DNA of 64,000 nucleotides, from NCBI GenBank assembly GCA_037043015.1, contig CM073327.1:12568727-12632726 (forward strand), written 5' to 3'. This DNA is from Bryum argenteum. Its lineage: Eukaryota; Streptophyta; Bryopsida; Bryales; Bryaceae. Position numbers and translations under genes: made by a program. Below are positions 1-64,000 of this stretch, piece after piece; the first letter of the stretch is position 1, and the number at the start of each line of letters is the position of its first letter. The notes beneath the pieces were generated by a model, which saw only the letters and a program-made list of their open reading frames with translations, was not told the DNA's origin and made no database searches.

Positions 1-244
1 AAATGAAATAGACCGCCAAAACAGAGAGATCTACGACGTAACCTTCCGTAACCTAAACCTTGAAGAGTCGGATTTACGTCTTGAACTAGTCCAGGCTCCC
101 GAATGAGCAGAGTCTGAGTTTAGATTTCCAACTGCGAGCTTTCTTTTATTCTTCTTTCACAGACGGAGCATGAAGCTCGTGCCATTTTCGCAACTGAGAG
201 TTTCAAAAAGGAAAGGGGAAACCCTAGAAGTGAGAAAGTGGTAC

Positions 245-332
245 CTGAGCCGAGGATGGACTCGATGTCCTTGGCGGACGGAGAGGAGTTTCCTCCCAAG
301 AGTGCCAAGAGGTAAGCAGCGACCACCTTCAT
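245..332 (-). CDS. RPP2: 60S acidic ribosomal protein P2, exon 1 (partial gene)
   Basis: This is the first coding exon of ribosomal stalk protein P2, which dimerises with P1 on P0 and recruits elongation factors to the ribosome. Read on the minus strand from the ATG at 332, it begins MKVVAAYLLALLGGNSSPSA and ends ESILGS, the nearly invariant P2 N-terminal helix pair. The exon stops in phase 1 at a good donor (CTCAG^GTACC, position 245/244), the position where plant P2 genes carry their first intron. The rest of the protein (second helix, hinge and acidic DDDMGFGLFD-type tail) lies beyond the left edge. An open frame continues upstream of the ATG in the same frame, but the canonical P2 start is the MKVVAAY methionine. 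Identity is secure; exon completeness is inferred. Confidence 0.9.
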
Positions 333-460
333 TTTGAATCGCCGAGTATGCGACGGGGGTTGCAGAGGAAGCGGACACGACGACGATGCCGCGAGCAAAA
401 GCGAAAGAGAGTGAGCGAGAAGGGAGCTGATGCTCATGTAGTAACCCTAATATTAATCGA
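333..460 (-). promoter_or_regulatory. P2 leader and core promoter with telo-box
   Basis: Upstream of the P2 ATG the minus strand is rich in pyrimidines (CTCTCTTTCGCTTTTGCTCG type), typical of ribosomal-protein leaders. A telo-box AACCCTAA lies at 443-450 (plus-strand reading), an element common in plant ribosomal-protein and translation-factor promoters. A second AAACCCTA sits in the first intron near 222-229. The promoter limits are inferred. Confidence 0.55.
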
Positions 461-1235
461 CGGCCGCGATCGCTCCCGAGTCCATCTTACGGTTAGTGTA
501 TGTGCACCTATGTCCGTCGGTTTTACCAAGTGGGTACCTCTATTGTATTTGTGTTACAAATTATAAGAGTTTTAAAGCATTTTGTTTTGCATAATGCGGA
601 CACATTGTTGGTACCGTAGGTTAAAATAATAGCAGCAGAATAGATTGGAAAGTTAGTCTCCTGAAAACCACCAAAAATATAAAAAATCAAAATTTGGTGT
701 TTTCAGCAAGTTTTGAACCGGCTATATTTAGATTTATTAAATTATTCTGCTAAAAATAGTAAGACGTGCTATTTAGCTATGGTAGTGTCAATAATCTGAA
801 AGAATATTGCTAAAAGAATCACCTTTGGCTTATTATATCAACAATCGATTACATGTTTGTTTAAGTTTAAGCTTGTCTTTGAATGTATTCATTATAGTGA
901 TTTTCTTGCTTGTCATTTTGATTCTTAAATTTGTCAGTATGGTCCATTTAACCACAATTGAGAACTTCTTGCATGAGTACTACCCTCGTAACTATTTGGA
1001 TAATAATAAATGCGTTGTGTCTCACAACAATGTCTCTCTCCATCCGCACTTTCAATAGATACACAAGATTCCATTTATCATTCACTTTTTGTAAGGTTGA
1101 TGCTCCTTGGAGCCATAGTTTTAATGGGTCATGCTCAAATGGCTTGTCAAATAGTTCAAGACTGTTAGAAGAGACAAATCAAAATGAATAAGATTATTAA
1201 ATCAAGATAACAATAAATGAATAGAGCAACATTCA
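461..1235. other. Intergenic spacer, no feature seen
   Basis: AT-rich sequence without a coding signal. The short open frames here have no recognisable motif and no paralogue in the window. Confidence 0.5.
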
Positions 1236-1239
1236 ACAA

Positions 1240-2520
1240 AATGCTGGTTGTCCGCCAAAGTAGGTCTCAGAAGTTGCTGGTTTGATTTGAGACCTCAAAG
1301 CTTGTGTGATTGCTCTCTTTGAGGCTGTACTTATGTCCTGGTGAATGCCTTTGAAGGTAGACCGCAAATTCCTTCCACATGATGTGTGAGCTGCGTTAGC
1401 GTAGCTCTCACCTGATTTTTGAAAACTTCATGCTTTGCTCAATCCAAGCTTCTATTTTTTTCATGTTGGTCATCCTCAAAGGTAGGTCTCAGAACATGTT
1501 GGTTTATTTTGGGACTTAGAAGCTTGTCTGTTGCCTACTTTGGGGCTTCACTTGTTATGTGCTAAATGTCTTCGAAGGTAGATCGCAAATTCTTTGCAGA
1601 TGCTCTGTGAGCTGCGTTAATGTATCTCTCGCGTGATTTTTGAAATTTTCATAAATTGCCAAATCTTGGCTTCTATTTTTTCATATTGGTCGTCCTCGAA
1701 GGTAGGTTTCAGAGCCCGCAGGTTTGGTTTGAGACCTTGAAGCTTGTATGGTTGCCCACTTTGAGGCTTCACTTGTGTTGTGCTGAATATCTTTGAAGGT
1801 AGACCGCAAATTCTTTGCAGATGCTTTTCAGCGGCGTCAATGTATCTCTCATGTGATTTCTGAAATTTTCATGCTTTGTTGAATCCAGGTTTCTATTTTT
1901 TCATGTTGGTCGTCCTCGTAGGTAGGTCTTAGAATCTGCGGCCCTGCCGGTTTGATTTGTGACCTTGAAGTTTGTGTAGTTGCCCACTTTGGGGCTTCAC
2001 TTGTGCCATGTTGAATGTTTTTGAAGGTAGACCGCAAATTCTTTGCAGATGCTCTGTGAGCTGTGTCAATGTAGCTCTCACTGATTTTTTGAAACTCGAT
2101 GCTTTGTCGAAGCTAGGCTTCTGAATTTGCATGCTCGTTGTCAAACGTAGGTCTTGGAACCTAGGCCTTGGAACATGATGGTTTGATTTGTGACTTTGAA
2201 GCATGTCGTGTTGGTTATCTTGTGCACTAACTTGTGACTGAGCTGCGTGGACATAGCTTTCATTTGATTTTTGAAAACTGGAGGCTTTACGGAATACAGT
2301 CTTCTAAATTTCTATGTTCGTCGTCGTCGAAAATAAGTCCTGGAACCTGTTGGTTTGATTTGTGTCTTCAAAGCTTAATAGGTTGCCAACTTTGGGCCTT
2401 TAGTTCTGTCGTACTGAATGTCATTGATGGTAAACCTCGAGTTCCTTGTAGATGTTGTCTGAGTTGCGTCGACGTAGCATTCACTTGGAACCTGAATTTT
2501 GAAATCTTGACAGGTCCAAT
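1240..2520. repeat. Tandem array of six diverged ~220-bp units
   Basis: A recurring block starts with GTAGGTCTCAGAA-like sequence at about 1260, 1482, 1702, 1922, 2150 and 2330, so the period is close to 220 bp in the first units and shorter in the last. Each unit also contains GGTAGACCGCAAATTC and TGAGCTGCGT. On the minus strand the units read as a repeated peptide (DDQHEKIETWIQQSMKISEI, then after a frame change SHERYIDAA, HLQRICGLPSK). Stops and indels break every copy. It may be a degenerate repeat-protein gene or a satellite; I cannot name the parent. Confidence 0.75.
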
Positions 2521-3689
2521 CGAGGAGTTTTTGCCTATGGGGATTCCGTTTCGTACTGACCCCTAGCAGCTCTAGCTAGTCAAGAATGGATTAGGTAAAT
2601 AATCACATACTAAGGTGAAGGTGAAGCATCATTAAAGTGCTGGTCACATTTATCAGCCTCAAAGTCTACAAACTTAAGTAAATTATTGCTAAAACCTGGA
2701 CGTGTAGTGTCAGAGGGAATGAAAGATGGAGCTCGAACACAATCTTGAGGAATACGCGCTGCATGGGAAGGTAGGGTGAATGTTGATGGAGGACTATTTG
2801 TAGAGATGACTGGGTACCAAGTGTCCTTGGTCTCCTATTAATCTATGTGTTCTTTAATACAATTTTTTATATTTACTTATCATGATCATCTTTGATTGCT
2901 AAACCTACACCAAGTGCTTCAAATAGTACTCTGAGTATGTCATTAATGGAATTTAATACTTCTAAAATTTATTCTCAGTTTTACTTAGTTGTCTATGTAA
3001 GTAGGGGCTCTTCTAGAGTACCCTTATAGCTCATGATAGCAGCCTTAGTCCGTGTTTAAAACCACTCAAACAAGATCAATGAGATCAAACTTGGACTTCC
3101 GCAATGCAAAATGAATGTCTTAGTGTACAACTCGCAAGTTGTTAGGATGTGACAACTTTTGAACCGAAAATTATATTAGAAAATTAATCCTATTATGAAC
3201 TAATCCTAGTCATGTTTGCCTCTAAATGACGACGTCAACCCTAATTTTAATATAAACTCTACGACTCCAAATGAAATATTTTTCCAATCCTATTCAAGAA
3301 CAATAATGGCCTCTAATATGATAGGCTTATGAATGATGACGTTAGCTCTAATTCAATAAAGACAATATAATAAATCTTCAATAATTATCATTTTAAGAAT
3401 TATGAAGTGGGACTTACATCACTTTCACATGGAAATAGGACCTAAATCCACATATCTGGGGTACTAAAATTGCACAAATTTAACCTTAACAATTTCATCA
3501 CACCTAACTCAGTGGTCATAGGGTCCCTATTCCTAATAGAAATCTCAAAACGTTCACCAAAGTTCATACCATCTTCGAGCTCACCGCTTACCGCTCTATG
3601 CTCACACCCCTGCATTCCCCATGCTAATAGATTGTGTTCACAGAGAAATTCAAGCCTTTAAAAAATACATCGTCTATATTCTATATCTA
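2521..3689. other. Intergenic spacer, no feature seen
   Basis: AT-rich, with no coding signal, repeat or RNA gene that I can support. Confidence 0.45.
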
Positions 3690-3945
3690 CTTCTATAATA
3701 AAACATTGTTCGGAAATCCTTCTTACCCACCAATGTACCAACCTACTAACCTACAAACTTACCAACCTACCTACCTTCTTTTATGTATTAAAAAAATGTG
3801 AATAAAGAGAGAGAAAAAGGGAAAAATAAACCGTTTAAGGAAATGGTAGACATGGGATACTTTTTTAAAAGTACCATGTAAAGACCTTTCTCGTTAGGAC
3901 GACGGGAATCATACTAGCTTACTTTTATAACAAGAACGGTGGAAC
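3690..3945 (+). repeat. Dispersed repeat family R1, copy 1
   Basis: It opens with AACATTGTTCGGAAATCC, goes through a run of ACC-rich near-repeats (CCACCAATGTACCAACC) and ends with a conserved block around GGTAGACATGGGATAC and a GGGAATCATACTAG tail. The same order recurs at 8586-8800 and 8799-9170. There is no coding frame, so it is probably a short non-autonomous element. Confidence 0.55.
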
Positions 3946-4715
3946 CGCGAGGCTCTGTCCTCTGTAATAATATTCACAAAAACAAATAAATCAAAACAAA
4001 TATTAAAAACAATCACAATTGTTTAGTAAATGATTGACTTTTATCAAATAATAACTAAGTCAATTCTATAATGCTTAGGATTTGTTTTCTCAAATATTCA
4101 ATTTTTTTAAAGAGGAATCTAACATAAATTTTGGTTCTCATAAAGAGAGAAGATTTTACTAAACCTTTTGCATTTAAAGTGTTCCTAATCAAGATCGAAT
4201 CCAAATTTTGAAATAAATAACAATTTATTAAATAATTAAAATTTAGTATTCCTCTTTTACCCAAATTGAATTCAACTTTTTCATTAAGAAATATGATTGA
4301 CAATGGTTCACTTCAAAATTTTGATAGAAAATTCAACAATGGATTACTGCGCGTCACGTAGGAAAAAATTAAAATAATCTTAAATTTTTGGTGAAAATAT
4401 ATTGATTTATTATTGTTATCATCTTACGAACCTTTGCTTTTATGTTGCTTTGAATACCTTCAAGTTCCATTTTCAATATATTTTCAATTAAAACATATGC
4501 AATAATATCTTATTTGTAAGTGCCATGGTTATTTTTTAAGTTCGTGCAAACAACAGACTTGGTGTCTTAAAAAAGATGATTCATAGAGTTTTGTAGTTGA
4601 ACTTAAAATATTTTAGCTCCAGGAATAAAAATAAAAATATAAATGTTTGGAAAAAATTTAAATAAATGCACAACACTAGTTTACCAAAATCATATACAAA
4701 TTAATAAAAACTGTA
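3946..4715. other. AT-rich intergenic spacer
   Basis: Very AT-rich. The longest minus-strand open frame (4055-4303) has a composition expected by chance, and no motif is recognised. Confidence 0.45.
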
Positions 4716-4719
4716 GTGA

Positions 4720-4950
4720 GAGAAGCATTTAGATACAAGCATTTAGCAAAAGCATTTAGGTATAGACGTTTAGCAAAAGTGTTTGAGTAAAAGCTTTTAG
4801 AAAAAGCGTTCGGGTAGAGGCGTTTAGCAAAAGTGTTTAATTTATGCGTTTAGCAAAAGCGTTCATCCGCAGATGAAAATAGCGTTCATCCGCAGATGAA
4901 AATAGCGTTCATCCGCAAATGATGAAAATGATATGCGTTCATCCACAGAT
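4720..4950 (+). repeat. Two adjoining short tandem arrays
   Basis: From about 4725 to 4860, degenerate units of GCGTTTAGCAAAAG type repeat roughly every 24 bp. They lead directly into a 23-bp unit (AGCGTTCATCCGCAGATGAA core) repeated exactly at 4858-4880 and 4881-4903 and imperfectly up to about 4950. No spacer pattern suggests CRISPR; this is an ordinary eukaryotic minisatellite. Confidence 0.75.
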
Positions 4951-5214
4951 GAAGAAATTGTAATCATGAGCAGTAGTGACACATTTGTAAACCTACAAAA
5001 CCAACTGTGCAAGAACATCATTTTCTTACTGAAGCATATGACAATCTACTTACGACTTAAAATGTGCAATTCAATTTCAAAAAGTGTCAATTCATGTGAC
5101 CTTAGAACTTTTAAGAAATTACAGTCTCGAAGGTCTCGAAGACTCAAACTCGTTTCAAATCTCAAACAATAGTTGCATATGTTGTGTTACGGAAAAAGAG
5201 TGATTGCCTACCTA

Positions 5215-5475
5215 AACTCTGGAATCCAAAAAAGACTGCTGGCCAAGTGTTCGTAGAGGAGCCCGAAAAATTGCCGCTGCCGTCCCACAAATCTCCATCT
5301 CCTTCTCGCGGTCCGTTATGAACCCAACGTGCAGGATCACATTGTTCGCAATCGCATTTAGAGTGTCCTTCACCCTAATTTCAACTTCTTTTCCACCTCA
5401 ACACAGCTTTTCCCACTCATCCAACACGGATTCCACACTGCTCACCATTGCTTCTACTATTTCCTGCAGGTAACT
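5215..5475 (-). pseudogene. Cytochrome P450 fragment (degraded)
   Basis: On the minus strand an almost open frame reads LQEIVEAMVSSVESVLDEWE, then GGKEVEIRVKDTLNAIANNV, then ILHVGF and LGQQSFLDSRV. This resembles the C- to F-helix part of plant P450 monooxygenases (a conserved 'GKEVEIDV...T.D.I...AFG' stretch). The frame has a stop after WEKLC and lacks the I-helix, ExxR and haem-cysteine motifs, so it is a relic of one exon. Identification rests on recalled family features only. Confidence 0.45.
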
Positions 5476-5699
5476 CAAGTATCTAAACAATTGACTCTAT
5501 TGCAGAAAGCTTTGATTGTAACTTGCCGACCAACTCAAAAAGCAATCGTAATTATAAAAAAGAGGACTGAATACTACGATATCATGTTGCAAGAATTGAT
5601 ACCGCACAAGCGATTAGAAGGGAAAATTGAGGTAAGATTATCATTTCAAATTCCAATAAATTTTGAACATGTACGTACCGCGCGCCTCATTAAGGCCTC

Positions 5700-5960
5700 A
5701 AGTTGAAGCTCGCCCAGAATGCGACTTCTAGTGTTGGCTTACTCTCAAGACAGTGCCTCTGAACCATCTCTGTCATGTACTCCTCCGACAAGCCATCGTA
5801 CTATAGAAGGTAATCTTCCACGGACACCCAAATGATACTTCTCCTTGCCGAGCACGAGAACCAGTTTCTTAAATCCAAGCTTTGTTTGTCTTCTTCAGAT
5901 ATCAACGTCTTCGTTAGCAACAATTGGTGATCCTGATCGTAAATCTATTAGCTGTCAAAG
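5700..5960 (-). pseudogene. Possible second P450-like relic
   Basis: Minus-strand sequence contains peptide pieces such as KLVLVLGKEKYHLGV and, in another frame, LSEEYMTEMVQRHCLESKPT, which loosely resemble the B-C region of a P450. The pieces are in different frames and carry stops. Proximity to the better fragment at 5215-5475 is the main reason to list it; it may be something else. Confidence 0.25.
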
Positions 5961-6522
5961 ACTTGACGAATTATGATATAGGCTTTGGTGATAAGGTTTT
6001 TATGGACCTCATGTGCCTTATAGCTTATGGCTTTTAGGGGCCTCATGGGCCATATAGCTTATACCTTCATATGGATAAGGTACTAGGGGAATTTATGAGA
6101 GAGGTTAGAGAGCTAGTAGGGCCTTATAGAGAATTTACAAAGTTGTACAATCACCGTACGTATGGCCATGAGAAATATATGCTTTTTAAACAAAAGCATT
6201 GTATGTCTTGTAACTTCACATTGTCAAGACCTCGAATGATTTCAATACTTGGCCCTTGAAACTACCCACTTTCAATGTAGGCCAAGACTTTTAACTTTTT
6301 TGATAATTGTAAGCAAAAGAAATAGTACCTAAAATTTTACATGAATATATATACTAAATCTCAATAAAAGATTCCTTAGCATTTGTGAGATTAAGTCATC
6401 ATAATGATCAATGCTTACATTCATGCAATATATAAACCTAAAGTAAAGCTTAATCTTCCCATGGGAGTAAGCTAAAATTCAAATACGAAGGTGTATTTTT
6501 TACAATTAAAGAACCGGTAACA
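5961..6522. other. Intergenic spacer
   Basis: A short imperfect direct repeat (TTATAGCTTAT / GGGGCCTCATGGGCC near 6010-6062) is visible. Otherwise there is no gene signal. Confidence 0.4.
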
Positions 6523-6523
6523 G

Positions 6524-7003
6524 GACCCTCCCCTCACATGAGGGGGCTCCTAAAACCATTGACAGGTCCCTAAAACCACTAACAAGACCCCCCCTCACAT
6601 GAGGGGGCCCCTAAATCCATTGACATGACCACCCTCACATGAGGGGTCCCTAAAACGACAGACAGGACCCCCTCACATGAGGGGGCTGTCAGTGGTGTTA
6701 GAGGCCCCCTCGTGTGAAGGGGGGTCTGTTAATGGTTTTAGGACATGTTTATGGTTTTAGGGCCCCCCTCATGTGAGAGGGGGTTTGATAGTGGGTTTTA
6801 GGGGCCTGTCACTGCTTTTAGGGGCATGTCAGTGGTTTTAGGGGGCTCCTCATGTGAGGGGAGTCTATTAGTGGTTTTAGGGGCCTGTTAAATGGTTTTA
6901 GGGGGCTCTCATGTGAGAGAGTCTGTTAGTGCTTTTAGGGGCCTATTCAATGGTTTTAGGGACCCCCTCATGTGAGGGGGGGTCATATTAATGGTTTTAG
7001 GGG
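6524..7003. repeat. Foldback array of nine CATG-centred hairpins
   Basis: Nine near-palindromes of the form CCCCTCACATGAGGGG occur at about 6527, 6589, 6631, 6667, 6703, 6763, 6843, 6903 and 6961. In the first four the core is TCACATGA, linked by CTAAAACCATTGACAGG. In the last five it is the reverse complement (TCATGTGA, linked by CTGTTAATGGTTTTAGG). The whole tract is therefore an imperfect inverted repeat with its axis near 6690, each arm itself built of hairpins. G/C tracts flank every core. It has no coding potential. Confidence 0.85.
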
Positions 7004-7079
7004 GGTTGCAGTATCACTTACATAGTATGAGACGACAATGATGTTGCAAAGGCCACCACAGCTCGCACTTTGATGCTCT

Positions 7080-7135
7080 CTAGAAGAAGAAGAAAGAAAG
7101 AAATAAAGAAAGAAAGGAAAAAAAAAAAACGATTA
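7080..7135 (+). repeat. GAAA-type microsatellite and poly-A
   Basis: A run of GAAGAAGAAGAAAGAAAG-type sequence passes into about ten consecutive A. Confidence 0.8.
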
Positions 7136-7603
7136 AAAGAATCTGAGCATCACACACACACAAAGTACATGACCAATTGTGGCAGTGTCTTAGCAAAAAA
7201 CTTAAACTAGATGCTTTTAATCCTAATTGCTAAGATTACTAAGAAGTGTTACCCGTACGACTCCTCAAAGCTGAGGCTCGTAGCACTTTGAATGTAGGTC
7301 TCATGAATTGCGTCCTTGTAGTTTAGAATTTTGCTTTTCTTCGCAAAACACCAAGGACTATAGTATAGGGGTTCCAAACTTGGGAATAGTCAATTAGTCT
7401 AACGTATTAGTAGCTAAAGTCACTTGTATTCTATAGAAAAATGGAAAATATACATATATAATCTATTGACAATTTATTACTATCCTATCAATTCTTTATA
7501 TACAATTTCAGAATAACTTCCCTGATTCATCTTGAATGTTTACACATTTGTAGCATTTGCAATTGCTAGTCCATGCTTCTACTTTTGCCATGGCAATTTG
7601 AAC

Positions 7604-7815
7604 TAAAAATTTCCAATTGAGTTCAGAGGCAATTTGCTCTCTAAGCTAGCCCATTCTTTGGTGCTCGGTCTGGCAACTTTGCTTAACTCACATGAATCCA
7701 ATCACCGGATTAAGTTAATCACACAATAAAAATTTCCAATTGAGTTCGGAGAAATTTGCTTCCAAAGTCGCCCAATCTTTGGTGCTCGATCCGGCAAAAT
7801 TTGCTTAACTCACAC
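7604..7815 (+). repeat. Two-copy direct repeat (~125-bp period)
   Basis: TTTCCAATTGAGTTC followed by TTTGGTGCTCG and TTGCTTAACTCACA occurs at about 7608-7695 and again at 7733-7813, with scattered substitutions. No coding frame. Confidence 0.65.
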
Positions 7816-8585
7816 ACACACCCACAACTTCAATTTGACCGCACACCCTATACACAAACATCGTAGGCGATTTGATTGAACTCACAAAGACAACTGGACT
7901 ATTCGTCCAGACTCGTACACAATTAGACAATTCACAAATGGACTACCCGTCCAATAATCTCTCACAATTGCACACACTAGTGCAAAACAAATAGACAAAT
8001 TGCACAACTATAATGCTATAAGTTTGATTACAAGAAAGCTAAAGTACACAGTGAGTCTTACCACAAGGTAAGAACTGAGTTCAAAATAAGTAGACATTTG
8101 TACTTATAGGTCCAAAGTTTGGTGAAGATAACTCTTCACCGAGGGCTATTAAGGCTATTTGACCCTTTTCGTATCCAAACTCTTTGACCCTTATAATCCA
8201 ACGTTTCCATTCCTATACAAAATCTGCAAGGCGAATAGACATACAAATGGAAACGAGGTAGTCTATTTACCTCTTTTTATACTACAAGAGTCAAATGGAA
8301 AGAAATGAAAAATTTAAAGTACGACAGTCCTTGTGAATCTTCCTGAGCGTATGTAGGAATTTTTAAAGAACTAAGCTCTGCAATTTGAAAGTGAGGGAGG
8401 ACTAGAGCAGGCAAGGGCTCAAACCCTACACGAACAGCTGCCATCCGCTTCTCATCCAGGTCTCATCCACTTTCCATCTATTTATTGATAGTGTGAAAGG
8501 GTTTGAGACAAGTCATTGGACTTTTGGCTGAGCTGATGGGGGAAGTCTGTACATAGTCTCTGCCTAAGAAGACAGAGACAATAAA
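7816..8585. other. Intergenic spacer, no feature seen
   Basis: No reading frame, RNA gene or clear repeat was recognised. Confidence 0.4.
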
Positions 8586-9255
8586 ATACTGTTCGGCGAT
8601 CCTTCCTACCCACCAATGTACCAACCTACAAGCTTACCAACATACATACCTTCTTTTATGTTTTTTGAATTATGTTAAAAAAAAAAAAAAAAACACATAA
8701 TAGTGTTTGAGCAAACGGTAGACACGGGATACTTTTTAAAGTCCCATATAAAGAACCTCCCCGTCGGGAAGAGGGGACCTTACTAGTCTATAACAAATTA
8801 CTGTTCGGCGATCCTTCCTACCTAACAGACCTTCCTACGTACTAAACCTTCCAACTCACCAAACCTTCCTACCCACCAAACCTTCCTACCCACCAAACTT
8901 TCCTACCCACCAAACCTTCCTACCCAATGTACCAACCTACCATCTTACGAACTTACCAACCAACCTATCTACATATCTTTTTTTATGTTTTTGGATTATG
9001 TAAATAAAAATGAATTAAATCAAAATTATATTTAAAAAAAATAAATAACGGGCATATATAAAATTATTATGGAATGGTAGACACGTGATACTTTTTTAAA
9101 ATTACCATGTAGAGTGCTTCTCCGTCGGGACAAGGGGTACCCTACTGTATCAAAATAATAATAACCATAATATGAGGAAATGGTAGACTCGGTATAATTC
9201 TACAAAAGTATCATATAGAGAGCTTTCCTGTCGAGACGATAGGTACATTACTAGT
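8586..9255 (+). repeat. Dispersed repeat family R1, two tandem copies plus a partial one
   Basis: Copies begin at about 8586 and 8799 with ACTGTTCGGCGATCCTTCC. Each runs through ACC-rich microrepeats and ends in a GGTAGACACG...GATACTTTTT block with a CCTCCCCGTCGGGA tail. The second copy has an expanded CCCACCAAACCTTCCTA run (8853-8920). A third, partial terminal block follows at about 9175-9250. All match the unit at 3690-3945. Confidence 0.7.
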
Positions 9256-10159
9256 ACTAGCATAACATAATAAGATAGTGAATATAGTCAAAACAAGTAT
9301 CCTCCACTGTTGATATCCTCTACATAGTCAAATATTCTCAACTGATGAATAAGCATGCTTAGAATTATATAGTAGCTAATGACTTCCCAATTTGCACTTG
9401 CATGTGGCATTGTGAACTTTTCCAATCAAAAAACGATTTATCCTCTAGTCAAAAAATTTGCTTAGTCCTCTAGTCTAGATATTTATTCATATTCCAGTTT
9501 GTGAAGTGATAAAATGTTGTTGATACGATAATCACTAATATATAGTTGTGGTGCCATATGATTTGGTTTGATAAGATGTATGAATATCACATTTTGATGT
9601 GTAGAAAGAGCATAGAAAGAGTAGAATCAATGAATATCATTGTGAAGTCTAGAAAGATTAGAACCGATGAATATGAGTATAAATTGTTAAAATGATAACC
9701 AAGTTGTTATTGATTTTGATAGGGACATGTTGGATATAATATTCAAATAGAAGAGGAAGACATCATTGAATGCCCCAATGATGACTTTGAAGTTTCAAAG
9801 GAGCCTAATCAACGCTACATCAATGTTGCATTAAAAAAAAAAAAAAAAATTGTGTGGGAAGGAAAACAAAGAAATGGAGAAAACATTTAACAAGGATATT
9901 TTAAAACATGCAAAGTTGGCGTTGCTACAAGTTTTGGTTGTAGCCAAAGAAGAGATCATGGAGCTTAAGAGAGAGTATATATTGCGATACAACCTCCATG
10001 CTACAAACAAACCTAAAGATGGGGAGGTATAGAGGTCCAAAACCATATATTGTCCAAGTTAATGGATAGAGAATAATGGACAGAGGGTGTGTTAAGCACA
10101 AAAAATGGAAGCACTTTGTTTGGGGTTACATACCAAGAACATTGTCTATGGTAGAAGAA
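9256..10159. other. Intergenic spacer
   Basis: Mostly AT-rich. An open frame at 9850-10032 has a coiled-coil-like composition but neither a homologue I recognise nor splice context. I do not call it a gene. Confidence 0.35.
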
Positions 10160-10520
10160 GACAAGGCACCACAAACCTTGGCTTGGTGGTTAGGGCTTAG
10201 GCCCCCAATGAGGAGGTCGTGGGTTCTGTTCCCCATGCCGGCGTGGTGCTCACCACTATAGTCCACCCAACTATTGTGGGGGGTCTTTGGACCTTGTTGT
10301 ATGGGTACCTCAAAGCCCTTTGGGGGGATACTATGTCAAGTATCTTCAAGGCACTAGTAACTAGGCTAAAAGTTAGCGTAGTTATAGTGTCCACCCTCGA
10401 GAGGGGGAAGTAGTATTGTTCCAATTTCCCCTTGTCCGGTGGCCATCGGGATATTAGCATTACGAACGGACACTTCATTCACGCCGGCCCCTTAGAAAAG
10501 GACCGGAGTTTCTATCTATC
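10160..10520 (+). mobile_element. tRNA-derived SINE
   Basis: The head contains a pol III A-box-like TGGTGGTTAGG (10184-10194) and a B-box-like GGGTTCTGTTCCC about 35 bp later, in the order and spacing of a tRNA-related promoter. The body then runs about 300 bp without coding potential and ends in a TCTATCTATC run. An 8-bp direct repeat TAGAAGAA flanks it (10152-10159 and 10521-10528), consistent with target-primed insertion. It does not fold into a complete tRNA, so it is not a tRNA gene. Exact ends are inferred from the flanking repeat. Confidence 0.65.
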
Positions 10521-10528
10521 TAGAAGAA

Positions 10529-11067
10529 CTAAAAGTTACTAAAAGTTTTTGAATTATGATAGTAAGGTGACTTAGACAACAAAGCATCGGTGAAAATACA
10601 CAATTACGGATAGGCACACTCCTCCCTGTAATGTCAGACCACCAGTGTAGAATTTGTTGCGTGATCCTTGAACACTTCCTACAACTTACATTAAATACAA
10701 TAAAATGAAAGCAATATGTCAAAACATTGTACATCACAACAAACTTGGTAGGAAGGGAACTAAAGAAACCATTGCCTTGGCGGTACTCTTCCTATTGAAC
10801 CAAAAAGTCTCTCACCTGAAAATTTCTTTGGTTTGTATCATAGGAAGTAAACACGAGACATGTGGCTAGGGGTACAACCTTGGTGAGATATAATATGGAG
10901 GTAAATATGAACTTCGACAAGGTACTTCATATAGTAGCAAACTTGTTGTAATGCAATCAAGTGAAGAAGGGATGGATCGCGTTGACAATGTCAAAAATAT
11001 GGGCTTGGAACAGAAAGACACAATAAATTAATTTGGGAAATTAAAGAAACTATTAAAAAAAAAAAAA
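10529..11067. other. Intergenic spacer, no feature seen
   Basis: AT-rich, ending in a poly-A tract just before repeat X1. No gene recognised. Confidence 0.4.
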
Positions 11068-11930
11068 ACTCCCTATATCAATATAAGGTACAATATATAG
11101 AATTTACATACTATAATAAGAGATTCTCCCGAGAAACTATTAAAAGAAAGATAGAAAAATACCAATCCCTCATCAACAATATTGTCAAAAAGGTTGAATA
11201 TTTGAGCCACGAATAGTGATTACAACAGTGCCAGAGCATGTACATAATCCTTTCTATAAAAATCCTTGAAAACCAAAACTATTATACCAAATAACTTATC
11301 TAAAAATACATCTAGAGAAATGAATATAATTGTTATACACCGTGCCATGGTTTTTGGAATTTTCTACTCCACTAGCCCACTAGCTTGATGGCACAAGATG
11401 ATAGTTACGATGCTAAAACAATATCAACAAGAATTGAACCCAAACCACCGCTACAACACAAGCATGTTTTTACCAAACAACCCACTAGTATCAACAATGT
11501 GACGAACAAACGAAACCAACCTTCTAGTTTTATACAATGAAAACACACCTCCAAACAATTACTTTACAGTAAATTGATTATCAATTTTTGTTAAATAGTG
11601 TCCACCTTGAGAGGAGATAACCCCTAAAGTCGACTAAGGCCATATTCCAGGTGTTTGGGGTTTGGTCAGCCTCTCACTTACTGTGACCTACTATTTTTAG
11701 TTGGCATGAAGTTGAAACTTGCCTAATTCAAAATTGCCCAAACTGCTCAAAATCTACTCAGAATGAAGCAAATCGCAGAAACTTCAAAAACTCGCAAAAA
11801 TTGAGATTTTACTTATTTTCAAGTTCTGTATACATATAAATAAGGTTTCAAGGCATAATCTCACCGTTCAGATTTCCAACTTAATATTTTTTCACATGCC
11901 ATTTTGCTTGTCGACGACCAGCCTTTGTAG
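11068..11930 (+). repeat. Repeat X, copy X1 (left end of block A)
   Basis: It starts at CTCCCTATATCAAT and ends at GACCAGCCTTTGTAG. The same sequence recurs at 19965-21708 (X2), 28123-28689 (X3, 5' truncated) and 34428-35367 (X4). X1 lacks a stretch of about 100 bp present in X3 after ATGAAGTTGAAACTT, and lacks two longer segments present in X2. There is no coding frame and no TG...CA ends, so it is not a plain LTR. It flanks the gene pair in both blocks in direct orientation. Confidence 0.75.
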
Positions 11931-12047
11931 CGAGTGGTTTATGGAGATGCATGTAGTTTCGTTGTTGTCTACCTTATCAGCATCATTTGAAAGGGAATTG
12001 TGAGTGTGCAAGTGTTGAGATCTTTGAAGCAGTTGTATTGGCCATGG

Positions 12048-13025
12048 CGAGAGAATGGAACCATTGGAGAAGGCAACGGATTCCTACAAGCCGCCACAGC
12101 TTCCTCCAGTGCCTTCGACAGTCTGTTCCACGCTCCGCATAGTAGTGGATAAGCTTCTATACATTCATCACTTTTATTAGATTCGCTTATTGCAAGGTTG
12201 GATTCCACATTGCAGCATTCAGAGTGTGTTGTGTTGGGAATAGTGGAGCAGAGCTTGGTAAAGCACGATCAGCTCAACTAGTGGAGCAGAGCTTGGTAAA
12301 GCACGATCAGCTCAACTGAGATTGCAGCGTGGCATTTTGACGTCGACCAACTATGGAGATCTTCGACGAGCTCTGGCTGGTACAAATCAAATCAAGCAAC
12401 ATGTTTTTAATGCTTCAAGCTACTCATACGAATGATTTCAACATAAAAGTGGCGATCGATGCTGATTACATGATATCACTTATGCTTGCAGCTTCGGAGA
12501 GGCTAGTGCTGCTAGGAATTGACGATCAAGAGCTGAGAGATTACGGCATGCTTCACTTTCACGTTGGGCTATATGGACGATCGTTCGAGTATCTCAATGC
12601 CTACTCTACGTCCCTGGTAACTGCGCTCTCCCTTTCGTACGTGTTATACAATAGTTTACGCTTTACTGTTGTTGCTTATCCATTGAAACATGGGCAATAG
12701 CATCTGGAAGTTGGTGATGATAACATAACAACTCATTCTCAGAATAAATCTGTACAAAGTGAGGTCTCAGAAATCTTATGTGTGAAAGAAGGGCTTTGCC
12801 AGGAAGTCTTGCTTACGAAGGCTCATGGAAATAGTATGTGGTCGTTACTTGTGCATGCGAATGCTGGTGTTGCCGAATGCATTGAGTCCTCTGAGAACGA
12901 AGGAAGACGATGCATTAGAGCGATTGCTAAGACGCTAACGTTTGATTCTTGCAGAATAAGCCTGGCTTGAAACATCGGGTACATCTCCCTTCAACTCGTT
13001 TGAGCTGCCACCCGATCCGTGGTAG
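12048..13025 (+). pseudogene. SirB1/TPR-like gene remnant, copy A
   Basis: An open exon (12353-12618) ends at a donor (TCCCTG^GTAACT) and encodes ASERLVLLGIDDQELRDYGM followed by FHVGLYGRSFEYLNAYSTSL. This resembles the TPR-like helical repeat of SirB1-family proteins (transglutaminase-like, found in plants beside YccV/UVR domains). A second conserved stretch near 12905-13025 reads EDDALERLLRR, RLILAE, AW and SFELPPDPW before a stop, like the family C-terminus, but has in-frame stops after RR and after AE. The N-terminal transglutaminase-like part is missing. The paralogue at 28794-29776 is broken too. The family assignment is tentative. Confidence 0.5.
12242..12317 (+). repeat. 38-bp tandem duplication
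   Basis: AGTGGAGCAGAGCTTGGTAA and the next 18 bases occur twice without a gap (12242-12279 and 12280-12317), identical by eye. Block B has a single copy at the equivalent place, so this is a recent event in copy A. Confidence 0.9.
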
Positions 13026-13593
13026 CCATCACTTTTAATTAGGAAGCGACCATTTCTAGTAAATTTAACAACTGAAAACAGAGTCGAGATTTGAGCAGTC
13101 ATTTGCAACGGAGTCCAAGTTCCACACAATGCTCACAATATCTGTTTCATTCATAAGTGGCCTCTTATGGGTTTGAATGCTTGTGATTTTCTTTGTTCAA
13201 GTTTCTTGTAGCGAACACTATCAGAGTGGTGTTTGTTTGAAGAGACTGATGACTTTAGTAGATCTAAAAATGTAAAACCACGTGAATGAAAATTTAGGTT
13301 TGGAGGACATGAAACTAGTATGGGATTTTTGTACTAAATGTCATGGAGATTTAGTTTGGAGTCAGTTAAGTTTGTTATTTTGCGTCACATTCGAGATGGG
13401 AAGTGCTTTAGAAGCTTTCGTAGCTCAGTTGTTTCATTCGCATCACACAATTGTACACTACATACCTACACCCTATGTTTATTTATAAACTTGGAGAAGT
13501 GAAAAGTGGTTGACGTACGAAGGAAGGATGGTCCATACTATCCAATAAATATAAAAAGACGAACGAAGGAAAGATATCCACACTATCCATTAA
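13026..13593. other. Block A spacer shared with block B
   Basis: Non-coding sequence that aligns with 29777-30400 in block B. B carries an extra 54-bp tandem repeat here (29911-30018). No gene of its own. Confidence 0.6.
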
Positions 13594-14758
13594 CCCCAAA
13601 AAATCCAGAGGTTTCCTCGACCTCCAGAACCAAAAACTGCCATTTTTCACCTTCGTTGGGAAATGGGGAATGGAGAAACTTTTTTTCCGGTTTTAGACTT
13701 TGAACAGTGGGTATGGTTCTGATATGGGTACCACTAAGACGCGTCTCATTATGTGTGACCTATGTGTAATTCATAATATACGTGCCAGAAATTCCATTTT
13801 TTAACTACATGTATACAACTATAGCCATATCACCTATAATACCATATGGTAAGAATAATTTTTCGATAAATTTTTTAATCAAAAAAGTAATTTAAAAAAA
13901 ATCACACTATTTTGGAGGGGGTACCCATATCAGAACCGTACCCCAGTAAGATCTTGTACACCTAACTTGTATACAAAGGACTAGTCAAAATTTCAACCGT
14001 TGGATGTTTGTCATTTGTGAGATCATAACAATCAAAGTTTGACCAACACTTTTTTTTGCCGCTGCGTGAGAGGCATTGTCTAAATGGTGCCAAGGGCAAC
14101 TTGATGATTGTTATTCCAAATATTTTTCCCTCATTTTTTTCATGTAGGTAATCAAGTTGGGTATGCTCATGCAAAATTTTAGAGACCAATTCCACTTTTT
14201 GACCTTAATGTAAAATATTTTATGAAAGAAGGTCTAAAAACAACCATATAGTAAAACAAGCACCACGTATGATATATTTAGTTTGAGAAAAATCTCGACG
14301 GTGAGAAGGTGCATTTATGATAATGTGAATTTTGAAAAAAAAAATCTTGGAAAAATCCAAAATCTCGAATTTTGGCAATTTTTGAAAGAAAAAATTGTAA
14401 AATTACTAGAAATTGGGAAGATTGTTTTTGAAAGTTTTGGAGGCTGCCCTTGTAAAATTGGTAAACTTTTTGACTTTGGATACTTTGGAATTTGAATAGT
14501 AATTTGGTAATGAACATATTTCCAGAAAAAAATACTTTAAAAAAAAAAAATTTTAAGGTGCCTGTTTTGGACTTGAAACCTAAAATTTCTAGGTGAAGGT
14601 TATAAAATTAAAATTTGACTTTGAAAATTTTACCACAGACGCATTACTATTTGGGGAGCACCCAATAAAAATCTTAGGCAAAAATATCAATTTGAATGCT
14701 TGAAATGAGCTGCCCGAAATCTCAAAAAACCGAATTGGTTTTCCTGGATTTTTAGGGG
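13594..14758. mobile_element. Non-autonomous DNA transposon with TTAA target duplication
   Basis: The element begins CCCCAAAAAATCCAG and ends with CTGGATTTTTAGGGG, an imperfect terminal inverted repeat, and is flanked by TTAA at 13590-13593 and 14759-14762. Block B shows the uninterrupted site once (CCATTAACTATAAAA, TTAA at 30400-30403), so this is a clean insertion after the duplication. The 1165-bp interior has no transposase frame. TTAA duplication with C-rich ends is the habit of piggyBac-like elements, but the family cannot be proved from ends alone. Positions 14405-14690 match, inverted, part of repeat X2. Confidence 0.75.
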
Positions 14759-14762
14759 TTAA

Positions 14763-15347
14763 CTATAAAAAGAGTGTGTGGGCCTTGAAGCGCTAAGAGT
14801 CCGGAATCCTTATCACAAGACTACAATACAGACTAAAGAAGACAAATAATCAAAGGATCAACTCAAGTAGTTAAAAAAGAACCCTGTACACTCATTTCAA
14901 ACATCCTTGCTAGACTTAACATTGAGGTTGAAACAAAGAATAGTAAATTGTGGATTAAGTAATCCTAATTGTGTGTACTTTTCCTAGTAATTACTTTGTC
15001 TAATTAGATTGAAAGTGTCGTAAAATTCACTATATCTTGAGAGCAATTTACAATGTCCAAATCAATTTTCAAGTGAACACGGCTATTTCAAAGTTCATAG
15101 AAGTTGTAAGGTAGGAGGCTCAAAATCTAAACAACACCCCAAAAACCGCTCCTGGGCCAATTCAATCAAGTATTTATAATGAAAGTTCTTTATGAATTCA
15201 AGGTGTACATTTTAGGTTGAGCGGTTTTCGAGACACCTTCAAGTTTCACTTTTGAAATTTTTATTGTAATTTTTATTGAAAATTAGTGATTCTACTTGGT
15301 CCAATCACTTAAATATGTTGCCCATGTACTGAAACTATTGAAACTAA
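14763..15347. other. Block A spacer shared with block B
   Basis: Aligns with 30404-31000 in block B. Non-coding; no further feature seen. Confidence 0.6.
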
Positions 15348-15834
15348 GGGCCGCTTCACACTATGGCCGAAGGTTGAGAGGCCGTCGATTTCAACCAATG
15401 AAATTGCAGGAAACCATAGTTTTGGCCTCTCGAGCGTTCACACTACAAGCAAAAGTCCACCGGCCGTCGCTCTCCAAATGGCTTATGTAGCAATGCTATT
15501 TGACTAAGGTGACGGCCTCTCAACATTTGTTTGGGTCTTGCATTTTGCAAGACTCAAACTATGGTCGAGAGGCCGTCACATTTTATTCATAAAAAATTCA
15601 AAAACTGACAAGATCTTGCCCTTTAGATCAACAGGATGCCTTGAACAAGGAATAAAGTGATATGGGTTTGGACTTTGGGCTTGGCCTTTGGAGGCTTCAC
15701 ACTATGCCCCACCAATGGCTCCAATTACACTATTTCATTGGCTATTTTCAGTGAATTTCTTTGGACTCTCAACAAAGTTTGGACTCTCAATCCCACGGCC
15801 TCTCGGCTTGGACGGCCATAGTGTGAAGTGGCCC
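15348..15834. mobile_element. PIF/Harbinger-type MITE, copy 1
   Basis: A 487-bp element starts GGGCCGCTTCACACTATGG and ends with CCATAGTGTGAAGTGGCCC, long terminal inverted repeats of the GGGCC type known from Harbinger/Tourist elements. It is flanked by TAA (15345-15347 and 15835-15837). Block B has the empty site with one TAA (GAAACTAATACAGTTGG near 30999), so ends and target duplication are defined by comparison. No transposase. A longer relative sits at 36106-38041. Confidence 0.85.
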
Positions 15835-15942
15835 TAATATAGTTGGCCACTTGCCACTTACTATAGAAGTCGTGGGCGCACTGTTCATGCGGAGATGCTG
15901 GACTTGGCCATGGCCAGTAACGTTGACTAGGCGAGGGTGGAT

Positions 15943-18822
15943 ATGGTCTTTTGGGAGAGCCTCGCACGAAACGATTCCACTTCATTTCTCTGCAACATCG
16001 ATGAGCATCTCCTAGTCTGCGAGCACATCCGTCTCTTGGTACTCAACTCACTCGATCAGGCCGTGCGGGATAGCTGCGCGAGTTGGAGCGGGTTCTTTGC
16101 GGCCGAGGGTTCCGTGGAGGGGCTCATTTTCTGGTCAACTGAGTTTGAGGCTCTGTTTGTTTGGACATCATCTTTATTAGCAAGGTATGTGCCTAGTGAA
16201 CCGTTATCCCGCCTGCAAGCGATTTGGATTGAACCCTAGCACGTTGTCGGCGAGTGCTCGGTTTATTGAATAACATTCTTCGTTCGTGATGTGTAGAGTA
16301 TCTGTGAGCTTCTTATGTTGTCTGTAGGTTATTTTCAATCGGATCGATCATTTAAGATTTGTACTAAGAGCCTGAAGAATATGGACTAACATGGATGGCG
16401 GGACTTGATCATGGATGATCCGAACTTGGAGAAGTTTTGATTGGTTGGAATCGTACAATGGTCCACGGGCACTGACGTTGAAATTCACTTATGAGCAGTA
16501 ATCAACACGAGCAGGAATCGACTTTGGAGTAGGGTCAGACAGCTTGCGAGTATTAACCGAGCTTGAAGTGGTTGTGGAGATCGTAATTCCAATTGTGAAC
16601 TGAAGCGGAAGTCGAGCAGTGCTGCGGCGATGGACAACTGCTTGTGCAACACAAGGCAAAAGTTAGAATTGACCGAGGAATCTAACCGACAAGAGTTAGA
16701 AGTGACCGAGGAATCTAACCCGCCGCATCGGCTACTACTTATCACGATGAGCACGTAAGGAGATGTGAAGTAGGTCTTTGTTTGGCTATGTGTCATGGTT
16801 TGAGGTTCAGGCGTGTGATATTAATGCATCAATCTTCTCTTGTTTGCATTTCAAGGGATGCTATCATTGCGAAAGTTGAGGAGGATTGGACTTGTCCTCA
16901 TCTTGGAAGTTGTTCTTCTCCACGAAAGGCATTGCGGTTATCATCATGCGTGTTTTATTCTCTACACATTCAAGACTTGTTTGAAGGCAAGAAATCCAAG
17001 TTGGAGAGCACGCAAGCACATTGGACTCAAGTAACTGATAAGATTGATGTTGAGATGGTGATGGTTGGAGAAGAGAACCGCAGGTACTTTGATGAGGTGT
17101 TGATGAAGGATGCAAGATGGGGTGGGTTCTTTTCAAAGTTCGAGGATTTGATTGTAAAAGAGAAAATAGGCAAGGGTGGCCAAGCAGAGATCTTTGAAGC
17201 TACAATAGAACATGGAGATTACAAAGAAGAGAGGCTTGTGGCGAAGGTATTCAAGATGGACATACCTTTAAGAGACCTCAAGCAACAATGGCCCTATGAA
17301 CACTTATGTGGAGACAGTGACAAATATTTCACATTTCAAATCCTTTCGTTTGGAATCCTTGCACGATGGTATATGGAGGATCATTCATAAGGGAGGGTAT
17401 TCACAAGAACAAATTTACATTTGTGATGGAGAGAAGTGTGTGTGATTTGCGAGCCCTCATTGAAGAACGCATGTTGATGTTGAAGTACTCAAATCGCCAT
17501 GGGCCACCTTTCGGTGACATCCAAGTTGTTTGTACCATTGTTAGCGGGGTTACGTGTATGGAGATGCCTGAGGTACGAGGACGGAAGTGAGGACAAGAGA
17601 ATGTGAGTGAGAGAACCGCGGTTCGTGGGTTAGGCCACGGTTATCCCCGGAGATTAGGGTAAAGTAGGATAACCGTTAACTTGTGTTCGTAATCACAAAG
17701 TGATTAGCTCGGCCGTGGGTAGGTCAACTCGGGAGGCCGGGGGGTACGTCCAAAGAGCTTGAGTCCTAGGGTTACAATCCCCGGCGTTGCTCTCTCCTTC
17801 TGCTTCCACGGCCAAGATGTTGCTCCGCGGACTAGTTGACCCGCAGTGCGACGGGGAGTACGTTGACAGCTCTCGCAACCACGAAGTGTTCTGCAGATTG
17901 AAAGACGATTGCTTTGGCTCAGAAATTCCACGGTGCTGCGCCTTACACAAGGGTTAGAGTATTCAGAGTGAGGGGGGAGGGTTTAGCGATAGACAAAGTA
18001 GAGTAGAGGAAAACGAAGTCCGTGTTTCCATTGAATAAGTGAAATGCCAAGTGGCTACAGAAGTTTGCGACAAGCGCTCATGGACTACTACTGTATTCGT
18101 GCGGTATATGGAAGTGTTTTCCAATGTAATTCTATCCTCTATTCATAATAAAACCTTATGCCCTTTTGCGCTGGCCTTTGTCTTATTTCTCTGCGTCCTC
18201 GGTCTCGATCCTCTTGGTTCATGTGGTTACTGTGTCCTCGGTCTCGAGCCTCGTGGTAGTTGTTAATCTCTGGTCTCCATGTGGCTGCTGTGGTCTTCAG
18301 TAATGGTACCCGCGGTGCTGTGGCGTGTAACAACCATGTTAGTATTAATTGCAGAGGGCATGGCTAAACTACTTGAGCATGGAGTTGTATACAGAGACAT
18401 AAAAGCATCAAATGTGCTTTTAGAGGTAAATGGGGGTGGAAATGTACCTTCAAGTTATCTCATGGACTTTGAGTGTGCATTGGGTGCAATGGGTACTCGG
18501 TTCTGGAGAGCGCCCCAAATCCTCGAAGAAGTGGAAAGGAGAGTGCCTAGCCAGTACGTGGTATTTACAAAGAAGAGTGACATTTATTGTTTCGGGATGT
18601 TGTGCTATGAAGTGATAACAGGTTGCAATCCTTTTGAAAGGCATTCTCAAAATGATTACATCATAGTTCTTAAAGGAGGACGACCTGACCTCAGTTACCA
18701 GGCAACCTCGCTTCCAGTTGAGAAGACTTATACTGAATTGTTGGGAAGGAAATCCTCATCGAAGACCTACAGCAAAAAGAATCGTTCGCTTCCTACGATA
18801 TGCTTGCCGAGAATATACCTAG
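15943..18822 (+). pseudogene. DFEC-type protein kinase, copy A, disrupted
   Basis: An N-terminal exon (ATG 15943 to donor at 16184) reads LCNIDEHLLVCEHIRLLVLN. The kinase domain follows from about 17150: glycine loop IGKGGQAEIFEA, VAK lysine, catalytic YRDIKASNVLLE (Tyr for the usual His), DFE instead of DFG in YLMDFECALGAMGTRFWRAP, and KSDIYCFGMLCYEVITG. The gene is broken at least three ways: a frame change near 17340-17365, a solo LTR at 17539-18332 inside the domain, and a small insertion after PDL near 18692 that shifts the C-lobe frame. DFEC is, as I recall, typical of a large moss kinase family, so that change is probably ancestral, not decay. Copy B is at 31123-33192. Confidence 0.75.
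17539..18332. mobile_element. Solo LTR inside the kinase gene
   Basis: A 794-bp insertion begins TGTTAGCGGGG and ends GTGTAACA, the TG...CA ends with short inverted TGTTA/TAACA termini of plant retrotransposon LTRs. It is flanked by the 5-bp direct repeat ACCAT (17534-17538 and 18333-18337). Block B is uninterrupted here at 32707-32718. A polyadenylation-like AATAAAAC lies at about 18147-18155. No internal gag/pol is present, so it is a solo LTR left by recombination. The family (Copia or Gypsy) is not determinable here. Confidence 0.85.
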
Positions 18823-19248
18823 TCACTTACATTTTTATTTATCAAATCAAATGTACAATTCTTTATTATTGCTCCAATGTTTGAGTAATGTATTGGTTTG
18901 CTTTTCTTGATTGTGTTTTGATGTGCAAGCTTAATCTTGAAGCACAACAAGTATTTATTTCATAGTTTTCACAATGCGAAGAAAGAAGGCCTCTTCTTCT
19001 TCTCCACGTTGCAATTCTAACCACTTGAGCTCATCAATACAAAAAATGCATTATAGGTATTACACAACAGATGTAGAATCCTTCCTATAAATATCTTGCA
19101 CTGCACTTAATATTGTTACAATACTACTTGTACATTCAATTTCTTAAAGCCCAAGCAACCATTGTATTACCATTTTAGATGTTAAGAAGCTATATTGGAC
19201 ACAATAAATCAACTTTCAAATAAAATAAAATTAAAATACATGAATAAT

Positions 19249-19312
<64 letters not shown>

Positions 19313-19964
19313 CTAAAAGTTTGGTGGGTTTGGCAAAGTGAGCTTGGAGTTAAAAACTCACTATTTTGTGAAACTAATAGTGTTCTTTTTAGAGTAATTG
19401 TGGCTTTTACACAATTCAACTTCCAATAGATTCTATCAACAAATTCCATCAAATTTGAACTACTACTTATATACATTAGAATTTCTTCTTGATCTTTGAA
19501 GCTCGAGTCTCTTAGAATCAACACCAAATCAAATAAGAAAGAAAATTATGTGAAGAAATTTAACCACTTTGATAACTTTCAAACACCAAGGTCTTCAATC
19601 ATCTTCTTAAGTGTAACTTCATGGAAGTCACAATGTATTTCAGAACACATCCAAATCCTTCGCTAACCTTGGATATTTTGGGGTTTATTAACGATCCAAA
19701 TCAGTGATTCCTTGCAATGTAGAAAACAATAGTAAATTATTATGGTACATTGCAAGAGCCCAACATGGTTGCAGAAAGTCTCATCATAAAAACTCAAAAT
19801 GTTATATCCTCATGAATGCATGCACATGTGATGATAAACCACCATAGAATACATTACGACTATCACTATTACTATATATGTGCATATAACAAAGATGCCA
19901 ATGTTATACACGACTAGAACTAGACCTACTACGCAAATTAAGACTACCCAACCTACCTATTAGA
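18823..19964. other. Block A spacer with (TA)n microsatellite
   Basis: Aligns with 33193-34427 in block B. Contains an uninterrupted TA run of about 58 bp at 19250-19308. Reading frames across it are microsatellite artefacts. Confidence 0.7.
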
Positions 19965-21557
19965 CCTCCCTATATCAATTTAAGGTATAATTTATAGAAT
20001 TTACATCCTTTAATAGAAGATCCTCACAAGAAACTATTAAGAGAAGGATAGAAAAATACCAATCTCTCATCAACAATACTGTTAGCAAAGGTTAAAGATA
20101 TGGACCACTAGTAGTAATTACAGCAGGTGCCAAAGCATGCACATACATCCATTCTGTAAAAATCCTAAAAACCAAAACTATTATACCAAATAACTCATCT
20201 AAAATACATCTAGGGAAGTAATATAATTGTTATATATTGTGCCATGTTTATAATGGTATGAGAACCACTACCAATAGAGGTGCAATAAAAAAAATACCAA
20301 GTGTAAAAAAAACAAAAAATAAAAATATTCTCCTATTGTCTTTGAAGAATACCAAGATTTTAGACAAGTCTTGATGATATTTAAAGAAACACTTTCCAAA
20401 AGCCTCATGCCGATTGGAAAAAGGAAAATCCAATCTTTTTTGAAAATTTTTGGTGTTTTTCAGAGAAAAAGGGAGTAATCACCTTTATTTACAATATAAA
20501 CTTTGTCACAATATAGAGGCCTAGGTTGTTGGAATTTCATGCTTCACTAGCCTACTAACTCGATAGCAACATATGATTGTAATGATGCTCAAATATTATC
20601 AAGAAGAATTCAACCCAAAGCATCGCTAGAAAACAACCATATCTTTACTAGAGAACTCAGTCATATCAACAATGTGACTGAACAAACAAAACCAACCTTC
20701 TAGTTTTATATAATGAAATACACCTCCAAATATTTACTTTACAATTTATTAATTCTCTATTTTTTGTTATATAGTCTTCACTTTGGAAGGAGTTAACCCC
20801 TAAAGTCGACTAAAGCCAAATTCCAGTTGTTTGGGGTTTGGTCAACCTTTTGACTTACTATTTTTAATTGGCATGAAGTTGAAACCTTTTGCAAGTTGGA
20901 AAGTTCTTCCTAACCTTATCAAAATTTCATTTCACGCTTTGAGATTCCTCATACTTTATAAGATGTTCACTATTAACCTCTAACTTTCCAAGAAGCCCGA
21001 AAGAGGTATTTGCACTTTTGGGCAACCTAAATGAAGTAGTTAAGAGTAATATTTTTGCCTAAGATTTTTACCGGGTGCTCCTTATATTGCAAAGTGTATG
21101 TGGTAAAATTTGCAAAGTCAAATTCCAATTTTAAAACCTTCATGCAAAAAAGTTTAGATTTCAAGTCGAAAAAGGGCAGCTCAAAAAAGTAATTTTTTTG
21201 ATTTTTTTTTTTTTTTTTTTTTGAAATATATTTATTACTAAATCACTACTCAAATTTTAAAGTGATCGAAGTCAAAAATCTTACCAATTTTAGAAGGGCA
21301 GCCTCCAAAAGTTTCAAAACCAATCTTTGCAACGGTTGGAAGTTCTAAAAAAGGAAAAACAGTTTGTTCACTCCCCTGGGAGTGCATAGAAGTAGATGAT
21401 TGCAGTTATGAGGTTTCAAGCTCCCAAAAATCACCAAGGGAAGTTAGGGGTTAAGGTTTGAAAACACTATTTTAAATTTTTCCAGAAGTGCCCAAGCTGC
21501 ATAAAATCTGCCCAAAATGAAGTAAAATGTAGAAACATCAAAAACTCACAAAAACTA

Positions 21558-21597
<40 letters not shown>

Positions 21598-21708
21598 CAA
21601 GTTTTGTATACATGTAAATGACGTTCCAAGGCATTATCTCACTGTTCGGATTCCCAATCCAACATTTTTTCACATGCCATTTTTATTGTCAACAACCAAC
21701 CTTTGTAG
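19965..21708 (+). repeat. Repeat X, copy X2 (right end of block A)
   Basis: The longest copy of X, with the same start (CTCCCTATATCAAT) and end (CTTTGTAG) as X1. It includes about 750 bp (around 20357-21110) absent from X4, and a segment (21045-21340) that is the inverted homologue of 14405-14690 in the TTAA element. Poly-T tracts lie at 21200-21222 and 21560-21597. Non-coding. Confidence 0.7.
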
Positions 21709-22081
21709 TTGAATTTAACATAACTCCATGTGAATACTCAAGCCGTTTCTTTAGGTTTTATAGGTGGCATGAGAGTAAAAAAATTACATGGAAGCGTTTC
21801 CAACTTACCTAGGAACAAGGATGTAAAGAGCTACAAGTCAATTATTCTTTGTACAAGAAATGCTTTATTTGGCCCTCAAAAAACTACTTACCCTTTCAAC
21901 AATAAGATAGAAAAGAAAGTTTTCTTCAACTTTGAGAATTACAATCTCACAATTGGTAAGAAATTTGAATATAATATCAGATAGATATACACATACACAT
22001 ACAAGTTAAGTGCTAGATCTTACCGTTACATTCCTAAACTTTTAGAATTCTTTTGAAAACTTTCACCTTGCACTAATAATT

Positions 22082-22145
22082 TTTTCTGTCCTAGGTTACA
22101 TGTGATGTGGGTTATCTGTTCTGCATCGTTCTCTAGTTTCGGAAA
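22082..22145 (+). repeat. Fragment of the 39-kb leader repeat
   Basis: TTTTTCTGTCCTAGGTTACA and about 40 following bases match 39533-39592 in the leader of the membrane-protein gene at roughly 85-90% by eye. The match begins just past the end of the block A/B homology. Confidence 0.65.
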
Positions 22146-22586
22146 GACTTGATCGTCACAAGATAGTAAATGCATGCACATTGAAGAAGCTGTCACAGCC
22201 GCTTCGGAAGGTGACAATCCGTTGGACCATGCAGTGAGTGTTCCAGGTCCGGCTCTCCTAGGTATTGTCATTTTGCTCTAATCACGAAGCACAAACAAAC
22301 CTGTGCGTGTTTTCGAGATGTTGCTGTTATAATTAGGTTTCTCTTCAACCCTAATCGTCATGTTTAGATGCTGTAGCAATTTATCGAACTCGGACTTTAA
22401 TTCTAAGCGACGAGGAAAATTCTGGCGGTGTTGCGCAGGTGCGAGCTTCTAGTTCTGCAGATAAGAGGCTGAACTGTTGGATTTTTGTTAAATTCAGATC
22501 GTAGGGAATTTTCTAAGTATACAGGCTTGGTCTAATTACAAATTTCGTTTTAGATTTTTTGAGGTAGGCTATTTTTTCAAATAACG
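22146..22586 (+). promoter_or_regulatory. Upstream/5' leader region of the TraB gene
   Basis: Sequence between the block A edge and the TraB ATG. It holds two ACCCTAA-like motifs (AACCCTAATCG at 22348-22358, and none closer). Transcription start and leader introns cannot be set from sequence alone. Confidence 0.35.
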
Positions 22587-25468
22587 ATGGAGAGTGAAGT
22601 TCCTGAGGGTGTAGCTATGAGCAGCAGTTCTATTCTATCTTCAGAGGAGGCGGATCTTCCGAGAGATTCCAATGGCATAAATGAACTGGAGCATTTATCT
22701 TCAGAAGTTAGTGCTCACGGATTGCCGGAAGTGCAAGAAGCTGTTAGGGAATCTGAAGTTGAGCCTATGGACATCGTTCAAGAAAAGGAGACTCGAGAGG
22801 AAACGCATTCCGAGAACGCTACTTTTGAAGCAGAGCATGCGGATTTTCCGAGTTTACAGGAAGCCTTCGTTAATGAAAGTGCGCATACTGTAGCGAATGG
22901 AGTTCATGGTACTCCAGAAGTTGTTCTTGACCCCAGTGGATCCAGAGATGAGCCGATCGACATTGTTGATGAGGAGATTAGAGGAGAAAATTGTCCAGAT
23001 AATGCTTCAATTGCTTCTACTCTTGGAGAAAAGCCTAAGGACCTTCTTGATTCGCAGCAATCATCTACTGAAGAGACTGCTCAAGTTTTAGAGAGAGAAG
23101 TGCAAGATACTCCAGAAGCTGTTCTTGAAAACAGCGAATGCAAAGCTGAGCTGATGGACATTGAGGGGAGCAAAGAAGAATCTCAGTTAGACGATGCCGC
23201 CTTCGCTTCTACTCTTGAAAAAGAGATTGTAGACCTTCTCAATTTACAGATGAGTTGTCTTACAAGGAGTGCTCGTGCTTCAGAGAGTGAAATACAAGAT
23301 ACTCCAAAAGCTGTTCTTGATTACAGCGCTTCTAGAGTTGAGCCGACGGAATCAGTCGATGAACAGGAGACCAGAGAAGAAACTCACTCAGACAGTGCAA
23401 CTGTTGCTTCTACTCTTGAAAGAGAGACCGAGGAGACCGGAGAAGAAACTCACTCAGACAGTGCAACCGTTGCTTCTACTCTTGAAAGAGAGACTGAGGA
23501 CCTTTCTAGCTCATTCGAGCCTGGAAAGTACTCGATTCAGCTGCAATGTGAATCAATTGCACCTGGTGGCGTGTGCACCGTCACCATCGTTGGTACTGCT
23601 CATGTTTTGAAGGTTTGACCCCGCGTGATTAACCATCTATATTAACTTGCTAAGTTCCCTAGAGGTTGATTTACCATCAACAGTACCCCATTTTAGCTTC
23701 TATTCATTCGATAACGAGGTATTATGACATTCTTATGCAGGCATCTTGTGAGGAAGTCGAGGCGTGCATCAGACATGTCAAGCCAGAAGTATGTTCGGAA
23801 GCCCATTATATCTCATTGAGACCCTTTGCAGATTAGTTGTTAGTTTAAGGATGGGATAGCAAATGACGTTTTAAAAATTTTCAGGTTGTGTTTTTGGAGC
23901 TCTGTTCGAAAAGGACGGATTGTCTTTTTCCATCGAAATTGAAGGTATCATTATTCTCACTTATCCGTTTACTGTCTTCATTGTTTCAATACTCGTGACT
24001 TGAAGATATCAAGCTCCTGTTATTGGTCATCTAAAAGGTCTTGACCTTTTCGGTCAGGTACCAACGTTTAGCAATATGCTTGAGGCATACAGAAAGAAGG
24101 AAATGAACGTTTTCGGATTATTATACTCCTGGTACCTTGCCAAGGTACGACCTCGAACTAATAAGTTTTGTATTTGCCTTTTCGTTTGCGAACCGGCCCA
24201 TAATGAGTTTCACCTTGTTTTGAAGGTCGGTGAGAAGTTGGAGGTGGTTCCTGGATCTGAGTTTCGTATCGCATACGAGGAGGCATTAAAATGTGGTGCT
24301 TCGGTTGTTCTTGGAGACCGACCTGTCGAGGTATTATTTGTCAAATTTAACCAAATGGCCATATTGTCTCATAGAGACTCTTTGTAGTCTCATTCTATGA
24401 AAATTGTATGGAAAGTAGTGAATGTCCAGAGCCTGTCAAGAAGTCTCACCATAACGATTTTGGCCATTCAAGCACAAACCTACTTTTGTATCAGACTCTT
24501 AAGAAGAATATTTTGCTCTTTAAACCTCAATGAGAGTATGCAGGTAACTTTGAAAAGGACATGGGGAAAGTTGAGCCTTTGGCACAAGACACACTTCATC
24601 GTCAGCGCATTGACGGGGTTTTTCTATCTGCCAAGTATGGATGAAATACATGCTTTGGTAAACTCCTTATACCGTCAGCACGCTATTCTCGAAGCATTGT
24701 GTATCGGTTAACTTTTTGGTACTGCAGTCGCTTTTTTTCGTCTTTCATGGTGTATGAGCAGGTCCAACTTCATCGTTCTTGTTGTCTAGGCTTCAGCACA
24801 TTAGAGTCATCAGTTAATCATACTTTTGCCAGATTGGTGCTTTTACATCCATTGTACTAATTGAAGCCCATCTATAATTTCCTACCATGTTGTTTGCCAC
24901 AACAGCTGGAGCAGAGTGACGAGCTGACTCGCCTGCTTGAGGAGCTCGGCAAAACCTATCCGACTTTTACACAGACTCTAGTTGTAGAACGAGACTTGTA
25001 AGCATATATTTTCGTTGCTCATGAGACTTCGTTCCATATGGCGCAAGTGTTATATATGCTCTAATTGTCATGTTGAAGAAGACTTTTCATGGGATTTGTT
25101 TGATGCCACTGAAATGGGGAGGATATGGAACAGGTACATGGTGGCGCGTCTTCGGAATGTTGCACGTCGACAGTCGTCCATTGTAGCTGTCGTTGGACTA
25201 GGTCATCTATCTGGCATACAGAAGCATTGGAACGAAGATATAAATGTAAGTATTAATTTATCAATTTCTTTTTCTCCGATCGCATCAACAGTAAGTCATA
25301 CCAATGACGAGGTGTACAATATTCATTGTTTTCGCTCATGTCCAGGTGGAAGATCTGATGACAATACCTTCCGCGAATACCACCGAGAGCAGAAGGTGGT
25401 TTTGGAGCAAAGTAGCATTAGGAGTTGGAGGAATCATTGCGGGTGTTGCTTTATATCGGCACAGATAG
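22587..25468 (+). CDS. TraB-domain protein (mitochondrial outer-membrane TRB-like), 9 exons
   Basis: Exons: 22587-23612, 23741-23788, 23885-23944, 24058-24144, 24226-24330, 24544-24657, 24906-24997, 25134-25245, 25346-25468. All have GT/AG boundaries and join in frame to about 588 residues. The TraB domain starts at VTIVGTAHV (GxxH-type motif, residue ~335) and continues through VVFLELCSKR, VPGSEFRIAYEEA, VVLGDRPVEVTLKRTWG and IVAVVGLGHLSGIQKHW (second GxxH), so the fold looks complete. A C-terminal hydrophobic segment (WSKVALGVGGIIAGVALYRH) fits a tail anchor. Arabidopsis TraB proteins TRB1/2 are reported at the mitochondrial outer membrane, linking it to ER and autophagy. The acidic N-terminus (~330 residues) is built from repeats of about 60 residues, plus a 22-residue unit duplicated at 23373-23505. 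Confidence 0.9.
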
Positions 25469-26134
25469 TGGGCATTACATGAATTTGTTGGTGAGATCAA
25501 CTCGGAACTACTCGTGGAGTCATTAATAAAGTCACCTACACCATTGCAAGTACTTTACCATTCATCGTTGCTAGGTTGAACAATTGACTGTTCATTAATT
25601 TTTCGAATACTTGCTTCTTCTTTTAGACCGCAGATCATAGCTAGGCATACCAATCTTCATCCAGTTCTATCTTCATCCAGTTCTAGATTAATCCTTGAGT
25701 GTGAAACATGTCCTCAGTGAAAGAAATATTCCTAGTTCTTTGCGTAAATTACGTCTGTAGTGCTTGGCGAGCTCTGATTCACTTTTTATATCTGGTGTAC
25801 ACTTATGTGTTTGACCAGTGCATTTAGTTAGTGCAGCCCACCTTCATCTTAACTATGAGGTTCTTTCCGTTGTGGTATTTTTCCAGTGAAAGGATTTGGG
25901 TTGCTAGTATGGAACACTTTGTGTTGCTAGTATGGAACACGATCCAAGAGTAACCGAAGTAGTTTAGTCAACAAGTAGCACGCGAACGATCCTTCTAGTA
26001 TGAAACTGTGAGTCTGCAACATCAGCGATTGGTTGCTAGTATGGAACACTTAGGTCTTGTGATTCACATTTCGGCGTTGTTAGGTCTTTATACATGCTGA
26101 GAATTTCTTAGTTCTTGGTACAATTTAATCTTCC
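25469..26134. other. TraB 3' region / spacer with short repeats
   Basis: TTGCTAGTATGGAACAC occurs three times (about 25901, 25924 and 26033). No gene seen; the 3' UTR of TraB must lie at its left end. Confidence 0.5.
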
Positions 26135-28087
26135 ATGTTTTCATGGACATTCAATGTCATACTGTTCTTACTCAAGCTCTGTCCACTGTCTAATGACCTC
26201 TCCAATAACGTGTTCACCCTTCTTTCGAAGCTCTGGTTTTCTCAAACCCCAAATTTTCACTACTTTGTCTCCTTTTCGGTATCCTACATTTGTTTGCTCG
26301 ATACATTTGTGGAGTGGGAGAACGAAGACGTAAGCCAGGTACGGACTTTTCCTCTTCAGCAAGCTATTTTTGTACCTTGGTGGATTTGATATTATCTATC
26401 ACTATCTGCTGAGTTTACTTTGGAAGCTGATTACAGTCGGTTTCAAATACAATGAAAATGTAGGGACGTGGTATCTCCTGTCTAATTATAATTTTTATTA
26501 CGCTACTTTCTTGCACAAGGAGCTTCACAGGCTTTTCCACGTGAGAAAATACTCGCAACTCCCTTGTTGAGCCCGTAAAGTTGCAGGAAGCCAAAATCTA
26601 CCCGTTTCGTTTTGACTTTGGTCACTATATTTTATCATATTTGGATTGCGAGAAGTTGTAGCCTTTTACAGATCCCAGAAATTTCTCAGACCTTTCCTCA
26701 TCCTCTGATTGGTATGAAAAAATACAGTGTGTAGCAAAACCGAGTCAATCTCTTGAAATTCGTAATTTGATTAGCATGTAGAAAACTTGGCAATAGATTG
26801 TCAGAATGTGTAAATTGTGCAATATAGCAATTTGAATGGGCTACAATTTGATGGAGAAGAAGCTCCTTCTTACATTGAATAGTACAAGAAAATTACATTT
26901 AAAGGATACTATGCTCCTTGACTCACTTTCAGTCGGGGTTCCTTTCGATTTTTTACAGCCTAGGGTGAGCTCAAGTATTTTTGATGCTTAAAGTTGAAGT
27001 CAAGAATGCTGTACTTTCTTCAATTTACTTGATTCTAACATCTAGTATTGCTTAGGGTTCATGTCTAGTGGACCTTGCTTGTTTGTACCAGAGTACTGGT
27101 TGCGTACTGACATGAAATTTCGTCGTATGTGATCAGGAGTAAACCACTGCAGATTTGGGATACGGAAGGTCAGTATTTCTTATCTTCGTGGTCTGCCATG
27201 TTATCTTCCTGGTCCATTAAGTCAGTTGATGCATTCAGTTTTATCTCATTTTTCTTGTTATAATCCAGTCGGTGTTTTCCTATCAAAAGAATGTACTGGC
27301 CTGCTTCCGTTCTTGAAGTGTGAGAAAATTTGCCACCGTCTTATTTAGACAAAGCTCAATCATATCATCGTTGTGCAGCTCAAAATGGACAGGTTAAGAG
27401 GTGTGCTGATGAAGACATCCAGTCAAGTGCGTTGGAGACTGCGGGTACCAATGTGAGCAGCTGTTATATTACTTGTCCAGCTGATCCTCGGTTGACGCTT
27501 GGAATCAAGTTGCCTATACTGGTGATGATCATCAAGAACATGAAGAAGTACTTCACGTTCGAAGTGCAGGTCCTTGATGACAAGAATGTCCGCCGCCGTT
27601 TTCGTGTATCAAACTACCAGGTAATCTCAAGTACTGATTTGCATGTCCATTTGCAAACCATGTTGATGGTTTTTTTTGTGCACAATTATCAGCCCCAAGT
27701 TCATCTGTTGTCATCGTGTCTTCAGAAAGTGCCTCAAGCTTGATCGATATCCATACGTCGTTCAGTTAGACTCATGACACTGGTTTATGTTGTGTGCAGT
27801 CAGTAACACGAGTGAAGCCTTACATATGCACTATGCCCATGAGGTTGGATGAGGGTTGGAATCAAATCCAGTTAAATCTTGCAGACTTCACAAGAAGGGC
27901 CTATGGCACCAATTATGTGGAGACTTTGCGGGTGCAAGTGCATGTCAATTGCCGTGTCCGACGCATTTACTTCGCTGATCGGCTGTATTCGGAGGAAGAT
28001 CTACCCCCAGAATTTAAAATCTTCTTACCTATTCAAGTAAGTAAGCGGGGGATTGTAGTCGAAGTTCATAATTGCATACACTTGTAA
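26135..28087 (+). CDS. CFAP20: CFAP20/BUG22 homologue, possibly 3'-truncated
   Basis: The CFAP20 family is extremely conserved and acts in cilia/flagella axonemes and, in some lineages, RNA processing. Exons: 26933-26964 ([11 protein letters not shown]), 27137-27168 ([10 protein letters not shown]), 27379-27620 ([13 protein letters not shown] ... YITCPADP ... [20 protein letters not shown]) and 27800-28036 ([20 protein letters not shown] ... [14 protein letters not shown] ... LPIQ), all joining in frame. The usual start MFRNTFQ is missing in front of exon 26933; a mini-exon at 26135-26155 reading MFSWTFN would give exactly the right length, though its donor (AAT^GTCATA) is weak. After LPIQ there is a donor, but no last exon is visible before block B begins at about 28123. 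Reading through gives a stop at 28085-28087. Identity is certain, the ends are not. Confidence 0.8.
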
Positions 28088-28122
28088 AACTCTTGATTCG
28101 TATCCGTATCTGAGCGTCGACC

Positions 28123-28689
28123 CATGTCTATACCAAACAACCCACTAATATCAACAATGTGACGAACAAACGAAACCAACCTTCTAGTTTTATACAATGA
28201 AAACACACCTCCAAACAATTACTTTACAGTAAATTGATTATCAATTTTTGTTAAATAGTGTCCACCTTGAGAGGAGATAACCCCTAAAGTCGACTAAGGC
28301 CATATTCCAGGTGTTTGGGGTTTGGTCAGCCTCTCACTTACTGTGACCTACTATTTTTAGTTGGCATGAAGTTGAAACTTTTTGCTAGTTGGAAAGTTTT
28401 TCCATACCTTTCCAAAAAAAGCATTTCACGCTTCAACATTCCTCATACTTTAGGAGATACTCACGGTTAAAGTTTGAAAACACTAATTCAAAATTGCCCA
28501 AACTGCTCAAAATCTACTCAAAATGAAGCAAATCGAAGAAACTTCAAAAACTCACAAAATTTGAGATTTTACTTATCTTCAAGTTCTGTATACATGTAAG
28601 TAAGGTTCCAAGGCATGATCTCACCGTTCAAATCCCTAATTCATTATTTTTCACATGCCTTTTTCCTTGTCAACGACCAGCCTTTGTAG
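28123..28689 (+). repeat. Repeat X, copy X3 (left end of block B)
   Basis: Begins inside X at ACCAAACAACCCACTAAT, matching X1 from about 11472, and ends with the shared CCTTTGTAG. The abrupt start marks the left breakpoint of block B, 35 bp after the CFAP20 stop. Confidence 0.75.
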
Positions 28690-28793
28690 TGAGTGGTTTA
28701 TGGAGATGCATGTAGCTTCGTTGTTGTCAGCATCATTCGAAAGGTAATTGGGAGTGTGCAAGTGTTGAGATCTTTGAAGCAGTTGTATTGGCC

Positions 28794-29776
28794 ATGGCGA
28801 CAGAATGGAACCATTGGAGAAAACAACGGATTCCAGCAAGCCGCCACTGCTGCCAGTCGTGGTATTGGTATAACTGCTTCCTCCAGTGCTTCCTGTCAGT
28901 CTATTCCACGCTCCCCATAGTAGTAGGTAAGCTTCTATACATTCATCACTTCTTATTAGATTCGCTTATTGCAAGGTTGGATTCCACATTGCAGCATGCA
29001 CTCAGATTGTGTTGTGTTGGAATAGTGGAGCAGAGCTTGCTTGATCACGATCACCTCGACTGAGATTGCAGCGTGGCGTTTGGACGTCGACCAGCTTTGG
29101 AGATCTTCGACGAGCTCTGGCTGGTACAAATCAAATCAAGCAACATGTTTTTAATGCTTGAAGCTACTCGTACGAATGATTTCAACATAAAAGTGGCGAT
29201 GATCGATGCTGATTACATGATATCAGTGATGCTTGCAGCTTCGGAGAGGCTAGTGTTGCTAGGAATTGACGATCAAGAGCTGAGAGATTACGGCATGCTT
29301 CTCTTTCACGTTGGGCTATATGGACGATCGTTCGAGTATCTCAATGCCTACTCTACGTCCCTGGTAACTGCGCTCTCCCTTTCGTACGTGTTACTCAAGA
29401 GTTTTATACTTAACTGTTGTTGCTTATCCATTGAAACATAGGCAATAGTATCTGTAAGTTGGTGATGATAACATAACAACTCAATCTTAAAATAAATCTG
29501 TACCAAGTGAGGTCTCAGAAATCTTATGTGTGAAAGAAGGGCTTTGGGAAGTCTTGTTTACGAATGATTGGAAGGCTCATGGAAATACTATGTGGTCGTG
29601 ACTTGTGCAGGCGAATGCTGGTGTTGTGCCGAATGTTGGGCAATGAGTCCTAGGAAGACGATGCATTAGAGCGATTGCTAGAACGCTAACGTTTGATTCT
29701 TGCAGAACAAGCCTGGCTTGGAACATCGGGTACATCTCCATTCAACTCGTCTGAGCTGCCACCCGATCTGTGGTAG
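28794..29776 (+). pseudogene. SirB1/TPR-like gene remnant, copy B
   Basis: Paralogue of 12048-13025. The open exon (about 29097-29362) reads ASERLVLLGIDDQELRDYGM and FHVGLYGRSFEYLNAYSTSL, ending at the same donor. The C-terminal stretch reads ALERLLER, stop, RLILAEQAWLGTSGTSPFNS and SELPPDLW before a stop. It is better preserved than copy A (no stop after AE) but shares the stop in the middle of that helix. A shared lesion suggests the gene was already dead, or spliced differently, before duplication. Confidence 0.5.
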
Positions 29777-29910
29777 CCATCGCTTTTTATCAGGAAGCGA
29801 CCACTTCTAGTAAATTTAACAACTGAAAACAGAGTCGAGATTTGAGCAAGTCATTTGCAACGGAGTCCAAGTTCCACACAATGCTCACAATATCTGTTTC
29901 ATTCATAAGT

Positions 29911-30018
29911 GGCCTCTTATGGGTTTGAATGCTTGTGATTTTCTTTATTCAAGTTTCTTGTAGCGGCCTCTTATGGGTTTGAATGCTTGTCATTTTGTTT
30001 GTTCAAGTTTCTTGTAGC
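29911..30018 (+). repeat. 54-bp tandem duplication
   Basis: GGCCTCTTATGGGTTTGAAT and the rest of a 54-bp unit occur at 29911-29964 and 29965-30018 with few differences. Block A has one copy only. Confidence 0.85.
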
Positions 30019-31122
30019 GAACATTATCAGAGTGGTGTACGTTTGAGGAGACTGATGACTTCAGTGGATCTCAAAATGTAAAACCACGTGAATGAAAATT
30101 TAGGTTTGGTGGACATGAAACTAGTTTGGGATTTTGGTACTAAATGACACGGAGATTTAGTTTCATTGGAGTCGGTTAAGTTTGTAATGTTGCGTCACAT
30201 TTGAGATGGAAGTGCTTTAGAAGCTTTCGTAGCTCTATTGATTCATTTGCATCACACAATCGTACACTACATACCTACACCCTATATTTATTTATTTATT
30301 TGGAGAACTCAAAAGTGGTTGAAGTATGAAGGAAGGATGGTCCATACTATCCAATAAATATAAAAAGGTGGACGAAGGAAGGATGGTCCATACTATCCAT
30401 TAACTATAAAAAGAGTGTGAGGGCCTTAAAGATGTAAGCATCCAGAATCCTCATCAAAAGACTACAATACAAACTAAAGAAGAAAATTTTTCAAAGGATT
30501 AGCTCAAGTATTTCAAAAGTAACCTTATACACTCATTTCAAACATTCATGCTAGACTTAACATTGAGATTGATACAAAGAATGGTAAATTGTGGATTAAG
30601 TGATCCTAATTCTATATATTTTTCTCAGTAATTAATTTGTCGAGTTAGATTGAAAGTGTCGTAAACCCCAGTATAACTTCAGAGCAAACTACAATGTCCA
30701 AATCAATTTTCAAGTGTACACGGCTATTTCGAAGTTCCTAGAAGTTGTAAGGTAGACGGCTCAAAATCTAAACAACAAACCAAACCGCTCCTAGGCCAAT
30801 TCAAGCCAGTATGTACAATGAAGCTTCTTTATGAATTCAAGGTGTACATTTTAGGTTGAGTGGTTTTCGGGACACCTTCAAGTTTCACTTTTGAAATTTA
30901 TAACTATTGTAATTTTTATTGAAAATTAGTGATTCCACTTGGTCCAATCACTTACATATGTTGCCCATGTATTGAAACTAATGAAACTACTGAAACTAAT
31001 ACAGTTGGCCACTTGCCATTTACAGTTTCCGAGCCACTTACTATAGAAGTCGTGAGCGCACTGTTCATGCGGAGATGCTAGACTTGGCCACGGCCAGTAA
31101 CGCTGACTAGGCGAGGGTGGAT
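30019..31122. other. Block B spacer shared with block A
   Basis: Non-coding. Contains the two empty target sites (TTAA at 30400-30403; TAA near 30999) for elements found in block A. No gene. Confidence 0.7.
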
Positions 31123-33192
31123 ATGGTCTTTTGGGGGAGCCTCACACGAGACAGTTCCACTTCACTTCTTTGCAACATCGATGAGCATCTCCTAGTCTGC
31201 AAGTACATCCGTCTGCTGGTACTCAACTCACTCGATCAGGCCGTGCAGAATATGTACGCGACTCGGAGCGGGTTCTTAGCGGCTGAGGGTTTTGTGGAGG
31301 GGCTCATTTTCTGGTCGACTGAATTTGAGGCTCTGTCCGATTTGATATCATCTTTACTGGCAAGGTATGTGCTCGGTGAACCGTTATCCCGCCTGCAAGC
31401 GATTTGGATTAAAACCCTAGCACGTTGTCGGCGAGTGCCCGGTTCGTTGAATTATATTCATCATTCGTAATGCGTAGAGTTTCTGTAAGCTTCTTGTGTT
31501 GTGTGCAGGTTGTTTTCAATCGGATCGATCATTTACGATTCGTACTGAGAGCTTGAAGAATATGGACTGACATGGATGGCGGGACTTGATCATGGATGAT
31601 CGGAACTTGCAAAAGTTTTGATTGGTTGGAATCGTACAACGGTCCACGGGCACGTACAGACGTTGAGCTTTACTTCGCGGCACTAATCAGCACGAGCAGG
31701 AATCGACTTTGGAATAGGGTCAGATAGCTTGCGAGTATTATCACTCCTTCAAGTGGTAGTAAAGATCGTAATTCCAGTTGTGAATTGAAGCGGAGTCGAG
31801 TAGTGCTGCGGCGACGAGCAAATGCTTGTGCAGCACGAGGCAAAAGTTAGAATTGACCGAGGAATCTAACCGACAAGAGTTGAAACTGACCGAGGAATCT
31901 GACCCGCCGCATCGGCTACTACTTATCACGATGAGCAGGTAAGGAGATGTGAAGTAGGTCTTTGTTTGGCTATGTGTCATGGTTTGAGGTTCAGGCGTGT
32001 GATATTAATGCATCAATCTTCTCTTGTTTGCATTTCAAGGGATGCTATCATTGCAGAAGGATTGAGGAGGGATTGGACTTGTCCTCATCTTGGAAGTTGC
32101 TCTTGTCCACGAAAGGCATTGCGGTTATCATCATGCGTGTTTTATTCTCTACACATTCAAGACTTGTTTGAAGGCAAGAAATCCGAGTTGGAGAGCACAC
32201 AAGCACATTGGACTCAAGTAAATGATAAGATTGATGTTGAGATGGTGACGGTTGGAGAAGAGAACTGCAAGTACATTGATGAGGTATTGATGAAGGATGC
32301 AAGAGGGGGTGGGTTCTTTTCAAAGTTTGAGGATTTGATTGTAAAAGAGAAAATATGCGAGGGTGGCCAAGCAGAGATCTTTGAAGCTACAATGGAACAT
32401 GGAGATTACAAAGAAAAGAGGCTTGTGGCGAAGGTATTCAAGATGGACATACCTTTAAGAGACCTCAAGCAACAATGGCCCTTTGAAAAATTATGTGGAG
32501 AGAGTAGAAAAGATTTTTTGGTTTGGTATCCTTTCAGGATGGTATATGGAGGATCATTCATAAAGGAGGGTATTCACAAGAACAAATTTACATTTGTGAT
32601 GGAGAGAAGTGTGTGTGATTTGCGAGCCCTCATTGGCAAACGCATGTTGATGTTGAAGTACTCAAATCGCCATGGGCCACCTTTCGGTTCCATCCAAGTT
32701 GTTTGTATCACGTTAGTCGTAATTGCAGAGGGCATGGTTAAACTACATAAGCATAGAGTTGTACACAGAGACATAAAAGCATCAAATGTGCTTTTAGAGG
32801 ATAATGGTGGTGGAAGTACATCTATAAGTTATCTCATGGACTTTGAGTGTGCATTGGGTGCAATGGGTACTCGGTTCTGGAGAGCGCCCTAGATCCTCGA
32901 ACAAGTGGAAAGGAGAGGGCCTAGCCAGGAAGTGGTATTTACAAAGAAGAGTGTCATTTATTGTTTCGGGATGTTGTGCGATGAAGCGATGACAGGTTGC
33001 ATTCCTTTTGAGGGGCATTCTCAAAATGATTACAACATAGTTCTTAAAGGAGGACAGCCTGACTTACCAGACAACCTCGCTTTCAGTTTGAGAAGATTTA
33101 TACTTAATTGTTGGAAAGGAAATCCTCATCGTAGACCTACAGCACAAAGAATCATTCGTTCCCTAAGATGCGTTTGCCGAGAATATATCTAG
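31123..33192 (+). pseudogene. DFEC-type protein kinase, copy B, nonsense mutation
   Basis: The N-terminal exon runs from ATG 31123 to the donor at 31364. A long open frame (31966-32892) then carries the kinase domain without an intron: loop ICEGGQAEIFEA (first loop Gly changed to Cys), LVAKVFKMD, catalytic VVHRDIKASNVLLE, and YLMDFECALGAMGTRFWRAP. It stops at TAG 32890-32892, where copy A has CAA. The C-lobe continues in frame after the stop: KSVIYCFGMLCDEAMTG (the structural Asp of KSD is Val here), IVLKGGQPDLPDN, CWKGNPHRRPTAQRIIRSLR, ending REYI and a stop at 33192. Middle N-terminal exons cannot be joined cleanly. It is a pseudogene or a truncated kinase lacking most of the C-lobe. Confidence 0.75.
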
Positions 33193-33627
33193 TCAGTTAC
33201 ATTTTTATTTATCAAATTAAATGTAAAATTCTTTATTATTGCTCCGATGTTTGAGTATTGTATTGGTATGCTTTTCTTGATTGTGATTTGATGTGCAAGC
33301 TTAATCTTGAAGTACGACAAGTATTTATTTCATAGTTTTCACAAATGCGAATAAAGAGAGCTTCTTCTCCTTTTCCACATTGCAATTCTAACCACTTGAG
33401 CTCATCAATACAAAAAATGCATTATAGGTATTACACAACAGATTTAGAATCCTTTCTTATAAATATCTTGCACTGCACTTAATATTGTTACAGTACTACT
33501 TGAACATTCAACTTCTTAAAGCCCAAGCAACCATTGTATTACCATTTCAGATGTTAAGAAGCTATATTGGACACAATAAGTCAGCTTTCAAATAAAATTA
33601 AATTAAAATACATAACTAATTTTATTT

Positions 33628-33698
<71 letters not shown>

Positions 33699-34427
33699 AA
33701 AAATTTGATGAGTTGGGATCAGTCTCATCAATCTTACACAATCTTATCTAAGTACGTAGATAACAAGTCTTTTAACACATACTTGGCAAGGTGAGCTTGG
33801 AGTTAAAAACTCACTATTCTGTGAAACTAATGGTCTTTTTTTTAGGGTTGTTGTGGCTTTTATACAATTCAACTTGTAATAGACTCTATCAACAAATTTC
33901 ATCAAATTTCAACTACTACTTATATACATAGAATTTCTTCCTGATGTTTGAAGCTCATGTCACTTAGAAGCCGCACCAAATAAAATAAAAATGAAAATTA
34001 TGTGAAGAAATTTAACCACTTTGATAACTTTGAAACACCAAGGTCTTAAATCGTCTTCTTAAGTGAAACTTCATGGAAGTTACAATGTACTTCAGAACAC
34101 ATCCAAATCCTTTGCTAACCTCGGATATTTTGGGGTTTATGAACGATCCAAATCAGTGATTCCTTGCAATGTAGAAAACAATAGTAAATTATTATGGTAC
34201 ATTGCAAGTGCTCAACATGGTTGCAGAAAGTCTCATCATAAAAACTCAAAATGTTATATCCTCATGAATGCATACACATGTGATGATAAACCACCATAAA
34301 GTACATTACAACTATCACTATTTCTATATATGTGCATATAACAAAGATGCCAATGTTATACACGACTGGAACTAGACCTACTAGGCAACTTAGGACTACC
34401 CAACCTATCTATTGAACCTCCCTATAT
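33193..34427. other. Block B spacer with (AT)n microsatellite
   Basis: Matches 18823-19964. An AT run of about 60 bp at 33631-33691 replaces the TA run of block A. No gene. Confidence 0.7.
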
Positions 34428-35367
34428 CAATTTAAGGTATAATATATAGAATTCACATACTTTAATAGAAGATCCTCACAAGAAACTATTGAGAGAAAGA
34501 TGGAAAGTACCAATCTCTCATCAAGAATAGTGTTGGCAAAGGTTGAATATATGAACTACTAATAGTGATTGCAACAGGTGCCAAAGCATTTACATACATC
34601 CTTTCTGTAAAAATCCTAAAAACCAAAACTATTATACCAAATAAATTATTTAAAATGCATCTAGGGAAGTAAATATATTTCTTATATACCGTGCCATGTT
34701 TATAGTGGTATGAGAACCACTTCCAACAGACGTGCAATAAAAAAAATACCAAATGTAAAAAAAATAAAAAATAAAATTATTCTCCTTTTGACTCTGAAGA
34801 AACCAAGTAAAATTTGCAAAGTCGAATTCCAATTTTAAAACCTTCATGCAAAAAAGTTTAAGTTTCAAGTTGAAAAAGTGCAGCTTAAAAAAGTATTTTT
34901 TTTGAATTTTTTTTTTAGGAATACTTTATTACTAAATAACTTCTTGAATTTTAAAGTGATCCAAATCAAGAAGCTTACCAAATTTTGGAACAACAACTAA
35001 ACATAGTCCTGGTACAAGATCGTACGGTTGGAAGTTTAAAAAAAGAAGAAACAATTTGTTCACACCCGTGGGAGTGTGTAGAAGTAGATAATTGCAGTTT
35101 TGAGGTTTCAAGTTCCCAGGAAACACCAAGAAAAGTTAGGGGTTAAGGTTTGAAAACAAAAGTATATTTTTCCCAGAATTGCCCAAACTGCTCAAAATTT
35201 GCCCAAAATGAAGTAAACTGTAGAAACTTTTTTTTCTTATTTTTTCTTTTTTTCTTCAAGTTTTGTATACATGTAAATGACGTTCCAAGGCATTATCTCA
35301 CTGTTTAAATTCCCAATCCAATATTTTTTCACATGCCATTTTTATTGTCAACGACCAGCCTTTGTAG
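34428..35367 (+). repeat. Repeat X, copy X4 (right end of block B)
   Basis: Same ends as X2 but about 750 bp shorter. The join is near 34803, where GAAGAAACCAAG runs straight into TAAAATTTGCAAAGTC. Non-coding. Confidence 0.7.
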
Positions 35368-35623
35368 TTGAATTTAACATACCTCCATTTGAATACTCAA
35401 GCGTTTCTTTAGGTTTTATAGGTGGCATGAGAGTAAAAAAATTACATGGAAGTGTTTCCAACTTACCTAGGAACAAGGATGTAAAGAGCTACAAGTCAAA
35501 TTTGTTTTTACAGAAAATGCTTTATTTGGCCCTCAAAAAACTACTTACCCTTTCAACAATAAGATAGAAAAAAAGTTTTCTTCAACTTTGAGAATTACGA
35601 TCTGACAATTGGTAAGAAATCTA

Positions 35624-35630
<7 letters not shown>

Positions 35631-35717
<87 letters not shown>
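35631..35717. repeat. (AT)n microsatellite, about 86 bp
   Basis: Uninterrupted AT dinucleotide run. It is absent or much shorter at the equivalent place in block A (about 21975). Confidence 0.95.
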
Positions 35718-35720
<3 letters not shown>

Positions 35721-35939
35721 AGTTAAGTACTATTAAATCTTATACATATGCACATACACATACAAGTCAAGTACTAGATCTTACCGTTTCATTCCCAAAC
35801 CTTTAGAATTTTTTTGAAAGCTTTCACCTTGAATCAAAAATGGGTAGTTTTTGCCAGCTCTCAAACTTTTTAATAGTTTAAGGCCTAGTCGACTTTATGA
35901 GTAAATAATTCTACACTACTATTGCTATGTTCTCTGAGT

Positions 35940-36105
35940 GTATCATCAAGGCAATATGAGACTTAGTCAGTTTTTGGGGTTAATAGTCCTACACCACTAT
36001 TTTTATGTCCTGGGAGCATGTCATCAAGGATTGGTCGAACAGACACTATACGCACACTAGTCTATGGGGTCTGGTGTTTTTCTTCTTCTTATCAGATCTT
36101 ACTAA
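35940..36105 (+). repeat. Direct repeat flanking the Harbinger element (left copy)
   Basis: GGGGTTAATAGT...CTATACGCACAC...TCTGGTGTTTTTCTTC to ATCAGATCTTACTAA. The same stretch returns on the far side at 38045-38187. The element therefore sits between two copies of a ~150-bp repeat. Confidence 0.75.
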
Positions 36106-38041
36106 GGGCTGCTTTACACTATGGCCGAAGGTCGAGAGGCCGTCGATTTCAACCAATGAAATTGCAGAAAACCATAGTTTCGGCCTCTCGAGCCTTCACA
36201 CTAGAAACCAAAGTCCAGCGGCCGTCACTCTCCAAATGGCCTACGTGGCAACGCTTTTTGACTAAGGCGACGTCCTCTCGGCGTTTGTTTGGGTCTTGCA
36301 TATTGCAAGATCCAAACTATGGTCGAGAGGCCGTCACATTTTATTTATAAAATATTCAAAAACTTACAAGATCTTGGCCGTTGGATCAAAAGGATGCCTT
36401 GGACAAGGAACAAAGTGGTATGGGTTCACTACTAAATAATTGTGACCGAATCAACATAAAATCAACTGATTTTTGTTGTTCGGGGCACTGCATTGACCGT
36501 ATTCACTGAATTTTGAGCTTTTTGTAAAAATCAACAGTTTGCTAAATATATTTTGTTGATTTGAGTACTAGTGTATTGACCGAATCAACAAAATTTCATC
36601 AATATATGGAATCTTCTTGGAATCTCTTGGAATCTTTTGGAATCTCTTGGAATCTTTTGAATCTATTGGAATCTTTCAGGAATCTTTTTGGAATTTTTGG
36701 TATCTTTTAAGAATCTTTTTGGAATCTTATGAATTAATTTTAGAATCTTTTTTGAATCTTTGGGAATCTTTTGAATCTTTTTCTGACATTGATTAAAATG
36801 CAAAATGAAAAACGAAGATGCTTTGGGGCATCATCACTTCTTCAAAAGAAAAAATTCAAAAATTTTTGAAATTCTTTCTACATGTAGAAAAATACCTGCA
36901 TGAAATATTTTTTAAAAAATTGAAAAAAATATGTTTTTACATCATGAAAAATATTCAAAGTCTATTGGGCAGTAAAAAGACGCCCCAACCCCCCCCGCAA
37001 AAAAAAAAAAAAAAAAAAAAATAAATTAAAAAAATTTGAAATTTTTTCTTCATGTAGAAAAATACCTGCATGAAATAGTGCAAAAAAGAATTTTGAAAAA
37101 AAAAAAGTTTTTACAAGGCGAATTAATAGCCAATGGTTACGTTTTGCTGTAAGAACAAAAATAAACGACACGTGTGCATGCGTGGATGCAAGTGGTGTGG
37201 TGGCGAAGGACGTGGGGTGGGAGTTAGGAGGTCTCGGGTTCGGCTTTGGTTGGTTGTACATGGTGCGATGGTTTTGGTTTGAGGTGGGTCCCGCTGGTGC
37301 AAAGGTTGGAATTGTGATGGGCCCCACTGCTTGGCGTGGAGAATTGGTTTTTCTTTTTGTGGCAAAATTTGCTTCCCGGTTTCTTTGGGCAAAAGTTTTA
37401 ATTTTAATTTTAATTTTTTTTTAAAAATAAATTATTCTTGACCGATTCAACAGATAATATCAACACTTTTGTGTTGATCAATGTCCAGATCAACGCGTCC
37501 GAATCACTTGAAAATTTCAACATTTTCATGTTGATTTGGACGCTGAATTTTCTAGTAGTGGTTTAGACTTTGGGCTTGGCCTTGGCCTTTGGAGGCTTCA
37601 CACTACGGCCATCCAAGTTGAGGGGTAAGCGTCCGTAGGAGCTACCAAGGAGGATGGAGGAGGGATAATGAGCCCCCAAATTTTTTGATGTATAAACATT
37701 AAATGCCAAGGAGTAGGCTTCCAAGGGTAATTTGAGGTCACAGACCTCAAATTTGAATTCAAAATTTTCAAAAACGGCCTTGGGAGGTCCCCACGGATTC
37801 TGGGGTGCCTCTTTGGTAGCTGCCACGAACCATTGCCCGAAGTTGAGAGGCCATGGGAGTTCATGGCCAAAGCTTTAGACTTTGGGCTTGACCTTTGGAG
37901 GCTTCACACTATGCTCGGCCAAAGACTCCAATTACAATATTTTATTGGCTATTTTCAGTAAATTTCTTTGGACTCTCAACAAAGTTTGGACTCTCAATCC
38001 AACGACCTCTCGACTTAGACGGCCATAGTGTGAAGCGGCCC
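36106..38041. mobile_element. PIF/Harbinger-type element, copy 2, with nested insertion
   Basis: Starts GGGCTGCTTTACACTATGG and ends CCATAGTGTGAAGCGGCCC, matching the MITE at 15348-15834 over both ends. The flanks TAA (36103-36105) and TTA (38042-38044) differ by one base. It is longer because of the CACTA insertion (36427-37560) and about 320 bp of extra, partly duplicated interior at 37575-37895. No transposase frame. Confidence 0.8.
36427..37560. mobile_element. Non-autonomous CACTA (En/Spm) element
   Basis: Begins CACTACTAAATAATTG and ends CAATTT..CTAGTAGTG-type sequence (last bases AATTTTCTAGTAGTG), so both ends give CACTACTA inwards. It is flanked by the 3-bp duplication GTT (36424-36426 and 37561-37563). 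The Harbinger MITE at 15348-15834 holds the empty site (ATGGGTTTGGACTTTGG). Subterminal zones carry many ATCAACA/TGTTGAT motifs in both orientations, and 36606-36780 is an array of GGAATCTTTT-like units, as expected for CACTA subterminal repeats. No transposase, so it would need an autonomous partner. Confidence 0.85.
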
Positions 38042-38044
38042 TTA

Positions 38045-38187
38045 GATGACTTTAGGGGTTAATAGTACTACCCCACTATTGTTATGTCCTGTGAACATAT
38101 CATCAAGGATAGGTGGAACGAACACTATACGCACACAAGTCCACAAGGGTCTGGTGTTTTTCTTCTTCTTATCAGATCTTACTAAGT
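38045..38187 (+). repeat. Direct repeat flanking the Harbinger element (right copy)
   Basis: Right-hand partner of 35940-36105; it ends in the same ATCAGATCTTACTAAG. Confidence 0.75.
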
Positions 38188-38299
38188 CCGGATTTCTAAA
38201 GCCAAATTCATAACATTTCAAAATTAGCTTCCCAACTTTCCTCATTTCAGGATAATGGAATAGCCTTGAGAGTCAACAATTCAGCTTCAAATCCACATG

Positions 38300-39935
38300 G
38301 CGCGCTTCCTTATTGACTTCTGTGGCTTTCACCACCACCTTCCTCGAAGCTTCACCGTCCTCAAATAATGGCAGCCGGGAATTATAATGGTCGGTCCTCC
38401 CGCGGTGGCGCGGTCGCCTTCTTCTCCATCGTCCTCGTTGCAGACAAATCAAGGGTACGTGCTCCTTGTATCACAAAATTTGACTTTATCCTCTAAATTT
38501 TGTTCCATATTCGCCTCAGTTAGTCGGTTTTTTACACCATTTTCGCACTAAACCCTAGGGCTGTTGCAATTGCCCTAGTTGATCTCGTTGCTTGACCCGC
38601 AATTCGCGCAGTTGAAGACTTCTTGGTGGATCTCGAGATAGCAAGAGAAATTCATTGACGGGAGAAAGAGGATTCGGAAGATACAACAATCGGTAACAGT
38701 TTGTTTGGAGTTCTAGGTGCGCCTCTCTTAACCCTAGTGATCATGTGGATTTGAGGATTTCTTGGTGGATCTTGAGAGTATCAAGAGGATTGCTTGAATC
38801 GGTAGGCGTTTCTTTCGCTTAGGTTTTGTATCGTCGGTTTTGCTGCGAACTGGGAAGCTTAGCTTGCTTGAATCGTTAGGAGTTTGATTGATTTAAGCGG
38901 TTTGGCCTGTAATCGAAGGTTAGTTTGGACGAATTTGAATCCGATGTTTCTTGGCGCCGGAGCTTTTGAAAGTGCATACTAGTTGCAATTCACGAGGAAT
39001 AGGATTGCTTGAATCGGTAGGACTTTTTTTGTTCTAGGTTTTACACGGGTTGGCTTTCTGCTGAATATTGTCGGTTTTGCATCGAACCAGAAATCTTGAA
39101 TCTGTAGGAGTTTTCTGTCTTAGGGTATTTGTGATGTGGCTTGTCGGTTCTACATCGAACACTAGTTCTGATGATTTTGGACTTTTGGCGCCGGAGCTTT
39201 AGAAAGTGCATACTAGTTACAAGTGACGAGGAATAGGATTTCTTGATTCAACAGGCTTTCTTAGGTTTTCTATGCTTTGGCTCTTCGCTAATGATGATCG
39301 GTTTTGCATCGAACCGGGAAGCTTAGTTCCTACGCTTGATTCCTTAGGAGTTTTTTGTGCGGCTATGCATCGAACACTAGTTTTGACAAATTCAGTCGTA
39401 GGCGCAGGAGGAAGTGAAGAGATTGGGATTTCCTGAATCGGTAGGCAGATGTTTCCTACGTTGTACATGATTTGGCATTTTGTCAAGGCTTGTCGGTTTT
39501 GCATCGAACCAGAAAGCTCTAATCGAGAGGATTTTTCTGTCCTAGGTTACATGTGATGCGGGTTGTCGGTTGTGCATCGTTCACTAGTTTCGATGAATTT
39601 GAAATTATTGTTTCTCGGCGCCGGAGCTTCTGAGCGTGCATATTGGTTGCAAGTGACGAGGGAAAGGACTGCTTGATTCATTTGGTTTTTGGTTGTCGTA
39701 AGTCTTGTTTGGTTTGGCTTCTTACCAAGGATTATTGATTCTGCTCCGAACCGGGAAAGCCCAGCAGGCTTGAGTCGGTAGAATTCTTGTAGAGGTGGTT
39801 CGGTTCTGCAGTAAGCCCTACCTCTGATGAATTTAGGTTTCTTGGCGCAGGAGCTCTTCTCCTTCGAGACAGGCTTAAGCGGAGAGAGTAGTGTTTCGAC
39901 ATCTCTATCTTGTGGACAGGAGAAATCGTATCAAG
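38300..39935 (+). promoter_or_regulatory. Leader with probable 5' UTR intron and ~230-bp degenerate repeats
   Basis: A possible first non-coding exon ends at AAATCAAG^GGTACGTG (about 38453) and a possible acceptor is TTGGCGCAG^GAG (about 39850), giving a leader intron of about 1.4 kb. Inside, GTTTTGCATCGAACC-like motifs recur at about 38834, 39069, 39298, 39492 and 39745, and GGCGCCGGAGCTT-like motifs at about 38955, 39189, 39617 and 39847. The region is thus about five degenerate tandem units. An in-frame TAA upstream of the coding ATG shows the leader does not extend the protein. The short frame from ATG 38367 is not joined to it. The splice model is inferred. Confidence 0.5.
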
Positions 39936-41006
39936 ATGGACACCGAGCTAGATGAAATGCAGAACTTAGGGGTGATAGGGATCTGCAAGGAGGCATTCGG
40001 GATCACAAAACTCTACCTCCGTCTCTTCCTCTCCTTAGCAATAAGCTTAGTACTCCCCTTGGGAGCCATAATTTTCTGCCATGGCTTTATAGTCGATCCA
40101 CTCGTGAACAAGATAAACCACAATGAGGACGAGCTTCAAGTAGAACAAATAGGCTCATCAGCAGCAGCCAACACGCAATCAAGACTGGACGCAGAGTTTC
40201 TCGGACTTGGGCTCCTCACATTAATCTACTTCGTCTTCGTGCTCGCCTTTTCTCTTCTCTCCACGGCGTCCATCGTCTACACCGTGGCCAGCATCTACAC
40301 AAGCAAGGGGTTGTCGTACTCGAAAGTACTCACGGTGGTGCCAAGGGTATGGAAGCGCTTGATCATGACCTTCCTCTGGGCCCACGTACTCATCTTCCTC
40401 TACAACGTGGCCTTCTTTTTCATCATCGCCGTGCTGGTTTTGATCCAAATGAGCACAGGCATCCCCATCACTGTGCTCATTTTCCCATTGCTTGTGCTGT
40501 TCTACTGCTTGTTGGTGTACATCTACCTCGTCTATCATCTTGCGAGCGTGGTGACAGTGTTGGAGGACAGCTACGCAATCGAGGCAATGACGAAGAGTGC
40601 AGATCTGATCAAGGGCAAGCGATGGGTGGGGTGCATCATCATCCTCATCTACACAGTGGCCACAAGCATTGTGTTGACTCTCTACAACGTGTTTGTGAGG
40701 GCGCCTCACCATATCGACAGCGGCGTGGGGAGGGTGTTCTTGGGCTTGGTGCTTCTGTTGCTGTGGACGGTGGTGACTACGTACGGAATCGTGGTGCAAA
40801 CTGTTGTGTACTTCGTTTGCAAGTCGGTGCACCGGGAGAATATCGATCGTCACTTGTTGTCGGAGCGTCTGGATAACTACTTGGGCGAGTACATGCCTCT
40901 CAAGGGCCCCAGTGTGGTGTCTTTGGAAGCGCTCGAAGAAGCTGAGCTTGAAGAGGTCTCTCCTCTGCCCATCAGAGGTGGGCCTTATGGGATGAATAAG
41001 GTGTGA
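39936..41006 (+). CDS. Six-pass plant membrane protein, intronless
   Basis: ATG 39936 is the first in-frame methionine after an upstream stop. The product is 356 residues. Six hydrophobic segments are visible: YLRLFLSLAISLVLPLGAII (~27-47), LGLLTLIYFVFVLAFSLLST (~90-110), FLWAHVLIFLYNVAFFFIIA (~148-168), TVLIFPLLVLFYCLLVYIYL (~178-200), GCIIILIYTVATSIVLTLYN (~230-250) and FLGLVLLLLWTVVTTYGIVV (~270-292). A charged tail with LSERLDNYLGEYMPLKGPSV follows. The layout resembles the plant family annotated, without much support, as 'polyadenylate-binding protein 1-B-binding protein' (At1g31130/At4g19950 type), whose function is unknown. Codons are C/G-ending and the region is GC-richer than its surroundings, unlike the other genes here. 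It is probably expressed and intact. Confidence 0.75.
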   Translation: MDTELDEMQNLGVIGICKEAFGITKLYLRLFLSLAISLVLPLGAIIFCHGFIVDPLVNKINHNEDELQVEQIGSSAAANTQSRLDAEFLGLGLLTLIYFVFVLAFSLLSTASIVYTVASIYTSKGLSYSKVLTVVPRVWKRLIMTFLWAHVLIFLYNVAFFFIIAVLVLIQMSTGIPITVLIFPLLVLFYCLLVYIYLVYHLASVVTVLEDSYAIEAMTKSADLIKGKRWVGCIIILIYTVATSIVLTLYNVFVRAPHHIDSGVGRVFLGLVLLLLWTVVTTYGIVVQTVVYFVCKSVHRENIDRHLLSERLDNYLGEYMPLKGPSVVSLEALEEAELEEVSPLPIRGGPYGMNKV

Positions 41007-42198
41007 GTAACTATAGATAGTTTCAGTAGTTTTGTTTTGTGTGTCTCTATTTGTTAGTGCAAGAAACTGCTGTATAGAATGAGATAGTTTGATTCAATGT
41101 GCAATTTTTCAAATAAAATTGCCACTGGTAGGTGTGCTGTTCATGAGCTCTCCTGTGTAAGTTTTGCTCTTTTAGCCTTTCGGTGGTTGACTGGAAGAGA
41201 TTGTTAGGTGTTTATATTCAAGGTTGTTTGTGTGTCACAAAGTCTTTGCTCGTCGTTTATGTGAATAACACGTCGGTATTCACCTGTCAGATTCAAGAGT
41301 GTCCTGTTCTTGAGTTCTTGCCCTTGATGTAGGAATTTCGAAGAACCTCTTTACGTTTGTACAGGTCTTAACAGAGTAAACAAGGCCGATGACCTGTCCT
41401 GTTTGTCATGTTCGTACATTCTGATTGATATCTAGAGTGGATATAAAGGAATACATTGTCCGTGTTTGTTATGTTTGCACATCTGATTGATATCTAGAGT
41501 GGGAATAATAGATTGTGCAAGTATGAATCAACGAGCTTTTACGAAAGTGTTCAACTTCTGTGTCCCTATCGGTTGAACCTAAACAGCATTGAATCAAACC
41601 CTGTATTCATGTCGTTCACACATGAGGGCTTGTTAGTGTACCCATGGTGGACCAACTACCAGCAGACATAATTATTTGTGTTCTGATGACCCAAGTCTTT
41701 CGCCGAGGTATGAACGGGGTGAAGCTAGGTCTAACTTGGTTTCTTTATTACAAGTAAAATTTTGATTCATTACTATCATACACTTTTATGAATCAAAGGA
41801 TGAAGTAGTAGCTTACGACACTAAATAGTTGTGGTGGTTTCAAGGGATAGGTTGTACAAACATATGTTTGAATTCGGTTAGGCTCCCAGTTGAAATTCTT
41901 TGCAATCATAGAGTTTTCCCATACCTTCCAACAAGGCCAATCACGCTTGAGAATTTGCGTACTTCCACTCAAGCCAAGGAATAAACTCAAGAAGCAGTCT
42001 CAACAACCAATTTGAACGCATACTACTGTAGAACGACACAAAATTCAAACTAATGCATGACAGCAGTAACAGTGCCCAATCAACACATTCCCACGTACTG
42101 TTCAAAAAGCTCTCGTAGCACATATGTACAGGAGCGTTGGAAAATAGGAATGTGAAGATATGTTACATGATACTACCCATCAGAGACGAGGATGAAGG
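41007..42198. other. 3' region and intergenic spacer
   Basis: Contains the 3' ends of two converging genes (membrane protein and MED23-A). GATTGATATCTAGAGTGG occurs twice (about 41423 and 41482). No further gene. Confidence 0.55.
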
Positions 42199-45100
42199 TC
42201 ATTGTTGTGTAAGCTTGGGATGAGTAGCAGCGTAGATGGACGACGCGGGATCAGGACTGAGATGTCGGAACAGGGCCTGGACATCTGGCCGCAACTCCAC
42301 AACAGATTTGGCGCATAACTCCAGCGTCGCAGGTCTAGGTGATCCTTGCGAATCCCCTGCCTCTTGCGCTTCCATCATCACCGCGTGATGCCTGCACGTG
42401 CCACGATTACATTAAGCAATTGTTTAAAAACAGAAGACACGATGGCGTTTGATTCACACAAACCACAAAGAAAAGGTTTCAGGATTTTTTGACGAAGGGA
42501 CAAAAGATTCTTGACTTACAAAAGATCGACAAGGTCGATAATGTCAGTAGCGACTGTTGATGAAGACGCATCGACAAGGTCGATTATGTCAGTAGCGACT
42601 GTTGATGAAGACGCTTGAGAATTGCGAGGGAATACATCTGCCAATATGGTGAAGAGTAGAGCAAGGGTCTGCAAATCATTCATGAAAACTAGCACATCAA
42701 TTTCCAGACAACCTGCGAGCCCCATAAACTTCTCTGAGTACTAGTCCGTTAACAATTCTTGGAATAAACTGATACCTTTGCAAATAATGGACGTGAGATG
42801 AGCAGTCGAGGTAACAACGGCCCCATTATCCTGTAAGCCAATCGTAGATGCACCACGGACACAAATGGTCTCTGTTGTGTGATGACGGAGTGCATGCTCT
42901 CCAGCCATTCGAATGGCAGATTGGATTGTAATGTATGCAGCAGTGTCACACTGTTCGCTGCAACGATGACCACAAGATATATCTTCAATCATACAGAAGC
43001 AATAGGAGTGATCAACACCATCTTTCGAGAAAGAGAAGCAAAAAGCTCGAGGGAGGCATTTCACATTTTACATTGCAAAGCAACATGCACATTCCTTGGC
43101 ATTTCGATTCACGTACATGAACCAAAACTCTTACCGAGAACGGTGGCCGTGTCATCCCGAGCCCCCCAACTTGGGTCCCACGTTGAGTAACCGAAGATGG
43201 CATCCAGATCTCTCGACTGCTTGTTGGGATCTGTTAACCACCAACAGTCTTTCTTTATAATACAAGCTATCTCTGTATATATAGGACCGTGGAACGCGAT
43301 TGGCAGCTGCGCCAGAAGAAGCCCACAAGCTTGGATCATCAAAGGCGAGTGCACTGCCTGAGCCGACGACCCTGAACAGCTCTGTCCGGACAACCCATCT
43401 CCGCTCCCTGCCGAAGGAGACAGCGGAGTTTTCGGAGCTCCACCCTGGAACGAGGTCGGAAGCTTGACTGCAATGTGAATTAGCATGGCCACTATTTGGT
43501 TCAGAAGAGGGGGAGGTAACGAGAGTAGTTCCACCACTGCAGTCTCTAGCAACAACTGGTTGTAGGAACCCGGATCCTGATGAAGGTAGAACGCCTTGTT
43601 TACTTCTGCGGTGTTGGTGGTCGTGTTAGCCGCTGCTTGGTTCCTATTCATAAACCGGGACGATTGAAGCCCATCGGCGCCCATCGCTTGTGTCCCTGGC
43701 TTGCCATGCAGAGGTGGAATGACATTGTTCACCAGTCCCACAAGCAGGTTCTGGAAGTAGTCGTACGAGGGACTATTCCCTGAATTCACTGATCTAATAT
43801 GCTGAAGGAATGCCTCGGAAAATGGTATCTGCAGTACACCCAAACATTAGATGATATGAAGTTCTAAGAATAAAAGTTGTATGTTTTTGACGAGAGACAT
43901 AGCGCAGTGAAACTTGAGCGTGAAGATAGTTCATACCTTAGGTAGATCCAAGCTGCTGAGAAGGCGAAGGACTAGTTTGGGAGGAAGATGTCCATAAAAG
44001 TAAGCGAGTGTGTCTCGGACAAAGGAGAAACGAGTTGGGTGATGGAGGATGAGTGGAGCGTAGACGTGAAGCAAACGCTCAGCAGTTTCCGTGGCATCGT
44101 TCTCAATTAAGCGGTACACTATCAGAGGTATCACTGGCAGTGCTCGAAGACACATGTCGTCAAAGAACAAGGGGTACCTGCAGCCATTCCACCCCAATTC
44201 ATCGGAGCATGCTAACACTCTCGATTTACCGAAACCAAGCCTACTACCGTTTACGGGACACAAAGGACGTTTGTTACTGAAAAGCAGAGCTGGTGTGAAC
44301 AAATCTCACCTGTCTTTACCAGTGAGGTGGGAACCAAGGGCCTGTGGGTAATCTGGGCGTTGCAGTGGTCCTGACTGCATCCAGTTCTCGGTCTGACCTC
44401 GCTTATTACTGTAAGTCTGAACCCGCTGCTGAAACTCCGGCCGATCCAAAAGCAAATTCACCTGATAGATAAATGGGTAAGCCTTCTTAGTCATCTGGTG
44501 CCAGAATACCACACTCGGCAACATAACAGTACAAATGAGGAAATACAAAATCATACCACCACACGCAAGGCATGAGCGTCGTCGTCCCTATCTGTAAGAG
44601 CGAGCAACACGATATCAAATGGCAGAAGCTCTTGAATCCACATAAAGTATGCAAGGCCACGACTGGTCGCCAAGAGCAAGTTCTGAATACAAGAAACATC
44701 ATATCTTATCAATTTCATCTCCTTTTTTGCGAAATTGAAATTGAGAAACTCGAATCTCACAAAAACTAATTTCACATGTTTCTAGCTTTCGGTACAAGAT
44801 GATTGAAACCCCATATTCGTTAAATTGGCCCAATCCCCTTCATATTTGGCCGCACAGTATTTAGATGAATGGACTAAAATGAAGCATAGTGAGGGTCCTT
44901 AATACAATAGTTATGGAAAATAGAAATACTTTTGGTTGCTATACTTAATTTTAATCTAAATATCTACATGGCATTTTCTTCATTTATGCTAAACACATTA
45001 TTTCAAGTGGTCAACATAATAGGGATTGGCCAATTTAACGAATATGGTGTTTTGATTAGAATCACAACGGTAGACTAACTTTTCAAACTCAGATCGATAG

Positions 45101-48100
45101 AGTTTGTGAAGTTGTATTGTTGTGAAGAAAACAGCAAAGTATTCACGTACAAGTAGCATCCCACAACTTTGACTGGGAACGTCGTAGACAAAAACCAGGA
45201 ATGGACTGGCTGTTGCCATTTCTGCCCACAAGCATATACTTGATATACATACGAAACCTCACACTGTTCTGATCTGATACAGAATCATGGGGTCGCTAGA
45301 AGTCTATGCACCTGGAGTGATTGACCAAGATTGAGCTGAATATGGATGTTGTTAAGCAGCACATCAACCATGTTGTACACATTCGTAGTAACCTCCTCCG
45401 GCGACAGTTCTTGCAAAGCTCGGCCCTGCAACAAACATGTGTTGGTCAGGTCCTACTAAAGGACAAGGACCACAGCCACATGACAGATTCAACGACAAAG
45501 TCTACATCACAGTTTTCTATCAACGCATTTTCAGACGATTGAAATGGGCAGAACTGAAATTGCGAACGGAAGAAGATGTGAAGGAACAACAGTATTAACT
45601 GCACCAAATGGAAGCTTACAAGATTTACAACGCTGATACTCTCAGGACGGTCAAATTTCATCTCCATCCAGGCACCTGCGCAAAGGAACTGCCGATGCTG
45701 AGGAAGACTGTGCGTGATGTATTGAGACACATACCCAGCTGGGTCTGGATTATTTACATGTTGTGACGACAACAGTTGCCGACAGTGACCCATAACGGTT
45801 GATTCAGCCTGCAGCTCATTCAACCAATGCACCTCAGCTCACATCAAGGTTCAACTCTTAATAAGGTGTTCTCACCGTCCTTTCTGATAAATTAACTCGC
45901 AATTATGCCATTACAGGAGTGACAAAGTGAAGATCGACTAATTCATCAACTTGAAAAGAAAAAGATTACCTGCTGCCAAGCTTGAATGACCAGATGCCGT
46001 TTATCGATCCGAGAGCTCAATGTATCCCTCAAAACAGGAGGGAAATGTCGCATTGTCTTATCAGACCATGTGTGCTGGCTGTCGGAAAGAATCTGCTCCA
46101 ATGCTGGCTTTAGGATAACCATCTGCTCGCAGGCGGCTATTCCTCTAGTCTTCATCGTGAACGCCAAGTTCAACACCATAGTTCTATTCAGAGTCTCTGT
46201 GAAATCTGTCGAAGCCCCCTGCAAAACAATGCCAGAGTTAAGGCCGTTTGACTTAAAACTAGATACTGCGATCCCACAGGAAGAGGCAGGTTCTCTGAGC
46301 ATGTAAAAAGCAAACCAGTTATCACGTCCCACTATATTGTAGAGTCCGTACGAGCTTGGCATTGACCAGATGTATGCTTTAAAATTTGCGAAGAGAAGCA
46401 CACCTTCAATTCTTTCTTCACAGGCAAAACTTCCTTCAGGTTCAGAATGAGATTCATCCCTAGATTCTCAGCCAAACGAAACAGACGATGCTCTCCTCTC
46501 CTCACTTTCACCACTATGACAGTTTTGGCCATGACAAGTATAAGCTTCCTCAACTTGTTATGAAACCTGCCACGTTGATAAGATAATACGTTACGAAGCA
46601 ATTCCCATCAATTAAAAAACAGATACTGTCCGAGAACGGGAGTAACTTGAAATTCAAACATGTGGGTCACGTAACAAGCAAGACCTGCAAGACGACGACT
46701 GTTGAAAACCCATTCATTAGAAAAAAAAAATATCATACCGATAGAGCGGTAGAAGTCGATAATTGAACAACTCAAGCAAGAGGAGAAGAACGCCAGGCTT
46801 TGCCGCCCGTGCTGGCAACCTCTGCGTCATTCCCTGTAATTGAACTCTTCCATGAGTTGGTATGATGTTAAAGCGAAAAATGTTCAGCAAATCCTACAAC
46901 TGCCAACTCCAAAGTTAGCAGGTCTAGTTTTAGCGAAGTGAGACCTCCAATACTTTGAACTGGAAACGTATCACATGTATACTAGCCCAAATCACATCGA
47001 AGAGCATACATTGAGGTGATGCTGAAACAAGTTTTGAGGAGCAGCCAACAGAAGTCGCACGTAGGTCTCAACTATGGCTATGCTTGGAACATACTGCACA
47101 CATCCATCAAACCAAACATGGGTCACTTGCTCCCAGCAAAAGATCACTTTTTAGAAATTGCATGAATTTCTTGTACACTACCAGAGACCTTTCCTAAATA
47201 GGTCTCGGTGACAACACTCCGTGACGAACGTAAGAACGTCTTCCAGCAGGTTATTATCTCCAATGCTATAGCTAAAAACCATGATGTACATGGACTACAC
47301 AAGACCATGGCACAGAATCACCACTTCGTGCATGTTCACTCCAAAGTACTGGCGTATATATGAGCGTATCGAAGAAAATGTCTTCCCATACCTGGCCAGC
47401 AAAAATTAGCTCCTCAATCTGCGTCAAAAGGTGCAGACATAGGTGCAGCGACAGACCAGAAAGCAGTGTCATTGGCAAAGGCCGCGTTTCATGTATCAAG
47501 GACAACCGGTCCCCTCCGAGCATGATCTCAGATACACCACTTGACCTGAACCATGTCATCAGAGCATCACTTACAGGCTGAGTCATTGTATTTGAAAGTA
47601 CCCACACCATTCCCATTGCATTCTCATCCAGCTGTGCATAGTCTAGCACCCTCTCTCCTGCATGAACAGACCCGCAATATAAGAAATAAGACAAGATAAC
47701 GACAACTCAGATGCTCCATTCTCACAAGAACAGCGAGGTCTACGATAACAGGATTCCAGCTACACTCCAGGTGGAATATGCGTGAACAAAGAGAGCCGGT
47801 TGGCACCTTTCATAGCCTGCTTCCACCACTCGTCAATAACCTTGCTCTTCTTCTGGTGTTCCTGCACTCGACTACCATGTAGATTCTCCATCATGTTGCG
47901 GTTGATGGACCACAGCCGGAGTGTCTGGCTGCTACCAACGAAATCCAACAGCACTGCTTGGGCCGTTGTGTTACTTGCTTGCTCCACAGACCGCTCTACC
48001 ATATCTAACGACAGGATCTTCCCAAATGTCTCCACCTGAAAATGCCCTGAACCAGAGTAACTAAGCATGGGATATAAATCCATGCAAGAACTAAACATTA

Positions 48101-51100
48101 AGTCAATGAATGCCATACGGCATAATTTAAGGATTCTCTATCATATTTTAATTTTCGGCTGCTTTTGAAGTATAAGGTTGCAAATTACTAAATCACCTGT
48201 GAATCAGAGCCTAATGCAGATGTCACTATCTCAAGCCGGAATACTCGGGCTAGTAGCCACGTCACATGATTACTAGCCATCACAATTCCATCCGCAAAAC
48301 GCACCGCCAGCTTGTCAATAAGCTCCAGAAAGTCAAGGCACCCGGTGCTTGTAAAAAAGTAGAACAGATCTGCGAACATTAACCACTCCTGCCAACGACT
48401 GGCTTCGGTATTGGCTGTGTTTGTGCTGCCTGCACAAAATGACGTTTGTCAGCACGAAAGGATCTTCACTTGAGCCACCTCTGATATTGATGCCTAATAA
48501 CATATATACCCAACTCACGGAAGATTTCAAATAGGTGCCTGAGCGAAGAAAAAAGAGGACTTCCAAAAGGGATACTCTATAAAAGCCTTAGACTGTCACC
48601 ATACTGATACTGGTAACTTCAGAAACGGCTGCAGTGTACGACGCAAAGGACATAACCTGTCGGCAGTGGCTGCATAAGCTCCATAACACGCTCCACTACA
48701 GCATCGCACGTCATTTCTGCTGAAAACTCCAGAGAAGGTTGACCCACGTACAAAGGACCTGTTCTGGGTCCCATGGTCTGGGACCCTTCCTTGAAACGAG
48801 GAGCAAGGACTAGCACGCGCTTCCACCAGTCGGTTGACACACATCCGCGCAGGGCATGTCGCAAACACCGCATGGCCTTCTCCCACTCTACAGTTCCTCT
48901 CGGTATGGCTGTCGCGATGTCCTGAAATGTTCACATCCCTGTAAGTAAAACCGTTTGCAAGGGCCCGCATTCATTCAGAACGAAGCGCACCGATTCCATT
49001 TAATTCAGTAGCATAACAAGTAAACTATTTTGGATGTAGAAGATTTCTGAATAATTTCAGAATGGAGGGTATATCTGGATGCTTTACTATAGCAGTTAGT
49101 ATAAATTATCTGAAAAGGCATGTAATGACAACACTTCAGAGTCCACCAAAGCTACCTCGGACAGACAAAATCTTACACACACTGAAGACAACTATTAAGC
49201 GATGTCACGTTTTTCGAGCGTGTCCTAGAGTGCCAATATGCATCACATGTAACATCGGAAGTATCAAGGACGAAACTCTATCCCGACATATAAGAGAGAG
49301 AATTGTATGGTACAGCTGACACATTACATACTGTATGTGAGGCCGGCGTTCACAAGCCAACATTGATACAAACCTCGCCATGAAGAAGTTCGCCCATTGT
49401 ACCAGGGTAAGTCAGAGCAGGAAATCGCAATGTTGTAAACGTAGGACACTGCAAGTGCTGGTCTAATGGCTGCATCTGCAGAGCGATCTTGTCACGCCTC
49501 CGGTGCACCTCCAAGAACAAGGCGAACAGCGCCTCATCGTCTGGCCATCGCTCAACCTGCCAATTTCAGATCGGACGAAATGTAAAGAGCCTAAATCTAT
49601 GTGATGCACTTGTGATTGCTACTTAAGAATGAATGTGTCTCGTAGCCGACAGCACTGATTATGAGATGCGCGGTTGGTAATTGTGAGTGGCAACGGGCAT
49701 TCAGAAATACATTTGTAAAAATCGGAAAGTACAACAAGGATTCGAAAATTTAAATATCCTAAAAAAATCAAGCTAGAGTTGAAACAGAACCAGATTTCGG
49801 TATTAAGGCTAATCACCTGTGGCTGAGTTCCTAGGTGCAGTAGAGCATAAAATGGAACTCGGCACTTGGTCTCATCGATCAGCGCCCAAATCACATCTAC
49901 ACAACTGCGTAACCACATCCGTGATTCCAGCTTCCAAATGTATGACCTGCTCCCAGCATCCCAAGTCTGGATCCACTTGACAACTTGCAGAAGGATATCC
50001 AGACAAGTCACAGGCTGTAGCTCAACTTCCAGGGCAGCCACCATCACTCTGCACACTAGAGGTCGCAACCAGTTTATCACCCTTGATCCTAATACACTAC
50101 TGCCACTGTTCGACGAGTACTCAACACCAGAATGAGCAGGGGATGCTACTGTGCTTCCTTGAGCAGAAGATGCCATCAGGTTCCCCGAAGGTGACGGTGA
50201 CGCCGGGGTTGGTGTTGGTACATTAGTGCCTTGCATCATCATTGCCAAAGGTCCAGCTGCTTGAGAACTTGTCGTCCCAACATTCAGTCCCTGCTTAGTC
50301 CCTGTCGTTGACCCGTTCTTTTCAGCTTCTTCAGCCGCCCGTTGCAGAATGGGCAGGAAAGAGTCCCATCGGACAACCCCCATCTTGACCAGCATTTGGA
50401 GAATCCGCAGCAGAAAGTCCGACTGCAAACCATGGCTGCTGCATTGTACCAGCAAAGATGCCAGAACCGCTTCGGTCACAGCCCGCCATTGTTCTAGATC
50501 CTTCACAACCAACATGTCCGTAGAGTTATTCTACCTCAGAATCCTCAAAGTACCCAAACAACGTTCAAGCTAGAAACGCAGGATCTTAATATTTAAGCTC
50601 GGACTGGGAGACCGATGTACAGTAGTGCAACTTCATACAATATACTTTGACCTCAAGAAATGTGTGTCATGTTGTTTACCACTACCAGCATGTGAATTTA
50701 CCGACAGGCTTATTTGAATTCTAGAAGTGGACATTTTACATACTCGGAACAGCTTACATTCTTGAATTACAAATTACTGAAACAATCAACATCGCCGTAT
50801 TGACCAACAGTTTTCACTCACCGTGAACAGAGACTGTAGCTGCGAAAAGTCGGACGAAAACTGTTCCTCGCTTGGAGCTTGCGGTCTGCTTACTGCAGCC
50901 ACCCGCTTTCGAATAGCCAATGATCTGCAATGGCAAAAAACAAAGACGCAAATTGAGACTTAACGAGGCTAAAATGCAGCATGTAAGTAACTTAAGGATG
51001 ATAGTTGAGGTCAACGCGTTCAATAAACTACTACTACGGTGACGAATAGCGAGACTTACGGATTTTCTCTTCGATCCGCTCTACTATTCAAGCTCCGCTG

Positions 51101-51672
51101 CAAAACCGAAAAAGAAAAGATTAGATATTAACAAGAAAGTTATACATCCACTCCAACAGAGTACAAGAATTGCTAGCACAAAATGCAACACAGCAGATTC
51201 AGACGTTTCACAGAGATGACGATCAGCATCCATATCTGCTACACTATCTTCACTCCATCTCTTCAGTAACGCTTGCATTGTATTGAAGTAGTAGAGTATC
51301 GCGGCGAATTAGAATACAAAGAATCAACAACCGACGAATCGGTTCGATACCTCGATCGCGACGCTAGAAACATTGGATTATTGTCATGAATTCCAAATTT
51401 CAACAGAGATTCTAATTTGCAGGGATCCATTCCATCTACTCGTCTGCCCGATCACCTCGTAACAAGAAAATTACAGAACAATAAAAATCAATTCTCAAGC
51501 TCCAGAAGCTCCAATTCGTTTTCAATTCAATCATCTTAACTACAGTACTCGAATTTTTACTCAGGAGGGAATGCGAATCGGCAAGGAAGGAAGGGAGACT
51601 TACTCCCAGATAAACGTCGAAGAGGTCCTGGACGGCAATGCGAAGGCTGTTGTTAGTGGAGCTGATTTCCAT
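42199..51672 (-). CDS. MED23: Mediator subunit MED23, copy A (22 exons, complete)
   Basis: MED23 is a tail subunit of the RNA polymerase II Mediator complex in the nucleus. Exons from the start (plus-strand limits): 51604-51672, 51060-51097, 50822-50924, 49817-50500, 49374-49556, 48657-48921, 48197-48429, 47807-48035, 47392-47657, 47010-47093, 46739-46833, 46404-46566, 45970-46218, 45620-45808, 45312-45425, 44557-44682, 44310-44461, 43937-44177, 43135-43828, 42776-42957, 42520-42668, 42199-42391. All joins keep frame and total 1566 residues, close to the Arabidopsis protein. Recognisable blocks include FSSDFSQLQSLFTDLEQWRA near the start, WQEWLMFADLFYFF, IENDATETAERLLHVYAPLI, FVRDTLAYFYGHLPPKLVLR, YRIMGPLLPRLL, and the C-terminal SIYAATHPKL. 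Exon 21 holds a 15-residue tandem duplication. The largest late intron (44683-45311) has a MITE. Confidence 0.93.
42525..42614 (-). repeat. 45-bp in-frame tandem duplication in MED23-A exon 21
   Basis: Two 45-bp units (42525-42569 and 42570-42614) differ at one base and encode ASSSTVATDIIDLVD twice. The frame is preserved. Related MED23 proteins have one such stretch before the final helices. Confidence 0.9.
44807..45051. mobile_element. Small MITE in a MED23-A intron
   Basis: Terminal inverted repeats CCATATTCGTTAAATTGG near both ends (44811-44828 and, inverted, about 45028-45046) enclose 245 bp without coding potential. TTGA flanks it (44803-44806 and 45052-45055). The same intron in MED23-B is 176 bp and lacks it. 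The superfamily is not clear from such ends. Confidence 0.7.
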
Positions 51673-51930
51673 GACGCTTACCGGCAATCAAGGGCCATGG
51701 CATGCACGTGAAATTGTTCGATCAGATTGCTGCGAAAGAAACAGAGGTTCGATCAGCAACCCTAATGCTCTGTTTTTTCGATTTCTGGACAAGTGAGATT
51801 CTCTGCCGAAAACAGCACTGCCCGCTGCAGATACTACAGTACCGAACTAACCGATGTCTGCTGAAAAAGAGCGGATTCCGGAAAGCTGCAGGGACGCATT
51901 AACAATGGCTGGAAAGTGTTGTTTTGGCTC
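51673..51930 (-). promoter_or_regulatory. MED23-A leader and promoter, telo-box
   Basis: On the minus strand GAGCATTAGGGTT lies about 90 bp before the ATG (telo-box AACCCTAA at 51758-51765 in plus reading). The surrounding TTTTCGGCAG, GTACTGTAGT and CTGATCGAAC blocks match the upstream region of MED23-B, so the duplication included the core promoter. A short leader intron (acceptor near TTTCGCAG) is possible. Confidence 0.55.
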
Positions 51931-54800
51931 TTTGTAGAGGTGCTGGATAAAAGCAACAACAAGACTTTTTAACTTCTCAACAACAAGGCTCACATGTTCA
52001 TGTTTTTGGACAAAGGACGATCTAAATTTATATTTTTCTCTTTCATCCGTTATGAAAATGTGACTTTTAGTAAACTATCATATTTAATGGCTACGGTTTC
52101 AATTGCGATCATGTGATGTAAACAATGACTTGGCCCTTGCTAAATCAAGTTTTTATTACTTTTCTTATGCCCGTTCAGATTTAAAGTTTTGATTTAGTTG
52201 CCAAGAGTGCTTTGTAGTCTCAAGACGCTTTTGGTTTGCGTATTCATGCAATATTGATTGATGAAAATGAAGAGTTAAGAAATACAATTTATGTTTATTT
52301 TATATTGACCTCTATTGTTTATTTATTGAGCTCAAATATTTTTTTAACAACCTCAAGGATAAATAAATGAGAACATCAGACCCTTGTAGGGTTGGTGTGA
52401 ATAGAACGCCCGTTCCACTTACCCTTGATGATATGTCCAGAGGATATAACAACAATGACGTAGGACCACTAACCCCTCTTGGGGTGGCACGACCTAGAGA
52501 CACTTACTTTGGGACTAGAGATTTGGAAATCCTCAATTCTCCCTTTAATCATTGTTCATGACCAAAGGGTTAAACCTTATGATCTTGCTAAATACATTAA
52601 TTTTTAACCCCTAAGAGCCTAATTATCCATTTTATGATCAATATCGAATTTCGAGGAATTGTACGCAGATAAAAAAAATATTTTTCTTGGAATTTTTTTA
52701 ACATCCGAGAAGTTTGGTGAGTTGAGAACCACATCCAATTTACAAAACCTCGTTTGGATTCATTGATTGTTCACAATAAGCCTATGTACACAAGCAGGGT
52801 AAGGTCTACTTAGTGTATTTCAATTATATACAACCACGATTCTTTGTAGCGTGAAAACCTCAATTCCGTAAATGACATTATTCTTTGTGCCATTTTGGCT
52901 AAATGAATATTTTTGAGCGGCTATACAATACATGGTTGTTTTAAACTGTAGTTGAGAAAAATTGCTCCCCCATGTCAGAAATGGACAAAAAACAATGTTA
53001 CTTTTTTAATTTTAAGCACCCCAAAACGTCCCATTTTATGAGAATAGTGCCATTTTATTGGATTTGAGGTTAAAGTGAATACAATCTAAGGATCATAGGT
53101 TTGATGAATTAATTTTCTTTGTTCTTTGCCTATTAGTCCATGAGTTGGACTTTCCACATGGCATCTTAGGCCACAAAACAATAAAAAAAAAAACTAATGG
53201 CTTAAATCTTATATTGTTATGAAAGTGGAATCTGAAAGTGGATCTATAGTTACATGGCATGTCACGATCAAAAGTTCATACATACTTTAATGAATTATAG
53301 ATTTTCGATATGTGCAAAACTAGTTCATTTTAACGATGTCAAACACATCACATTCTGTCTCAAAATCTTAAAAAGTATATGCGGAAAGTTGAACATGCCT
53401 CATAGCAACTTAGATGTAAAAGTTTACATTTTGGGTGCAAACACTTTGGACCTTACAAAAAACAACATCTTCCTAACACTCTACCCAAAAAGATGGAAAA
53501 ATCTTAGGAGAAAAGTTATGTATAAGGCCTTGAATAAGTAACTTTTAAATTTACTTTAAAGTGATATTACGGAGTTTAGTCAAGAGTGATAAGAATGGAG
53601 TTGATAGAAGGCTAAAACAAAAGCTATAAACCAAAATTGATTGATATCAAGGAACCTTACGATTTAATTTTCATCTTTCCTTATTACCAAGTTGAAAAAT
53701 GGAAACAAACAAAAGATAAACATATAATGTTGTTTTGTGAGTCTTTTTATAGACCATATGTGTAAAACAATAGAACCATAGCGGATAACAAAATTCCTAG
53801 GAGAAATAATATTTAAGGTAGAGGCGCTCATTTCCACATTGGTGAAAAAGTGTGGTATTTTCACTAGGCTCTCAACTAATAAGTTTGATGGAAATCCTCT
53901 TGTAGAGCTCCGTAAAAAAACTGCACTTGTCCACTAGTGCCAACTAATTATCTAAAGCCGCCATATTAGTCACTTGAATCTGTAAAGTGTGCAATATAAT
54001 GTTATACTACTTTGTATTTGAACATGTGTTTAAATTGAGTTGATAAGTTCTATGTATGTTGATCAGTTGTTATAGGTTGCCTTCTACATGGAAATCAAGG
54101 GAAGGCCTAGATTTTTATTATAGTAGGTACTATCAACTTAAATGTTAAAAATCATGTATTCAAGGAATTTCATCAGAAGTAATATCTTATTTCTAATTAA
54201 ATTTCTTAAGTACATGCTAAAATATCTAAATGTCCTATCTCATATAGTTGAGACACCTTACATGGTGGCATACTTTGTTTAAATTTTAGCTCATGAACTC
54301 AATGCATCTTATGGTAATGTGAAGAAGAAACTCAAAATGGTTTTGAAGTAAACCGATAGCAAAGCTAAATTGCAAGCAATTTTTGAACATGAGGAAAGTA
54401 AGATAGAGATCGAACAAGTAGAATAGTTGGACTCTTTTACGACCAATTATGAAATTTTGAAGCTCAATTTATAGGTAGTTCAATAATGCCACCAACATGG
54501 CACGGTAAAGTACCACCCACATGTTGTTGCTCTTAATATATTGTAGGTGGAGCAAAACGTGCACAACACCACAAATTACTCACTAAACCTATTCAAGTAG
54601 GAGGTACATTATAACCCCCAACTTCCAATGTAATCATGGTGTACATTCTAGGTTTAGTAGTTTTGGGTGTACCAATGAGTTCCCTTATGATCCATAACTA
54701 ATTTTATATCAAATTAAAATTAATAACTCCAATTGGTCTAATCTCCCAATTACTTTGCACATCTTCCAAAATGATTATTAGTCTAACTCCCCCAATAAGC
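51931..54800. other. Spacer between the MED23 copies
   Basis: AT-rich and without a gene I can support. The frame at 52367-52561 (64 codons) has no recognised motif. The stretch 54590-54800 has faint similarity to the block A/B spacer (about 15110-15330), with GTGTACATTYTAGGTT in common, suggesting a shared old transposon family. Confidence 0.45.
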
Positions 54801-54805
54801 TACCT

Positions 54806-55062
54806 GATATGAATTTGAGCGGTTTCCGAGCCACTTACCATATGGTACCATTGGATTTGAAATTTGAACGGTTCTTAAGCCGCTTACTATATGGTGCCGT
54901 TGGATTTGAAATTTGAGCTATTTCTAAGCCACTCATGGTCTATTACCGTTGGATTTGAAATTTGAGTGGTTTCTGAGCCACTAACCATATGGTGCCGTTG
55001 GATTTCAAAATTTGAGCGGTCTCTAAGCCACTCACCGTACAGTACCATTGGATTGGAAAACT
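54806..55062 (+). repeat. 49-bp tandem array, about five units
   Basis: TTGGATTTGAAATTTGAGCG-like starts occur at 54851, 54900, 54949, 54998 and 55048, an exact 49-bp period apart from the last step of 50. Each unit includes TTTCTGAGCCACTYACCATATGG. Related words (TTTCCGAGCCACTTACTATA) occur near 31028 in block B. Confidence 0.85.
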
Positions 55063-55249
55063 AATTTGTATCATTGAGTGAAGATTACTAAACCTCCATT
55101 GTTCCAATTTAGAGCACTCTACCTTGTTATACTTAGTTGGAGAATTTTAATGATAGAAGGAAAGAGCAATGGCAAGTTACCATTTTAAATGCCCTCACCT
55201 CCAACTTCTAGACGATCAAAAGATACTAGTTGCATAAGGGAGTCCCTTT

Positions 55250-55491
55250 CTAAAAGAGCCATACCGGAGGCGCTTTTCGGCAGTTGTTAATCGTGCCGAG
55301 TACTGTAGTCCGCTCAGGCCAAGAACAGAGGAGTGCTAGACAGAGTTCGAATAGAAACTGAGCATTAGGGTTCCTGAACTCTGTTTTTTGCTTTGCAGTC
55401 ATTTTGATCGAACTTTCTTTGCCACGCTAGATTGCTTTCTCGTACAATGGCCTGGCTTGTTTCTTCCTCATGAAGCGCCACAATTTCGACC
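55250..55491 (+). promoter_or_regulatory. MED23-B leader and promoter, telo-box
   Basis: GAGCATTAGGGTT (telo-box at 55364-55372) lies about 120 bp before the ATG, with flanking blocks CTTTTCGGCAG, GAGTACTGTAGT and TTTGATCGAAC shared with MED23-A. It is likely to retain promoter function. Confidence 0.55.
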
Positions 55492-58400
55492 ATGGAGACC
55501 AGCTCCGGAGGTGTGCAGTCCCCCAACAGCCTCCGCATTGCCATTCAGGACCTCTTCAATGTCTATTTAGGAGTAAGTTTCCCTCCCTCTCCGAATTCGC
55601 ATTTCCTGTGTACTAGTTTCTTTAAAAAAATAAAATTCCTCGAGTACTGCACCTAAGATTATTGGATTGCGAACGAACGGGAGAGTTGGTGTGACTTTGA
55701 TTTTCTTGATATTCTCGAGGTGATTGGGCTCAGTGATTTTGAATAAGGAGAAGTATATGGAAAACTTGCCTGCGTATTAGTATTTCTGTTAGAGATTGAA
55801 AAGTGTGTGTTGAAGACAATCATCTAGTGCTCCTAGTCGTGCTGTCTAGTTATCAGATCAATACGTGATGTTTAATGTCAAGTGTTAGTTCATTACATTG
55901 TAATTCGAAATAATACACTGCAAGCGATAACGAAGCGAGTAAGGTGAGTGATGGAGGAAAGACAGCGTAGCAATTTTGATTGCTAATCGTCAACTTGTCA
56001 GCTCTATGTATTGTTTGAAGATGCTGTGTTTGCAGTTTGTGCTAGCTAAATATGGACTTTGTTGTTAATTAATCTTCTCTCTTTCGGTTTTGCAGCGGAG
56101 CTTGAGTAGTAAAGCTGATCGAAGAGAAAATCTGTAAGTCTCGCTTTTTATCATCGTATTGGATGAAGCGCTGAATTGCTGTTTCTTGTCGTAGGTGTTC
56201 AAAGAGTAACGCATTTTTAGCGTGCATTCTCTGTTCTATTTCTTTTCTTGTTATGTGTGATATTGTTGGAGGTGATCATTACTAACGCCCCCATCTGTCG
56301 CACGACTGGAGGTTACATTCTGGATAGCAGTCTCCTGAGGTCTCATTTTGTGTCTCTGATTTCTACCCTTGCAGATCGTTGGCTGTTCGAAAGCGGGTGG
56401 CTGCAGTAAGCAGCAGACCGCAGGCTCCAAAGGAAGAACAATTTTCGTCCGACTTCCTGCAGCTTCAGTCTCAGTTTACGGTGAGTGAGAACTGTTGATT
56501 AACATGGTGGCAAAGAACTAGTTTTTGTTGATTGGGTAAGCCAGAAAGAAATTGCGAAGTTGTTTGCCGCACACTCCGGAAGACAGGTCAGCGTAATAGT
56601 GTAAAGAGTTTTCAAAGCTTTCATTAGAGAGAAGTCAATCTTTGTGATACTAGTTTAGCCTTTCGTATCTCTTCTTGTTTTTTATAGAACAAGCGTCTCT
56701 GGACCGCATTACACTGCAATGGAGAATTTAGTGGTTCAGCGGTTCAGCGAAATTCAGAGAGAAGTTTTGTCCAGGGGCCTTCTCCATCGCACTGTAAAGA
56801 GGTCCTTAGTAATGGTAGCTTGATACTTTCTGAGTATCTATTCCTTATTTGGTTTCGCGACTTCACCTTAGTCAAAGGCCCCACCTTGATATCCCACAGT
56901 AGACCATCAAATGGACCACACTCACCGCATGATGCATCTTTAGTGTAGGGCCGCAGGCGTGGGCTTATTAGGATGTAATTATAAGTTGTTCGGACAGTAT
57001 GTCACAATACCCCTGACGGTAAATCTGAATTTGTTATCAATGGTAAATCACATGGCTGACATTTCTAAAGAGACAAATGGAAGGTGCACTGTTGTATATC
57101 GGTCTTCCCGTATGCAGTATTGGAGATTGATAAATAAGTTAAATTTTAACTTGAAGTTCGTCTCTGTGCTCGGAGGATATAAGGTTAACCCTACGCATTT
57201 GTTGGCTGTGAAGGATCAAGAACAAGGGCGGGCTGTGACCGAAGCGGTTCTGGCATCTTTGCTGGTACAATGCAGCAGCCATGGTTTGCAGTCGGACTTT
57301 CTGCTGTATACTCTCCAAATGCTGGTCAAGATGAAAATTGTACGATGGGACTCTTTCCTTCCCATTCTGCTGCAGGCGGCTGAAAGAGCTGAAAAGAATG
57401 GTCCAACGACAGGGACTAATCAGGGACTGAATGTTGGGACGACAAGTTCTCAAGCAGCTGGACCTTTGGCAATGATGATGCAAGGCACTAATGCAACAAC
57501 TCCAACCCCGGCGTCACCGTCACCTTCGGGGAACCTATTGGCATCTCCTGCTCACGGAAATATCGTAGCATCCCCTGCTCATTCTGGTGTTGAGTACTCG
57601 TCGAATAGTGGCAGTAGTGTATTAGGATCAAGGGTGATAAACTGCCTGCGACCTCTAGTGTGCAGAGTGATGGTTGCTGCCCTGGAGGCTGAGCTGAAGC
57701 CTGTGACTTGTCTAGATATCCTTCTGCACGTTGTCCAGTGGGTCCATACGTGGGATGCTGAGGCGGACGGTAAGGATGAGGAGGGGAAAAGCAGGTCAAA
57801 CAATCGGAAGCTGGAATCACGGATGTGGTTGCACAGTTGCGTAGATGTGATTTGGGCGCTGATCGATGAGACCAAGTGCCGGGTGCCATTCTATGCTCTA
57901 CTGCACGACAGAACTCAGCTACAGGTGGTTAGCCGTAACGAAATCTGTTGTTGTTTTAACTGTAGCTGGATCCTGTAAAACCTCTTTTGTTGAAACCTTG
58001 TGAAAACTTATACATATGTGTGAATAAGCGTTGCTAAACACAATTACGAAACACGAATCTCATATTCCGTGCAGTCGGCCACGTGGTGGATTCATCTATG
58101 AAGTAACTCTTACAAGTGCATCACTTATTTGGTACGATCTGAAATTGGCAGGTTGAGCGATGGCCAGACGATGAGGCGCTGTTTGCTCTGTTCTTGGAAG
58201 TGCACCGTAGGCGTGACAAGATTGCTTTACATATGCAGCCGTTAGACCAACACTTGCAGTGTCCTACATTTGCAACATTGCGAGTTCCTGCTCTGACTTA
58301 TCCTGGTACAATGGGCGAGCTTCTGCATGGCGAGGTTTGTACCATTGGTGGTGTGCAGCCGTTGGCCTTACATAGGTTATGTAACGCATTAGCTGTTGAA

Positions 58401-61400
58401 TGGGGTCCTGGCTCTTATACCGGTTTGTTATTGCTTCCTTCCGATATCACACGTGATGCACATTATAATTTTGATTATTGAACCTCAGTGAGTGTTGATG
58501 TTGGTCTCTCCGAGGTTGCTTCGGTGGTCTCTGAAGTGTTGATGGTACATGCCTCGATCAGAAAATTCTTTGCGAAATGCTTTCATCCATCACGCTTTAG
58601 TCCAGCATCCATACCAATCCTCCTCCGTATTGCAATTTATCTGAAAATTTAGTATGCTTGTTTGACTTGTGATTTAGGATCGATACAAACCTTGAGTGGC
58701 CTCTATGCGCTTTTTTATCAATGAAAGCGGCTCCTTAGAATATATGAGTTGTAAACCGAGGCAACGGAAAGAGTGTTACTTACAGGGATGTGAACCTCTC
58801 AGGACATTGCGACAGCCATACCCAAGGGAACCGGAGACTGGGAGAAGGCCATGCGGTGTTTGCGACAGGCTCTGCGTGGATGTGTGTCAACCGACTGGTG
58901 GAAGCGCGTGCTTGTCCTTGCTCCTCGTTTTAAGAAAGGGCCCCAGTCCATGGGACCCAGAACAGGTCCTGTGTATGTAGGTCAACCTTCTTTGGAATTT
59001 TCAGCAGAAATGACGTGCGATGCTGTAGTGGAGCGTGTTATGGAGCTTATGCAGCCACTGCCGACAGGTTATTTTCTTCTCTGCCCCTCATGGTGCAGCC
59101 AGTTCTAAAAGTATCAGTATTAATTTGGCTAGTGATTTTGTGGAGTATCTATTTTGAAAGTTCACTTCTTCGCCCATACAGCTATCTGAAAGCTTCGGGG
59201 AGTTGTATCGTTGGCATCAGTGTTAGAGGTGCCTCAAGTGAAGATCTTCTCGTGCTGACAAACGTCATTTTGTGCAGGCAGCACAAACACAGCCAGTACC
59301 GAAGCCAGTCGTTGGCAGGAGTGGTTGATGTTCGCAGATCTGTTCTACTTTTTCATGAGTACCGGATGCCTGGACTTTCTGGAGCTTATTGACAAGCTGG
59401 CGGTGCGTTTTGCGAATGGAACTGTGATGGCTAGTAATCATGTGACGTGGCTACTAGCTCAAGTATTCCGGCTTGAGATAGTGACATCTGCACTGGGCTC
59501 TGATTCACAGGTAATTTAAGATTTCGCAACCCTCTACTTCTGAAGCAGCTGCAGATTAACTAAAATATGCTGGGTGCTTGCTAGCAACACAGTAGCTTAA
59601 GAGGGTGACTATCATTTAAACGTCACTGGTTGTGAGAGCTAAAGTTGACATATTGTTTAGTTCGTGCAATGTTCCATAGCCCATGCTTAGTGAATCTGGT
59701 CCAGGGCATTTTCAGGTAGAGACAGCTCGGAAGATTTTGTCTTTGAACATGGCAGAGCGGTCTGTGGAGCAAACGAGTAATACGACGGCTCAAGCGTTGC
59801 TGTTGGATTTCGTTGGTAGCAGCCAGACACTCCGGCTGTGGTCCATCAATCGCAATATGATGGAGAATCTACATGGTAGTCGAGTGCAGGAACACATGCA
59901 GAAGGGCAAGGTTATTGACGAGTGGTGGAAGCAGGCTATGAAAGGTGCCATCCGGCTACCTTTGTTCTTACAAGTTCTACCAGAATTCAAGTAGAGTATT
60001 GTTTTTCGTAGACCTGGCAGGTCCTTCGAAAATAGTGCTTCTTAGTTGTCATGTGTTTAATTCTAACAAAAATTGCTGGTTTGTTGGTGAAGGGGAGTGG
60101 GTGCTAGACTATGCACAACTAGATGAGAAGGCGATGGGAATGGTGTGGGTACTTTCAAATACAATGACTCAGCCTATTAGTGAGGCTCTAATGACATGGT
60201 TCAGGTCAAGTGGTGTATCTGACATCATGCTGCCCGGGGAACGATTGTCCGTGATACATGAAACGCGGCCTTTACCGATGACACTGCTTTCTGGTCTGTC
60301 GCTGCACCTATGTCTGCGCCTTTTGACGCAGATTGAGGAGCTAACTTTTGCTGGCCAGGTATTGAAAGAGATATTTTTCTTCACGCTTATACATACGCAA
60401 GTACTTTGGATCGAACATGGACGACATGATGAACATAGGCCATGGTCTTGTAGTCCGTGTAGATTATGCTGTTTAGTTGTAACAATGGACTTGGTAACTT
60501 GTTGGAAGACGTTTTTAGGTTTGTCCAATAGTGTTGTCAAAGTGAGCTTTGTAGTTTAGGTCTTTCATAGTGGATAAATAGTGAATTCTACAGAATGCTG
60601 GTCGTGCTGGATAAATAATGACTCATGTTTGATCTGATTGGTGTTTATGCAGTATGTTCCAAGCATAGCTATGGTTGAAACCTATGTGCGACTTTTGTTG
60701 GCTGCTCCTCAGAATTTGTTTCGGCATCACCTCAATGTATGCTCTTTGATGTGATTTTGACTTTATATGTCTACATGATGCGCTGCCAGTTTCAAGTAAT
60801 GGAGGTCTCACTTCGCTAAAGCTAGAGCTGCTATCTGTGGAGTCCAATTGTAGGATCTGTAGTTTTTCTCTCTAACGTCATATCAACTCATGTAATCTCA
60901 TGTAAGAGTTCAAATTGCAGGGAATGATGCACAGATTTCAAGCAGTGGTGTCAAAGCCTGGCGTTCCTCTCCTAATGCTTGAGTTGTTCAATTATCGACT
61001 TCTACCCCTCTATCGGTATGATATGCTTTGTTTGATGACTAAGCTTTCAACAGTCGCTGTCTTGCAGGTCTTGCTTGTTTATTAACCTACATGTTTGAAT
61101 TTCTAGGTACTCCCGTTCTCGGGGAGTATTTGTTGTTTAGTTGATGGGAATAGCTTTGTAACGTAATATCTATTCGATGTGGCAGGTTTCATAACAAGTT
61201 GAAGCAGCTTATATTTGACATTGCCAAAATTATCATAACGTGGAAAGTGAAGAGAGGAGAGCATCGTCTGTTTCGTTTGGCTGAGAATCTAGGGATAAAT
61301 CTCATTCTGAACTTGAAGGAGGTGTTGCTTGTGAAGAAAGAATTGAAGGTGAGATTCTCTCTGCAGACTTAAAACCATCCTTATCGTTTACACGCAGCTT

Positions 61401-64000
61401 AAAGTCCAAGCGCACACATGTTTTACATTATGGTGGTTGTAATGTTTGGTTGAGTTCCACACTTAAAAGTGCTTACAGAAACTGCCTACTCCTGCGGGAT
61501 TACAGTATCATGGCAAATCTTCTTAGTTGTGGCAACGTTTTGCAGGGGGCTACGACAGATTTTACAGAGACTCTGAATAGAATCATGGTGTTGAACTTGG
61601 CGTTTACGATGAAGACTAGAGGAATAGCCGACTTCGAGCAGATGGTTATCCTAAAGCCAGCACTGGAGCAGATTCTTACCGGCAGCCAGCACACATGGTC
61701 TGCGAAGACAATGAATCATTTTCCTCCTCTTCTGAGAGATGCGTTGAGCTCTCGGATCGATAAACGGTCTCTGGTCATTCAAGCTTGGCAGCAGGTTCAT
61801 CGTCTTTCTTCTATTTGATGAAAATTTTGATTTCAACTCTGTCCCTCCTGTGATGGCCTATTTTCTTTCGTACACCAAGCTTATCATCAGAGACGAGGGT
61901 TGGAACATCTTATCAGGATTTGAATCCTGCTGTAAGCTGAGATGGATTGGGTGTATGAACTGCAGGCTGAACCAACTGTGATGGGTCACTGTCGGCAAAT
62001 GTTGTCGTCACATGTAAACAATCCAGACCCAGCTGGGTATGTGTCTCAATACATCACGCACAGCCTTCCTCAGCATCGGCAGTTCCTTTGCGCAGGTGCC
62101 TGGATGTTGATGGATTTTGACAGGCCTGAGAGTATCAGCGTTGCAAATCTTGTAAGCTCCAAACTGGTGACAGTTGATACTGGTGTTCCTTCACATTCTC
62201 TTAAGTTCATCAATTCAGCTTTGGCCATGTCAATCGTCTGAAACTGCATTGATAGGAAACTGTAATGTAGACGTTGTAGTTGCATCATTGATATCGTTGA
62301 ATCTGTCATGTGGCTGTGGTCCTTGTCCTTTAGTAGGACCTGACCAACACATGTTTGTTGCAGGGCCGAGCTTTGAAAGAACTGTCGCCTGAGGAGGTTA
62401 CTACGAATGTGTACAACATGGTTGATGTGCTGCTTAACCACATCCATATTCAGCTCAAGCTTGGTCACTCCCTCCAGGTCCATAGACTTCTACTCACTTC
62501 ATGATTATGTCTTTTGTATTTCCACTGTGTATTGACCGTTGTGCTTCTGATCATCTTGTGCTGAAATGTAGAAATATGTGGATTTCAAGTTGGTGCTAAA
62601 ACTCAGTCACGAGATAAGGATATCTGTCTGAAAAGATTCTTGCTTTTTCGCAGAACTTGCTCCTGGCGACCAGTCATGGCCTTGCACACTTCATGTGGAC
62701 TCAAGAGCTTTTGCCATTTGATATTGTGTTGCTGGCTCTCACTGATAGAGATGATGATGCTCATGCCTTGCGTTTGGTGGTATGCGTCATTTCCCCTTGT
62801 TTGTACTGCAACTTGTACTTTTCTGCGTGTAAATTCAATCACGTTCACTAGTCCTTTGTGCACTCAGCTTTGTCCTAGCTATTCAATTTCATGAGCAGGC
62901 TTGATAGCGAGTGTCTGGTGATTGTAGTAGTAGTATTGCTGAGCAGCCTGTTTCCGACTTCTCGGTCTTCTATGCCTGTAACTTGAGCTAATTGACTCGC
63001 GCTAACGTTCCTATTCGTACTGCTGGAATCGTTTATTATTTTCACGAGGAATTCAGTATTGCGTAGTGTGGTATTCCTGCACGAGATGACTAAGAACCTT
63101 GAACCATTTTTCAGGTGGGTTTGCTCCTGGATCGGCCGGAGTTCCAGCAGCGGGTTCAGACTTACATAGTTCATCGAGGACAGACCGAGCACTGGATGCA
63201 ATTAGGACCATTCCAACGCCCAGATTACCCGCAGGCCCTCGGTTCCCACCTTGCTGGTAAAGACAGGTGGGTTTCGTTCCGACTTCTTTGCTCTTGCCCT
63301 TCAGTAACAAACGTTACGTGTGTCCCGTATCCGGTACTATATTGGTTTTTGTGAACTATTCTGTGTAACAGAATGTTGATGGTTTTAGTAACCTCAGCCG
63401 TGAAATGGCTGCAGGTTTCCGTTGTTCTTTGACGACATGTGTCTTCGAGCACTGCCAGTGATACCTCTGATAGTGTACCGCTTAATTGAGAACGATGCCA
63501 CGGAAACTGCTGAGCGTTTGCTTCACGTCTACGCTCCACTCATCCTCCATCACCCAACTCGTTTCTCCTTTGTCCGAGACACACTCGCTTACTTTTATGG
63601 ACATCTTCCTCCCAAACTTGTCCTTCGCCTTCTCAGCAGCTTGGATCTACCTAAGGTATGAACTATCTTCACGCTCAAGTTTCACTGCGCAATGTCTCTC
63701 GTCAAAACCATACAACTTTTATTCTTAGAACTTCATATCGTCTAATGTTTGGGTGTACTGCAGATACCATTTTCCGAGGCATTCCTTCAGCATATTAGAT
63801 CAGTGAATTCAGGGAATAGTCCCTCGTACGACTACTTCCAGAACCTGCTTGTGGGTCTGGTGAACAATGTCATTCCACCTTTGCATGGCAAGCCAGGGAC
63901 ACAAGCGATGGGCGCCGATGGGCTTCAATCGTCCCGGTTCATGAATAGGAACCAAGCAGCGGCTAACACGACCACCAACACCGCAGAAGTAAACAAGGCG
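55492..64000 (+). CDS. MED23: Mediator subunit MED23, copy B (exons 1-19, runs off the edge)
   Basis: Second MED23, head to head with copy A. Exons: 55492-55572, 56096-56133, 56375-56480, 57214-57924, 58152-58334, 58803-59067, 59278-59510, 59716-59944, 60093-60358, 60653-60736, 60921-61015, 61186-61348, 61546-61794, 61966-62151, 62364-62477, 62654-62779, 63115-63266, 63415-63655 and 63764 to the edge. Intron positions and phases equal those of copy A, the frame is open throughout, and no lesion is visible. Divergence is real (72 of 83 residues identical in exon 13). Exon 4 has nine extra residues (AEADGKDEEGKSRSNN region). From exon 18 on it is nearly identical to copy A at DNA level. Both copies may be active; the last exons are outside the window. 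Confidence 0.92.

Follow-up and report, generated by a model that had tools for sequence, protein, structure and literature searches.

A near-identical tract with sharp ends in two inverted MED23 copies of the moss Bryum argenteum, very probably a product of gene conversion

Two copies of MED23 in Bryum argenteum form an old head-to-head inverted duplication, and over a block consisting of exon 18, intron 18 and exon 19 they are nearly identical, while the flanks of this block remain diverged. Interlocus gene conversion between the inverted paralogues is the best explanation, and very probably the correct one.

Materials and Methods

The window, that is the whole stretch of 64,000 nucleotides that was analysed, corresponds to positions 12,568,727-12,632,726 of an 18.7-Mb contig (CM073327.1) in a genome of 258.8 Mb and 25 contigs. 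The DNA past the right window edge was added before the arm-to-arm alignment, giving a stretch of 103,421 bases in all. Exons of both gene models were set by hand at GT/AG sites that are open in both copies. Their placement was guided by the outline of the plant MED23 protein, and the genes are presumably of this plant type.

Results

The MED23 gene pair

Copy B was predicted on the forward strand at 55492-65430, of which 55492-64000 (exons 1 to part of 19) is located in the window, with 22 exons and 1577 codons. Copy A was predicted on the reverse strand at 42199-51672, with 22 exons and 1566 codons. According to these models, the start codons are separated by a spacer of 3.8 kb (51673-55491). 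Both predicted genes display a complete open reading frame, matching splice sites and a single, terminal stop. The two proteins share 1396 of 1550 aligned residues, and the outermost arm-to-arm BLAST matches pair 55524 with 51652 and 65662 with 41968. The Pfam Med23 profile (PF11573, cut-off 25 bits) was recognised in exons 1-17 of both copies (67.7 bits for B, 75.9 bits for A) and in the part encoded by the tract (29.4 bits). Solved MED23 chains also matched (E = 3.5e-5). A six-frame search of the genome with the Med23 profile gave one match of 24 bits, below the cut-off. The exon numbering and the MED23 identity given in the original prediction, which had been made from the window sequence, thus hold with the 22-exon models and the Pfam scores.

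A few features of the pair were noted in passing. Exon 21 of copy A (42668-42520) carries 45 extra bases, and a stretch of 15 residues is present twice in the protein. At the C-terminus (42199-42210 versus 65388-65430), copy A ends sooner than copy B, owing to a TGA in A in the place of a CGA in B. Exons 11-12 (B 60921-61348; A 46833-46404) show higher nonsynonymous than synonymous divergence, unlike the remaining gene: exons 11 and 12 display 10 and 14 nonsynonymous versus 3 and 3 synonymous differences, with dN of 0.156 and 0.119 and dS of 0.131 and 0.091, respectively.

The tract and its limits

When a single segment of low difference was fitted by likelihood to the alignment of the complete genes, 63422-64463 of copy B (forward strand, 1042 bp; 63422-64000 in the window) came out as the best solution, with a log-likelihood of -6330.4 versus -6711.7 without the segment. 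By alignment, this tract corresponds to 43129-44170 of copy A (reverse strand). The fit gave the very base at which the tract had been predicted to start, and the expected continuation beyond the window edge was found to amount to 463 bp. The two copies differ by 11 substitutions over the whole tract (4 transitions and 7 transversions) and by no indel: three are located in intron 18, seven are synonymous and one leads to an amino-acid replacement (A/P at 64082), the only such difference across 310 codons. Within the window, 63422-64000 aligned without gap to the reverse complement of 43592-44170 with 7 differences in 579 bp, exactly the number that had been estimated by eye, at positions 63619, 63691, 63708, 63740, 63856, 63881 and 63940 of copy B. 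As predicted, three of them (63691, 63708 and 63740) are in the 108-bp intron 18 (63656-63763), which aligns without gap.

The base-by-base alignment, extended beyond 64000, confirmed a step in identity and not a gradual change: 54 of the 100 columns just left of 63422 are identical, 1031 of 1042 inside, and 67 of the 100 columns just right of 64463. At the left boundary the copies differ in each of the exon 18 codons at 63416 and 63419, and at the right boundary differences at 64464, 64467 and 64469 are followed by a 20-bp gap. The tract is therefore a sharply bounded block of high identity, on either side of which the paralogues are diverged. Each end is no more than 7 bp away from a splice junction; the adjoining introns, 17 and 19, are 62.9% and 79.5% identical over aligned columns. 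Positions this close to a junction make up 6.3% of the total, and both ends would fall there by chance in about 0.4% of cases, a value calculated post hoc with the ends already known. Upstream, exon 17 (63115-63266) is 86.2% identical, in agreement with the predicted one difference in seven bases, and intron 17 was indeed only partly alignable (132 aligned and 16 gap columns).

Divergence inside and outside the tract

The drop in divergence concerns all classes of sites. Exons differ at 8 of 928 positions inside the tract versus 357 of 3725 (9.6%) outside, the latter with 129 gap columns, and introns outside differ at 30% plus 1750 gap columns. Synonymous differences amount to 8 in 227 sites inside versus 174.7 in 883.3 sites outside (p = 4.5e-11), a divergence of 0.036 versus 0.230; the count of 8 includes the codon split by intron 19, and 7 lie within the tract proper. 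For nonsynonymous sites the counts are 1 in 703 versus 181.3 in 2836.7 (p = 8.3e-17), and for 4-fold sites 5 in 164 versus 73 in 547 (13%). Intron 18 differs at 3 of 108 positions, while the other introns differ at 1211 of 4000 aligned columns (p = 6.9e-13); the 20 other introns are 57-88% identical.

Strong selection holding exons 18-19 alike would account for the single amino-acid difference. Such selection does not account for intron 18 and the synonymous sites, which are equally conserved, nor for the loss of identity at most 7 bp from a splice junction on the left and on the right. As introns and synonymous sites drop together with amino-acid sites, the pattern is not caused by selection on the protein, as had been argued originally, and we give this explanation practically no weight. 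In favour of conversion, a single amino-acid difference was counted over all linker-like stretches of exon 19, while linker-like stretches elsewhere in the gene differ. Regarding selection after the event, the ratio of nonsynonymous to synonymous differences (1:7 in the tract versus 181:175 outside) is not significantly different (p = 0.067).

A scan of silent codons also detected the block: its statistic of 22.0 was reached in none of 500 permutations (permuted maximum 15.4), and the best segment, 63422 to 64696, extends a few codons into exon 20. The longest run of silent-identical codons is weak evidence taken alone: it spans 64 codons, and the permutations gave a 95% point of 62 and a maximum of 98.

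A related fragment on another chromosome

A genome search with the whole tract gave a third match besides A and B, at C2:13483498-13483704 (207 bases, 92% identical). This match is part of a degenerate copy-A fragment of MED23 that reaches from exon 19 to intron 21 and consists of two pieces (C2:13483363-13483704 and C2:13476727-13477302) split by about 6 kb. The fragment is 90.6% and 91.6% identical to 43330-43002 and 43010-42427 of copy A and only 82.4% and 75.7% identical to copy B. Of 97 sites outside the tract that distinguish A from B, the fragment agrees with A at 82, with B at 10 and with neither at the other 5; it was therefore copied from copy A. On this different chromosome, tract-type exon 19 is joined to A-type intron 19.

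The fragment bears on the possibility of an assembly chimera, in which sequence of copy A was misplaced into copy B. Unplaced small contigs of round size (12,500 to 50,000 bases) point to a scaffolded assembly that contains some debris, which speaks for such an error. A misplaced copy, however, would be expected to be identical or allele-like, and not to display 11 substitutions with 7 transversions and no indel. Moreover, the 103,421-base stretch contains no N, the three genome matches to the full tract leave no diverged 'true B', and the assembly was probably obtained from a haploid moss plant. The exon 19/intron 19 junction of copy A is found independently in the fragment, so that an assembly error, if any, must be in copy B. 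Taken with these observations, a chimera appears quite improbable.

Probable direction of the transfer

The same fragment was used to address the direction of the presumed gene conversion. It differs from copy A at 13 of 202 positions (6.4%) in the final 202 bp of the tract and at 34 of 695 (4.9%) outside (p = 0.37). If the fragment had been copied before copy A was overwritten, a difference of about 14% would be predicted in the tract (P = 0.0005). The introns of the fragment differ from copy A at 21 of 364 positions (5.8%) versus 10 of 341 silent sites (2.9%) between the A and B versions of the tract (p = 0.097), which is suggestive of a fragment older than the exchange. Only if the fragment predates the exchange does it follow that A donated the sequence and B received it, a direction that we consider probable. 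At 64333, the single A/B difference of the tract that it covers, the fragment has the B base, in agreement with a later change in A and also with other histories. Two other indicators were discarded: third-position GC content was uninformative, being alike in the tract and the rest (0.545/0.519 in B, 0.545/0.534 in A), and the Pfam scores of exons 1-17 (75.9 bits in A versus 67.7 in B) were too weak.

Possible further exchange between the copies

A second, shorter tract is likely at 62294-62438 of copy B (forward strand), where the final part of intron 14 together with the greater part of exon 15 shows 2 differences in 145 bp, the first 70 bp being intronic. This segment starts beside a 17-bp gap and contains an exact run of 82 bp, 70 bp of it intronic. 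In introns 14-15, the longest identical run reaches 72 columns, while 1000 shuffles gave no run above 20. In a scan of introns only, outside the main tract, introns 14-15 scored best (28.7; maximum of 200 shuffles 12.9), followed by introns 9-12 (15.0) and introns 6-7 (12.8). Among exons outside the tract, the longest exact run is 88, with a permuted 99% point of 76 and a maximum of 97.

The main tract could accordingly be the sum of overlapping conversions, with other parts of the gene exchanged at other times. This is a variant of the gene-conversion explanation, and the odds of the two overlap. It draws on the second tract, on introns 9-12 in the intron scan and on silent divergence that is uneven among exons outside the tract (chi-square p = 0.0145). 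Exons alone, on the other hand, gave no significant second tract (257 of 500 permutations as high), the shuffles assume site independence, which gaps violate, and a short tract at 62294-62438 could be mimicked by a conserved intron element. Repeated exchange is thus a possibility that we regard as somewhat less probable than a history without it.

A further reading is that exons 18-19 form a self-sustaining conversion island, exchange being confined to homology islands between non-aligning introns. Each exchange would restore the identity that enables the next, a few blocks would stay alike and the remainder would drift apart. The ends within 7 bp of splice junctions, the likely second tract, and the higher divergence outside the tract of introns (30%) than of 4-fold sites (13%) bear on this reading, which we consider unlikely.

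Other MED23 pieces and repeats

Rearranged pieces of copy B (exons 4-9 with introns) were found at C7:11383910-11386431 and C3:27731608-27734191, their longest parts being 95.6-95.7% identical to B and 76-80% to A. Both have a common scrambled junction and shared flanks of about 3.2 kb and 6 kb at 95%; the two loci seem to represent a multi-copy element carrying captured MED23 pieces. A weaker fragment, from intron 1 to exon 3, is located at C5:8980579-8982081 (82-85% to B, 74-77% to A). The genome also contains dynein heavy-chain motifs at 14 places, 12 of which exceed the cut-off, in line with a plant that has swimming sperm.

Within the window, 14418-14687 and 21049-21327 are inverted copies of a repeat of about 280 bp, with 80% identity, and may represent a mobile element. 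The segments 33620-33702 and 35619-35718 are self-complementary, with opposite-strand matches to themselves and to each other at 92-100%. An inverted match of 106 bp (77%) links 38054-38158 in the left flank to 52372-52477 in the spacer between the MED23 genes.

Discussion

The original prediction had favoured a recent exchange between the inverted arms as the simplest reading, and the present analysis supports it, 'recent' meaning a silent divergence of about 2.9% in the tract (10/341 sites, 95% CI 1.4-5.4%). Silent sites change at 5e-9 to 1e-8 per site and year. With these rates the tract would be 0.7-5.4 million years old, a range spanning both confidence ranges. What has accumulated since the exchange amounts to about 3% silent divergence and a single amino-acid replacement.

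The exchange may have begun with a break or a stalled fork in one copy. For repair, the other arm, either of the same chromatid or of its sister, would have served as the template, and the flanks would not have been exchanged. In the simplest case, the break would have been in copy B and the template would have been copy A. The outcome would be the replacement of about 1 kb comprising exon 18, intron 18 and exon 19. The tract ends coincide with flanking introns 17 and 19 that barely align, and copying may have stopped there for that reason. Ends by splice junctions, next to poorly aligning introns, fit copying that stops where homology is lost. Crossing over between the arms of an inverted repeat inverts the spacer and alone would not homogenise the arms. 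MSH2 is reported to prevent homeologous recombination in Physcomitrella, which speaks against easy exchange.

Conversion is stated to occur mainly above 80% identity, with yeast tracts averaging 200-300 bp and about 500 bp in one study (PMC3924818); next to these averages, 1042 bp is long, which counts against conversion.

The process itself is already known, and the tract is a new, clean example of it. A review on Caenorhabditis reports conversion of adjacent inverted genes (hsp16, hsp70-7/-8), and 28% synonymous divergence is given just before its discussion of fog-2/ftr-1 (PMC3966223). As in those cases, the MED23 copies are neighbours in opposite orientation, tracts may include introns and exchange occurred at moderate divergence; unlike in the cases described there, the pair consists of a large 22-exon gene in a moss, with a 1042-bp tract and ends that can be read to the base. 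For Physcomitrella, concerted evolution of tandemly arrayed genes by conversion is suggested in PMC3045890 (citing Lang et al. 2008), likewise a case of neighbouring moss duplicates homogenised by conversion. That statement concerns the overall similarity of arrays, whereas the MED23 pair is mostly diverged with one converted block. Arm-to-arm conversion in Y-chromosome palindromes (PMC3403216) similarly involves sequence exchange between inverted arms of one chromosome; unlike those palindromes, the MED23 arms are mostly 80-90% identical and one gene long, and a sex-chromosome location is not shown. Among the matches listed in a literature search on MED23 duplication in moss, none dealt with this pair.

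The tract has base-exact ends between paralogues so diverged (13% at 4-fold sites, 30% in introns) that strand exchange would be expected to be difficult. Phylogenetic trees or age estimates for the MED23 pair that are derived from exons 18-19 would be misleading. With related species, the pair would offer a natural test of whether the loss of intron homology bounds conversion between inverted copies.
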